A stretch of 64,000 bases of DNA from Akebia trifoliata (lineage: Eukaryota > Streptophyta > Magnoliopsida > Ranunculales > Lardizabalaceae), in assembly GCA_017979445.1 (NCBI GenBank), contig CM030706.1, positions 26,328,281-26,392,280 on the forward strand, read 5' to 3'. The notes under the pieces were generated by a model that was given only the letters and a program-made list of their open reading frames with translations, searched no databases and had not been told where the DNA came from. How positions within the stretch are numbered: position 1 is the first letter of the stretch; every line of letters begins with the position of its first letter. Shown here in pieces: positions 1-64,000 of the stretch. Made by a program: the position numbers and the translations under genes.

Positions 1-61
1 ACCTAATACGGTACATCAAACCCAGTCACCACATACCGTCTGATTGAGTACGCTTGAGAGG
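1..61. other. Left flank of the large Tat element
   Basis: Short flanking DNA that continues on the other side of the element at 24404. Its last five bases (57-61, AGAGG) are repeated at 24399-24403 and form the target-site duplication. No gene is visible in it. Confidence 0.8.
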
Positions 62-2336
62 TGTAGATATGTGATTTTTGTCATTATGATGGCCACATCT
101 ACGATGATTTGGAGTCGCCACCATTCAAATTGTAAGTGGGTGTAAATGGTTACTCGATGCACATTTTTTGAAAAATTGTCATTTTTGGCATTAGTAACTC
201 ACAACGGATAGGGAACTAAGCGAACCTAGGGATCCGGGTAAATGGCTCGATTGGAGAAAAGGGAAGGTGTTAGGTACCCTTTTCTCCTCGTCAAGTGACG
301 GTAACCTCAAATAACTCGATCATTTGATAATAAAAATGGAGAAAATAAAAGTGCCACGTGTGTGCATTGTGTACCCTAGATAGAAATTCATTTTCGGCTT
401 GATCATAGGGTCATTTCATTGATGGAAATGACCCTTATGAACCTTTAGCCTAGGGGTCCACTCATTTAAAATAAAGATAAAAGAGAAGATGGGGATATTT
501 AGAAAAGGGAAAAGGAGGGAGAGAGAGGGGAGGTGTACTTCAAACCCACCTTGTACCCTTGATCTTCTTTTCTTCTTCTTATTCTCTCCAATGTCTTCTT
601 CTATGAGTCTTCGTAGGTCCTTAGTAAAATTTGAGAGTATATATATTTTTTTGTGAAAGATTAGTGTGGGATTGGAGATGAGGAGAGAAAGTAGACTTTT
701 GTTTTCTTTTTTTTGTGAGACTTGGTAACCCTTTTTTAAAGGAGGGGAAGGTATTTATAGGTGTTTGGAGGGTGTTTGAGGGTATAATGGGATAAAAAAT
801 TGGGAGAATAGAGAATGGCATGGGTTTTTCAAGTGAAGGGTATGAAATTTTGAGTATAAGTGAGGGTAGTTGTGTAATGAGGGAAATGGGTTGTGTTTTA
901 ACCCAAATGATTTGGATCCTACCCAAATCCATTTGGGTAGAGTATTTGGTGGGATAAGAGGAGTGATGGTTGATAGGAGGAATGGGGGTGTAAGGTAGTT
1001 GTTTAGAGAAGGAGTGTTAGGTTGGTTGAGGAGGTGAGGTGTTTAGATTTAGAGGGATGGGTAGTGTAAGAGATTGGTTGGTTGGATTTTGGGAAAATAA
1101 AGGAGATAATGACATGTGGCATATGTGATGAGAGGGTGTGGTGATGAGATTGGTTGATTGATTGATGGTGGTTGTTTGATTAGAGAGAGAGGTATGGTTA
1201 GTTAGTTGATGATGAGGGGAGTATGGGTTGAGATGATTTCATTGGAGTGTTTTAAGGAAGGTGATGGATAGAGATATGGGTTGTGGTGTAGGTGGTTGAT
1301 GATATTAGAGAATAGGGATAGGTTACGGTATGTGGGATATGGGTTGTAATGTGGGTGGTTAATGAATGGGGATAGGTTAGGTTAGGGTAGGGTAGGGTAT
1401 GGGTTGAGGTGATTTTGGAGAGAGGTGATAGGGTTAGATGGATTGTTTAAAGAATGGTAATGGGGATAGGTAATTAGATGGGGGAGGTGAAGGGTGGAGA
1501 TGACATGTGTCATCTTTTGATGTTGAGAATGTGATTGGTTGATGTGGATAATGGGTTAAGGTTGTGGATTGGATAATGAATTGGATATGGGTAATGGTTT
1601 ATGGGCTTTTAAGTGTTGGGCTTGGGTTTAGGAGAGTTGTGGGTCATTTTGACTTGATTGGGATTTGTTTTGGATTGGATATTTGAGGGAAGGTAGGTGT
1701 TAGGGATTAGATGACATGGAGTTAATTTTAGATTAGGGTGTAACGTGGGAAATTGGTTTAGGAGAGAGTTAAGGGTTTATGGGCCTTGCATGGGCTTAAG
1801 GTGTTTGTGGATTTCGAGGTGGAGCGGTGGAGGGTGGATGATGGGTTGGCATCCCAAGTCTCTTATTTTTTTAATTTATTAATTTTTTTGAGATTTTTAT
1901 AGTTGTCGGTTTGATCAAAAATGCCATGTGTTTGGCAATTTGGGCCTTTTGGGCCCGTTGGAGAATTTTATCGATCGTTCAATTTCTCTTGGATATAAAG
2001 GAGGTGTGGTGAGGTCGAACATGTGTAGGATGGGTCGCAACCCTTCTTATAGGTCCCTTGGACCATTGGGAGGTCTTAAGGCCTTGCTTTACTCAAAATT
2101 GCCATTTTTTTATCGATTTGGGCCTTAGAGGCCCGTTTGCCTATTGAATGGAGCGGAGCATGTCGAGCTTTTTGGTGGACCTACTAACCCATTGAGAGGT
2201 GTTAGAGGCTTTGATTTTGACGAAAATGTCATATTTCGAGGGTTCGGGCCATCGAGGCCCGTTGGCTAAATTTATTGGAAAGTTACTGTTTTTGGGCCCT
2301 TTTGAGTGAGGGCCTGTTCAAATTGGGGTGTCTACA
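62..2336 (-). repeat. LTR of the large Tat element (3' LTR in transcript sense)
   Basis: A 2275-bp LTR nearly collinear with 22150-24398. Short open frames inside it recur in the other copy and are not genes. It contains a CT-rich stretch near 550-600, G/T-rich sequence around 950-1700 (GGTTGGTT and TAGGGTA motifs), and three spaced copies of a GGGCC...GGCCCGTT motif near 1944, 2111 and 2244. The LTR ends GTGTCTACA at 2336. Confidence 0.93.
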
Positions 2337-2354
2337 GCTGCTCTTCTTTGGAGG
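2337..2354 (-). other. Polypurine tract of the large Tat element
   Basis: Read on the minus strand, the bases next to the 3' LTR are purine-rich (CCTCCAAAGAAGAGCAGC, immediately followed by TGTAGACA). This is where the plus-strand primer for reverse transcription is expected. Confidence 0.65.
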
Positions 2355-2791
2355 AATTACGTGCAAAGAATTGCAACGAATAGACTAAACCCCTATTTGT
2401 ACGAACCCGTCGAAATTTTGTAAAACACGACTTCGAATTACAGGTCGAATTGATGACTTTTGTGAAAAAAATAGTTACTCAAACACGGGGTCTGACATAG
2501 TTACCTTATTGATTCCTTAGTCTTGATGACGCAGAGCTTGTGTGAGACCTAGGATTTGGTGACGATTTAGTGATTTTTGAAATTTGGATATTTCTCGATC
2601 GTGTTTTAACTCATCGAAATTGAGTGTAATTCAAAAGGATTTTTGAAATTTTCTGATTTTTTTGAATATTTTTTTATTTTTATTTTTACTTGATTTTTAC
2701 TTGATTTTGATTTTTTCGATTTTTTACTTGATTTTTTTTTTTGGTTTTTTAGTTTTTATTTGATTTTGATTTTGATTTTATTTATTGACTG

Positions 2792-2966
2792 ATCCGTGCC
2801 TAACACACGGATAACGCTAGGCTCGATTTTACCCGTGTTTAGAACACGGATAGCATTCCTATTTCTTTCATCCGTGTTTGAGGCACGGTTATGACCAAAT
2901 TATCTTTATTCGTTCTACTGGCACAGATAGCACGCCCTTTGTTTCACCCGTACTGGTAGCACAGAC
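2792..2966. repeat. Palindrome array 1 (five units, ~39-bp period)
   Basis: Interrupted palindromes of about 21 bp (ATCCGTG...CACGGAT) start at 2792, 2831, 2870, about 2910 and about 2947; the last two are degenerate. The final unit ends CACAGACCAG, the same kind of variant end as in the arrays at 8283-8494 and 21221-21431. The array lies far upstream of the plus-strand gene at 5172, with a possible intron-containing leader between. A TATA-like TTTTAAAC follows at about 2976, then pyrimidine-rich DNA. Confidence 0.85.
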
Positions 2967-5171
2967 CAGTATGAATTTTAAACGGTTAAAGCCTGCACAC
3001 CCTTTCATTTTCAATTTCTTCTTCGTTTTCTTCGGTTTCTTTTCCCTCTTTGGCGATTTCTCTTCCTCTTCCTTTACTTCTTTTTGGTTTTCGTTGATTT
3101 GGACCTTGAGTTCGGCCTTAGGAGCGATTTGGAGAGTGTGTCACGCTTATTCGTTTAAAGCTTTTAAAGGGTTTGATCGAACTACGACTTCGCATTGAGG
3201 TATGTCGTTTCTTCTTTTTCCCTTTTCCTTTTAATTCTCTTGCCTACTTCGTGTGGGGACATTTGCTCTGTGCATAAATAACATCCCTTCTTTGTGCCAC
3301 CCATTTTTGATTTTTTCCTTTATATGTTCCCCATGTGAAGTTTTCATGATTTTTCAAATATTTTGCATCTGTTTTCCTTTCCTTTTTGGAATGCAATCAT
3401 GATGTAAATTACCCTGTCGATCTTTATTATATTTTCCGAGAATGTGTGGTGGTGGGTATGATTGATGGCTTGTGAATTTTGAAGATGGATTTGTGTGGTG
3501 TGATGGTGGAGAGTGGTGTTGGACAGAGTTTTTCCTAGGGTGTTTGGGTTTTGATATGGCAACGGTGGTGTTGTTTTGGGCGGTAGGAGGGGTAGATTTT
3601 TTGACCGTTAATAAGATATAGCGGTTTGGGACCGTTTTGACAAAAATTTTGATGAGGAGTTTGGACCGCTTGGGTGATTTTTATGATGGGTCGAGGGTCG
3701 ATTCTTGGGTGCTTGCCGGGCTTGGTAGGTTTGGTTTATGGTTTATTTAGTCAGGTTAGAATGTATGGGGTTGTGAAGAAGACTGGGTGTTTTTAGAAAG
3801 GAATTGACGAAGTGATGGTGGTGGCTAGATTGTCGGGTTACGAGCAGGATTGTTTAGGGCGAGGAATGGGATGGTTTAGGTGAGAAATTGGGTTGGTTTT
3901 TGAATAGATACCCTGGGCGATTAATGGACTGGTTTAGGTGTAATATCAGGGTGGGAACTGGGTAGTTTAAGGTTTGTTCGGAATGAGAATATGATCGAGT
4001 TTAGAGATGGTTTGGGATTGTTTAGAGGTTATTTGGAGTAGGTGCTTGGGTCGAGTTTGAGGGACGACTCTTGGTAGGGATTTAGAAGTGGCTAAGGTTG
4101 CTTTGGGGTTGATTTAGGTGTTTGAGAAATGGTTTAGGGGCCGACTTTGGGACTGAAACAGGGAAGGTCTGACATAGTCACGGGACTGTTTTAGGACTGT
4201 TGGGATTTGAGTTGGACTGTTGGTGAAGGGGCTTGATTTTTCTTCTCTTTCCCTATTTTTAGCATGCTTTTTGGTTGGAACTATCTGCTTATCATGCTCC
4301 TTGCGTTTATTTTTTTTATTTTTATTTTTGTTTTTTTCTCTTTGCCTACTTGATTGTGAATGTTTCGACTTGCTTCAGATATCTGCGTATTTTCTCTCTT
4401 TCGAATGGTATCCCCCTGTGATGAATGATTAATCGGCTTGGCATGGGTATAGGCTTGGTTGGATGCGTAGGTTTGGATTGGGTTTGGTTAGGTTTGATTA
4501 AGTCTGACTCGGGTTGACTGGGTTTAATGGGTGGACTGGGTTGATTGAGTTGACTTAGGTTTGACTGGGTTTTAGATTGAGTTGACTTGGGTTGACTGAG
4601 TTGGCTGGGTTAACTAGGTTAACTGGGTTAATGGGTTTAGCCTGGTTGATTAAGGTTGACTGGGTTAATGAGTTTGTTAGGTTTTGACTAGGTTGATTAG
4701 GTTTGACTAGACTTTGACTGGGCTTTGATTGGGTTGAACTTAGTTGACTAGACTTTGGCTGGGCTTGACTAAATCTGTCTGGTTTGACTGAGTATGATTC
4801 GAATTGATTGGGTTTGACTCGGGTTTGATCGAATTGGGTAGGTTTGACTCAGATTTGACTGGGTAGGTTTGATTGAGTCAACTAGGTAGGTTTAACTCAG
4901 ATTTGTCTGGTTAGGTTTGACTCCGATTTGACTAGGTAGGTTAGATTAGGTTGACTGAGTTGAGCGAGTTGACTGGGCCTTAGGTTGATTGGGTTGACTG
5001 TTTGATTCAGATGGGATAGGTTTGACTTAGATTGGATAGGTTTGACCAAGTTGATTAGGGTTGACTAGGTTTGACAGGGTTTGACCAGATTGATTAGGGT
5101 TGACTGGGTTACCTCGAGGTAGGCAAATAGGACACTTTCCTTTGCTGGCTCAGCGTTTTATTATTTTACTG
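2967..5171 (+). other. Non-coding leader between palindrome array 1 and the PMD-like gene
   Basis: No convincing coding region. 3000-3080 is pyrimidine-rich like a plant 5' UTR. A possible splice donor (GAG|GTATGT) lies near 3199 and a possible acceptor (CTCAG) near 5152, just upstream of the ATG at 5172, so this could hold a long leader intron; that is inference. 4440-5110 is a separate T/G-rich repeat field. Confidence 0.4.
4440..5110. repeat. Degenerate TTGACTGGG short-repeat field
   Basis: About 670 bp are built of loosely repeated words such as GGTTTGACTGGG and GGTTGACTAGG, at irregular spacing of roughly 10-20 bp. It lies just upstream of the plus-strand PMD-like gene, which is the 3' untranslated side of the gag-pol transcript. 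Tat elements often carry simple tandem repeats in this position. Confidence 0.8.
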
Positions 5172-7745
5172 ATGGGTAGAGAGAGGAGGAGCCGGGTAGT
5201 GCATCAGTCGTCCGACGAGGAAAATGAGGTGAGGCCTAGGACCTAGACCTGCTTCACTTTGGGGTCCGATGTGGCCACAGAGTGTGGCTGGCCGAGACAA
5301 CCCTCACTGAAGCCTGAGTCATCTATAGCTGGTTCTTCTTCTGGGAATAGGGTAGACGAGGCCAGTACTTATCAGAGTGGCCCAGTTGAGGATCTGACAG
5401 GCAGCAGCAATAGGAGAGGCCGGGCGGATAGGGTTGTGGGTGCCGACAGAGTGGGTCGTGAGGTTCCCAGGGTTGAGATCCTTGCGGAAGAGAGTGAGAG
5501 AGTACTAGATACCTCTCTGCTTCGTGGGCTAGGGAAACATGTTTCTATGCTTATTTGTTTGGATATCCCTACGCCCTATCCTTCCACTAGTTTCAGAGGT
5601 AGATGGAGCACCTTTCTTTCCACCGCTGCCCTATTTTCAAACGATATCCGAATGCAGTTTTCTACCGTGGGTTTTGGTGCATTCTTGCAGATTCCTACTC
5701 TTAGGGTTGATCGACCCTTGTTCTTAGCCATGGTTGAGAAATGGTTCCCTTCAACTCATTCTTTTCACATGTCGGAGGTGGAGATAGGCATCAGGCCTTC
5801 TAACTTTTTTGCCATCACGGGTATTGCGATAGATGGAGAGCCCTTGCCCATGGCCATGTTGTCGGTTCAGGAGGTGGGTGAACTGTTGGGCATCACCAGA
5901 GTCCCTGCCTCCATGGTGGGAAAGCAGGGGTGTATCAGCACGGAGGTATTGATGGGCCTTTTGTTGATAAAGGGGGAGGACGGAGCCCCTCATACTTATC
6001 GAGAGCGATCAGCCCGATTTGGAAATAGAGACTTTGATATTATCTTTCGCATCTGCTTCCTTCTATTCATCGGTAGCTGTTTCTTTTTAGAGGATGACTC
6101 TTCGGTTTTTACCACCTTCCTTTCAGTGATGCATGATGTCGATCGTATTGGAGATTTTGACTGGGGGAGTCTAATCTATAGTACTATTTTGGCTGGTCTG
6201 GATCGAGTAGTGGAGGGCATTACTGCGCCTCGTGGAGCTGGGATCTCCACACGTCTCTTTTGGCAGTTTATTAAGGTAAAAGATATTTTCTTTCGTTTCT
6301 TTTCAATTTCTTTCTCCATATCTCGCTCATCGTTTGACATTCCGCACCCTCTCTTCAGATTTTTGTTCACTTGTACTTACCCTTTTACCTGCTCACTCAT
6401 CGCTACCCCGACGAGGGCTATCCATTGGGTGCCTTTTGGGCTACGAGAGATGCTAAGGCCATTAGGAGCAGCCCTAGGAGTGCCTGGGCCCACATTGATC
6501 GATGTCGACTTCGAGATGTGAGTGTCTGAACCTTTCTCTTTATTTGACTCTGAAACTGCCTGTATCTATTGTTTGACTATCTCTTTTGCAGATCTTTTCG
6601 GTTACGCTTTGAGACCTCCCCCGCACTGTCAGCAGGAGGTAGGAAGTGAGGAACGCCTATCGGCGTAACACCAGGCAACAGCGCTACCCCTTCTTCATCA
6701 GAGAGTAGAGGTACACATTTTACCTAGGAGAGCGTCTGTTCTTCTAGCACGACGGGAGTCTTCGTATTCTTGTCGCTCCACTTGAGCCCATCTCGGGGGT
6801 TATGACGGTAGAGGAGTATCTCGTCTAGGCGAGGGGCGTAGATACTGCTGGATTGGTAAGAGGGGGCGACTATCAGGCATGGTTCCGAGAGGCATCCATT
6901 GGATGCATCATGCCTGCAGTTACTACCCAAGCTGGAATCACAGAGATTGGAGGGGTTCTGCTACAGGAGCATGCCGTCACAGTACATGCTCTATCATTAT
7001 CTCTTTTTTACAGAACTCACTGTTTTTTTATTATTCTCACTTGATCGGTGTTCTTGCTTTCGGGCTGATGATCTTCGTCGTCTCCGAGAGGGCTACGATG
7101 TGATCGAGGCTCAGGCGACGAGGACCGTGGAGATGGAAAACAGGTAGAAGGCCTCTAGAGCGGAGGTAGAGGAGCATGCTGCTTGGATTGAGGAGCAGGA
7201 GGCTCGTATAGAGGTGCAGACAGCCAGGATCTAGGAGTTAGAGCTGGAGATGATGCTGCGAGAGTCACGTTTGCAGGCTGAGATGGTACGTTATTTCTGT
7301 TTCATAGATCATAGCTCATAGCTCATGGTATTAAATTTTGACTGACTCCCTCATATGATCTTTTCAGGACTACTATAGATGCCGAGACAGAGCGAGCACC
7401 TCTGCGCGTCCTCCGACACCTCCTAGAGTAAGTGTCTGCATTTTAGTTGTTCATTTCTTTGCATATTCTGTACATATCACTGCCTGTGTTCTAATCTGCT
7501 CTGTTCTTTTGTTTTCATTCCTCTCCTTCCACTGGCCCTGCTGCCCCCGGCACTGATCTCGCAAGTACTATGGAGCAGGATGCTGCCCTGGATGCGGAGA
7601 TATTCTTCACGGATTCGGAGGGACAACTGCGGATGCACGGTCTACCTTCTTCCGGGGTATCTGGCTCAAGTGTAGTGGCCGGGTCTTCTTCTGGAACTAT
7701 CCCTGAGACTCAGAGTGCTTGGGACGATGCTCTTCCTTCCATTTG
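5172..7745 (+). pseudogene. Antisense plant-mobile-domain (PMD)-like gene of the Tat element, with introns and nonsense mutations
   Basis: ATG at 5172 (MGRERRSRVVHQSSDEENE...) opens a frame that meets a TAG near 5244 and then runs open to 6521. Within it, a W-F-x-STHSFHMSEVEIGIRP segment followed by an ITGIAIDGEP motif resembles the plant mobile domain (aminotransferase-like) family found in plant transposons and in the host MAIN/MAIL proteins. A good intron fits at about 6275-6358 (GTAAAAG...CTCTTCAG); reading across it restores a sensible frame (HRYPDEGYPLGAFW). A second fits at about 6519-6591. Further downstream, 7070-7290 encodes a Glu/Arg/Ala-rich coiled coil broken by TAG codons, with another intron before the exon at about 7368. 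The last exon ends ...AWDDALPSI-stop at 7745. Most stops are TAG where CAG would be expected. The gene runs opposite to gag-pol. Confidence 0.7.
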
Positions 7746-8282
7746 ATCTTTGTGTTCCTGCCAGCATTTTAGACATTTTGTATTAGTTTTCTGAACATTA
7801 TGTGTAAACATTTCAAACTTTTGTATGTATATATATTTGTGTCCATATTTCATTGTGTTTGTCTTATTATGATCACGTGTGCAATTGATTCGGGTTCCAA
7901 GGAGTTTTTTGGGTGTGGTATCCATCATTAGGGTTTTTGAGTCTTCTTGAGTTTTGGTGAGTCTACGGGTGGGTAAAGGGTGCGATTAGGGTCCCAAGGA
8001 CCCTTTGAATGTGCTCTTTGAGTGATGTGAGTCATTTAGGATCTATGGTGAGTGAGGTGGTCCTTCGAGGTCTGATTTGGCCCGATATGATTCTGGCAAG
8101 TTCCTACGTGTCCGATATATATTTTGAGAGTTTCTGGGCATTTCGAACGCTTTTATCGAACGCGTAAGAATTTCTATCATTCTTTACATGATTTAGAGGT
8201 GTCAAGCCCTGAGATGGCCATTATGTAGTCTGGAATTATCGATATCTCAAATGACTCAAGACCCAAGGCTTAGAGCGTTCTG
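7746..8282. other. Intergenic between the two antisense genes
   Basis: No coding signal. It is the 3' flank of the PMD-like gene and leads into palindrome array 2. TGTATGTATATATATTTGTG at about 7822 is simple AT-rich sequence that could lie in the 3' end of the upstream transcript. Confidence 0.5.
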
Positions 8283-8494
8283 GTCCGTGTTCTCAACACG
8301 GATGGGTTTTTTCAATTTTCATCCGTTCCAGGAGCACGGATAGGTCATTTCCTCTTTTATTCGTGCCTTAAGCACAGATGAGTCACATTTTGCTTCATCC
8401 GTGCTTCCAACACGGATAACCTAAGATTGATTCTATCCGTGTTTTGGGCGCAGATCTATTGACATTTGTCCTTATCCGTGTTTCAAACACGGAC
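8283..8494. repeat. Palindrome array 2 (six units, 38-bp period)
   Basis: Six interrupted palindromes of about 21 bp (arms ATCCGTG / CACGGAT around a variable centre) start at 8283, 8321, 8359, 8397, 8435 and 8474, a near-constant 38-bp spacing. The spacers differ between units while the arms and the period are kept. The last unit ends CACGGACCAG. The array is 142 bp upstream of the ATG at 8636, with a TATA-like CTATTTTAAG at about 8511 between them. Confidence 0.92.
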
Positions 8495-8509
8495 CAGTAT
8501 GATTTACTC

Positions 8510-8519
8510 TCTATTTTAA
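8510..8519 (+). promoter_or_regulatory. Possible TATA-like box for the DUF7745-like gene
   Basis: CTATTTTAAG lies 16 bp past the last palindrome of array 2 and about 120 bp before ATG 8636, followed by a pyrimidine-rich stretch like a plant 5' UTR. A similar TTTTAAA lies at the same relative place after array 1. Inference from position only. Confidence 0.35.
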
Positions 8520-8635
8520 GCCTGTTTCAACTTCATTTTGTCCTAACATTTCACTTTTCACGATTTTTTACTTCCCTTTTTCACTTTTGACTGATTTTTG
8601 CTCTCCTTCTTTCTCAAAGCTTCTTCTCAAGCTCC

Positions 8636-10237
8636 ATGGAAGTGTCTTCTACTCTCCCCAATTTGAAAATGTATGGCATTGTCGATCCTTTTTTGAGTAG
8701 TTGGATAAGTAGTATGGATAACGATGATTGAGCTCAATAGTGTTTTAACAAGTTGGGGTTCACTCTTTCTTTGCCCAAGGTTCCATTGCAATGGAGCTTG
8801 ATTGAGGCTATGTTGGGGTATTGGATCCCCAAGCTTAACCTCTTTCAGTTTGGGGTGCATGAAATGACTCCCACCATTGAGGAGTTTGAAGTGTTGTTGG
8901 GGTTTGAGATATCGGGCCCAGTTGTGATTCCACCGTTGCGTAATGGATACCGAAGTGAGGCTTCCGATTTTTTTGGGATAAGCCGCAAGTTTTTAAAGAT
9001 TCCGGATGGTGGATCGATTTTGAAGACAACGTCCAAGTCTTTCTTGATTGAATGCCTCACGGACTCCTCGAATCCGTTGATTCATTTTAATGCCCTCACT
9101 TTGATGGTGGTGAGCCAACTCTTGTTTCCGAGTGGCGGAGACATCATGGATCTTTCTCTTATTCACGTGATTCAGCAAGTCCGGGAGAGACACCGGTTGG
9201 CACCGATGCTTTTAAACGATATGTTCTAATCTCTCACGGCTTGTTCTTCCGGTCGTGATCGAGTTTTCCGAGGGTGTGCTCCACTCCTGCAGGTAAATTC
9301 CGAACTTAGCTTAGTTTTTAAATTTAAATTTGAACTTGCTAGTTTCCAAAGTTTAGAATGCTCCTGTTATTGTAGCTTTGGTTTATGGATCATCTAGCTT
9401 CAACTGAAGTGGTAAATCGCCCATTTTGCGTTAACGCCGATCTTGTACTCATGATATCGAGGCGAGTTGCTCCCTTCATCTCGGGTGGCAAAGAAGAATG
9501 TTATTCTTTTATCGACAACCTTGATGATGAAGAAGTGAGGTGGGTTAGGGCCTTCCAACCTCGAGGGTCTCCCATGATAGTATTTGACGGTGCCCGTTTT
9601 CTCATTTTGATTGGTCTTCACGGGGCAACCCATTATGTACCACTTCGGGTTCTTCGTCAATTTGGCTATGACCAGGGTGTGCTCATCCCTAAGAATTTCA
9701 ATGAGTTGGTTGGTCCATTGTCGACTGCACTTTTGAGTCGACTCGTAAAAGAATGGGGTCGAGTTGAGGTTTTGAGTCGACCCATCTTTGCAACACACCA
9801 ATTCCCGGCATACTTGCATTGGATTCGAGAGCTCATCTCTGGGAGACCATCAGTGTCGATAGTTCTCCGAACACGTCCTGGTGCTTCATCCTTCTTTGAC
9901 TATCGAGATCGAGTGGAGGAGTCTCAAACTGATCATCGTCGAATTCAAGCCATTTGGCTCAAGTCCGAGAAGAAGATACAAAAAGAAATCGCTCGGCTGA
10001 CATCTGCCCTTGCCCAGTCTGGATCTAGTGATGGTGGTGAAGTGGCTAGGCTTCGAGTTGAAGTTGCCGAGTTGAGGGATCGACTTGCCCAGTGTCCTCA
10101 TTTTGAGGACTTTGCAGCATACTTGGTGAGCCGTGATGCTTCCGATACCGAGAAAGTGATGATGAGTCAAGCTGCCCGGATCTGTACTTTGGAGGAGCGC
10201 CTTGACTCTTTTTTCATTTCTCACCATGATGTTTGAC
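8636..10237 (+). pseudogene. Antisense DUF7745/PMD-like gene of the Tat element, one intron, three nonsense codons
   Basis: ATG at 8636 (MEVSSTLPNLKMYGIVDPF) begins exon 1; in-frame TGA and TAG fall near 8729 and 8738 and TAA at 9227. A W-I-P...LFQFGVHEMTPTIEEFEVLL segment resembles the helical N-terminal part of the DUF7745 / plant mobile families. An 83-bp intron (9293-9375, CAG|GTAAAT...TTGTAG) joins GCAPLLQ to LWFMDHL, a junction typical of the family, and exon 2 is open from 9376 to 10237. The C-terminal ~100 residues are predicted coiled coil (heptads such as EVARLRVEVAELRDRLAQ). The gene runs opposite to gag-pol and converges on it. The function in Tat elements is unknown; calling it DUF7745 rather than PMD is from memory. 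Confidence 0.72.
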
Positions 10238-11639
10238 TGATTGCGCTATATTCTCACTTTTGTATTTTCTTGTCATTAACTGGATGTATGCAAAAACGTT
10301 GGAAGATTAATGCAAAGAAAATAAGTTTTGTACTTACTTGGCCTCAGGTACATCTATTGTTCTTGAAAACTCGAAGTTTTGTTGAATACGTCCTAGATTT
10401 TTCATCATCAGTCAAAATAGTAGTTTTTTTTTATTTTTTTTATTTTTTTTATTTTTTATTTTTTTGAAATTTTGTTAAATGTCTTTGTCAAATGAGTACG
10501 ATAAATTCAGAGTTTGTAAATCTTATTTGGTTATGACAATTTCGGTGTTTTTACCAAACACAGGGGATACAAGCGTCAATTGTGTTTTTGGTACCTTTAG
10601 AATCATGCCCAGTGCCTTGGTATTGGAAGCTTGTTATCTGTTTGGGTATCAGGATTTGGAAAGATTTTTCCGTTCACAGTTTATACTCTTGCGGGCTAGG
10701 AGTTTTTTTTTTTTTTTGCTATTCACCCCTATTGCCCCTGGTACCAATTAAGGTTTTCACCGGACCCGATTTCCACATTTTAGCGCATCGACGTTCTTTT
10801 TGAAATTTTCATCGTGTCAGTGGTTTTGATATTGCAATAATCTGATTCTTTTACTCATAGCGCCCTTTCGGGTTTTCACTATGCCCTTTTAGACTATGTT
10901 TGTTTCTTTAAATTCTTCCATTACAATTCAGTTCGGAGTCTTTGTGTCTCTGTGGCTTGGTGACCAAGTTGAGCTGCGAGATTGGCGACTCTACTCTTGT
11001 AGTGGCACTCTTTCTTGAGTAATAGATCTGGATTTCCCTCTTGAGTTTGCTGACGACTATTCGTGGTTCGACAACTCAAATTGAGCCGCGAGATCGGCTA
11101 CTCTACACTTCGAGTACTCTTTTTTTTCAAATATCCGACCTGGATTCCCCTTTTGAGTCTTCCAACGACTAATAAGACTTTGGTGGTCCGGACCAAGTCA
11201 CAAGATCATTGATGCTGCCATTGTCATTGTGTTGTCCTAGAACGTTCCCTGATCAAAAAGGACTTTTGTTGGGACGGAACGTTGGCTTAGGCTAATGGTA
11301 GTGGAAAGTTACAAAAAGGGTCTAGGTCTGTCTAGAGTGGGTTGGACTTGAGGTTCGTCTATTTTTGTTTCAAAAATGTGATCTGTGTTTCCTCCCCGCA
11401 TCTCTCGAACTTGTTTAAGTTGAAGATCTAGGTCGAGCTCAGATCAAATGTCCAAGTTTTTGACTTTTTTGAAATATTTTTAGCCGTTCACAGTTTATCC
11501 TCATGTAGGCTAGGAGTATTTTGATGCTTTCTTCTTGTTTTTTCTGATTTTCTCTTTGATTTTCTTTCTTTTGTCACTTTTTTTTCTTTTTTTTTTCGGT
11601 ATCGTTTTGTAGTTGTTGACTGGCCCCAGTCTTAGGTTA
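10238..11639. repeat. Convergent intergenic region with imperfect duplications
   Basis: This lies between the 3' ends of the DUF7745-like gene (plus) and pol (minus). CCGTTCACAGTTTAT followed by GGCTAGGAGT occurs twice, near 10669 and 11493. A ~120-bp imperfect repeat (GAGCYGCGAGAT...CGACTCT / CGGCTACTCTAC) covers about 10960-11180. T-rich runs of up to about 15 T lie at 10420-10465, 10700 and 11580-11600. No coding region is supported. Confidence 0.6.
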
Positions 11640-11739
11640 AGAAATGAACGTGATAGCTCAAAAGGATTGACTAAGGTAGATAGTTTGTTCAGGATATCAA
11701 GGATGGCCTTTCGTCATCTCAGGGTTAGTTCTTAGGCGT

Positions 11740-12797
11740 AGTATTTCTTAACAGTGTCAGCATTGATCGGTTGTGGGAAGACTTGTCCATCCATCTCCGT
11801 AAGGTTCAGAGCTCCTCTTGTCATTGCCTTTTGCACGATGAATGGTCCCTCATAGTTCGGTCTGAATTTCCCTCTAGTATCTTCTTGGATTGGCAAAATT
11901 TTCTTCAACACAAAGTCTTCTGGTGAGAAATTTCTAGGTTTGACTTTCTTGTTGTAGGCACGGGCTATCCGTCGCTGATAGATCTGTCCATATCAAATGG
12001 CTGCAAGACGTTTCTCCTCTATCAGATTCAGTTGATCAAACCGAGCTTGAATCCATTATGCTTTATCTAACTCTGCTTCTTTTAAGATCTGGAGGGAGGG
12101 AATCTCCACTTCTACGGGTAAGATTACTTCCATTCCATAGAACAGTGAATACGGAGTTGCCCCAGTCGAAGTCCTGAACGAGGTTCAATAGGCATGAAGT
12201 GTGAAAGGCAACATGTCGTGCCAATCCTTGTACGTAACTGCCATCTTCTCGATAATTTTCTTGATATTCTTGCTGGTAACCTCGACTGCTCCGTTCATCT
12301 TAGGTCTGTAGGGTACAGAGTTGTGATGAGTGATCTGGAAATCTTCGCACATCTTGATTATATAATTTTTCTTGAAGTTCTTGGCATTATCAGTCACTAG
12401 TCTGCTAGGAAGTCCGTATCTACAGATAATCTTGTTCTTGACAAACTTCAGGACATTGCTTTTGGTGACATTAGCATATGAAGCAGCTTCTACCCACTTT
12501 GTGAAGTAGTCGATGGCCACTAAGATGAAGCGATGCCCATTTGCAACTTTAGGTGAGATTGGCCTGATGACGTTCATTCCCCAAAGTGAGAAGGGCCAAT
12601 GAGTGGTCATATTATGTAGCTCTGAAGGCGGAGCATTAATCTTGTTGGCATAAATCTGACACAGATGGTATTTGTGAACATACTGATAGCAGTCATTTTC
12701 CATTGTTGTCCAGTAATATCCCATCCGCATAATCTTCTTTGCTAGCATGTGACCATTCATGTGGAGCCTACAGACTCCACCATATACAGTCTCGATT
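11740..12797 (-). pseudogene. Integrase domain of the large Tat element
   Basis: Minus-strand translation gives an HHCC-like zinc region (HMNGHMLAKK...YQYVHKYHLCQ), a DDE catalytic core (VTDNAKNF; NGAVEVTSKN) and a C-terminal part to about 11740 (PEDFVLKKILPIQED, YEGPFIVQ). The first catalytic Asp is replaced: the codon at 12572-12574 reads Asn in WGMNVIRP. The CxxC pair reads YxxC. A stop interrupts the C-terminal part near 12060. The frame is shared with RT and RNase H upstream. Integration by this copy's own enzyme is unlikely. Confidence 0.88.
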
Positions 12798-13921
12798 AAT
12801 CATTTTTCTTCTGCTTCTACCACGCATCGGAGCAAGACCTCGTGGTGCGATTTTTTGTACAGAATACCATTATTAAGAAAGAATTGCCCTGCTAGTTTTT
12901 GAATGGTTCTGCGATCATTTGACGTTGCATCTGAGGGAAGGGTTCGATCCTCGAGATATGCTCTGATGTCCGAGTACCAAGGTTTTTCTTCAGATTCTTC
13001 TACTTCGACGGGAAGACAGTAAGCCAGCTCATCTTGAATTTCAATCTCAATTGGGTCGATGACCAGCTCTTTTGAGATACTAATAATGGAAGCAAGCGTA
13101 GCTAGTGCATCGATGAATTGATTCTTAGCTCTTGGCATGTATGTAAATGAGATCCTGTCAAAGCGTGAGCTTAGTTCTTCTAGATACTCGTGGTAAGGGA
13201 CCAGTCTCTGTTCCCGAGTCTTCTATTCTCCAGTCGTCTAATAGACTACTAAGCTTGAATCTCTGAAAACATCGATCTCATCTACCTCGAGATCTAGTGC
13301 TGCTTTCAACCCTGCTATGCATGATTCTTATTCAGCTTTGTTGTTAGAGCATTGAAATTTCAATCTGATGGCGATTGGCACATGGGAACCATCTGGTTTG
13401 ATTAAGACTACCCCTATCCCATTTCTTTTCTAATTGGCTGTTCCGTCGAAGTACATTTTCCAGCCTGGTTCTTCGTCATCTTCATCATTTTCAATCTCGA
13501 TAAATAGTATGGCTTCATCCGAAAAGTTCGTCTTTAACGGCTCGTAGTCAGGCAACGGGTGCTTAGCGAGGTGGTCTGCGATGGCTTGCCCTTTGATGGC
13601 TTTTTGAGTGACATAAGTAATGTCAAACTCAGATAACAATAACTGCCATTTTGCTGTGCGGCCTGTTAATGCTGGTTTTTTGAATAGGTACTTCAGGGGG
13701 TCCATCCTGGCGATAAGCATAGTTGAGTGGCTGAGCAAATAATGACGCAGTCGTTGAGATGTCCAGACTAATGTACAGCAAGTCTTCTCAACTGTTGAAT
13801 ATTTCGCTTTGTAATCGGTGAATTTCTTTCTGAGATAGTAGATGGCCTGTTCCTTCCGTCTTGATTCATCATGTTGCCCTAGCACACACCCTATAGATGT
13901 TTCTTGCACTGAGATATACAT
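12798..13921 (-). pseudogene. RNase H plus second (Tat-type) RNase H of the large Tat element
   Basis: From 13921 down to 13430 comes a gypsy RT-linked RNase H (IYYLRKKFTDYKAKYSTVEK, RHYLLSHSTMLIARMDPLKYLF), then a linker ending GWKMYFDGTAN. From there to about 12800 the same frame, with stops in 13139-13429, encodes a second RNase H (DGTAN; MPRAKNQFIDALATLASI). Two RNase H domains in tandem define the plant Tat clade; the second is the archaeal-type domain. A long acidic tether follows to the integrase. Stops in the second domain make it inactive here. Confidence 0.85.
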
Positions 13922-14014
13922 CAGTAGAGGTCGCCCTGGAGTAGGAGGGACTAAGACTGGTGGATTGAACAGATATTGCTTGATCTTGTCGAATGCTTCC
14001 TGACAGTCTTTGTT

Positions 14015-14900
14015 CTACTTCTTCGACGTATCTTTCCTTAGTAGCTTGAATACCGATTCACAGATAGGCGTCAATTGCGCTATAAACCGACTGATATACT
14101 GTATTCTCCCCAGAAAGCCCCGAACGTCCTTTTCTGAAATAGGTGCCTTCATTTCGAGGATATACTTAGTTTTTACCGGATCTATCTCGATACCTCTTTT
14201 GCTGACTATAAACCCCAATAGCTTGCCTGATGTTGTCCCGAACACGTATTTGGCAGGATTGAGCCTTAAACTTTACTTCCTGAGCCTGTCGAACAACTTC
14301 TTGAGATTTACCAGATGATCTTCTTCTACACCGGATTTAGCGATCATGTCGTCTACGTAGACCTCCATCTCCTTGTGGATCATATCGTGGAATAATACGG
14401 TCATTGCCCGTTGGTACGTCGCCCCCGCATTCTTCAGTCCGAATGGTATGACTTTGTAGTGGAAAGTATCCCATGGTGTGATGAATGCAGTCTTTTCTTG
14501 GTCTTCTTCTACCATTTTTATCTGGTTATAGCCTGAGAAGCCATCCATGAACGAGAACATGCCATGCCCTGCTGTACTATCGACTAGATTGTCGATGTGT
14601 GGAAGTGGAAAATCGTCCTTAGGACTGACTGTGTTCAAGTCTCGGTAGTCAACACACATGCGTACATTTCCATCTTTCTTAGGTACTGGGACAACATTGG
14701 CTAACCACTCAGGGTACGTAGAGACTGCAAGAAATCCGACTTTGAACTGTTTCATGACCTCGTCTTTGACCTTGAGGGTCTATTCTGGCTTTAGTCTTCT
14801 CAGTTTCTGCTTGATCGACTTGCTAGTAGCAATTGGTAGTTTGTGGACAACCAGATCTGTGTCTAACCCAGGCATATCCTTGTATGACCATGCAAAGACG
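14015..14900 (-). pseudogene. Reverse transcriptase of the large Tat element
   Basis: RT motifs read right to left: NVVPVPKKDGNVRMCVDYRD, FPLPHIDNLVD, FSFMDGFSGYNQIKM, TPWDTFHYKVIPFGLKNAGA, and EVYVDDMIAKS with both catalytic Asp intact (about 14345). A TAA at about 14270 interrupts the thumb (LRK-stop-SLRLNPAKYVFG), after which LLGFIVSKRGIEIDP and the connection continue in the same frame to 14015. Upstream, DVFAWSYKDMPGLD at about 14870-14920 marks the usual segment before RT. Confidence 0.9.
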
Positions 14901-15970
14901 TCCTGATACTTTCGTAGGAATTCGACCATTTCTTATTTTGTTGCGACGTCAATAAAGCTCCAATCTTGACAATTCGTGGGTCCTTTTCGGTACCAAGATT
15001 GATTGAATCTGTATCCTCGATATTTTGCTGAACACCTTTCTCGTGACGTTCCACCAAGTTTTTGATTTCTTTGGGTGGGTACTCCATTTCGTCCTCAGAC
15101 TCTTCTTCTATCCCCATTAGGTCGAAGTAGAGTTCAAGATCAAAATCATACTCATCCCTTTCAAATTCTATTTTATCTAAGTACTTATTTGATTTAGACA
15201 AATCCCTTGAAATTTTTTTTTTATTTTTGAAAAAAATATTTTTTTTTGTAATTTTGAAAGCTTTTTGATTTTTTTGATTTTTGAGAAATTTTTGTTTTTT
15301 TACTTTTTGAGAAATTTTTGTTTTTTTGTGATTTACTGGATACCTGAAATAAGAAGAACAATCGTGCAAATTTGTTAATAAAGATAGGGAGCCCTCAAAA
15401 TAGTCTTTACCCGAGGACGAGGGCTCGTTATGATCCTCAGGCAAATTGATGTAGTCTAACGGTATTTTTTTTAGGCCTCAATAACCTCAAGAGTTAATGG
15501 AAATTCTTCCCAGTTGTGCAATGTCTCCCCTTCTCTGAGGGGGCGAATGAGATGATCGAGTGATTTGTTGGATGATTTGGTTGATGGTTTGGAGATGACC
15601 ATGATCTCCGATGGTTTGTTGTCAGATTGGGGCACAGCCCTCCCAAGCTTGGTGGGATAATGACTGATGCCCAGTCAATGTCCATGAAAAAGGTTGATTC
15701 TTTCTCGTGGTTTGTAGTGATTTCCACTTTGGTGGATTCTAGAGCGGTCTTTGATGGAATTTCATCGGAATCTCCATTGAATAAAACATCAATGCCTTCT
15801 ACGAAGGATGATTGAGACTCGATGACTGGGTCTTCTTAAATGTAAATAGGTTTGGATTTTACCACTTTTGGCCTTTTGGTTGCTTTCATTGGCAGTGATT
15901 CTGATAAGCTGTCGGGTCTAGTATGTGATTTTGGAAAGTTGATACTGATATGTGGAATTCTGCTTAGATT
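14901..15970 (-). pseudogene. Protease-RT linker of the large Tat element, frameshifted
   Basis: An acidic linker (DYDFDLELYFDLMGIEEESEDEMEYPP) and a conserved Tat segment (GTEKDPRIVKIGALLTSQ) can be read from 15444 to about 14943, but this stretch is out of frame with RT, so a frameshift lies near 14943. 15190-15340 is very A/T rich (K/N-rich reading). Ogre elements are known to carry an intron between protease and RT, so part of this stretch may be intronic; I cannot place splice sites. Confidence 0.55.
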
Positions 15971-16775
15971 CTAGATGTTCGGTTCACGATTTTGCCTTCT
16001 TGCTAGTCGGAGTTCTTTTTTCTTGTCATTCATTTCTGCAATATCGCTTTTTGTGGGCCTAAACCCCAGACCGAAATAAGGAGTATGCTTTCTTACTTCG
16101 ACCGATGTAGCTCTTCTTCTTCCTCCTGGTCCCAACCCTTGCTTGGGTCGATAACCTACCATTTTCATAACCCGACCAATCGTCAAATTTGTTCTTGATA
16201 GCTTTGTCCTTACCTTCTCTTTCTCCTTCTCGATGTGATTGACAGCAGCGAATTGGTATGAATGGTAGATTGCCTTGTCCTTTGTCATTTCGATATCAAT
16301 GAATGGCACATCTTGAGCTCTCCTAGCTGGAATAAGGTTCTCTGCCAATACTGATATCATCCTCTGTCCCATGATAAATTTGACTCTTTGGTACAACGAG
16401 GAAGGTACAGCTCCAGCAATATGGATCCAAGGTCTGCCCAGTAACAAGTTGAAGGTCATTGGTATTTCCATAACTTCAAACGTCACTTCAAAGGTGTAAG
16501 GACCTATTGTGATCAGTAGGTCCACTTCGCCCAGTGAATCCCTTCTTGAATTATTGAACCCTTGGATGTCTTGTTGTTGGTTTCACATGTGACCAATCAG
16601 CGTTGAGTTTCCGGAAGGTTGCAAGCGGACAAACATTAAGCGCTGAGCCATTATCAATCAGTATTCTGGCAACCATCATGCCCTTGCATATGACCATAAT
16701 GTTTAGTGGCTCGACGTGCCCTGTTCCTTCAGGCATAAATTCATTCTCTATGAAAATAATAGGATTGGGGGCCAT
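15971..16775 (-). pseudogene. Aspartic protease region of the large Tat element, frameshifted
   Basis: LIDNGSALNVCPL (D-N-G form of the retropepsin motif usual in this clade) lies at about 16630-16670. A frameshift near 16555 joins it to FNNSRRDSLGEVDLL, then FNLLLGRPWIH, AGAVPSSLYQRVKFI and a glycine-rich G-patch-like GYRPKQGLGPGGRRR. One stop codon (16776-16778) separates it from gag in the same frame, which may be decay or a natural gag/pro boundary. Confidence 0.8.
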
Positions 16776-16778
16776 AAT

Positions 16779-19319
16779 CTAGCCTACCATTTGTTCCAAC
16801 TGCGCCGATGAGGTGGTTGTAGGTACATGTGATTTCCCCAGAACTCTTAGTAATGCCTCTTTGTGTTCCTTTGATTTCTGCATTAGGCCCAAAATACTAA
16901 TTTGAGCTGGCTGTTTGTTTAGCTGGTCCACGATATTATACTCACTCTTTCGAGCGAGTTTAATAAAGTCTACAGCCTCTTTATGTGTCACCTTTGCCTT
17001 CACTTCCATCTTATCATCTTTATACAGCTTACCCTTTCCCTTCACTTTTTTTTTCTCTTCGTCTGTCACTTCTTTTGCTGTTTCTTTTGTTTCTTCTTTG
17101 ATGTTCACTTCATTTTCTGACGATTTCTGGTACTTCCCTGCCTTTGTTATACGGTCGATGTCAGCCACCGTTGCTTCCTTCATAGTTTCAACCCTGGTGG
17201 TTGTGGTGATAGTGGTTTCATAGCTCCAAGGAACTGCCTGGTCAGAGCTATAGGGGAATGGTTTAGGTGAGCGTATGGTTATGGGGGGTAGATCGGGTTT
17301 CATATTGAGGATGAGGGGTAGTGGTGACGATTTGGGTATAGTGGTGGTGGGAGGAGCTATATGAGGATTGTATGGAATGACGAGTGGTGGACGTGAGGAG
17401 GAGGTGTATGATATATGAAGGAGAGGTCGGGTTGATCCTTGAGGAGTTGGCAGTGTGTATGGTCTAACAAGAGGAGGTCGGGTTGAATTTTGATGGTTCG
17501 ATGATCCATAAAGAATAACTGAGGTGGTCGGGTAGCAGTATTTTGATGAGTGGGGTGGATGGTGAGGTCGGCCAATCTGAGTGGTGGTAGTGAATTTTGG
17601 GATGCGTTTGTTGTGTAGTGGTTGACTGTGTTAACCGTTGATGCCTTGAATTCTTGGGTTAGGTGGACCCTGATTTTTGTCCCAATAGGTGCTATCTAAT
17701 CCGAAGGATTAAAGTTGAGTTCTCCGCAGATGACATTTACCCCGTGCCCATTTCCTTCCCCATTATGATTAGGTAGGAGGTTTTGATTGATATTCTGTTG
17801 TTGGGATGGGTTGGCAGGCCCATCCAGGATGAGAGCCATTTTATCAATCAGGTTTTATTCTTGATGCTTGAGCTGCTAGCATTGGTCTGTAGAGTGCCCT
17901 GGCGCACCCATATGAAATTCACAGAACAGGTTCGAGTTGTACCCTAGCCCTTTAGCAGCCTCGGGGTTTGGTGGACGTTTTACCAGGTATTCACCCCTGA
18001 GTAGGATTGGCAGTAACTCTGATAGTGTCATAGGTAACTTAGTGAACACTTTATTTACTCTGTTGGGTCGTGCCTGTTGATTATGCCCATATAACGGTGC
18101 CTGCTGTGCAACTGGTGGAGGATTTGCTCGAAATGAATTCTGAGGTAGAGGGTTTCATGTTGGCGGCGTTGGTGCCCATGAAGTTGACGATGCTTGTGGT
18201 CTTGGTGCTGGTGAAGGGATGAAGAGGGGTCGATTCGGCTGTACGTTATTAACCTGAATTTCTTTCCTCTTCTTTCTCGTAGGTACTGGCTTTCTCTGAG
18301 GAGGGATTCCTGTTGTTGCCCCTAGACTCGTGAAGTTAAAGATCAGACCGGTTCAGATCCCATCTTTGACCCGATCCGCCACTTGTACTAGATTCGAGAA
18401 TGTGCCTGTGGTATACCCCACCAGATGAGTATAGAAGGCGTGCCCTAGTGTTGAGAAAAAAATGGTGTTCATCTCTTACTTTGTCATTGCAGTAATTTTG
18501 CCAGAACATCTCGGCTAGGTCTTGCCAGTTCTTAATGAGCGAGTGATCCAATCCAGAAAATCATTTGAGTACCGGCCCTATTAAGCTCCTCTGAAACAAC
18601 TACACCAATAACATGTCATCCTCGCCATACTGGCAAATGGATCCACAATACAACTTCAGATGCGATAGCGGACACCTTACTCCGTTATATTTTTCAAACT
18701 CCGGACACTTGAACTTGGCTGATAATTGAGCATTGGGGTAGAAGCACAGATCCTTGAATCGGGTTCCGCTCATAGTGTTGAGGCCCTTCATCCTCCTCAT
18801 TTCTTCCTACAGAGATTCGATTTGCTGAGCCAGTTTTTCATCTGTTGCACTTTTGACTTCCGTAGCCCTGTACTCACATTCATCGTCGGGAATGACCACA
18901 GGGGGTGGCTGATTCTGTGGAATATAGAGCGGAGGCCCCTGGTATTCAGGCACTACAGGTGGCATAGTGGTCTGTGGTCCTTGTGGAGGTTGCTCGGGTA
19001 ACTCTTGATTCAACCCGGATGCATGTTGCTGTATCGTTTGAGCTTGTAGGATGCTAGCATTGGCTAACACAGTACTTACTATCTTTTCTTGCCTCTCAAT
19101 TATCTTTAGTAGTGCTGTGATTTGTGGATCGATACCAGAGGTTTCGGTTACTGGGGGTTGTGCTGGTTCAGATGATCTCAGAAAATATGAAGGCACTTCT
19201 GGCTGCTTGTATTTCTTTCGCTTGGCCACCTGTGGGTACAGGCAACCAAGTGTTACTATCTCATTTACAAAAAGAAAGATGCATGATGTTTTATTAAGTC
19301 GGGTAAAGTTGTTTATCAT
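16779..19319 (-). pseudogene. Gag of the large Tat element
   Basis: The minus-strand frame from 19319 is shared by pieces ending at 18807, 18600, 18336 and 16779. It contains a Pro/Gln-rich N-terminal part with a coiled-coil-like ITALLKIIERQEKIVSTVL, then the Tat gag core: FKDLCFYPNAQLSAKFKCPEFEKYNGVRCP, HLKLYCGSICQYGEDD, and SLIKNWQDLAEMFWQNY. The C-terminal part (17303-16779) is Lys/Glu-rich with a Tat-type AVDFIKLARKSEYNIVDQLNKQPAQISIL. Several stops (for example at about 18804 and in 17310-18330) break it. No CCHC zinc knuckle was seen. Confidence 0.82.
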
Positions 19320-19331
19320 GACTTTTAGTAC

Positions 19332-19925
19332 AAAAAGTAATTTCTCGATGTGGAGCCGGTATCAACATTGAGTTGGTAAAATATTTTACAAAAGAATTAC
19401 ATCAGCACGAAGCTGGCATCGATACGGAGTCGATAAAATATTTAAGGAAAGGTAGTTTCATCAGCCCGGAGCTAGCATCGACACGGAGTTGGGAAAATAT
19501 TTTGAAAATAGAATTATCTCAACATGGAGTTGGCATCGGCACGGAGTCGGCATAAACACGGAGTTGGCATTAGCACGGAGCTGAGATCAACACGGGGTCG
19601 GAAAAATATTTTGAAAAAGTAATTTCATCAGCACGGAGCTGGCATCAACACAGAGTCAGGAAAACATTTTGAAAAAGTTAATTTCATTAGCACGGAGCTG
19701 ACATCGACACGGAGTCGGGAAATTTTTTGAAAAAGGTAGTTTCATCAGTACGGGGTTGGCATCGACACGGAGTCGGAAAAATATTTTGAAAAAGATGATT
19801 TCATCAGCACGGAGCTGGCATCGACACAGAGTCGGGGAAAATATTTTGAAAAAGGTAATTTCATCAGCACGGAGCTGGCATCGACATGGAGTCAGGAAAA
19901 TATTTTGAAAATGTAATTTCTAAGA
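19332..19925. repeat. ~59-bp tandem array in the gag leader
   Basis: About nine copies of a 58-60-bp unit (ATCAGCACGGAGCTGGCATC, then GACACGGAGTCGG, then an A/T-rich AAAATATTTTGAAAAAGG spacer). Units begin for example at 19401, 19460, 19627, 19686, 19744, 19803 and 19863; the stretch 19510-19620 is rearranged. It abuts the gag start. Each unit holds two CACGG cores, the same core as in the 21-bp palindromes. Confidence 0.9.
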
Positions 19926-20224
19926 TAAATCGAGTTGGAATGCCCATGTTTTTGGTAGACTCCAATTCAGTTATCTGAAATCACTGTCGGCCAGGCGGAT
20001 CTCCAAGGAAGAGGCAGCGCACAACGGCACTCTTAAATCACCTTGTTCCCTGAATAGACATAGTCTATCCCCCTCATATAAACAGGGTAAGATCTTTCTA
20101 GGCACCGACTTTGATCAAGGACTGCCATTGGTACCTTTTGAAATCTAATTTTTTTTAATGCATTCGAGTTGATTGGCTGGTTGTTATCTTTGTTAGATCA
20201 TGATCTTGGTTCAAAATTGGATCT
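19926..20224. other. Leader sequence between the two tandem arrays
   Basis: Non-coding part of the gag leader with no repeat structure that I can see. Confidence 0.5.
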
Positions 20225-20985
20225 GGATCTGGTTTGTAATAGATCTGGGCTGCGGATCCAGTTGAAGATAGATCTAGGTTGTAAATCCAGTTGAAATGGG
20301 TTGAATCTAGGTTGTGGACCCAGTTAAAAATGGATCTGGGTCTTGGACCCAGATGAGAGTGGACCTGGGTCGTGGACCCAGTTGGAAATGGACCTTGGTC
20401 GTGGGCCCAGTTGGAGACGGATCTGGATCGTGGACCTGATTTAAAAATGGGTTTGGATCTGGGTTGTGGACCCAGTTGAAAATGGATCCGGGTCGTGGAC
20501 CCATTTGAATGGATCTGGGTCGTGGACCCAGTTGGATTGGATCTGGTTCGTTGACCCAATTGAAAATGGGTCTGGGTCTTGGACCTAGATGAGAATGGAT
20601 CTTGGTTGTGGACCCAGTTGAAAATGGATCTGGGTCGTGGACCCAGTTGAATGGATCTGGGTTGTGGACCCAGTTGAAAATGGATCTGGGTCGTGGACCC
20701 AGTTGAACGGATCTAGGTCGTGGACCCAGTTGGATTGGATCTGGGTTATGAACCCAGTTGAAAATGGAACTGGGTTGTGGACCCAGTTGAAAATGGATCT
20801 GGGTCGTGGACCCAGTTGAACAGATTTGGATCGTGGACCCAGTTGAAAATAGATCTGGGTCTTGGACCCAAATGAAAATGGATCTGGGTCGTGGACCCAG
20901 TTGGATTGGATATGGATTGTAGGCCCAATTTTGACAGGTACGGGTCGTGGACCCGGTTTAGATGTATACGAGTGGGGACCCGGTT
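20225..20985. repeat. ~28-bp tandem array of a 17-bp palindrome in the gag leader
   Basis: About 24 copies of CTGGGTCGTGGACCCAG (arms CTGGGTC / GACCCAG) occur every 26-31 bp, joined by spacers such as TTGAAAATGGAT or TTGGATTGGAT. Well-preserved copies lie near 20366, 20515, 20629, 20685 and 20797. Short reading frames here (PTGSTT/VHDPDP repeats) are products of the repeat and not genes. In the leader RNA each unit could fold as a small hairpin. Confidence 0.92.
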
Positions 20986-21220
20986 CGCAAAATCATTTTT
21001 GGTTTGGGAAAATCCGTAAATCTTCCCCTCTTTTTTTTATTTATTATTTTTTCATTATTTTTTTATTTTTTTTTATTTTGACTAACAAAGATCCATTTTA
21101 CTTAATTTGTCCAAAACTTGGGATTTTTTTTTCTACGGGTCATCAATGTTTGATCAATAGTGAGTGAGCCTATTCAAAAATGGACTGTCGAGTTCATTTT
21201 GTAGGGTCTAGTTCAATCTA
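20986..21220. other. A/T-rich leader segment
   Basis: A T-rich stretch (21030-21085) with no coding signal, between the 28-bp array and palindrome array 3. Confidence 0.5.
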
Positions 21221-21431
21221 GTCCGTGTTAAAGGCACGGATGTAACCCTCATTCTATTATCCATGTTTTAGGCACGGATAAGACATTTACTATTTCAACC
21301 GTGCTCAAAACACGGGTAAAGTAGTTACTGTTTTAACCGTGCTTCCAACACGGATGAGGCATGCTTTGACTCAACCGTGTTCCCAACACGGATGATGCTC
21401 ATTTTTGTCCATCCGTGTCATGGACACGGAC
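21221..21431. repeat. Palindrome array 3 (six units, exact 38-bp period)
   Basis: Units of about 21 bp (ATCCGTG / AACCGTG ... CACGGAT) start at 21221, 21259, 21297, 21335, 21373 and 21411, exactly 38 bp apart. The last unit ends CACGGACCAG as in array 2. In transcript sense this array lies about 720 bp inside the 5' LTR, upstream of gag. Confidence 0.93.
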
Positions 21432-22129
21432 CAGAAAGAAATCCAGTTTCTAGAAATTCACAGAACTGTTTTCTTTGCACCTGTTTTCCATGTCTCCCCT
21501 GTTTTATGCCCTTCGCTCATTGTTTTTCTTTTGTTTTGAATGATGCTATGTGCATCACTCCTTTTTACCTAAGGGAGGATAAGAATAAATCGGAACATCT
21601 ACCTAAGGAACTAGGGGTGCCCCCTTGGGCTTACAACTCGGGCTTCGAGGCCCGACTATGACTTGTACAATTACAACTTTGCTTGGGGGTCGATGTGGCA
21701 TTAAAAATTTGTGTCCTAGCCTCGTCTAATCGGGCACATGCATGTGGTTTAATAGGTGGCTTCACGATTACCCGATCTTCAAATCTCGATGCATACTGAA
21801 GTACACATGTCGTTGGTTGGTGATATCAAGCCATGGAACTACTAAGCATCGGGGTTAAGTATATTGAGGGTGAGGTGTCTTTGAAGTGGGGCTATGCTTG
21901 CAAGTGCACATGTGTATTTTTTTCATTTCTTTTCATCGACCCCCTTACAAATATATAATACAAACAACAATAAAAAATAAATAAATAAATAGTACAATGG
22001 ACATGTGAAACAAAATAGAAAAGAAACATAAGAAACCACAAACAAACCATGTTAGTAAATAAAAATCTATGCTTTTTTTTTTTTGTGTTTTTCAAAATGA
22101 CCGAGTTGTCACAAGGGATGAGCCATGGT
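21432..22129. other. Start of the gag leader, non-coding
   Basis: No coding region. A short inverted repeat (CGGGCTTCGAGGCCCG, about 21640-21656) could form a hairpin in the leader RNA. A/T-rich DNA lies at 21940-22090. Confidence 0.5.
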
Positions 22130-22147
22130 TCCCCAGTAAAGTCGCCA
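22130..22147 (-). promoter_or_regulatory. Primer-binding site of the large Tat element
   Basis: On the minus strand, two bases after the 5' LTR end (TATCTACA, then GC), TGGCGACTTTACTGGGGA begins with the TGG that pairs with a tRNA CCA end. TGGCGAC-type sites are usual for Ogre/Tat elements, where tRNA-Arg has been named as primer; the exact tRNA here is not checked. Confidence 0.75.
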
Positions 22148-22149
22148 GC

Positions 22150-24398
22150 TGTAGATACGTGATTTTCTTCATTACAATGGCCACATCTACGATGGTTTGG
22201 AATCGCCACCATTCAAATTATAAGTGGGTGTGAATGGTCACCCGATGCACATTTTTAGGAAAATTGCCATTTTTGGCATTAGTGACTCACAACGGATAAG
22301 GAACTAATCAAACCTAGGGATTCGAGTAAGCGACTCGGTTGGAGAAAATGGAAGGTGTTAGGCACCTTTTCTCTCCACCAAGTGACGGTAACCTCAAATA
22401 ACTCGGTCATTTCACAATAAAAAAGGAGAAATAAAAGTGCTAGTGTGTGCATTTTGTACCCTAGATAGGGATTCATTTTCGGCTTGATCATAGGGTCATT
22501 TCATTGATGGAAATGACCCTTATGAACCTTTAGCCTTGGGGTCCAGTTACTTAAAATAAAGATAAAAGAGAAAAGGGGGATCTTTAGAAAAGGGAGAAGG
22601 AGAGGATAGAGAGAGAGATGGGGGGCACTTCAAACCCACATTGTACCCTTGATCTTCTTTTCTTCTTCTTCTTCTCTCCTATATCTTCTTCTATGAGTCT
22701 TCTTAGGTCCTTGATAAAATTTGAGGAGAGAAAGTAGACTTTTGTTTTCTTTTTTTTTTGTGAGACTTGGTAACCCATTTTGGAAGGAGGGGAGGGGTAT
22801 ATATAGGTGTTTGGAGAGTCTTTGAGGGGTATAATGGGGTAAAAAATTGGGAGAATAGAGAATGGCATGGGTTTTTAAAGTGAAGGGTATGAAATTTTGA
22901 GTGTAAGTGAGGGTAGTTGTGTAATGAGGGAAATGGGTTGTGTTTTAACCCAAATGGTTTAGATCCTACCCAAATCCATTTGGGTAGAGTGTTTGGTGGG
23001 ATGAGAAGAGTGATGGTTGATGGAGGGAATGGGGGTGTAAGGTAGTTGTTTAGAGAAGGAGTGTTAGGTTGGTTGAGGAGATGAGGTGTTTAGATTTAGA
23101 GGGATGGGTAGTGTAAGAGATTGGTTGGTTGGATTTTGGGAGAATAAAGGAGAGAATGACATGCGGCATATGATTGAAAGGGTGTGGTGATGAGATTGGT
23201 TGATTGGTTGATAGTGGTTGTTTGATTAGAGAAAGAGGTATGAGTTAGTTAATTGATGATGAGGGAAGTATGGGTTGAGGTGATTTCATTGGAGTGTTTT
23301 AAGGAAGATGATGGATAGAGATATGGGTTGTGATGTAGGTGGTTGATGATGTTAGAGAATAGGGATAGGTTAGGGTATGTAGGATATGGGTTGTGATATG
23401 GGTGGTTAATGAATGGGGATATGTTAGGTTAGGATAGGGTATGGGTTGAGGTGATTTTGGAGAGAGGTGATGGGGTTAGATGGATTGTTTAGAGAATGGT
23501 GATGGGGGTAGGTGATTAGATGGGGGAGGTGAAGGGTGGAGATGACATGTGTCATTTTTTGATGTTGAGAATGTCATTGGTTAATGTGGGTAATGGGTTA
23601 AGGTTGTGGATTGGATAATGAATTGGATATGGGTAGTGGTTTATGGGCTTTTAAGTGTTGGGTTTGGGTTTATGAGGGTTGTGGGTCATTTTGGCTTGAT
23701 TAGGATTTGTTTTGGATTGGATATTTGAGGGAAAGTAGGTGTTAGGGTTTAGATGACATGGAGTTAATTTTAGGTTAGGGTGTAAAGTGAGAAATTGGTT
23801 TAGGAGAGGGTTAAGGGTTTATGGGCCTTGCATGGGCTTAAGGTGTTTGTGGATTTTGAGGTGGAGCGGTAAAGGGTGGATGATTGGTTGGCATCCCAAG
23901 TCTCCTATTTTTTTAATTTATTAATTTTTTTGAGATTTTTGTAGTTGTCGGTTTGATCAAAAATGCCATGTGTTTGGTAATTTGGGCCTTTTAGGCCCGT
24001 TGGAGAATTTTATCGATCGTTCGAATTCTCTTGGATATAAAGGAGGTGTGGTGAGGTCGAACACGTGTAGGATGGGTGCCAACCCTTCTTATATGTCCCT
24101 TGGACTATTGGGAGGTCTTAGGGCCTTGATTTACTCAAAATTGCCATTTTTTATCATTTTGGGCCTTAGAGGCCCGTTGGCCTATTTTGTTGGAAAATTG
24201 GTATTTTTAATGGAGTCGAGCATGTTGAGTTTTTTGGTAGACCTACTAACCAATTGAGAGGTATTAAAGGCTTTGATTTTGGTGAAAATGCCGTATTTCG
24301 AGAGTTCGGGTCATCGAGGCCCATTGGCCAAATTTATTGGAAAGTTACTATTTTTGGGCCCTTTTGAGTGAGGGCCTGTTCAAATTGGGGTGTCTACA
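22150..24398 (-). repeat. LTR of the large Tat element (5' LTR in transcript sense)
   Basis: A 2249-bp copy matching 62-2336 from TGTAGATA to GTGTCTACA, with scattered substitutions and small indels. It is followed directly by AGAGG (24399-24403), the target duplication. Confidence 0.93.
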
Positions 24399-24403
24399 AG
24401 AGG

Positions 24404-25224
24404 TATATAAGTGCACTTGGGCAAGGGTAGCTGGATAAATTGCATTGCATGTAGTAAATCTAGAGTTTAAGAGCTCCCCATAGGTCACGACCGGTACTAA
24501 GTATGAGTGTTCCCGGGTTGCTCTAATCAATCCAACCACATTGAAAACCTAAAGAGGAGATTTAGGCAAAAATTAAGGTATCAGCAAATTGGAAGAAATG
24601 TCCTATCAAGAAGAAAAATTCATAAAGAAGTTTACTAGAGGATGTAGAAAATTATTCAAGTCACAACATTCATTTTTAGTTGAAAGCTCACATCTGATGA
24701 AGATAATGTTGAAGTCGAAGAAACTCAGAAGTCATTTTGAACATTGTAGGATATTTAACAGTATGTTTACTTATTCAAGTATTCACAAAAGAAAAATGTA
24801 GAACCATCGACCACTTTGAAAAAAAAGATCTTCTATTATAATAATCATCAAGATTTTAAGTTTAGCATTTCTAAAAAAAAAATTGATCAAATTCCTTATT
24901 ACACATATGATAATCTTAAGAGTCTTGAATTTAAAGGAATGTCGATTCTTCTGTCTATCATATATCAGAGTCCATAGTTGCTCGTTCATATTTTCCAAAT
25001 ATAATTCATTTCATCAGTTTCATAGTCAAGTTCCAGTTATAAGCCAACCTTGAAAGTAAGGGCATTTTTTTAGAATAACTATGATTCCAAAGTTTTCATT
25101 CTTGATCACATGATAAAAAGAAAATTTTACAAAAGCTTAAAAGATTTGGCGAAGCCTAATAATAATTATGAATTCAGATGCATGATAAGCCAATAAAGGC
25201 CCAATCTTTTAAACTTTGAACTCG
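24404..25224. other. Unassigned sequence to the right of the large Tat element
   Basis: A/T-rich DNA with short frames only. Since the 77-bp array and an LTR follow, it is probably the 3' internal region of a Tat element that the large element inserted into. No protein was recognised. Confidence 0.4.
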
Positions 25225-26215
25225 ATAATACCGACTCTTTAACTAATTCAAGTCCGAGAAGCATAGCTCCAATAAGTTTGAGTCCAATAATTGAGACTCT
25301 GACTTTTTTTGAATCATAGAATGAGTAGGTTTTTTGAAGTACCTACAAACCTAAGTTCGAGTCCGAGAAATGAGACTCCAACCTTTTGAATCATAGAATG
25401 AATAGGTTTTTTGAAGTGCCTACAAACCTAAGTTCAAGTCAGAAAAACGAGACTCCAACTTTTTGAATCATAGAATGAGTAGGTTTTTTGAAGTGCCTAT
25501 AAACCTAAGTTCGAGTCCGAGAAACGAGACTCCAACTTCTTGAATCATAAAATGAGTAGGTTTTTTGAAGTTCCTACAAACCTAAGTTCGAGTTTGAGAA
25601 ACAAGACTCCAACTTTTTAAATCATAGAATGAGTAGGCTTTTTGAAATGCCTACAAAACTAAGTTCGAGTCCAAGAAGCGAGATTCTAATTTTTTGAATC
25701 ATAAAATGAGTAGGTTTTTTGAAGTGCCTACAAACCTAAGTTCGAGTCCGAGAAATGAGACTCTAACTTTTTGAATCATAGAATGAGTAGGCTTTTTGAA
25801 GTGCCTAAGTTCGAGTCTGAGAAGCGAGACTCCAACTTTTTGAATCATAGAATAATAGGCTTTTGAAGTGCTTACAAACCTAAGTTCGAGTCCGAGAAAC
25901 AATACTCCAACCTTCTGAATAATCCTACAAACCTAAGTTTGAGTCTAATAAATGAGACTCCAACTTTTTGAATCATAGAATAAGTAGGTTTTTTGAAGTG
26001 TTTACAAACCTAAGTTCGAGTCTAATAAATGAAACTTGAACTTTTTGAATCATAGAATTAGTAGATTTTTTGAAATGCCTACAAACCTAAGTTCGAGTCC
26101 GAGAAACGAGATTCCAACTTTTTGAATCATAGAATAAATTGATAGGATTGTTAAGTTCCTGTAAACCTTAGCTAGAGTTCAATAAATGAGACTCAAATTT
26201 TTTCGGACTCTAAAA
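25225..26215. repeat. 77-bp tandem array
   Basis: A unit with AGAATGAGTAGGTTTTTTGA, TACAAACCTAAGTTCGAGTC and GAGACTCCAACTTTTTGAAT recurs with AGAATG starts at 25318, 25395, 25472, 25549, 25626, 25703 and 25780 (exactly 77 bp), then 25849 (8-bp deletion) and more degenerate copies to about 26215. Each unit holds GAGTC...GACTC complementary words. Tandem arrays just before the 3' LTR are typical of Tat elements. Confidence 0.93.
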
Positions 26216-26537
26216 AGGAATTTTGATAGGTTTAATGAAGTTTATAAATCACCTATCTCGTTATTTAAACTTACCATAATTCAATATTGTGTGATTGTCT
26301 TCAGTGCGTATATGCATTTCAATTTGAATCATCATTATTAGTAAGAGGAGATCTCTAAGATCTGACATTCTTTTAGTTTGGGAAGAGTTTTACCCTCAAG
26401 GATCCGAATGCCTCGACGAATTGCTAAATCAGGCTGCAAAATGAATTGTCATTAGCTTTGGCATTCAGATATCGTACTATCTACTAAAATACATTTGCTA
26501 TCTAGTTTGCTTCAACCCTCTGCCAAAGAGGGGCATC
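26216..26537. other. End of the internal region with a purine tract
   Basis: Non-coding; it ends GCCAAAGAGGGGCATC immediately before an LTR start (TGTACATA at 26538). The AAAGAGGGG run looks like the polypurine tract of a plus-strand Tat element. Confidence 0.5.
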
Positions 26538-27950
26538 TGTACATACCCAATTTTTGCACTTGCCTGATTAATCAACTCGTCAACCTGATCGTGACGATTC
26601 CCAATGATGGATGATTATTCCAATGCTCTATTTTGTTACTAGATATGTTTCAAAAATTCGGATGAGATATCTTAAACTAACAAAATTGTATAAAATATGC
26701 TACGCTAGGAAAATATAATCCCCAAAACATATAAATCATCATTTTACAAAAAAAAAAGCTTTACGATAAAAATCACTAAAAAATGATCAAATTACCAAAA
26801 TACCCCTAACATCAAAACATCCTTAGAGCCCCCTTACGCTTAGAAAAATCCATTCAAATACATAAAATAATAAAATGAAACCAAATAAATTATTTCACCA
26901 ACTTTTACCAAATTCGATAAAATTATGAAAATACCCTTCGTAAGGTTTGACAATCATTTGACGTCAAAAATTTTCATAATTGACACAAATCCATAATCCC
27001 AATGAATTCCTTACAAAAAATCGATTAAAAAATATCCTGGAACATTGAAAACTGACTTCAAACGCAAAAATTCTCTTCGGGGGCAAAACGATAATTTTTT
27101 AATTTTAAAATTTTTTAATTTCGAAATTAATGAATAAAATATTAATTAACGTAAAGTCAAACCTTAATAAAATTAATTTAAAAATCTAAACTAAGTCAAT
27201 CTCATAAGACTTCAGTCAAAACCCTAATTAAAACTTAATCTGAAGAAACCAAGTCAATCTCATAAGACTTAAGTCAAAACCCTAATTAAAATCCTAATCT
27301 AAAAAGACCAAGTCAATCTCATAAGACTAAGTCAAAACCTTAATTTAAACCCTAATCTAAAAAGACCAAGTCAATCTCATAAGATTAAAATCAAAACCCT
27401 AATTTATCTTATCTAAAAAGCCTCCCTAGCCTTCCCAAAACCTTGATTTTGAAGCCATAACCCCTTACCTATCATTCAAACCTTAATTTTTATTCAAAAA
27501 ACACCCAGAGACCTTCAAAATTACCTAAAAATTCATCAAAAAATTATAAAATACTCAGATCTAGGAAGCAGATACTTTATCTTGGAAATCAGAAATGGAT
27601 TCAGTGATGGAAACGAAGCAAGGAATCTCTCTACCCGATCTGAGGGAACAAATCGTTGCGAACATCTAGGTACATTTTTCTCTATTTATTTTATTTATTT
27701 GTTTTTAGGTCTTCTAGCAATGTAGTTTTCTTGAGAAGTAGTAGAGATCGATGTTTGCCGGGCGGGATTGGTGTCTAATACCTTCCAACCTCGTAACGTG
27801 ATCCACAGACTTAGTTTCTTTTCGTAGATTAGTTATTTTTATCCATTTTGAGTCAATTATCGGTTCCTAGACCATAATAACTAGGTGGCGACTCTCAAAC
27901 CTCAAAATCAAAAGTGGATCCGCACACCTGACGGATCAAAGGCGCTTTCA
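26538..27950 (+). repeat. Tat-type LTR (probably a 3' LTR)
   Basis: It runs from TGTACATACC to GGCGCTTTCA and matches the solo LTR at 36226-37965, including the GTGACGATTCCCAATGATGG region near the start, an internal repeat of AAGTCAATCTCATAAGACT (27180-27400), and a GGTGGCGACTC...GGATCCGC tail. The flanking five-mers (GCATC, ATTAG) do not match and a purine tract precedes it, so I read it as the 3' LTR of the element to its left, inserted into the older RT at 27951. Confidence 0.75.
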
Positions 27951-28444
27951 ATTAGAGTTTGAATTGACTTTACAAACCTAAACAAGGCCTACCCTAAGAA
28001 TAGTTTTTCTATGCCGAGGATAGACCAACTGGTATATGCGACTTTAGGCTATGAAAAATTGTCCTTCATGGATGGTTATTCTAGCTACAATTAGATACAG
28101 CTTAACCCGACAGATCAAGATAAGACAACCTTTATCACTGAGCAAGAGCTCTACTACTACAAAGTTATGCCTTTTTGGGTGAAAACACAAGGGCAATTTA
28201 TTATAGGCTGGTAACAGAACTCTTCAAGGATCTGTTAGGCAAGACTGCAAAAGTCTATATTGATGATCTGTTGGTGAAGAGTAAAAAGAAAGAAGATCAT
28301 GTTGTTGATCTAGAAGAGGTCTTTTCTAGAGTGAGAAAAGTTGGGATGAGGCTCAATTTGGAGAAGTGCACTTTTACATTAACTTTAAGGATGTTCTCGG
28401 GCTACCTGGTCACAAGGAGAGGTATAGAAGCCAAGCCAAACTAG
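27951..28444 (+). pseudogene. Reverse transcriptase fragment of an older Tat element
   Basis: Starting at the LTR border the plus strand reads DFTNLNKAYPKNSFSMPRID, LSFMDGYSSYN-stop-IQL, TTFITEQELYYYKVMPF, then a frameshift near 28171 and YYRLVTELFKDLLGKTAKVY with IDDLLVKSKKKEDHVVDLEE. The catalytic DD pair is kept. The N-terminal fingers and everything upstream are missing, cut by the LTR insertion. Confidence 0.85.
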
Positions 28445-29562
28445 ATCAGAGCACTACTAGAGATGTCCTTCCCGAAAATGCAAAAAAAAGTTCTTAGTAG
28501 GAAGAGTAGCAACCTTAAACCGATTCATTTCCAAATCTTCAGATAAGTGCAGGCCATTATACCAGTTACTGCGAAAGAATATCAAGTTCGAGTGGATAGA
28601 GGAATGTGAGTAAGCCTTCACAAAGTTGAAGAAATATCTGGGCAAACTGCTTATACTCTCTAAACCAGAAGTAAAAGAGGAACTAGGGTTGTACCTAGCT
28701 ATTTTAGAATGCGCACTCAGTTCTGTCGTGGTCAGGAATGGAACAACGATAGAGCAGCCTATTTACTTCTTAAGCAAGACCTTCACTGATGTCGAGAGAC
28801 ATTATTCCAGACTCGAGAATATGGGATTAGCTCTAGTCTACATAACGATACGCTTAAGACCGTACTTCCAGGCACACTGAGTACATGTCATTACAGAGTA
28901 CCCCTTGAAGTTTATCTTAAGGAAGATGGAAGGATCAAGCAGAATGGAAAATTGGACTGTACATCTAGCAGAGTTTGGATTGAGTATAAGCCTAGAGTTT
29001 CACTGAAAAGCCAAGCAGTTGCAGATTTCTTGATAGATTTCCCAATAAAGAAAAAATAGATATGTTGGTAAAAGAGCTAGAACATGCTGAAAAAGGGTAA
29101 GAAACGCACAACCATCCAAGATGGAAAGCTTACGTGGATGGATCTTCAAACCTAGAAGGGTCAGGAATAGGAGTGGTGCTAATCACTCCTGATGGATCCA
29201 GGATAGAGAAAATGGTTAGATTGGGAGTCAGGGCATCAAATAATGAAGCAGAATATGAGGCAATACTACTCGACCTCAATTCATTAGCAGGGCTGGGGGT
29301 AACTGATGCTACAGTCTATAGTGACTCGCAGCTAATAGTTAATCACGTCAATGGGACGTTTGAAACACGAGATCTTAGAATACAACTCTATCTGGAGAAA
29401 ATCAGGTCTGCCATACTTCGAGTTGGGGAGATCAGAATAAAGTACATATTGCGGACAAACAACATGCATGTAGATGCCTTAGCCTTCATAACCTCAATGC
29501 TGGCAGGACAAGACATAAGAAAATTACCATTGGGCTGCCAAGAAAGTCTCGTGATAGACTAA
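28445..29562 (+). pseudogene. RNase H and Tat-type second RNase H of the older Tat element
   Basis: 28626-28880 reads as RT-linked RNase H (LSKTFTDVERHYSRLENMGL). 29134-29562 is an open second RNase H with its acidic residues in place: YVDGSSNLEGSGIGVVL, SNNEAEYEAIL, VYSDSQLIVNHVNGTF and NNMHVDALAF. This pair of RNase H domains again points to the Tat clade. Stops and frameshifts lie between the two parts. Confidence 0.82.
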
Positions 29563-30010
29563 CAAAAGCAAGTTAGAGATTTTTGTAAAGAACATGGGAT
29601 AATGTAATTATTTTCCACGCCACAGTACTTGCAGGGCAATGGATAGGCTGAAACTACCAACAAGCTACTAATAGATACGTTAAAGAAAAGACTAAAAAAA
29701 ACAAAGAGAAGATGGACAAGAGTCTTGCATGGCGTGTTATGGGCTAATAAGACAACTGTCAAAACCTCCACATGGATGTCCCTGTTCACTATGGCTTATA
29801 GAATGGAGGTAATGATTCCTATAGAAAATAACTTCCCCACAATAAGATCTAGAATAGTGTAGTCTAACTAATACAACCAACAGATAATTATAGAAGTAGA
29901 TATTGGAAGAGAAGCGAGAAACAACGCTGATAAGGCTAGAAAAATATCACAAGAAGCTGTAAAGTTACTTCAACAAGAAAATTTTTCACAGGTAGTTTAA
30001 AGAAGGAAAT
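29563..30010 (+). pseudogene. Integrase C-terminal remnant of the older Tat element
   Basis: FCKEHGIM, then STPQYLQGNG-stop-AETTNKLLIDTLKKRLKK, VLWANKTTVKTSTWMSLFTM and AYRMEVMIPIENNFPTIRS are the C-terminal half of the integrase core. The zinc region and the first catalytic Asp are absent: only about 20 codons separate the second RNase H from this segment, so roughly 300 codons have been deleted. Confidence 0.75.
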
Positions 30011-30169
30011 CTAGTGTTGCATAGGGTATTCAAGAATACAGAAGAGCAAAACAGCGGCAAGCTGGACGTTAACTAGGAAAGGCCATATAGAGTAGCAAGA
30101 GTAGGCTAGAAGGAAGCTATTACTTGATAACAATGATCGGTCAAGAGCTACCTAGATTGCTAGTAACCT

Positions 30170-30960
30170 ACGTGCGGATTTAGCACTGAAGATGGATCTC
30201 ACCTAGATTTGGGTCTACGTGGGTCTTTTTTACCTTAATTGGTAGGGTAAAAAGCTGGTTGGGGCCAACTCTAAGACGAGTAACGAAATACTAATGTGGA
30301 TCCCACCTAGATCCGAACCTATGTGAGTCTTCTTTGCCTTAATTGGCAAAGTGAGAAACTAGTTGGGGTCTTTTTCTGTCACAAGTTCAAGAGCACTTAA
30401 GATGGATCCCACCTGGCCACCTGGATCTTGGCCTATGTGGGTCTTCTCTTCCTTAATTGGTTGGGTAAGAAGCTAGTCGAGGCCCAACTCTAACACAATT
30501 AACGAAGCACTAATGTAGATCCCGCCTAGATTCGGACCTATGTGGGTCTTTTCTGCCTTAATTAATAGAGTAAGAAGTTGGTCGGTGTCCTACTCTATCA
30601 TGAGTTCAAGAGCATTGAAGATGGATCCCACTTGGATCTAGGCCTACGTGGGTCTTCTCTACCTTAATTGGTAGGGTAAGAAGCTGGTTAGGGACTCTGA
30701 TACGATTAATGAAACATTAATATAGATCCAGTTTGGATCTGAACCTACATGGGTCTTCTCTACTTTAATTGGCAAAACAAGAAGTTGGTCGGGATCCTAC
30801 TTTGTCACAAGTTCAAGAGTACTGAAGATGGATCCTACTTGGGTCTAGGCCTATATGGTCTTTTCTATCTTAATTGGTAGAGTAAAAAACTGGTCGGGTC
30901 CCTACTCTAGTACGAGTAAATCAGTATTGAGATTGGCTCATTTTAGAGTTTGGTCTATGC
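30170..30960. repeat. Dimeric ~210-bp tandem array (alternating ~105-bp A and B units)
   Basis: A-type units (GTTCAAGAGCACTGAAGATG before TGGATCC) have the TGGATC landmark at 30193, 30403, 30622 and 30829. B-type units (AACGAARYACTAATGTRGAT) have it at 30297, 30516 and 30723. A and B alternate at 101-113 bp, giving a 207-219-bp higher-order repeat. Each unit contains CCTTAATTGGTAGGGTAAGA-like sequence. It lies between integrase and the antisense gene. Confidence 0.9.
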
Positions 30961-31766
30961 AACTCTCCTCCACTTCAACCAGTAGAGTGAAGAACTAGTC
31001 GACCATACTCTATCTTGAGTAGAAAGCCAAGAGAATTATTTAGCGTAAAAGTAGATCTTTGAAGACATCTACCAATGGGTAAGAGAAAAGTTGTTAAAAG
31101 ACTGTAGTTTGCCTTAGAATAATAAAAGTGCTGAAAAATAGTCATTTCAGGTACAAAGAAATAAAAGCTAAGTTAAAGCCTTTATTAAGAACATAAAGTC
31201 AAAGAGACCTCCCCGAAATATAGTGTAGTTACCTTTGGAAAGGTTCGACCTAAGTAAAATTTACATAAGGTAGAACCTGGGGGGAAGAGGTAGTAAATAT
31301 GAGCAATTCAAATAATTTAACAGTGGAATGTGCAACTTCAGCAATAATATGAGCAGTTCAAACAATTTAGTAGTGGAATGTGTAGTTTTAGCAATAATAT
31401 AAGGAGTAAAAGCAATTTATCAATGGAATGTGCAGCACAAGCAGTGCGAATAAGAGTTCACATAGAAGGTAGATTAGCAGTTGGCTTAAGTAAGGCAAGC
31501 AATGCGAAGGAACAGATTTGCTAGAATCTTTAAGTCAAGTGTAATGTTGAAATTATGCTAAGTTAGAAAGCAAACTAACAGATTGTGTATGCAATGTAAG
31601 CAGTATGAAGAAGTGAAGTTTTATATTAAAGATAAGAATAGTACTTATGTGAAAGCAAATTTTCTCATTAATAACAAAAGAAAGAGTACAGAAGAGGTCC
31701 CAAAGATGAGATAGTACAAAAAATAGTAACAAAAACAAAGTACAACTGAAACCAAGGAGCATATCT
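30961..31766. repeat. Untranslated region with a short ~55-bp repeat
   Basis: Around 31290-31440 GAGCARTTCAAACAATTTA and CAGTGGAATGTGCAG words recur about three times at 50-57 bp. The rest is A/T-rich without coding signal. Confidence 0.55.
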
Positions 31767-33949
31767 TCATTCGATGGCAGATGGTTGGTTGGCAGAAAAT
31801 AAAATCTCTACAGTAGGATTTGGAGGGTTGACCACTTCGTCCTGATCAACATCAATAATAGGGGCAAGAGGTAGGTTAGAAGGCAGGTCAGGGGGCAGAT
31901 CACTAGCCTGGGTAGAAGAATCAGTCGTCCTGGCTGGGTCCAATTCTACGGTAAGCCCAGCCTCCATAAGTTCACTAGGGACTCATTCCAAAACAGCAAT
32001 AGGGTGCCCCTTCTCATCCAGTTGGAAGGGTAGGAATAGCCTGAAATGCCCAGTCCAGCTAGACATATTCTTGATCGGAAAAACAATAGGACCTTCATCC
32101 TCATTATCCTCTTCATCTTCCTTATCATCCTCCTCCTCATATTGGAGATGAACAACTTCAAAGCCTTCATGGTAGGCCTTAGTAGAAGTTTTCTCTGCCA
32201 ATCGAGAGTATTGGGCTTAAAATTGCCCCAGCAGTCTCTTGGTCTCAGCTTCATCTTCCTTGGCCTAAGTTGCCTTAGTCGATTCAATAGCAGTTCTAAG
32301 GGAGCCTAGGTCAAGTTCTTGCTACTGCACTTTCTCTTAAAAATCCACCAACTATGGGTCTCTCCTCTGCACTCTCTTATTATAGCTGGCTAGTTCCAAT
32401 TAAAGAACACCCTAGAAATTTGTTAGCTTCTTATTGGTGGCTTTCAAGGTTAAGTTTGCCTTAGAAAATTATGCCAAGTTTGCTTCCATCTCCTCTTTAG
32501 TCTCTTGGGAAATTTGGCTAAAATAGGTCAACTCAGCTTGGAGTTGAGTTATTTTTTCTTCATACGCTCTAGCCAGGATAGTCGCCTGGTCCTCAACCTC
32601 ACACTTTTTTAGAAGGCCAAGGTTCCATAGATGTTGGCATGCGAGAGGAATAAAGCAGTTAAGTGAGTAAAGCATGCAAAGTAAATAGCAGAATAAGAAG
32701 AACAGAGAATTACCTGATTGAGGTTGTGGACAAACTGATTGAAGCCCAGGTTAGCATTGGCCCGATCCTCAACATCATAGTCATTGGGAGAGCAGAGAGA
32801 TAGCAGCAACAGGATCCTTTACCCCACAACTCTTATTTTAAACGTACAAATAGGGTCAAAAAATGTTATTCTCATTTTCATCTTAGAGGAAAGCCCCGTG
32901 ACCCCTTCAAGAGAATGTAGTTTTGTCTAAAGTAGTTCTGCGATGACTAGGACCCTCTTACTTAGACTCTTCTAAAAGGAAAAGATTCTTCAAACTTGTC
33001 CTAATCAAAATACTCTTCTTGCACTATTGAAGATCAGGGATAGGGCTGTGTTCCCTGATGGCGTCCGATTTTTGCCCTACTTGAGTCTGAATCTCCTCAA
33101 GAAACCCAGTAGGGACAATAACAACAACAACCATAGTAGAGGTAGAAGTAGAAATAGGAGCAGCCTGTCCCCTACGCATTAAGGCTAGCTGACCTGCTTC
33201 TCTGGTAAGGATAAAGCCTTGACAGGCTAGATTCTTCTTTTTCTTCTTGGTTTGGCCAATGGGAGGAGCATCCTTGATGGCAAAATAATAGGAGAAAGGG
33301 AACTCTAAAAGGTCAATGTTCATGACGTCGGAGGACTCTAACAGAATTGGAGGTAAAGGAAGATTATAAATAGAGGAAAAGGAAAGATCAAGATCTTCTA
33401 GGATCTATTCGGCCTGACCAAAGGAAACTTGACCAGATAAGGCTCGTCGTGCAGGTGGCCAAGGAAAAACAGAGGCAAGGGGAGAATAGAGATCTTTCGA
33501 GATCGATTGGGCCTGATCAAAGGAGACTCGTCGAGCAGATAGCCGAGGCAAAATAGGAGCGAAGTCTTCTACCACCACCCCCTCAATAGATTTGATTCAG
33601 AGGTCCAGTGCCACTAGCCTTTGATCTTTGTATGTTTAGGTTGTTTTTGTTTAGCCTCTACAATAGAAAGGGTAGAAAAATCTATGAAGAAAAAGAAAGC
33701 AAAAGTTAGAAGCAGATTAAGTTGCAAATAAAATTCCCAATTCTTGGAGATAAGTATGGGATCCTTGTACCACCATTTGTTAGCACTAGGGAGAGAAAGA
33801 GCCAGTGCCACCGTTGCTCTCTTGGAGGACAGCGAGTAATACCCTGGACATTGGGGATGACATTCAGATTGTATATAGGAAAGGAAGTTATTCGGGGTTA
33901 TGCCTATCTTCTCCACAATCTCCACCAAACGGTAGAAGTTCCTAGACAT
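31767..33949 (-). pseudogene. Antisense gene of the older Tat element (gypsy-type transposase-like, coiled coil)
   Basis: Minus-strand exon-like pieces lie at 33949-33614 (ITPNNFLSYIQSECHPQCPG, LSLPSANKWWYKDPILISKN), 33323-33024, 32675-32469 (a coiled coil, EEKITQLQAELTYFSQISQ) and 32201-31767 (a very acidic EEEDDKEDEEDNEDEG stretch). The first resembles the 'putative gypsy type transposon' (Transposase_28) domain found in antisense genes of Tat elements, here from memory. Pieces are separated by stops and probably introns. It sits opposite to pol, between integrase and LTR, the same layout as in the large element but a different protein family. Confidence 0.6.
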
Positions 33950-34016
33950 TTGACTTGGATCCCGGTTTATCTTACTTAATACCTCTTTAAGGAAGGAAGA
34001 AAGAGAGGGAAACTAC

Positions 34017-35123
34017 TGTTAGTCTTAATTTGGCTGGTATAGACTAAGATTTCTCCCTGACGACATTTGTCAAAGGTTATTGGGTCGTCACTGACCCAAA
34101 GAGACACAGAGGCTGGGATGTAGAGTCTCTGCCTAAGTTAGGTTATGCTAATAGCCATTTAGAAAGTAAGTTTCCAAAAAAGAGAAGACAAAGAAAGAAG
34201 ATTGTGAAGTAGAAAAAAAGAGATAGAGAATTTTTCACAGAATTCAGAGAGACGCAATCACAAAGTTATAGAACAGTAAAAGGGAGAATGAGCGCTAAGT
34301 CTCCTATTTATAAAGAATAAGTAAAAGAGTACATACGCTAGAGGGGATAGCCTAAATCCAACATAAATGTTGCAGTTTGGGGGTAGTGCAGATGATAGTG
34401 GGGCACGTGGATGGATATAGATGAAGACTCATTCATTTTAGCTGTCGTAGATGATTTGGAACGACGTTGCATTAAATGCGTCGATTCATTAAGAGAATCA
34501 AGACAACCAATGAGAAAGGAGATACATATCTCGAGAAGATGGAAAGATTTTGTGTCTTCTCGAGAGGAGGTAATTGTAGAGGGAAATAACTACGCAATTA
34601 TCTGAGTCGTACACGTGTCCAAGCCTATTAAGTGGTATTATGCGCAGATCAGCATATGGGCACTTCCTTTCAGTAAGGCAGGTCAAAGTAGAGATCTCCC
34701 TAGTCTGGCTAGAAGAACAACACATCACTGAACGAGACCTGGTCTGCCAAGCAGGGTAGATTTAGTCACAGAATAACTGTAATCCCGATATGCCCATGCC
34801 AATCCTAGAGATCTCAGAAAAGATTTCTGCAGTATAGTACGACTAATCCCAAAGATCTTTTTTTTATTTGTAGATCTATAAAATAAAGGGATTCCCTAGG
34901 ATCACCGCCTGTGAGAGGAAAAAACCCTGATTCACAGTAAGGATCCATAAATAGCATAGTGAGCATAAAAGAAATGATCTTTTGGTTGATTGGAGGTCTA
35001 GCTAATTCTTTAGACTATTCCTCTACTTCTCTAACTTGAGCATCGAAGTGATTTTGACAGGTATCACGCTGGCACGAGGAGGGAGGTAACATGAGCGACT
35101 TCGGATCAATGAGACATATTCCA
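34017..35123 (+). repeat. Probable LTR of the older Tat element
   Basis: A purine tract (AAGGAAGGAAGAAAGAGAGG, about 33989-34008) precedes a possible LTR start TGTTAG at 34017. Near the right end, ACTTGAGCATCGAAGTGATT and CACGCTGGCACG resemble the U5 of many plant gypsy LTRs (TTGAGCGTCGGAGTG). The end could be TAACA at 35091 or CA at 35123. The left boundary is also uncertain (TGTTGCAG at about 34364 is an alternative). Confidence 0.5.
34300..34316 (-). promoter_or_regulatory. Possible TATA box for the antisense gene
   Basis: On the minus strand TTATAAATAGGAGAC lies about 350 bp upstream of the first antisense exon, followed by a pyrimidine-rich stretch like a 5' UTR. This would place the antisense promoter inside the proposed LTR. 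Inference from sequence form only. Confidence 0.35.
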
Positions 35124-36120
35124 TCAGCACCGTCCACCGGATTCTGACCGCACACTTATATTTCTGGAAAGCTCAAAAAGTTGGGTTTTTAATAAAAATA
35201 TAAGGAGAAATTCTTACAAAATTTTATTTTATAAATTTATCACATAACCCAATATGGTACAAAAATAGTTCCCTATTATCCCATTCATACATCCTTGACA
35301 AAAAATTCTACATCAATTAGTACATATATGAAAATTAAATGAGGTTAATTTTGTGAGAAAATAAACTCAAAATTCAATATAGACTACTGCAAATCAGAAA
35401 AATTCAATGAATTGTTTGATTAAGATCTATAATAAACAGAAGAAAATGTTTTCTATTATAATTTCAGCAAAAAATTTCTTTGAAAACAATTCTCAAAAAC
35501 ATATTAAATTGCTTTGTTTGTTTTCAAAAAAAGTTCATAAAAACACATGAAGGTCCATGAAAGGTTCCAATTGATTTCGTTAGTTTTTCAATCTTATAGA
35601 TTTTTCTATAAATTTTTCAATCCAACATGTTCCACCAATGTAAGCAATAAACATTAATAAGTGGGTTTTAATAAATTTTCATAACATTAATTGAAATATT
35701 AAAAATGATCATAACAATGAAATATTCAAATGTTATCTCTAAATTTATTAATAATACCACCCAACCAAGAATCTAAACATTATTCCTTCCACGACGAATC
35801 AAGATTGAAACTTATTACAACCAAATAATTCTAAGAGAATTAAATGAAAAAAAGATAAAGAAAAATATTACATTAAAACTAAGAAAATAAATTCTTTTTA
35901 ATAGTCTTCTTGCCCATGTCGACACCTATCTAAAAGCTAAAAAATTTTGGTAAACAACCATGAGTCCCAGAACTCCATAGGATCTTCCTTTCTTTCCAAA
36001 AATTATAAAAATAATAAGCAAATATGGCAATGCTTCAAACTCATACAACGAAATCAATAAGATATATCTATCAGAATATCAACATAAATATGTGTGAGAA
36101 TATTATTTACTTTCCAAACA

Positions 36121-36185
<65 letters not shown>

Positions 36186-36225
36186 GAAATGCACAAGTCT
36201 CAATTTTCACACCAGCTCGGCCAAC
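35124..36225. other. A/T-rich DNA with a (TA)n microsatellite
   Basis: The first bases (TCAGCACCGTCCACCGG, 35124-35140) could be a decayed primer-binding site. The rest is A/T-rich without coding signal. 36123-36183 is a (TA)n run of about 60 bp with one break. Confidence 0.6.
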
Positions 36226-37965
36226 TGTAGACACCCCATTTTTGTATCCGCCTGATTAATCAACTCGTCAACTCGATCGCAATGATTCCCAATGATGGAT
36301 GTGTATTCCGTTGCTTTATTTTGTTACCAGATGTGTTTCAGAAATCCGGATGAGGTATCTCAAACTAACAAAACCTTAGAAACCACGCTACGCTAGGAAA
36401 ATACGACTCCAGAAACATAGAAATCATCATTTTTCAGACAAAAAGAAGCTTCACGATAAAAATCACTAAAAAACTATCAAATTGCCAAAATACCCCTAAC
36501 ATCAAAACAACCCTAGAGCCTACATTACGCTTAGGAAAACCCATTCAAACACATAAAATAATAAATCGAAACCAAATAAATCGTTTAGCCAATTTTCACA
36601 GAATTCGACAAAATTACGAAAATGCCCCTCATAAAGTTCACAACCATTTCACACAAAAAATTCATAAATGACACTAACTAATATTTCCATTGAATTTATT
36701 ACGAAAAAGCGATTCTAAAACATCCTAAAACATTAAAAACCGACTTAAAACGTGAAAATTCCTCTCTGGGGGCAAAATAGTAATTTCATAATTTTCATAA
36801 TTAAAAAATTCGAAATTAATAAATAAAATATTAAATAATTAAAGTGAAATATTAATAAAATTAATTTTAAAATATGAACAAAAAAATCGATCAATCAGGC
36901 TTTCAGGCAAAATTGTTGAGGGTTCGTAAGATATTTCTTTAAGGACCTTTCCATTTGGGGGTCCAAAGAATTAAAGATATAATAGAGAGGGGTTCTCCAA
37001 AAATTTAAAGTCAATCAAGCAAGACTAAAGTCAAGATATTAAAGTCAATCAAATAAGACTAAAGTCAAAATTAAAGTTAATTAAGTAAGACTAAAAGTCA
37101 AGTATTAAAATCAATCTCATAAGACTAAAGTCAAAACCCTAAATCAAAACCTTAATCTCAACTAATCAAGTCAATCTCATAAGACTAAAGTCAAATCCTA
37201 AATCAAAACCCTAATCTAATCAAGTCAATCTCATAAGACTAAAGTCAAAACCCTAAGTCAAAACCCTAATGATTAAGTCCATCTCATGAGACCAAAGTCT
37301 AAACCCTAATTGAAACCCTAAAAAGAAACCCTAATCAAACCCTAATGCTTCTAAAATTTTTATAAATAGGAGCCTCCACACCCTATTTTCGTATCAAAGA
37401 AAAAATCTTAGAAAAAGTAGGTGAAGAAGCCTCCATAACCTCCCCAAAACCCTAATTTTGGAGCCCCAACTCCTTCCCTAACACCCCTACTCCGATTTTA
37501 GCCTAAAAAACACCCAAAAACCTCTCAAAAATATCCCAAAAATCCACAATAAATTTGAAGCACCCAGATCCAAGAAGGAGATACCTTACCTCGGAGATCA
37601 GAAATCAGATCGGGAGATAGAACGAAGTAAGGAATACGATACAAGGAGTCATTTTCACCAGATCTGAGGGAATAACACTTTTGCAGATCAAAGGTAAGTT
37701 TTTTTATTATTTTTTAATCTAGGTTTGTCATTAGCGATGTAGATTTATTTGGGATAAGTAGAAACCGGCATTGGTCGGGCGGGGTTGGTGCCTAACACCT
37801 TCCAACCCCGTAACATGATCCCCGGATTCAGATTTCTATAGTAGATTAGTTTTTTATCCATTTTAGAGTCATTTTGGTTCCTAGACCACAATAACTAGGT
37901 GGCGACTCCCAAACCTCAAGGGTCAAAAGCGGATCCGCGTACCCCGCAGATCGAGGGCGCTTTCA
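36226..37965 (+). repeat. Solo LTR of a Tat-type element, CCAAC target duplication
   Basis: A 1740-bp LTR from TGTAGACACCCC to GGGCGCTTTCA, flanked by CCAAC at 36221-36225 and 37966-37970. It is homologous to 26538-27950. It has internal repeats of AAGTCAATCTCATAAGACTA (37010-37290), a TATA-like TATAAATAGGAG at about 37360, and the tail GGTGGCGACTCCC...GGATCCGCGTACCCC. A single LTR with a perfect duplication is the product of LTR-LTR recombination. Confidence 0.92.
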
Positions 37966-37970
37966 CCAAC

Positions 37971-38338
37971 CTATCCCCGTTGATTTTCACACCAGTTCGG
38001 CTAATACCTCACTCCCAAAACAAGGAGTCTTCCTCGACGATATGTTATTTTATCTAATAAAATTTCATTCCACTTGGACATTTCACTCCATTTGTTCCCT
38101 TTAGGACGAATATTTCCTTTCTAAGATCCTCAATCTCTTAAATAGTCAAACACATTTGCAAATCACACACAAAGCATATGTAAAAAAATAAAACAAAAGC
38201 ATTCTCATGCCTTTAAGAAAATAAAAATAAAAAATCTTACATTGTATTGTCTGATTCACACCCATCTCATATTAAAATCATAATTTTTAGAGAGAAAGAA
38301 GTCATCTACTTGAAATATGGGTGAAAAGAAGTTACTAA
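37971..38338. other. Spacer
   Basis: No gene. The bases on both sides of the solo LTR contain near copies of ATTTTCACACCAGYTCGGC (36203, 37982), a ~36-bp tandem duplication already present in the target before insertion. Confidence 0.5.
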
Positions 38339-38863
38339 GGCCATGCTTGTTTGCATCGCAAATCACCGTAAACGCAAAACTTTGTAGTTATAGAGTTTTA
38401 CATTTATTGGATTTTACGTAATTTTGCAATTGGAGTACTTGGTTGTGTCCAATGCAGAATTTTGTGCTTGCTTAGTTATTCTGAAAACACAAAAAAAAGA
38501 ATGCAATTTATGTTTTTTTTGAAAAATCCAATTTTTCTTGTAAAATCTAATTTAAAATTTAAAGAAATTGACATTTGGTTCTATCATTTTTAAACAAATT
38601 GAAAAACTACAAACCAATATTCATTTCCATAAGGGATTAATATTTGAAAGATGATTACCCATTTGAACCAACATTTGAAAGATCTTCCAATTTGAATCAA
38701 CCAAAAAGCTAAATTAATAAATAAAATAAAATAAAACAAATCTCAAACCTACCATTGTCATTAGTAGAAATCAAATACAAAAAGAATTTTAACATGAGCA
38801 AATGAGCCTATATTTAACGTAATTCATATTAGTGGGTTGATAAGTAATGTGTCAACTAACTAA

Positions 38864-38978
38864 GTTTTCTTTTTTTTGGCTAAGCAAGCAAGGGATCGTT
38901 GGTTAATGGGGATTTGAACCTTAGGTAATGGGCTAAACTCTCCTCAAGCCTTACCACTTAGCTAAGTGACACCTTCAT
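38864..38978 (-). mobile_element. tRNA-derived SINE with a 14-bp target duplication
   Basis: Read on the minus strand it has an A box (TTAGCTAAGTGGTAAGG), a B box (GGTTCAAATCC) and an A-rich tail (AAAAAAAAG). It is flanked by TGTCAACTAACTAA at 38850-38863 and 38979-38992. The length of about 115 bp fits a short plant SINE. Confidence 0.88.
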
Positions 38979-39015
38979 TGTCAACTAACTAATATATTCA
39001 TATAGGGTGAATTAT

Positions 39016-39168
39016 ATCGTCATAGTTGAGATGGTAAGGGCGATTGGGTATGCTCCCAGGTCACACCTTCGAATCTCTATAAGTCCCTCCACTTACAAAG
39101 TGGCTATATTTAACTGTTAACACATGCTAAGGTGGTTGGTATGTGTGGCTCGTCAAAGCAAAACAAAA
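39016..39168 (+). mobile_element. tRNA-derived SINE with a 16-bp target duplication
   Basis: A box (TAGTTGAGATGGTAAGG), B box-like (GGTCACACCTTCGAATC) and an A-rich tail (AAAGCAAAACAAAA). It is flanked by ATATAGGGTGAATTAT at 39000-39015 and 39169-39184. It differs from the neighbouring SINE in its body and is a separate family or a strong variant. Confidence 0.88.
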
Positions 39169-39684
39169 ATATAGGGTGAATTATTATTTCTTGAATTGAA
39201 AATGAGTTATATACAATTTCATCCACTTTTCATTTTAAATACCAAAACATAAACAATCATGTTGGAGAAGGATACAAGAAAGGGGCGGAGAGAGTGAGAG
39301 AGGTCAGCTTGGATTGTTCTTTGATCATGTGGAAAAGAGGAAAATATAAACATAGTTTTGTGGAGGTTTTTGCTCAATAAAGTTTTAAGGTGTTTTTGGA
39401 TTATTTTTGTGAAATGTCACGACTGTTTATAGTGGGGCCCATAAAAATATTTACATACAAGCAGCCGCATTCTGCAAATCATTATAAAAATTTCTGTTTG
39501 TGACTTTTTGCGGGGGCAAATAAGCAGAGCCTAAGTCTACAAGCGTTTCCTTTCGATTCACGTTTCTCTGCTACCAGCAATGATCCACAAACACGAGCGA
39601 ATATAAAGTGAGGTTATGATGGATTTTTCATAACTTTTTTTTTGTGTACAAATAAAATGAATGAAAGAAGATGAAGTGAGAGGA

Positions 39685-40532
39685 TGAAGATATGTGATTG
39701 TGATGCCAAAATAAGATGGTCCCATCCTTTAAAGAGTCGCCATAGTCAATCCAACGTCCCAAGTTTTTTCCTTTCACTCACATGTTTCGTTAGTATTTGG
39801 AATAGTATCTCTCTCAATTTCTCTTTGAAATAGATTTAGGATAACAATTTAACATGTGGTTAGATCTCATTCAACCGATAATGATCAAGAGAATCTTAGA
39901 GTGACAAGCGTCCAAGATAAAGTCTCTAACACATTTTAACCGTTAAAATACTATTGACTAATAGGATAGTGGTCTAGGTGAAACTTATCCACCCACCACA
40001 GAGTCAAGTACTTCTCCTTCCTATTTTCCAACTGTTAATTTGACTCTAGAAGGATTTTACTCCCCATTAAATAAAATTGCCTCGACCCTTTTTCCACTAA
40101 ATAACAAATAAGGATCCGACTGGTAGATGGGGATTTTTAAAGAATAGAGAGTCGCCACTTAGTTTAAGTTTAGGAAACATAGACAATTCTAAAATGGATT
40201 AGGTGGATCCACGAAAAGAAATGGGTAAGGGATCATATTACGGGTTTCGAAAGCTGTTATACACCGAACCCGCCTAATCGAGATGATCAATCTTTACTAC
40301 GATCCAAACTATCCTGTAGTCAATGGGTAAAGACTAAAGCCAAGCTAGGGTCCCATCATCATCAAATTATATCAAATGTGCTAAATGAATTTTACGACAA
40401 ATATTTTCTCAAATATCACATAATTTCTCGAATTTTGCACAAAAATGAAAATATTTGAAAAAGCCTTAATTCTAGCTTATGCTTCAAAGTTTACGTGGCA
40501 ATATTTCAATTAAAAAATCCATATGTACAAAA
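39685..40532 (-). repeat. Decayed Tat-type LTR, left part
   Basis: TGAAGATATGTGATTGTGAT at 39685 resembles the LTR head of the large element, and AGAGTCGCCATAG follows as there. 40108-40320 matches, in reverse, the tail of the 36226-37965 LTR family (GAGTCGCCACYTAG, TCTAAAATGGAT, GGATCATRTTACGGG). One or two nested old LTRs in minus orientation may be present. It is interrupted at 40533 by the solo LTR. Confidence 0.5.
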
Positions 40533-42645
40533 TGTAAATACCCAATTTAAACAAGCCCCTACTCGAAAGGGCCCAAAAATACAGATTTTTCAAAAAAAGT
40601 TACCAACGGGCCTCAAAGGCTCAAATCATTAAAAAGTGACATTTTGATTGATCTAAGGTCTCTAAGACCCCTTGAGGGTCTAGTGGGTCCACCAAAAAGG
40701 ATTTGGTATACCCCCACCTTCACCGCTCTATTGCCGAAATAAAAAATACCGGATTTCAATAAAAGTCACCAACAGGCCTAAAAAATTAAAGTTGCCAACA
40801 CGTGGCATTTTGATCAATCCAATGATTCCAAAATCCCTAAAAAGATAAATATATATATATATATATATATATAAAATGAGACTTGGGATACCCACTACCC
40901 TCCACCGCTCCACCTTCAAATCTGGAAAAAAGCCTAAACCCATTCAAAGCCCACAAACCCTTAACTTTCCAAAATTAATTTCTCACCTTACCCGTAACCC
41001 AAATTCAATCCCATATCACCTAAACCCTAAAACATACCCACCTTCAAAAACCCATTCCTAAAACAATCCTATCCAATACCTAAACCTTTCATAACCCAAG
41101 TCTAATACACTAAAAAGCCCACAAACCCTTATCCATATCCAATTCATATCTAACCTATAACCCTAACCCAAAAACCACTACCCACATCAACCTATCACCA
41201 TTTGATCATCAAAGATGACACATGTCATCACCCCCTCTCACCTCCCTCATCTAATCACCTACCTCCATCACTTTTCTCTAACATTCATCTATCCACATCA
41301 TTTTTCTCCAAAAATCATTTCAACCTATACCCTTCCCTAACCTACCCACCTCACATTTTTTAATACCATCAACCACGTACATCACAACCCATATCCCCTA
41401 CACCCTAACCCATCATCTTCTTCTAAACACTCCACCAACTCACATCACAACCCACACCTCCCCTCATCATTTCTTACAAAATCATTCTCACAAACCTAAC
41501 CAACACTCCTTATCTCCAATCAAATACCTAACACTTTTCACCCCCATTCTTTCCATCTCACATTACTCACCTCATCTCACAAGTACTCTACCCAAATGGA
41601 TTGGGTAAGATCCAAATTATTTGGATCCAAACACTACCCATTTACCCTCATTCCAACCATAAATTTCATACTCCTTACCTTTAAAACCTATGATATTCTC
41701 CACTTTCTCAAGAATCCATCCTATTATACCCCTAAAATATCCCCCCAAAACCTATAAATACCCCTCATCCTCTTCTAAAAATGGTTACCAATTCCCCTAC
41801 CAAGTCTCACATTAAAAAATCTACTCTTCACTCATCCCTTCTCTACTCTCACACTAATCTTCTAAAATCAATACTTTTATATTCCACTTAGAACTCAAGA
41901 AAATACAAAGGGGAAGAAGAAGAAAGAAAACAACTTTGAAGCTTCAAGGTGGGTCAAAAGAGCAATACCTCCCCCCTCTCTCTCTCTACCCTCTCCTCAT
42001 CCCTTTTTTGTAATCCCCCTTCTCTCTTTATTTTATTTTTAGAAGAATTTAGGATGTAATGCTTCCCCTCCCCTATCTCCTGTAGATTGGACTTCAGTTC
42101 GGTTGAAAGTATAGGGGTTGGAATCTCTTTCAAAAATAAAAATCGATTTTAATTCTAAAATTATTTTGAGGCAATTAGAATACGGACCCTCCTCAATTCA
42201 TGAGAATGGCTCCGTGACCTTAGCCAACACTTTTTAATATTGATTATATCCAAGGCTAATGCCTTTTGGGATCATCTTTTTCAATGAGGTGAACCTTACA
42301 AGGTAAAGCCAAAAGCAAGTCCCTACTTAGGGAACAAGCCCCTAACACATGGCACTTTATTTTGTTTGCAATTTTATTAAAAAAATGACAGAGTTGTGTT
42401 GAAATTACCGCTACTTGGCGAGGAGAAAATGGTGCCTAACACCTTTCCTTTTCTCCAAACGAGCCGCTTACCCCGATCTCAAGGTTTGATTAGTATATTA
42501 TCCATCATGAGTTACTAAACGTCAAAATGTCATTTTTTCAAAAAAATGTACATCGGGTGACCATTCACACCCTCTTACAATATGAATAGTGGCGACTCCA
42601 ATATTTCATAGATATGGTACTTGTAATCGAGGATCACTATCTACA
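40533..42645 (+). repeat. Solo LTR related to the large Tat element
   Basis: A 2113-bp sequence running from TGTAAATACCC to ACTATCTACA, the inverted equivalent of the LTR at 62-2336. Shared blocks include AACGGGCCTC, ACCCTCCACCGCTCCACC, GCCTAACACCTTTCC and AGTGGCGACTCC. It is flanked by CAAAA (40528-40532) and CAAAG (42646-42650), a target duplication with one mismatch. A short (TA)n run lies near 40850-40872. Confidence 0.82.
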
Positions 42646-42650
42646 CAAAG

Positions 42651-45533
42651 ATTTTCTAAATCGACTAAAATAGAAATTTGTAAAAATTTTCTAAATTGAA
42701 AAGTTATGAATTGGAACTTCTAAATTGGCACTTTATGAGATTTTTAAATCAGAAATATGAAATTATCCAAATAAAAAAATCATGAATATGATGAATTTTT
42801 AAATTAGAAATTGGCAAATATGAATTTTTCGAAGTAGAAAATTATGATTATAAAATTTCTCAAATTACAAAATCATAAAATTCTAAAATTAGAACGTTCT
42901 AAAAGTGAACCTTGCAAAAATGAGAATTGTGAACATGAAAAATTTTAAATTACGAACACATGGTAGCTCAACCAATTGGCGAATCAACAACCCACATGTG
43001 TAAAATTTCACATAAAAACATTAGGGACATGGGGAAAATTAGTGAATCAACCGTTCACACATATATACAAATTTTTTTAAAAAGGGACACATGGAAAACG
43101 TTAATAAATTGATTGGTGAATTAATTCCCATATACACAGAAATCAGTGAGTTGACTCAAGCCTATTTTATTGAAAAAACTCAATTTTTAAACTTCCTTCA
43201 TACAAAAATCAGTGACTTACCTCGACTCAAATCTTCTAAAAATTTTCATATTAAAATTCAAAAGTACTAGATTGGATCAATTATGTGCGTACACACCTAT
43301 CTATTTTATGGGGCATTGATCTTCAAACAACGAATGACCTTGTTCGAAAGGAAATCAATGATCTATATGGACAAGCCGATGTCTCAATTTGTTTTTATCG
43401 GTATCACATGCTAATTCACATAAAATAACAATTAATGCTCAAAACAAGACCTAAATCCCTCCGGCCATTAAAGGATCCATTAGAGACTCTTCCCTGCATT
43501 CCATATACATTAAAACTATGGAGAGGTATTAAATAAGAAAGAAAACAACCCACCTAACTCACCGATCGTTCGAAGGATGCACTAGAGATTCGTTTACACT
43601 AAAATGGACACGAGAAGAACGTGGTTGTTGTACTCGATTCTTCAGAATAGCAGATGATTAAGAAATCTTGAGAGAGATGTTAAAAGAGCGGGTTATGGGA
43701 ATAATTAAAAAGTAAGGGAGAGGGATTGGGGATGATGGTCGTGAGCAGCTGTTATTGTGAGGATTGTGATTGCTCGAATGAGATGAGAAGAAGGTGGCCC
43801 AATGAAGTTGTTATAAGCATTGACAGAGTTGGGACTGCTATACTTGGTGAGGAGGATGGGGTTTCAAGTGGATCGAAGAGGCAAACAACAGAAAGAGGAG
43901 AATAAGAGGAAGAAGACGATGGTATGGCTATGGAGGCTGAATCGAAAAAAAGAGGAATGGGGCTTTTATACCTTGGATGGAGACGATGGTGGTGACGTTG
44001 GGTGAGGGAGTGTGACCTACGGATTACATGGAGAATATGTAGATAGATGGTTCTTAGAGTGAAGAAGAAAGAAGGATGAAAGAAAAGTCAGTGAAACGGG
44101 TAAAAGTCTGAGAAAAAAGATCGATGGAGAATGTCTGTTAGAGAGGGAAAGAGAGATAGCTTCTTCTTTCTCCTCTTTCCTCTTAGTTCTGTCCAAAACG
44201 TGATAAAATCCTCCTCTTTTCTTTTTATTTTTCTTACTTTTCAAAATTTTTCATTTTTTCTGCTTACTGTCGTATGTGGGTTGTGAGAACAAGAATTTAA
44301 AAAATAGAAGCCCCTCTCCCTTTGTAAGGATGAGAGGTAGCCTTTCTATAGGTGTTTTTTAGGATTTCTTTTTTAGTAACTTTCTCTTTCTTTCTTTTAC
44401 TTGTTTTTTTTTTTTTTACTTTTTGTTTGTTTCTTCTATGACTAAACCAAAGAGAGACACTCTCTCTATTTGAGTTTAGAAGGAAAGGGACCATGATCCC
44501 ATGCTTCGTAACTCACGCCGCTTCCAAGCTCAATGTTAGTTAGATTCGTTGATTGGTTGAAGGGTTGGAAATTTGATCCGATTGGTTATTGGATTGTTCG
44601 ATTTTACTTGAGGTTGGTCGATTGAACCTTAATTTGAATGTTAATGGGTCGATTAAATTTTAATTACGATTTAACTGGTCAATTGGATTTTAATTTAAAT
44701 GTTGATTGGTTGATTGCATTTTTTTATTTTTGTGATTGGTTGATCGAATTTTACTTTGAATGTTAATTGGTTAATTGTATTTTTTATTTTTTTATTGGTT
44801 GATCGAATTTTAATTTGAATGTTAATTTGTTGATTTGGATTTTAATTTGAATGTTGAGGGATTGATTAACTTTTGGATTGAATATTGATTTAAAATTTTC
44901 AAGTTGATCGTTTGAATTTTAATTTTCATTTCTATTTAATTTTTTTATTTATTTTAAGTTTGTTGTTTTATTTCAATTTTCCTAAAAGTCAACGTCTCAA
45001 TGTACAAGTTGGACATTGAGGGGCATTTTGATCATTTTGTAATTTTTTCATAAATTTCTTTGTTTTTGTCGGTTTGCATCCCGTTAGACTCGAAATCATA
45101 TTCTAAAGACAATGAAGGTACTTTCAATACTTTTCGGGTGTCCGAAATTCGTGAGGGGTATTTTTTTCATTTTAATAATTTTTGTCCATTTTAACGAATT
45201 TTGGAGTGACGTTTCTTTTAGTCCCAACTTAATTATTTCAAAGTATTAATGTCATATTTTTCAAGCGTAGCGAGGTCTCTAATTTATCCAAATGTATAGC
45301 AAACCTAAGCGTACATGCTTGCTAAGTCGGGTGAAAAGTGTAGCGATCCTAAGTTTGCGTAATTTTATGTCACTGGGCTAGGAGAAAGAAAAGAATAGAA
45401 TTAGAAGAGAGAGGGAATTTGATGGATGCCTTTCACAAGCTTTCGAGTTCTTTGCGCTCATCATTAGAATCCATGGCAATTGGGTGACGGATTGCCAAGT
45501 CAGGCGGATGCAAAAATGGGGTGTCTACACTAA
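42651..45533 (-). repeat. Decayed Tat-type LTR, right part
   Basis: It ends GCAAAAATGGGGTGTCTACA at 45533, the inverted form of the LTR start TGTAGACACCCC, preceded by the same CCGCCTGA-type words. The middle is A/T-rich with loose repeats (AATTTCTAAATTAGAAATT words at 42660-42950; GATTGGTTGATCGAATTTTA words at 44540-44920). Short frames at 43820-44490 have no protein similarity that I can see. Probably the continuation of 39685-40532 across the solo LTR, but the far end and target duplication are not identified. Confidence 0.45.
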
Positions 45534-45669
45534 ATACCCAAGTTGAGTCTAACTATTTTCACTTTGTGCCCTCATCTATATATGTTTTTCTTTTTTTTTC
45601 TAACAAATCTCCTTATATACCATTTACAAGTTGGGCATAGTAGCTTTACTCATGTCTCCACATGGAGAC
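45534..45669. other. Short spacer ending in the copia target duplication
   Basis: Non-coding; GAGAC at 45665-45669 is repeated at 50187-50191. Confidence 0.6.
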
Positions 45670-45970
45670 TGTTGGAGTTGAGATCTCTTAGGAAACACGG
45701 TAGTTTCCTATCTCTTAAGAAACTCGATTTGCTTCCCATCTCTCTTAGTAAACCTTAGGAAACACAATAGTTTCCTATCTCTTAGGAAACTTGGTTAGGT
45801 TCCTATCTCTTAGGAATCCTAATTGTAACATATATATATAACTCTGGTTGTATTCTAAATCTGTAACAAATCAGAAAAACAATATATATGAACATTTCTC
45901 TCTATGCATGTAGGTTGTATTACTGAAACACGTTTTCTATCTTATCGTTTTGTTTTCTATTTTTGCTACA
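45670..45970 (+). repeat. Copia 5' LTR
   Basis: TGTTGGAG...TTTGCTACA, 301 bp. The first third has three related GGAAAC...TTTCCTATCTCTTA units, two of them palindromic (GGAAACACGGTAGTTTCC). The rest, with TATATATATAACTCTGG and GTAACAAATCAGAAAAAC, matches the 3' LTR. Confidence 0.9.
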
Positions 45971-45988
45971 TGGTATCAAAGCAGGTTT
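45971..45988 (+). promoter_or_regulatory. Copia primer-binding site (initiator tRNA-Met)
   Basis: TGGTATCAAAGCAGGTTT lies directly after the LTR end and differs by one base from the usual TGGTATCAGAGC site. Confidence 0.88.
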
Positions 45989-46051
45989 TTTAAATCCTTT
46001 CACTCTTAGTGATTTACTTTTTTTCTTGTTGAGATTTTTTTTTAGTCAACA

Positions 46052-46850
46052 ATGGCGAACTCAGATGGAAATCATAGTTGGAGACTATCATCTGTGTATT
46101 GAATGATCCCAACTACATTTTGTGGTCCAGAGCTATGTCCTTGTCTTTGGACAGCAAGAAAAAACTTGGGTATATTAACAACAAGATCATTCATCTAACT
46201 ACTGCAGATCCAAAGCTTGAAGAATGGATCTACAATGATCAACTTGTGAGATTGTGGCTTCTCAACTCAATGCAGCCAAAGATAGTAGAGAACTTCACTT
46301 TCTCAGATTCTCCAAAATAGTTGTGGGACTCTGTGGCGAAGCTGTATAGCAATCAAAATAATGTAGCCCGCATTTTTGAATTAAATAGTGAAATCGTTGT
46401 TGTAAATCAAGGGGAAAAAACCTTTATAGAACATCTTGGGCATCTAAAAAAATTATGGGACGAGTTGGAGATGTATCATCCGCATACTGTTGATGCTAAG
46501 ACTCTCTTGAAGAAGGCTAAAGAAGATACGATTTTCTCCTTACTTAATAGTCTCAAGCTTGATTATGAGAATCTTAGAAGTAATATTTTCATGAATGCAA
46601 CTCTTCCTTATTTGTCTAGTGTTTGCTCTACTATTCAGGGAGAAAAAACTAGAAAAAAGGCTATGACCAATGAATTAAATTCTCATACTAATAAAGCTAA
46701 AGCAAGCACTCTTTTTGTTGGAAAAGATGACAAGAAGAAATTTTTTAATAAGAAGGAAATAATCAGCACAAGCCTAAGTGAGATACCTATAGCTGTGATC
46801 ATTGTGAAAAGATAAGTCATACCAAGGATCATTGTTGGCAGCTTCATCCT
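46052..46850 (+). pseudogene. Copia gag
   Basis: ATG 46052 (MANSDGNHSWRLSSVY) meets a stop; a shifted frame then gives LNDPNYILWSRAMSLSLDSK, a copia gag N-terminal signature. A TAG at 46318 interrupts before WDSVAKLYSNQNNVARIFEL. The zinc knuckle (CDHC, GxxHTKDHC) at about 46795-46840 is in yet another frame. At least two frameshifts and one stop. Confidence 0.85.
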
Positions 46851-46979
46851 CATCTTCCTCAAACTTTTGACAAAAGTACTGATAAAATAGAGCGAGCAGC
46901 AGTCGCTGAGACCTCTATCTCATTAAATCATCTCACTCGTCTTCTACAACAACTCAGTAAGAATCTTCCCTTAGAATTT

Positions 46980-48140
46980 GATCCTTCTTTTTGTACTCAT
47001 GTGGTTGGTGCATTCGTAGCTAATGGGACCATGGTGCCTGTTCAAGGCACTGGGAAAATAATTTTTTTCTCTGGCTCATCCAGTTCTAAATCCCTTCTTG
47101 TGCCATCATTTCCTACCCAATTGTTGTCAGTTGGGAAGATAACTAACTCATTAAACCGTGATGTCATTTTTTCTCCCATAACTGTTATTTTTCAAGATCA
47201 AGTGTTGGGGAAGAAGATTGATGAAGAAGTTTATTCGAATGGTATCCATCTACTTAAACCTATCAATAAAGCCTGTCATACTAGTGATATGTTCAAGAAT
47301 CGTCTCTTTCATCAACGGCTTGGATATCCATCCAACCACATTTTATCATCTTTTATCATATTTATTTCCTTTTTTTTTCTATTAAATCTAGTACTTGTGA
47401 TGCTAGTCAATTTTCAAAACAAACTCGTTTGTCATTTGTTATTTTGAGTCAGTTACTATTGAACCTTTTGAGTTGATTCATTATGACTTGTGGGGACCTA
47501 CCCCAATCACTTCTTATGATGGTTATAAATTTTTTGTGTTATTTATTGATGATAAGTTTCGTGCTACTTGGATATATCTCTTAAAATCTAAATATGAGGT
47601 GTGCTCTGTTTTTCAAGATTTTCACAATATGGTGACTACTCAATTTAATGCGAAAATTAAAATTTTTTACTTTGACAATGGGTTTGAATTTGCAAAAGGT
47701 CCATTGCCTATCTTTTTTCATAGCCACATAATTATTCAATAGACTAGCTGTGTGGAACTCCACAACAGAATGGGGTTGCAAAGAGAAAAAGTCAACATGT
47801 TTTGGAAAGTACAAGGGCCTTAATGTTTCAGATGACCATTCTGAAGCCATATTAGTCTCATGGGGTGTTAACGGTAACTTATCTCATTAATAGGCTCCCT
47901 AGTCGAATTTTACGTTTCAAATATCTTTTGGAGATCTTGTTGACTAGTAAGCCAGCTACCTCCCACATGCGGATTTTTGGATTTGTATGTTTTGCCCATC
48001 GCTAGGCTACTCATCGTGATAAGTTTGACACTCGAGTAATCAAGTATGTGTTTGTTGGATACTCTTCCATACAAAAATGGTACAAATGCCTAGGAAGTTG
48101 ATCATTTCTCGTGATGTCCATTTTAATGAAGTTGAACCTT
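46980..48140 (+). pseudogene. Copia protease remnant and integrase
   Basis: The protease active-site part is missing; only GTMVPVQGTGKI and SFPTQLLSVGKI follow. A GAG-pre-integrase segment (MFKNRLFHQRLGYPS) and the integrase core (IHYDLWGPTPITSYDGYKFF, YFDNGFEFAKG) are readable. In the third catalytic motif the expected Glu is Lys (codon 47781-47783, NGVAKRKSQH), and the frame is broken near 47740. The integrase is inactive. Confidence 0.82.
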
Positions 48141-48469
48141 ATTTTTAACTTAAGTCGGGGAATTGGTCCCATGCGAGTATTTGGCAGATTTGGTACCTCT
48201 TTCGGCTATTAGCTCTGTCAATGAGATTAATAACATTAAAGAACATGATCTTATGGTGGCTAATCTTTCTAACTCAGCCCCTACTAAAGTTGCAGTCATT
48301 GATCTGATCCCATCCATTGAAGTAGTTCAGAGGAAATTTCAGAGGGAAACTTGTCTTCCTAACCATCTTACGTATCATACTGTGGCCTATCCTATATAGG
48401 ACCGTGTAACTTATGATCATGTAACTCAATCTCATATAGCCTTTCTAAGAGTTATATTGAGTTATGAAG

Positions 48470-49983
48470 GGCCTAAAAATTTTTCGAGAAGCTAATCTTG
48501 AACCGGTATGGAAACATGCCATGAAAAAAGAGTTGTGAGCATTGGATGAGAACAAAACTTGGTCTATGGTATTGTCACCTCCTAGGAAGAAGACTGTGAG
48601 ATGTCATTGGATTTACAAGATAAAGTACAATTGTGATGGCAGTCTTAAATGATATAAGGCCAGGTTGGTTGCAAGAGGGTTTACCCAAACTTATGGAGAA
48701 GATTACAAGTAAACATTCGTGCTAGTCGCAAAAATGAATACCTTTAGAGTTTTATTGTCACTAGCTGTGAATAATGATTGGAAATTATTCCAGTTAGATG
48801 TTAAAAATGCCTTTTTGCATGGAGACTTAGAAGAAGAAGTGCATATGAGTATTCCACCTGGACACCCTCAAGAATCTCATGTAGGACTAGTTTGCAAGTT
48901 ACACAAGGCCATCTATGGCCTTAAACAATCACTTCGTGCATGGTATGCCAAGCTCAGTTACGTGCTTGAAAGCAATGGGTTCTTACGAAGCGGCATCGAT
49001 TCTTTATTGTTCATCAAAAGGACTACTTCAGGAACTACAATAGTTCTAGCCTATGTTGATGACATAGTAATTACAGGTGATGATCAAACTGAAATCTCAA
49101 GACTCAAGATTTTGTTATTAAGAATTTGGAGATTCTAAAGTTTTTTTTAGAGATTACTTATTCAAAAAAAGGTATATTTCTTAATCAAAGAAAATATGTG
49201 CTAGCCTTGTTACATGCGACAGGAAAAATGGGTGTAAAACCTACAATTACTCCTATTGAGAGTGCAGGAAAAACTAACTTGGATGGTGAATTGTTGTGTG
49301 ATTTTGGTCAATTCCAACAAGTAGTAGGAAGGTTGATTTATCTTACAATTACTCGCCCTGATATTTCCTATGCAGTTAGCTTGGTTAGTCGTTTTATACA
49401 TGTGCCTAGAACTAATCACATAAATGTAGTTACAAGAATTTTGTAGTACTTGAAGGGATCTCCTGGAAGAGGAATATGGATGAAAAAAATGGTCATAGTT
49501 ATATTATGGCTTACACTGATGTAGATTGGGCAAGATGTCTGATTGATCAACGGTTTCCAGTTGGATACTACACATTTTTTGGAGGTAATTTGGTAACCTG
49601 GAAAAGTAAGAAGCAAACTGTTTTTATACACTCAAGTACTGAAGTAGAGTATAAAGCCATGGTTGCGACTACTAGTGAAATTGTTTGGCTCTTTGCATTG
49701 TTACAGGATTTGGGTTTTGAATCATCCCAACTATCAAAAATGTTTTGTTATAATCAGGCTGCAATTTATATCGCTTCTAACCCGGTGTTCCATGAGCGAA
49801 CAAAACACATCGAAGTTGATTGCCACTATGTTTGAGAAAAAGTTCAAGCTAACACTATATGTACTCCTTTTGTTCGAAGTCATAAACAATTAGCTGACAT
49901 TTTTACCAAGGGGCTTCCAACTACTTCATTTCAAGACATCATTGACAAGTTGGGCATTCTTGATTTCTTTGCACCAACTTGAG
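48470..49983 (+). pseudogene. Copia reverse transcriptase and RNase H
   Basis: KARLVARGFTQTYGEDYK-stop-TF, then FQLDVKNAFLHGDLEEEVHM, LHKAIYGLKQSLRAWY, and LAYVDDIVITGDD with both Asp kept. A frameshift near 49130 leads to RRLIYLTITRPDISYAVS-type RNase H connection sequence. The RNase H core follows (AYTDVDWARCLIDQR, STEVEYKAMVATTSEIVWL, KHIEVDCHYV). The frame ends at about 49983, just before the purine tract. Confidence 0.88.
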
Positions 49984-49989
49984 GGGGAG

Positions 49990-50186
49990 TAAATTTGGTT
50001 AGGTTCCTATCTCTTAAGAAATCTAATTGTAATATACATATATATATAACTCTGGTTGTATTCTAAATATGTAATAAAATAGAAAAACAATATATATGAA
50101 CAGCTCCTCTGTGTGTTCACGTAAGCTGTATTGCTAAAACACATTTTCTATTTTATCTTTTTTTTTTTATTATTATCTTTGCTATA
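49990..50186 (+). repeat. Copia 3' LTR, 5'-shortened
   Basis: It lacks about the first 105-115 bases of the 5' LTR and starts (TAAATTTGGTTAGG) directly at the purine tract. It ends GCTATA instead of GCTACA, followed by GAGAC. Confidence 0.85.
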
Positions 50187-50191
50187 GAGAC

Positions 50192-50949
50192 CCATACAAG
50201 CATTAGCTTTACTTTACTTAATTTCTTTCTGATATCTTGGGCTTAACTTAGTACTCTTTTAGATCCAAACATTGAACCCAAAAAGAAAATAGATGATAGT
50301 AATCCGTTGTTTAGAAGAAAAATCATTGTTTTTATTTATTTATTTTCCAACCCAATATTTTACCAATTTCAAACTATGATAAAATTTGACCAAGTTAAAT
50401 TTAGACTAAAATTTATCTAAGATATTACAATCTATCTCCATTAAAAGAATTTCTTCCTAGAAATTAAAGACATTCCAGAAAAACTTAATAATTCATTGAA
50501 TTCCACTATTAAATTGAGATTCAATTTCCATCGAAATTTAAACTAAGTACCGATAAAAACATACAACATACATCTTCCATTTGTCTGAAACTTAAACTTC
50601 AAACACATATAACATATTCTAGTTGGATTAACATCATCATGAAATTCTTATGTACTAATCGAATATTCAAACCACCAACAACACTTTAAATCACAAATTA
50701 ATCTAAAATAAGAATGCTCACATATAGTTCTTCCAAAATAATAATCATAGTGTACAATTATTTTTTTGTTAACTACTCAATATACTACAAGTGTACTATC
50801 ATTAAATACATTTGTTTTGTCCACTGTATCAAAGCTCCAATCTAGTAATTATGCCTGAAAATTCCTCAAACACATAAATTCAATTTATCTTGCCAAAAGA
50901 ATTTTTTATTATTTTGATCTATAATTTTGGTTGAGCACTAAAACCTAAG
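50192..50949. other. Unassigned A/T-rich spacer
   Basis: No coding region or repeat recognised. Confidence 0.4.
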
Positions 50950-52520
50950 CTCAAATTCCTTTCAATTCCTTATCATCTCTCTATGATTCGATCAACCTCT
51001 GGACAAGGGTTGGTCGAGCTACCTAGCTATAAACATAAGTTTGAAATTCTTGTCTTCCAACAAAAAGATTAAAGTCTTCGATCGCATCAAGCATTTTCCA
51101 CCTATGCAAAGTTAAACCAACTATTATTCCCCGACATTTTTGTCTTAAGGCATTTGCTACAACGTTCGCCTTCCCAGGATGATAGTTGAGACTAAAGTCA
51201 GTCTTTTAAAAATTTCATCCACCGCCTTTTTCTCAAATTCAATTCGTTCTAGGTGAATACATACTTCAAAATTTTGTGATCTAAGTAAACTTCAAATTTC
51301 TCTCCATACAAGTAATTTCGCCAAATCTTCAGGGCGAAAAAAAATCGTGGTCAATTATAAATTGTTTTTAAGATAATTTTGTTCTTGGTTCTTCAATTGA
51401 TGAGACACATAGGCAACCACTTGACCTTGTTGAATCAAGGCACATCCTAAACCTTAGTGACACATTACTATAGAGGGTATACCCTTCTCCACTTGCTGAG
51501 ATAATCAATATAGGTGCTAAGATTAATCTCTTCTTCAATTCCTGAAAGGACATTTCATACCCTTCATCCATTTGAACTTCACTTCATTCTTGGTCAACTA
51601 TGTCATCAGTACCATTAGACGAGATAAACCCTCAACAAATTGTCGGTATTATCCAGTTAGACATAGAAAGTTGCGGATGTGAAAAACACTCTTCGGTCTT
51701 TCCCTATTCAAAACTTCCTCAAATTTCGTAGGATCTATAGAAATTCTGTCTACAAAAATTACATGCCCTAAGAATTGGACTTCAATAATCAAAAGTCACA
51801 TTTTATCCACTTCGCTTAAAGTTTGTTTGCCCTCAAAATTTATAAGGAAATCCTAAGATGTAACTCATGCTCCTCTCGACTCTTTCAATAAATTAAAATG
51901 TCACCCACAAATACTACGATGAAATGATCTAGATCTTCCTTAAATACCCAGTTTATCGAGTTCATAAAAGTGGTTGGTGCATTCGTCAATTTGAAAGGTA
52001 TCACTAAGAATTTATAAGGACCGTAACGAGTACGGAAAGTTATCTTTGCAATAACTTCATCTTTCACCCTCAACTAGTGATATCTTGATCGTAAGTCAAT
52101 CTTCGAGAAGTATTTAGATCCCTTCATCTAAGAAAATAAATCGTTTATCCGGGGTAAGGGATATCTATTCTTAATTGTTACCTTGTTCAATTGTTGATAA
52201 TCTATGCAGAGCCTCCAGGTATTGTCCTTCTTATTCACAAAAAGTACCGGTGCACCCCAAGGAGAGGTACTGAAACGTATAAAGCCCCTATCTTGTAGGT
52301 CTAGAAGTTGCACCTTCAAACTCTCGAAGTTCAAATGGTACCATATGGTAAGGGGCAATGGATATAGGCATTGTGGAGGGATAGACTTCAATCGCAAAAT
52401 CTACCTCTCTTCTTGGAGGTAACCAAGGCAATTTACCTGGAAATACATCTGAAAAATCTTGAACAGTGGCTACATATTTGAATGGTTGCTCATTGCCTTC
52501 TTCACCCACTATACAGGCTT
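50950..52520 (-). pseudogene. Chromovirus (Tekay/Del-like) RT and RNase H, heavily decayed
   Basis: Minus-strand pieces: [59 protein letters not shown] (52397-52128), then TRYGPYKFLVIPFKLTNAPT, FIVVFVGDILIY (52073-51885), then RNase H/connection remnants to about 50950 (including NYHPGKANVVANAL). The RT catalytic pair reads GD (GGT at 51903-51905) instead of DD. No integrase or chromodomain is left. Confidence 0.82.
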
Positions 52521-52526
52521 ACAAAT

Positions 52527-52964
52527 TCAAATATCCTCCAACCTTCGATCGATAAGTTCGTTGGTCAAATAAGGGTGCAGACAAAGGAATGTTTTTTCAC
52601 CAACAAAATGGAACATCGAACTACTAAGATCACGAAATGAGATTTTCTTCTTAAAGTAGTCTTCAGTAGTGTGGTAAGCTGCCAACCAATCCATACATAA
52701 AATGGCATCATACTCTGACATCCCTAACTGAATAAAGTCAACCACTAATTCATTATCTACAATACAAATCACATACAATCGACACACCTGATTAGTCTCT
52801 ACACAACTACCCATTAGAGTGGCAACCCATAAGGAAACTCCAAATGATACATACTCCAAATCCAAAATAGATATGAATGAGGTGGCAGTAAAAAAATGTG
52901 ATGAACCAGAGCCAAATAAAATTCTCACCCAAGAATTATATATAAGAAGTGTACCTTCTACCAC
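52527..52964 (-). pseudogene. Chromovirus aspartic protease
   Basis: VEGTLLIYNSWVRILFGSGS matches the chromovirus protease start, but the catalytic Asp of the D-S-G motif is Gly (GGC, 52911-52913). It continues ILDLEYVSFGVSLWVATLMG and DFIQLGMSEYDAILCMDWLA, a diagnostic gypsy segment, and ends at 52527. Confidence 0.85.
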
Positions 52965-52999
52965 ATTATTGGTAGCTCTGGTATACGGCTGTACTATTG

Positions 53000-54070
53000 A
53001 AAATGCTTGACCTTGAGCTCTAGGCCTTTGATTTCCACCGTGATCTTTTCATTGCTATTTTTGTTGTTGTGGCTGCTTGTATTGTTGTGGATGAGGAGAT
53101 TGTGATTGTTGCTGGCACATAGGATATTATTGTTGCTGACGAGGTGGGTATTGAAGAATTCTTTGCCTGCCTCCTTGAGGACACTCTTACTGAAGGTAGC
53201 TAGGTTGGCCACACTTATAACAAGTTTTTTGCCCTTGGATTGGTTGGATCTACGGAGCAACTCCTAGAGGGTACTCTCTAACAAGCCTTCTATCTTCAAG
53301 ATGATTGTTGTTGCGGAATTGTCCTCTGCCTCTTATTTGGTTCAAAACTCTACTTACTCTCCCTCGACTTTTTCCCTCAGTCCTTCCACATATTGTCTTC
53401 AATCCTCTTAATATCTTGCAACTCACCTCCTACCAATAAAGCGTTTTCTACCATCTTAGTGTAGGTGTTAACCTTCATACCTGCTAACTTCTCCCAAATA
53501 GCTTGTCAAAGTCCCAGGAGAAATTTATTTGATTTTAGCTCTTCGGTGGTTACTAAGTATGGCGCAAAATGTGATAATTCATCGAATTTGCCTTCATATT
53601 GGCTAATCGATAAAGTCCGTTGAATAAGATCCATAAATTCCCTCATCCGTTGATCTATTATCCACTCTAAAACGTATTTCTCGAATAATAAGTCCTCATA
53701 TCGAGTCCAAGTCATTTGAACTACATTTCTAATCCTTTTCATTAAATCCCACCAATATATGCATCACCCTCCAACATAAATGCCGCCAATGGTACTCGTT
53801 GATACTCATCAGTCGCTAGCCAATCTAAAATCTTCCTAATCTACTTCAGCCATTTTTTTTCATCTGTTTGGTCGGGCTATCCCAATAAAGATAGATGGGT
53901 TTAACCCTTTGAAGTCCTTTATCATTGCTACTCTAGTATTTTCCTCGTTTCTAGATGGAGTCCTCGGAACCCGGTGTCTTGTTGTAGGTACTTCTGGAGC
54001 ACGGTGTGCAGCTGTGGACTGCTGTCTTTGAGTAGGAAAACTCCTGATCGCACCTCCTCTGAGTCAGGCC
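53000..54070 (-). pseudogene. Chromovirus gag
   Basis: MREFMDLIQRTLSISQYEGK and FDELSHFAPYLVTTEELKSN (53742-53506) are the retrotransposon gag core of Tekay/Del-type elements. 53260-52994 covers a degraded zinc-knuckle region followed by a Gln/His-rich stretch. Many stops and frameshifts lie between the pieces. Confidence 0.75.
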
Positions 54071-54307
54071 ATAAACTATACAAAGGGCAAACACATTTAG
54101 AGTCCACCCATGAACAAACTAAAATTGTTGGGTTCGAAACATGGAGGTTGTCTAAGTTGTTCTAATCATGCTGATAAAACATCAATCACAATTATTAAAA
54201 ATTCTAAAAGGGATCCTTTTTTTTTTTTTTTTTTTAAAAGAAAAAGACTCATCAATGGCCCAATCAATTACGATATTTTATTGATCCTGTGGGCCTACTA
54301 ACTGATT

Positions 54308-54318
54308 CTCTGATACCA
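54308..54318 (-). promoter_or_regulatory. Chromovirus primer-binding site
   Basis: Minus-strand TGGTATCAGAG, pairing with initiator tRNA-Met, separated by a few bases (AAG) from an LTR end reading GGGGTGTGGCA. This orientation fits the minus-strand gag-pol to the left. Confidence 0.85.
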
Positions 54319-54321
54319 CTT

Positions 54322-54780
54322 TGCCACACCCCAAATTCTGGAAACTTGTGTGCCGACACCCATGGTCTGAACTACAATCCAAAATTTATGGACTTTTTAA
54401 ACATAAGACAAAATTTCAATACTTGACCTCCGGTCACTCTAAAATCCATAACTAAAAAACTATACATCAAACAGGTTGAATTCTTTTTTTCTATATTCCT
54501 ATGGTTCAATTATATAACAAATAAAAATGTAAAAATATTTTATGATTTATTTATTTATTTTATACGGATCTTTTAAGTCACGGTTTGTTAACTTGGATTT
54601 CAAATTGACAAATATGTTGGGTCAAGTTTACGTATTTTTAAAACACTTATTTTTTAGTGTAAGGTCACGACAAGAAAGCAGTGAATAAGTAACCAAATTA
54701 TAAAATGGACTTTATCCGTTTATAATTAAAAACAGGTTTAAACCATTTTACCTATTAAAGTCCTTTTAATCGTGTTTTAA
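54322..54780 (-). repeat. Chromovirus 5' LTR, only the inner end recognised
   Basis: On the plus strand it starts TGCCACACCCCAAATTCTGG, the inverted form of a common Tekay/Del LTR end. No second LTR is present in the window, so the outer boundary cannot be set; 54780 is a guess. Confidence 0.45.
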
Positions 54781-54817
54781 AAATCTCATTTGCCTTCTCA
54801 TTATATGGGAACGAACC

Positions 54818-55050
54818 ACTCTCTCTGTCTCTCTCTATCTTCTATCTCAGTATCTCTCTCGAGTGACCTCTTGGTCTCATATTTCTCTCTCCATCGCTCC
54901 TTCGATCGACCTCTCAATCTCATCTCTCTCTTTCAGTCGTTCCTTCGATTGACCTTTCAGTCACTTTCTCAATCTCTCCCTCGATTGACCTCTCGATCTC
55001 ATCTCTCTCTCTCTCTCTTAGTCACTCCCTCGATCGACCTCTCGATCTTT
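54818..55050. repeat. CT-rich repeat with a CCTCGATYGACCTCTCGATC unit
   Basis: TCTCTCT runs alternate with about five copies of CGATYGACCTCTCRRTCTC at roughly 35-50-bp spacing. Confidence 0.75.
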
Positions 55051-58000
55051 ATCTCCACGGAATATTACATCGTAGCTCTTTATAGAGAGATGTAGCCCAA
55101 ATCTCAGAGTGCCACAATGTCAACTATCAAACCCTAAGAAGGCACATCTCGCTCTCACAGGTAAGATTTTCGTTTTATTGCTTTTTACATTTTGATATTC
55201 TCTTCGATAATTTTGATAATTTCTAATCTATGATTAGTTGTAGAGATTTGAAGATAATTGTTTCTAATCTTTCTTCTTGGAGCTAGATTTACATGGATCA
55301 CGTCGAATTGAACACGAAGCAACTATGTAATCGAATCGTGCTTCACTTCAATTTATTTTGTGATTTCTAATTCTGAATTTGAACATTTGAAATTAATTTT
55401 TTCGCATTCGACTTGAATTAATCATCTTAATACAGTAATTATTGAGTTGAGATCTAAATTCAGTGTTGTGTAATTGAGAAAATACTTCCTCATTTTACGT
55501 CCAAAATTTGATTTAATCTGGATTTTTTTTAATTATTATTATTAATTTAATATTATTTGAAGAGAAAATGATTATAACTAAAATTATCAAGGATTTGTTT
55601 GGAGGGAATTTGATTTATGGAAGATGTGATGAACAAGGGGAGATTTGTAGGACTTGTGGTGTGATTCACATTGATTTGTTTATTGTGATTAATTCACAGA
55701 ATGCATATCCCAGTTCATATCTTAGTAAATTTTTTTTCGTAGGTTCTTAACCAAATTCTTTGGACTGGGAGATATTGAAATGTGACTGCTACTCATTTCA
55801 GTTATGTTGTACTACACTTCCTGGGTATGTGAAATATTATTTGATTTATTACTTTTATTTTCCTATTTTCAACCTTGCAATACCTGACAACTCCCAAACT
55901 GTAATTTGTTGTTTTTGTGTTTGTAAGATGCTAACTTAAATTATTTAGAATTATTTACATTGAAATCGATGTGGCTCTATGGCTTTTCCCTGATTTAGGA
56001 TTTCTTATGTTCTTGTATGCATTGAATGTTAAGGTGTTCATCGTAATCGTGGTGTACATATTTCAAAGGTAAACTAAGTTTCATCAAATTGCTTTATTTT
56101 AATTAAGGTTCCAAAATAAGAATGGTGAATGGTATTTGTTGAAAATTTTCAATATTACATAGTTGCCAAATAGTCACCAACTATTGTTGTTTCTGTTCCA
56201 TATTTAAGTTTACACTTTCAGCCATGTAGTTTTTGTTATTTGCATTGATTGGAAGTTAGAAAGGGCTACCTTCAGCTACATCATTTTTCAAAATCTTATT
56301 GACTCCAACTATCTCTATTGATTGTGAATAATGTTATAGGTATTTGTGAATCGTTTCTTTTTTAAAAAACTTTTCTTAAATGATTTAGGAATTTCATGTA
56401 AAGGAAACAAAATTGCAAGTCATGATTAGTCTTACCTGATGCATTTATAGTAGTATTAGTGATTTTCTTGCAATTTAGGAATGCTCGCAATAATATATTG
56501 GTTAATTTTGTGCTCAGTGCGGATAACCATGCACCTACTTCTAAGCACATTTAGCACTACATTTAACCTTGTTGGAACTATATATGATCCAAAGACCATG
56601 CAAGCTTCTGCATGGTCAATCCAAAGAAGGCCTCAGTTTGCTAAGTTGGTTAAAGTCTCTGAGAGTTGATACAAAGACCTGGGTCCAAAACCCACCTTCA
56701 TCTACTAGTTGCTAACCACTATCGTGCTTGTTTACCCATTGAAACAAATTTCTCTCAACAGATATGTCTTAAGCAAAATAAGCTCTGTAGGACCATTGAA
56801 TAAGTATTAAGGACGATAAGAGGTATGTGTGTGATCTTACACATACATCCCATACACAAATATATTCAAACGTGGTATTTTTCAGTATGAGTGATATGCT
56901 CTCCCTTGTAGTTGACCTTTGCAAAGTAATAGTTACAGTATTATTTATTTATTTTGGTCAGTAGTAGTGCTTACATTATGACTTATGCTTGTAGGTAAGG
57001 TCGCTGACACTTGATGTTAAAGTCTGGGAGCCTTCTGTTGTAAGTTTGTTTCAATCACTGGGTAATACATATACTTACTCAGTCTAGGAAGAATTATTAG
57101 ACTTGTGTGGTACATTTTTGGATGATGTACCTACTAGGTGAATAATAGATAACATGTTAGCCTCCAAATTTAGTATTTAACAAGATATTACTGAAACTGA
57201 CACGTTATTATTGCAATACAGATTCTCTAAGTCTGATAAACACCAATTAATTCCTATCAGTAAGCCTAGTCCTTCTGATCATATATTAATAAAAGAGAAG
57301 TTCATTCATGTGAAGGTACTGTCCTAAGAAAAATCTATACATCTGTTAGGTCTGTTTTGGTTGGAAGTTTTAATATGCAAACACTTCGCTTTTTTAACAA
57401 ATCTAAATTTATTCAGAACAATTATTTTTAAATTTTTTAGTATTTAGGTGTTATTCTCTTTAGGTGGATAAACACTAAATTTCTAAGCTGTGGTTTGAAT
57501 TTATATTAGCTTATCTTACATTTTTATATGAACTAAAGTCATTTTGTACACCCCAATATTGTGGATAAGGTATAGATGATGTGCTCAACACATAGACTAA
57601 ATTTTATGGACGTGTCAAATTATCAATTTTGTGTGCCTGACACAATCAATGCACTGAGACATACACACGTGTCATTGTTAGTTGTCTATGTCATGATCTT
57701 TTGAGTTATTGGACATCCAAAAGTTCCATGTGGCACGCTATTTCAGGCCCACTGACCCAAAGACCTTTAGTTTTGACCCACCTCTTGGACCCAGGCACCA
57801 AAAATCACCATATTGGTGATTTCTAGTCGTTGGCTTTGAGCATGTCATTATAAACTGGAACAACGAGTAAAAATAAACTAGGGTTTCAAGTCCCTAATGA
57901 AAAATGCTCATAACCATCAGGTAGAATCATAAATCAGGTTCATTTTTGGTGTGTACATCCGTCTAAATGTCTGCAAAACATTGATGGGAACAGTGGGTAG

Positions 58001-58217
58001 GTACATCAAAAGGTGGCAATATGGCAAACTCATAATAGACATGTTATTTGTCGTTCCTATGGTTATTTAAATCTTGCTACTTTCTATCAGCACCTGCTTT
58101 AAAAATCTTCATTATTTTACATATGCTTTGTATTCTATTTTGATGTTCATCGATATACATGAGAAACAATTTCTTTTAGCTTTTAATCGCCTTGTTTATT
58201 AATTTAGTGATCTAGAA
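55051..58217. other. A/T-rich region without a recognised gene
   Basis: The base composition and scattered GT/AG sites resemble plant intron sequence (for example CTCACAG|GTAAGATTTT at about 55161), but no exon with recognisable protein similarity was found. Short open frames at 55568-55750 and 56481-56669 are not convincing. 57540-57740 has plant LTR-like composition but no partner. Confidence 0.4.
56625..56770 (+). mobile_element. Possible SINE-like tRNA-derived fragment
   Basis: CAGTTTGCTAAGTTGGTTAA resembles an A box and CCTGGGTCCAAAACCC a B box, about 45 bp apart, in a sequence similar in layout to the SINEs at 38.9-39.2 kb. No target duplication was identified. Confidence 0.4.
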
Positions 58218-58239
58218 TTGAAGTCTGTTCCCTGCTTTC

Positions 58240-58443
58240 AGTATGCAGAAAAGCTTTTTGTGTGTAGACCAAAGGAGGATCAGCATCTTCTTTCTGTGGC
58301 TCGTCAGATGTGGGACAGTGTCCGTACCAATGCTGAGGGGAAAAATGAACTGGATTGCTTTATTCACTCTAATAAAGCAAATCCGAGAAAAAAAAAATAT
58401 ATTAAAAAGGGAAAAATGAACGCTAGTAAAAGAGACAATGGGT
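58240..58443 (+). pseudogene. Candidate exon of an unrecognised host gene (fragment)
   Basis: After a good acceptor (CTGCTTTCAG, ending 58240) an open frame reads YAEKLFVCRPKEDQHLLSVA, RQMWDSVRTNAEGKNELDCF, then a Lys/Arg-rich stretch ending at the stop near 58443. The composition is protein-like for the first ~45 codons. I do not recognise the family, and no neighbouring exon can be linked to it. It could be a gene fragment captured by, or left between, transposons. Confidence 0.35.
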
Positions 58444-58559
58444 GAAGAAACCTTTTATTATTATATTAGAACCTTAATACACAAACCAACTGTTACTTTT
58501 CCATCCAAATCAAATGGACTATGGCTCCAACATAAGGTTACTAACAAAGCATACATGAA

Positions 58560-58980
58560 CTGCACAATTTGTATAAAAGAGTTGAAACTTTGTAGTGTGT
58601 ACAATCTCAAGATACTTCAAAAGCTTTGTAAAAGAATTGAAAGGTTGTAGTGCAGAATCTCAAGATACTTCAAAAGTTTTATATATATATTTATTCAACT
58701 GCCCCTTGTAGCCCTAGTTCCTGTTGTAGATAAAGTAAGAATGAAGAAACCTTTACTCGTAAAACAACAGAACCTGTCATCTAGAAAAACATACACTGAT
58801 TTCAGCCTGAAAAAAGCACATGAATGATACACTAATAACCTTTCTTATGTGTTGGCAATTAATGAGTCTTGCTAGTTGCCAAGTCCTTATCTAGTGAGCT
58901 GAGGTACCTTATGTCCTTTTTGTACTATGGCAAGCTCAAGTCCTTACCTAGCGAGCTGAGGTACCTTATTTCCCTTTAAG
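58560..58980. repeat. Two local tandem duplications
   Basis: AATCTCAAGATACTTCAAAA occurs at about 58604 and 58655 within a ~55-60-bp duplicated block. CTAGYGAGCTGAGGTACCTT occurs at about 58888 and 58946 in a second ~58-bp duplicated block. Confidence 0.75.
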
Positions 58981-59093
58981 AATTGACCATTGTAGACTTG
59001 ATTTCATTGTCTAATGGGATGCAACATTTCACTTCCCTTCTTTGAAGATTGGATTGCATAAGGAAGACGAGTATTGGCCGTTGATTGAAATTA

Positions 59094-59489
59094 ATGGCTG
59101 TTAGTAGACGTGGGTCTTCTTCAAAAAAATCTGGAGCGGATATGGGTATACCAGCTGGAGCGGAGCAGGAAGTGGACAATCCGGATTTGGTTTCAAATCT
59201 CGAGGTGGTTCTAAATGTTCAACCAATGAGAATGGAAAATGCTTTCCAAGCTTTGGAAAATGAAGCTGAAAATCTTGAAACAGAGCCTGTGCAAGTGTCT
59301 GGTAGCAGTAGCAAGGAAGGAACAGGAACAAATCTGGAAGAGGCTGAGGCTACTAGCGCTGTTAACGCAAAAATGGTTAAAAAACAGAGTATGAGAAACA
59401 TAAAGAAGAAGAATGTGGGGGAGATCACAAATAGAACCACGAGATCTAAAGCTGTCCCTAGCGAGGGAAACACAATCAATTTGTATTAA
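59094..59489 (+). pseudogene. LINE ORF1, C-terminal part
   Basis: ATG 59094 (MAVSRRGSSSKKSGADMGIP) opens 131 codons ending in TAA at 59487-59489. MENAFQALENEAENLE and a basic RNIKKKNVGEITNRTTRSKA tail are like the C-terminal tails of plant LINE ORF1 proteins; the DUF4283 and zinc-knuckle parts are absent, so the element is 5'-truncated and the ATG may be fortuitous. The stop overlaps the ORF2 start. Confidence 0.7.
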
Positions 59490-62400
59490 TGTCAGTGATA
59501 ATGTGGAATGTTCGAGGTATGAATTATGCACGAAAGAGACAAGCTATTCGTGATTTTATTAAAGAGGAGAAAGCTGAGTTGATGGGGTTTTGTGAGACAA
59601 AAGTACAGATAGAAGAAGCAGCGAAGTTTCAAAAAAAGCTATGTAAAAATTGGAAGTTCATTGATAATTATGATTCTCATTTTTATGGTCGGATATGGGT
59701 GGGATGGAATCCAATGTGTTTTTTTGTGCAAAAGATTTTCGAATCAAGTCAAGTGATCCATTGTAAAATTACTCGAATTCGGGATGGATTCATTAGCTTT
59801 ATGTCGTTTGTATATGCTGAAAATTTTGAAAACGATAGAAGATTACTGTGGACAGATCTAAGGAATTTAGCCACGCCAGAACCTTGGATCGTGTTGGGCG
59901 ATTTCAATACGGTTCGTTTCCAAGAAGAAAAGGTTGGAGGACGGCCTACTTCTAGTCGTTCTATGCGTGACTTTAATGAGCTCATTAATTCGATTGGTTT
60001 TCATGATTTGAGAACAAATTCTGACTGGTTCTCTTGGAGCAATAAATCTACAGGAGGTAGACGGATTCTATGCAGATTGGATAAGGCTTTAATTAATATG
60101 ACGTGGGTAGTTAAATTTCCTCAGATGAGTTTGAGTTACTTACCTTGTGGAGTTTCCGATCATGCTCCATTAAAATGGGAATTTCCAAGGAATTCTACAG
60201 GTGGCCCAAAAGTTTTAAATTTTTTTTCTTTGTGGATAGGCAAACCAGGTTTGAAAGAAGTGGTATTCAATGCTTGGAACCAAGAAATCATAGGTACTCC
60301 TATGTTTAGACTCACAAAAAAAATTCGGGCGGTGAAAAATTCCATAAGAGAATGGAATAGGAATTTTTTTGGGTCTATTCACAGGCGGAAAAACGAAGCC
60401 AAAGATAATTTGTTTAGAATCCAAAACCAAATTCGAAGGGAGCCGATGAATAATAATCTTCAAGGCCAGGAAGTGGAGGCTCTGAGAGTGTATAATTCTG
60501 AGCTAGACAATGAAGAAAGTATGTACAGGCAAAAGTCAAGGATACAGTGGCTTCGGGAAGGGGACAGAAATACTCATTTTTTTTACACTTCAGTAGCCGC
60601 GAATATTGCAAGGAATGGAATTATGGAGTTGGTCACGGATCAAGGAGAATTACTCAAAGACGAAGGGAAGATTGGAGCATGGGCTACTCAATATTTTTCA
60701 GAAATGTTTCGCAACCCGAACACTACTGTAAGTACGCAAGTGCCTTTTAATTTAAAATTCTCCGCGGAACATGTGCAAATATTATCAAATCCTATTACAA
60801 AGGAGGAGATAAAATCTGTTATATTTGCTTCCCCAAGGAATAAATCTCAGGAACCGGATGGATTTGGGGGGGAATTTTTCAGTAATTTCTGGGATATTGT
60901 GGGTGAAGATGTGTGTGTAGCAGTGTTGGACTTTTTTAAAAAGGGGAAGATGCTGAGGGAAATTAATGCCACATTAATTTGTTTAATCCCAAAGGAAGAG
61001 AATGCCAATCGCCTTGAAAAATATAGACCTATTGCCCTTTACAACTTTATCTACAAGATCATTTCCAAATTACTTGCAAATAGGTTAGCCGTCTGTCTTC
61101 CTGATATTATTTCTCCTAATCAATCGGCTTTTGTTAAAGGAAGAAATATCCAAGACAATATTCTTCTTGCTCATGAAATGGTACACAATTTTCACAATTC
61201 TAAATCTCCAGAAACCTTTTGTGCCAAGATTGATATTAGGAAAGCCTACGATTGTGTTAATTGGGGCTTTTTGAAATCAATTCTCTTTCAATTAGGATGT
61301 CCTTCAATTTGGATAGAACGCGTTATGGAATCTGTGTCTACACCCAGTTTTTCAATTCTTATCAATGGTTCTTCTCATGGATTTTTCAGAAGTGAAAGAG
61401 GTCTGAGACAAGGAGACCCTCTTTCTCCTTATTTATTTACGATGATTATGGAAGCTTTTTCTTGTATCCTTAATCAGTTTGTTTCTTCAAATCAATTGAG
61501 TATTCCTAGAGTTATGGGTAGTCCGGGCATTTCCCATTTGATCTTTGCCGACGATGTTCTAATATTTTCTAATAATGATGAATCATCAGTAAGATCTATT
61601 CGAGATGTTCTTAATTTTTTTTCAAGGCTTCTGGTCTTCAAGTTAATGAAGCAAAGAGTCAGATTTTTTTTAGTGAATCTTGTAAAAATCAGAATGATAT
61701 TCTTGCTATTCTTGGATTCACGAAAGGAAATCTCCCTATCAGATATTTGGGTCTCCCTTTATTCTCTTCTAGACTTACTCATACTCTTTGTCAACCTTTG
61801 ATTGATAGAGTATCCAAAAGGGTAGAGGGGTGGAAATCAAATCTTTTGTCGTATGCGGGAAGACTTGAATTAATTAAATCTGTATTATCAAGTTTTCAAA
61901 TCTATTGGTCTGCTTCTTTCAATATCCCGGTGAGTGTGTTGAAAAAGATTGAGAAAATTCTTAACAATTTTTTGTGGAGTGGTCCCTTACTTGAGCGTTC
62001 TATTCATCCAATCAGTTGGGCTACAGTTTGTAGTTCGTTTGAAAAAGGAGGACTTGGCATTCGACGTCTTAGGGATATAAACAAAATTGGTATGGCTAAA
62101 TTATTCTGGAGACTGGTGGAAAATAAATCCCTTTGGGCAGAATGGATGAGGAAGCGATATGTGGGGGATGCGAATATCTGGGGATGCCAACCCCCAAATA
62201 ATGCGTCTTGGGCATGGCGAGGTATTTTAAATGAAAGAGAATTTGTTAGAAAGCACGTCCGATTTTTAATTGGAAATGGGGAAAACACGTACATATGGAA
62301 AGATCCTTGGTTACAAGAAGGGAGTATTATTTCCAGATTTGGCAACCGAGTTATAAATCAGTTCGATAGTCACTCGAATGCAGTTATCCAAAATTTTATT

Positions 62401-63627
62401 GTGGACAGAATGTGGGTGTTTCCAAGACCATATAATGATCGCATGCAAACAATTATTGATATCATTTCAGAGAGACCAATCCCTAAGATGCTGATGAGAG
62501 ATAGAATAATTTGGAAACTTACATCAAATGGTCAATTCTCGTCTAAATCGGCTCACGAGGCGCTATGTGGAAGGCAAGAGTCAATGGGTTGGAAGAAAAT
62601 TATTTGGAGTAATTGTATTCCAAGGTTTTCTTTTATTGCGTGGTTAGCGGTACAGAAGAGACTTTCTACTGTGGAAAATCTAAATAAGAGGGGCTTCAAA
62701 TGGGTGTCTCGATGCTCTTTGTGTTATAACCATCAAGAGACAAATGACCATTTGTTCTTTCAATGTTCATATACTAGATGGATCTGGATTCAGTGTTTAA
62801 AGAAGTTCGGAATTTTGCGAGTAGGAGTGGACTCAATAGAGGCGGAAATTCAAGTGATTAAGAGTGTGCGATTTCAGTGTAAACAGATAAAGCAATTGCT
62901 TTATGCTTCTTTTTGTGTAGTGGTTTACTATTGTTGGAAGGAAAGAAATCAGAGAGTTTTTGTAGAAATTAATTCCCCAAAGGAAGTTGTTTTGAAACAG
63001 GTTGGAGAGGTGATACAAAATCGGTTTGATGGCTTATCGATTGAGGAAAGATTTAGCCATGTATATGGGCAGATTTTAAACAATTGGAGTTGCTGTTACT
63101 CCATTGTTAATTCAGATTTAACGCTCATTTCTTGGTCAAAACCAGAGGAGGACGTGGTAAAAATTAATACTGATGGAGCTCGATCAATGCAAGGCTCAGG
63201 TTTGGGGTTTATTGGCAGAAATAGCGATGGTACAGTACTTTTTGTAGGCTGGAGCAATATTTCTGCAGTTGACATTATCCAAATTGAGTTGCAAGCAATA
63301 TTAGAAGCTATGAGATATGCAAGAGCAAAGGGATTGAATCGTATTCTAATTTCCTCTGATTCGTTATACTCAATTAAATGCATAAAGAATGAAATCGTTT
63401 CATCATGGAAATATGAGGAAATATTGTTGGAAATTGCAGAACAGAGCCAAAATTTTGTTAGTTGTTTGTTTGAATTTATGTGGAGAGAAACAAATCGAGC
63501 AGCGGATTATCTAGCGAAATTGGGTACTTATTCAGATGGTTTTTTCGTTATTGAAGATATATGTAATGTTCCTCAAGAAGTTTTGACAATTGTTGAGGAA
63601 GACTTAATCTGTACCTACACTCGTTAG
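59489..63627 (+). pseudogene. LINE ORF2: endonuclease, reverse transcriptase, RNase H; one frameshift
   Basis: Starts at ATG 59489, overlapping the ORF1 stop (TAATG). The APE-type endonuclease motifs are complete: MWNVRGMN, CETKV, GDFNTVRF, LDKALIN, VSDHAPL. RT motifs are complete: LICLIPKEENANRLEKYRPI, NQSAFVKGRNIQDNIL, AKIDIRKAYDCVNW, GLRQGDPLSPYLF, HLIFADDVLIFS. A frameshift occurs around the T8 run at 61615-61622; the shifted frame then continues with LPLFSSRLTHTLCQPLIDRV, a zf-RVT region (CSLCYNHQETNDHLFFQCSY) and an RNase H with its acidic residues (INTDGA, IELQAI, SSDSLY, AADYLA), ending at 63627. It acts by target-primed reverse transcription. Apart from the frameshift I see no disabling change. 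Confidence 0.93.
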
Positions 63628-63640
63628 TAGTGTTTCAGGG

Positions 63641-63659
63641 TGGGGTCCCTTTAACCCCA
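63641..63659 (+). other. LINE 3' UTR hairpin
   Basis: TGGGGT and ACCCCA (63641-63646, 63654-63659) can pair around a 7-base loop, 14 bases after the ORF2 stop and just before the A-rich tail. Such 3' stem-loops are used for template recognition by some LINE RTs; here that is inference. Confidence 0.6.
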
Positions 63660-63690
63660 ACTTATCAATAAAAAAATAAAAAAAAGATAA

Positions 63691-64000
63691 ACCCAACATC
63701 GCTGGAATTAGAGAGAGATGGTGGAAGACAAGGAGAGCCATCATCAGCACCATCCAGATCTCATATTACACCAACTGTTGAGGCCAAAATTGTAGTTGCT
63801 GATTTTTGAATTAAGTTGTCCAAATCTGTATTATAAGGTTCGTTTCTTGCATCCCCTTTTGCTAACCTAAATCTATCACTAGAAATCTTATAAATCTATC
63901 TTAATTAATGAGTGTTTTGATTTTTTATTTTTTTGTATTTTTAATATTTGGAAAATGTGTCTTCAATAGAAAGTCCTGGATATGTTTTCTTTGCCAAAAC
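63691..64000. other. Right edge of the window, nothing recognised
   Basis: Flanking DNA of the LINE. No coding region or repeat was identified. Confidence 0.5.

Follow-up and report, generated by a model that had tools for sequence, protein, structure and literature searches.

The window, a stretch of 64 000 nucleotides from Akebia trifoliata, contains a complete LTR retrotransposon of 24.3 kb (62–24398) with gag-pol on the minus strand. As in Tat/Ogre elements, a pair of LTRs is flanked on both sides by a target-site duplication, AGAGG. The minus-strand domain order is reverse transcriptase, RNase H and integrase, which is the order of Ty3/gypsy elements. Ogre and Retand elements have two RNase H domains, the second of which is sited between RH and integrase, and 57% of Ogre elements have an extra PMD ORF (PMC6317226). 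Both features were found here: RVT_3, a marginal match, lies between RT_RNaseH and rve, and PMD was detected above the cut-off in the frames 5247–6518 and 8741–9226. Judged by these features, the element would belong to the Tat lineage and probably to the Ogre clade. The peptide encoded upstream of the pol domains presumably represents gag, which it resembles. This copy is already decayed, the LTRs being 7.1% apart (158 substitutions over 2218 aligned sites, with 14 indels). Rfam gave no match at gathering level across positions 1–24500. A search of a viral contig collection for relatives gave no hit with a two-unit palindrome pattern, and two and five pattern matches but no confirmed relative with the PMD 1 and reverse transcriptase proteins as queries.

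Table 1. Location of the retrotransposon features in the window.
Feature	Position	Strand	Remarks
Target-site duplication, left	57..61		AGAGG
3' LTR	62..2336	-	2275 bp; + strand reads TGTAGATA...TGTCTACA
Palindrome array 1	2792..2966		5 units; starts 2792, 2831, 2870, 2908, 2946; spacings 39, 39, 38, 38
Candidate core promoter and first leader exon, PMD gene 1	2967..3199	+	TTTAAA, pyrimidine-rich stretch; by eye
PMD gene 1, open frame	5247..6518	+	PF10536, E 1.8e-11
Palindrome array 2	8283..8494		6 units; starts 8283, 8321, 8359, 8397, 8435, 8474; spacings 38, 38, 38, 38, 39
Candidate core promoter and leader, PMD gene 2	8495..8638	+	TATTTTAA, pyrimidine-rich stretch; by eye
PMD gene 2, two open frames	8741..10233	+	8741-9226 and 9376-10233
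Integrase (rve)	12188..12799	-	Pfam profile match
Second RNase H-like domain (RVT_3)	12803..13222	-	E 8.7e-4; 19.6 bits against a Pfam cut-off of 21.6, marginal
RNase H (RT_RNaseH)	13433..14014	-	Pfam profile match
Reverse transcriptase (RVT_1)	14276..14779	-	Pfam profile match
Gag region, frames broken	16782..19361	-	No significant Pfam match; assigned partly by position
59-bp tandem array adjoining gag	19374..19930		17-mers with core RCACGGA, 4-bp covarying stems
29-bp tandem array	20217..20957		CTGGGTC-GTG-GACCCAG palindromes
Palindrome array 3	21221..21431		6 units; starts 21221, 21259, 21297, 21335, 21373, 21411; spacings 38 (five times)
5' LTR	22150..24398	-	2249 bp
Target-site duplication, right	24399..24403		AGAGG

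Two genes lie antisense to gag-pol. One of them had been taken for a DUF7745-like rather than a PMD gene, which was not borne out: both match PMD, and in frame 8741–9226 the PMD score (E 5.6e-11) is better than that for DUF7745 (E 1.4e-8). The other frame of PMD gene 2, 9376–10233, matches PMD below the cut-off (E 2e-4). No further domain exceeded the cut-off in the three antisense frames. BLASTP revealed no similarity between PMD 1 and the first frame of PMD 2, so a binding specificity common to both proteins is not given. For PMD 1, no match at E 1e-3 was obtained among 7997 candidates scored from a protein collection; solved structures, searched by sequence, gave no match either. A structure of PMD 1 predicted without an alignment was discarded (mean pLDDT 34.6). 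The leader exon of PMD gene 1 may end at a 5' splice-like AG/GTATGT (3199/3200, found by eye). The candidate start codon of PMD gene 2 is the ATG at 8636, whose frame runs into a stop before 8741; an earlier ATG is at 8498.

The original prediction described 17 interrupted palindromes in three arrays, and all of them were found. The consensus unit is ATCCGTG-N7-CACGGAT, and the units match it at 10 to 14 of the 14 arm bases. Sites with a score of at least 12 occur 15 times in the 64 kb, all inside the arrays, compared with a mean of 0.03 and a maximum of 1 in 60 simulated first-order Markov windows. At a score of at least 13 there are 12 sites, again all inside the arrays, and none in the simulations. 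The units at 2908 (score 11) and 2946 (score 10) are unremarkable alone and are counted by their phase only. The half-site RCACGG is also concentrated: of its 44 sites in the 64 kb, 25 fall within the three arrays and 11 within the 59-bp array before gag, 36 in all. The eight others compare with 13.4 expected per whole simulated window, and neither LTR contains any. The outer edges are alike in all three arrays, TCCGTG being preceded by CTGA, CTGG or CTAG at the left edge and the right edge reading CACRGACCAG. The CpG observed/expected ratio is 1.03–1.23 in the arrays versus 0.39–0.48 in the LTRs, the CpGs being supplied by the motif itself.

As had been claimed, the arms and their period are conserved and the spacers variable. 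Between-unit identity is 83% for the arms and 40% for both the spacers and the 17-bp linkers, and each of the 14 linkers is 17 or 18 bp long. Taking as indel rate that of the element's own LTRs (14 indels to 158 substitutions), the probability of a linker spread of at most 1 bp is 0.088, 0.0067 and 0.0001 at 0.3, 0.6 and 1.0 substitutions per site and lineage respectively. Linkers are no more alike within arrays (0.37–0.41) than between arrays (0.38–0.41; 11 of the 14 compared), which argues against recent tandem copying, again as predicted. The arms depart from the consensus at 23 of 238 positions (five at outer edges, five CpG, 13 other). Decay since insertion predicts 8.9 CpG and 5.5 other departures and thus accounts for them only partly, the non-CpG class being in excess.

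The innermost arm positions are Y...R in 17 of 17 units, in the combinations TA (five), TG, CA and CG (four each), and none of the seven arm pairs has a two-sided change among the 17 units. Because the inner Y and R combine freely and two-sided changes are lacking, the arms would be separately read half-sites; the palindrome looks to be kept as two DNA half-sites and not as a hairpin.

One array had been placed upstream of each transcription unit. This is the case for array 2, which is separated by 247 bp from the open frame of PMD gene 2 at 8741. Array 1 lies 455 bp inward of the 3' LTR, and 2281 bp separate its end from the open frame of PMD gene 1 at 5247; it may be tied to the start of that gene across 2.3 kb. 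Array 3 does not follow the proposed arrangement. Between it and the 5' LTR (22150–24398) are 719 bp, and on its other side 1860 bp separate it from the open frame next to gag. With gag-pol encoded by the minus strand and presumably transcribed from a promoter in that LTR, the array presumably sits inside the gag-pol leader and not upstream of the gag-pol unit. Its linkers have the same polarity as those of arrays 1 and 2, pointing away from gag. The flanks downstream of arrays 1 and 2 show no homology above shuffles (alignment score 25, shuffled maximum 33); the strings CCAGTATGA and AAGCCTG are common to them. The upstream flanks of arrays 1 and 3 reach a score of 47 (shuffled maximum 43), to which we give no weight, both being T/A-rich.

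A dispersed operator for a dimeric protein had been suggested. Dyad symmetry, independent half-sites, and conserved arms and phase are consistent with this, with gene linkage corrected as above. From this one copy of one element in a 64-kb window, we consider it probable that the three arrays constitute an operator, present in repeated form, for a protein which binds DNA as a dimer and co-regulates or de-silences the element. They would be copies of one cis-regulatory cassette with five to six evenly spaced candidate binding sites, each contacted by a symmetric dimer reading a half-site of approximately RCACGGAT(R). On the promoter side of the two antisense PMD genes, arrays 1 and 2 would act as operators; array 3 would mark the gag-pol leader. 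A single factor on all three arrays could activate the whole element together, or keep it unsilenced. In maize Grande, a separate promoter lies immediately upstream of the antisense gene, according to the accessible part of PMC7264820, which we count in favour of the operator. Counting against it are the 2.3 kb between array 1 and its PMD frame, the location and polarity of array 3, the missing BLASTP similarity between PMD 1 and PMD 2 (first frame), the flanks of arrays 1 and 2 and the surplus of non-CpG departures in the arms.

As one form of this proposal, an ordinary transcription factor of the plant may use the arrays as enhancers, like the LTR enhancers of other retrotransposons; we regard this as possible, though unlikely. 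Repeated dyad-symmetric cis boxes upstream of the TATA box are described for plant LTR retrotransposons (PMC2829016, available part), and NAC and VOZ sites have inverted CGT...ACG half-sites as found here (PMC4081100, PMC6321167, available parts), the NAC core being CGT[G/A] (PMC4081100). However, the palindrome screened for NAC is CGT-N7-8-ACG (PMC4081100) and the VOZ site is GCGT-N7-ACGC, with N8 suboptimal (PMC6321167), whereas the 17 units have CGT-N9-ACG. Identity with NAC or VOZ sites, the only two factor families compared, was rejected on this spacing. Moreover, RCACGG is absent from the LTRs, the usual seat of host-driven enhancers. The 'DOWN' motif of MAIN/MAIL1 (CATGCAGTTT, MORC1 promoter, from a partly available source) showed no resemblance to the unit when the sequences were compared by eye.

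It is rather improbable that the arrays are passive minisatellites, i.e. functionless tandem repeats as common in Tat elements, with a palindromic unit favouring amplification. Tandem arrays with units of 8–100 bp are reported for 32 representative Retand clusters, about half of those examined (PMC11963269, accessible part), and the present element has at least two further tandem arrays. Yet neutral decay should hit arms and linkers alike, contrary to the 83% and 40% observed, and an identical unit type with like edges at three separate places would not be expected.

Very unlikely, in our view, is an origin from a DNA transposon which carried a PMD gene into the element and whose subterminal repeats bound its transposase. 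In some DNA transposons, arrays at subterminal positions are common. PMD domains are found in MULE transposons and in Gypsy elements (PMC5418596, available part), but array 3 is far from the PMD genes.

The least probable alternative, that the palindromes function as hairpins in the element RNA, could draw on array 3, which as leader RNA folds much better than shuffled sequences do (z -7.8), and on the covarying stems of the adjoining 59-bp array, but any row of palindromes would fold well, arrays 1 and 2 are outside the leader, 17 of the 119 arm cells lack a pairing partner (85.7% paired versus 86.5% with shuffled partners), and we rejected it for the 38-bp arrays on the free combination of inner positions and the absence of compensating changes across the 17 units. 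Covariation in the 59-bp array is not clean, as two of five measures do not exceed shuffles (pairs with two-sided changes, 2 versus 2.0; further pair types, 6 versus 5.9).

If the arrays are an operator, its likeliest reader would be a PMD protein encoded by the element itself, to which we assign somewhat less than an even chance, with a host transcription factor close behind. The accessible literature contained no description of DNA binding by any PMD protein. It is conceivable, though rather unlikely, that the PMD proteins bind the phased palindromes sequence-specifically and thereby de-silence or activate all three transcription units; the RCACGGA core of the 59-bp array before gag would then be a second target of the same PMD protein. 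Such a system, equally doubtful, would be a retrotransposon counterpart of VANC with a different protein family.

The closest known kinds are the palindromic boxes of Sireviruses and the VANC target arrays of VANDAL transposons. According to the available part of PMC2829016, the RM boxes of 13 Sirevirus elements are dyad-symmetric and present in 8–32 copies per element, a multi-copy dyad box as in our element. They are located upstream of the TATA box, and again before the second gene in ENV-bearing elements, and their clusters form CpG islands. Sireviruses belong to Ty1/copia, whereas the domain order here is that of Ty3/gypsy; their boxes (10–20 bp, core CGG..CCG in all but one) are in the LTR, where RCACGG is lacking here; and their second gene is a sense ENV gene, in contrast to the antisense PMD genes. 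A fixed period such as the 38–39 bp observed here was not found in that part of the description. Identity with a Sirevirus was rejected on the gypsy order and the LTRs without RCACGG.

VANC is self-encoded, binds motif arrays of VANDAL elements and removes silencing; its targets are dense short motifs in several non-coding places (PMC5735166, PMC10398659, accessible parts). VANDALs, however, are DNA transposons and not LTR retrotransposons. The same sources give the VANC motif, YAGTATTAY, as a non-palindromic 9-mer in one orientation, in arrays of tandem units diverging together, whereas our units are palindromes with unrelated linkers. VANC has the domains DUF1985/DUF287 instead of PMD; neither was found in the three antisense frames at E up to 10, a search in which HMMER filters drop most weak matches.

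Retand and other Tat elements share with this element the lineage, antisense genes between pol and the 3' LTR, and non-coding tandem arrays with a proposed regulatory role, although the Retand antisense domain is TRP28 and not PMD (PMC11963269, PMC7264820, available parts). A palindrome or operator reading was not found in these parts, and no such palindrome-array system was found described for Tat elements in the literature searched. The claim of novelty stands to this extent, but it is narrower than thought, as Sirevirus boxes (PMC2829016) and the VANDAL regulator with its target arrays (PMC5735166) are similar designs already described, as far as these sources were available.

An operator repeated upstream of the PMD genes and in the gag-pol leader would provide a concrete, testable handle on the PMD genes of Tat/Ogre elements: the 38-bp unit can be used as a probe for the binding protein and the motif for scans of plant genomes. 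Binding by the PMD proteins, if true, would assign transposon-encoded PMD proteins a molecular role, and would offer a first lead on how silencing came under the control of the host PMD proteins MAIN and MAIL1. Should the binder prove to be self-encoded, plant transposons would have evolved counter-silencing through target arrays on at least two occasions, using different protein families.

The 17 interrupted palindromes of the original prediction, with arms ATCCGTG and CACGGAT around a 7-bp spacer, were all confirmed in their three arrays. Fifteen sites have at least 12 of 14 arm matches, compared with a mean of 0.03 per simulated window (n = 60). The units at 2908 (score 11) and 2946 (score 10) are included on phase only. 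Beyond 21431, no palindrome site scoring at least 11 of 14 occurs in the window. The proposed 38-bp period holds in arrays 2 and 3 save for one step of 39 bp in array 2; array 1, for which about 39 bp had been proposed, has steps of 39, 39, 38 and 38 bp.

All three arrays belong to a single LTR retrotransposon, which is flanked on both sides by the direct target duplication AGAGG. Its LTRs, 2275 and 2249 bp long, differ from each other at 158 of 2218 aligned sites and by 14 indels. The minus strand encodes, in order, reverse transcriptase, RNase H, a second RNase H-like domain and integrase, which assigns the 5' and 3' LTRs as listed in the table. Broken minus-strand frames, which we take to be gag from their position and a resemblance, gave no significant Pfam match. 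Two plus-strand genes are located between pol and the 3' LTR, both with a plant mobile domain (PMD); in BLASTP, PMD 1 shows no similarity to the first PMD 2 frame. Given this domain and two RNase H domains, the second (a marginal match, under the Pfam cut-off) before integrase, this is most likely an Ogre-like Tat element. A second RNase H domain in this position, ahead of integrase, is reported as characteristic of the Ogre and Retand clades within the Tat lineage, and 57% of Ogre elements reportedly carry a PMD (PMC6317226). Relatives were found neither in the viral collection nor, by protein search, among the matches listed; the analysis concerns one decayed copy.

Features of the element and of the neighbouring DNA
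Feature	Position	Strand	Remarks
LTR retrotransposon	62-24398	-	
3' LTR	62-2336		minus-strand element
Array 1	2792-2966		5 units
PMD 1	5247-6518	+	PMD E 1.8e-11
Array 2	8283-8494		6 units
PMD 2, first frame	8741-9226	+	PMD E 5.6e-11, DUF7745 E 1.4e-8
PMD 2, second frame	9376-10233	+	PMD match under cut-off
Weak G-patch match	15974-16582	-	E 2.3e-4, 21.4 bits (cut-off 22); expected protease region of the element
59-bp tandem array	19374-19930		beside gag; 17-mers CATCRRC-ACGGA-GYYGG
29-bp tandem array	20217-20957		gag-pol leader; palindromes CTGGGTC-GTG-GACCCAG
Array 3	21221-21431		6 units
5' LTR	22150-24398		minus-strand element
77-bp tandem array	25229-26195		directly outside the element
Direct repeats	26531-27950, 36219-37965		about 9.7 kb apart, main pieces 70-81% alike; possibly, with the frame that they flank, another LTR element
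RNase H-bearing frame	29101-29559		flanked by these repeats
Relative of the element's LTRs	40541-42645		67-78% in pieces, opposite orientation
Long LINE-type frames	59462-63624		endonuclease and reverse transcriptase in 779 aa, then an overlapping 670-aa frame

Units share a mean identity of 0.83 in their arms and 0.40 in their spacers, and the linkers between units also average 0.40 (11 of 14, all of 17 bp; the three 18-bp linkers were excluded), compared with shuffled levels of 0.25, 0.26 and 0.29. This bears out the claim that the arms are kept while spacers vary; the linkers vary as well. The excess in spacers and linkers seems to stem largely from a purine/pyrimidine pattern. Just inside the arms, all 17 units have Y on the left side and R on the right, and linkers start with R in 13 of 14 cases and close with Y in all 14, giving the extended symmetry Y-ATCCGTG-Y...R-CACGGAT-R. 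Linkers of one array (0.37-0.41) resemble each other no more than do linkers of different arrays (0.38-0.41), so the arrays are neither recent tandem copies nor recently homogenised. Their outer edges are similar, on the left (CTGATCCGTG, CTGGTCCGTG, CTAGTCCGTG) and on the right (CACAGACCAG, CACGGACCAG, CACGGACCAG), which suggests that a single cassette was copied to the three places.

All 14 linkers are 17 or 18 bp long. With the element's own indel/substitution ratio, the probability of a spread within 1 bp is 0.0067 at 0.6 substitutions per site per lineage, about the divergence suggested by pairwise identity (0.088 at 0.3; 0.0001 at 1.0), which supports, in a model-dependent way, selection on unit phase. 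As a step of 38 bp corresponds to some 3.6 helical turns, neighbouring units would not share one helix face. The second half of the linker is pyrimidine-rich on the plus strand in all three arrays (6-9 of 9 bases, 11 linkers). Array 3 thus has the polarity of arrays 1 and 2 and would face away from gag, if polarity matters for a symmetric site.

Among 238 arm positions 23 are off consensus, five of them recurrent outer-edge positions shared across arrays. For the other 18 departures (5 CpG, 13 other), the number predicted from LTR divergence since insertion is 14.4 (8.9 CpG, 5.5 other). The arms were thus nearly uniform at the time of insertion, though there are more non-CpG departures than predicted; an AACC variant shared by three neighbouring units of array 3 accounts for part of this surplus.

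A location upstream of each transcription unit had been proposed. This fits array 2, with the open PMD 2 frame starting 247 bp beyond its end, but array 1 is 2281 bp from the PMD 1 frame and array 3 lies in the presumed gag-pol leader, 719 bp internal to the 5' LTR and 1860 bp ahead of the frame on the gag side. Inspection by eye between array 2 and PMD 2 revealed a TATA-like TATTTTAA, a pyrimidine-rich stretch and an ATG at 8636. The latter is a candidate protein start only: another ATG precedes it at 8498, and its frame hits a stop before 8741. Downstream of array 1 we noted, also by eye, TTTAAA, a stretch rich in pyrimidines and, at 3199/3200, the splice-like AG/GTATGT; the PMD 1 frame opens only much farther on, and we infer a leader intron before it. 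An upstream promoter is reported for the Grande antisense gene (PMC7264820), so promoters of this kind are known in the lineage.

Counting both strands, the window has 44 copies of the half-site RCACGG: 6, 8 and 11 in arrays 1, 2 and 3, 11 in the 59-bp array, 8 elsewhere (composition predicts 13.4 for a whole window) and none in the LTRs. Its presence in both kinds of array may be chance, since we estimate that a 59-bp unit holds a given 6-mer at a few per cent.

We judge it rather probable that the arrays form a multi-copy operator bound by a dimeric protein. Given an operator, one of the PMD proteins is a credible though tentative binder and a host factor is nearly as likely; a single element copy does not discriminate between the two. 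Among host candidates, NAC and VOZ were set aside because their palindromes have a spacing one to two bases shorter; DOWN, the motif tied to the host PMD proteins MAIN and MAIL1, looks different from the unit.

Array 3 gives a stable RNA fold (z -7.8), as expected for a row of palindromes, but an RNA hairpin reading is disfavoured by the lack of compensating arm changes (0 of 7 arm pairs changed on both sides across 17 units; shuffle average 0.6) and of pairing above shuffles (85.7% standard pairs in arm cells, shuffles 86.5%). At the innermost position the combinations TA, TG, CA and CG occur 5, 4, 4 and 4 times; the sides vary independently. Together with the lack of two-sided change this is expected of two separately read half-sites, and on this pattern the unit is taken to work as DNA, not RNA.

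The 59-bp array has 4-bp stems that covary around a kept loop in 15 distinct of 19 sub-units, with nine two-sided cells (shuffled mean 4.5). Its covariation score is 0.51 versus 0.35 (0 of 500 shuffles), two other measures not being above shuffles, and it folds as leader RNA with z -4.1. In the gag leader its units may form RNA hairpins, and the covariation could be partly due to a few ancestral subtypes. The 29-bp array showed no covariation in 21 matched units.

Among the matches listed in open-licence PubMed Central, judged by title and start of abstract, no description of palindromic operator arrays in Tat or Ogre elements was found. The Retand survey describes tandem arrays and antisense genes, with no operator of this type in the text covered (PMC11963269). 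In Sireviruses, repeated dyad-symmetric boxes are reported in the LTR ahead of a TATA box and a second time ahead of ENV (PMC2829016); the principle is the same, but superfamily and placement differ. VANC, the self-encoded anti-silencing protein of VANDAL transposons, is a reported precedent for anti-silencing through non-coding arrays (PMC5735166, PMC10398659). In the Akebia element, a dimeric protein would act on both antisense genes and in the gag-pol leader, and would thereby couple the three units.
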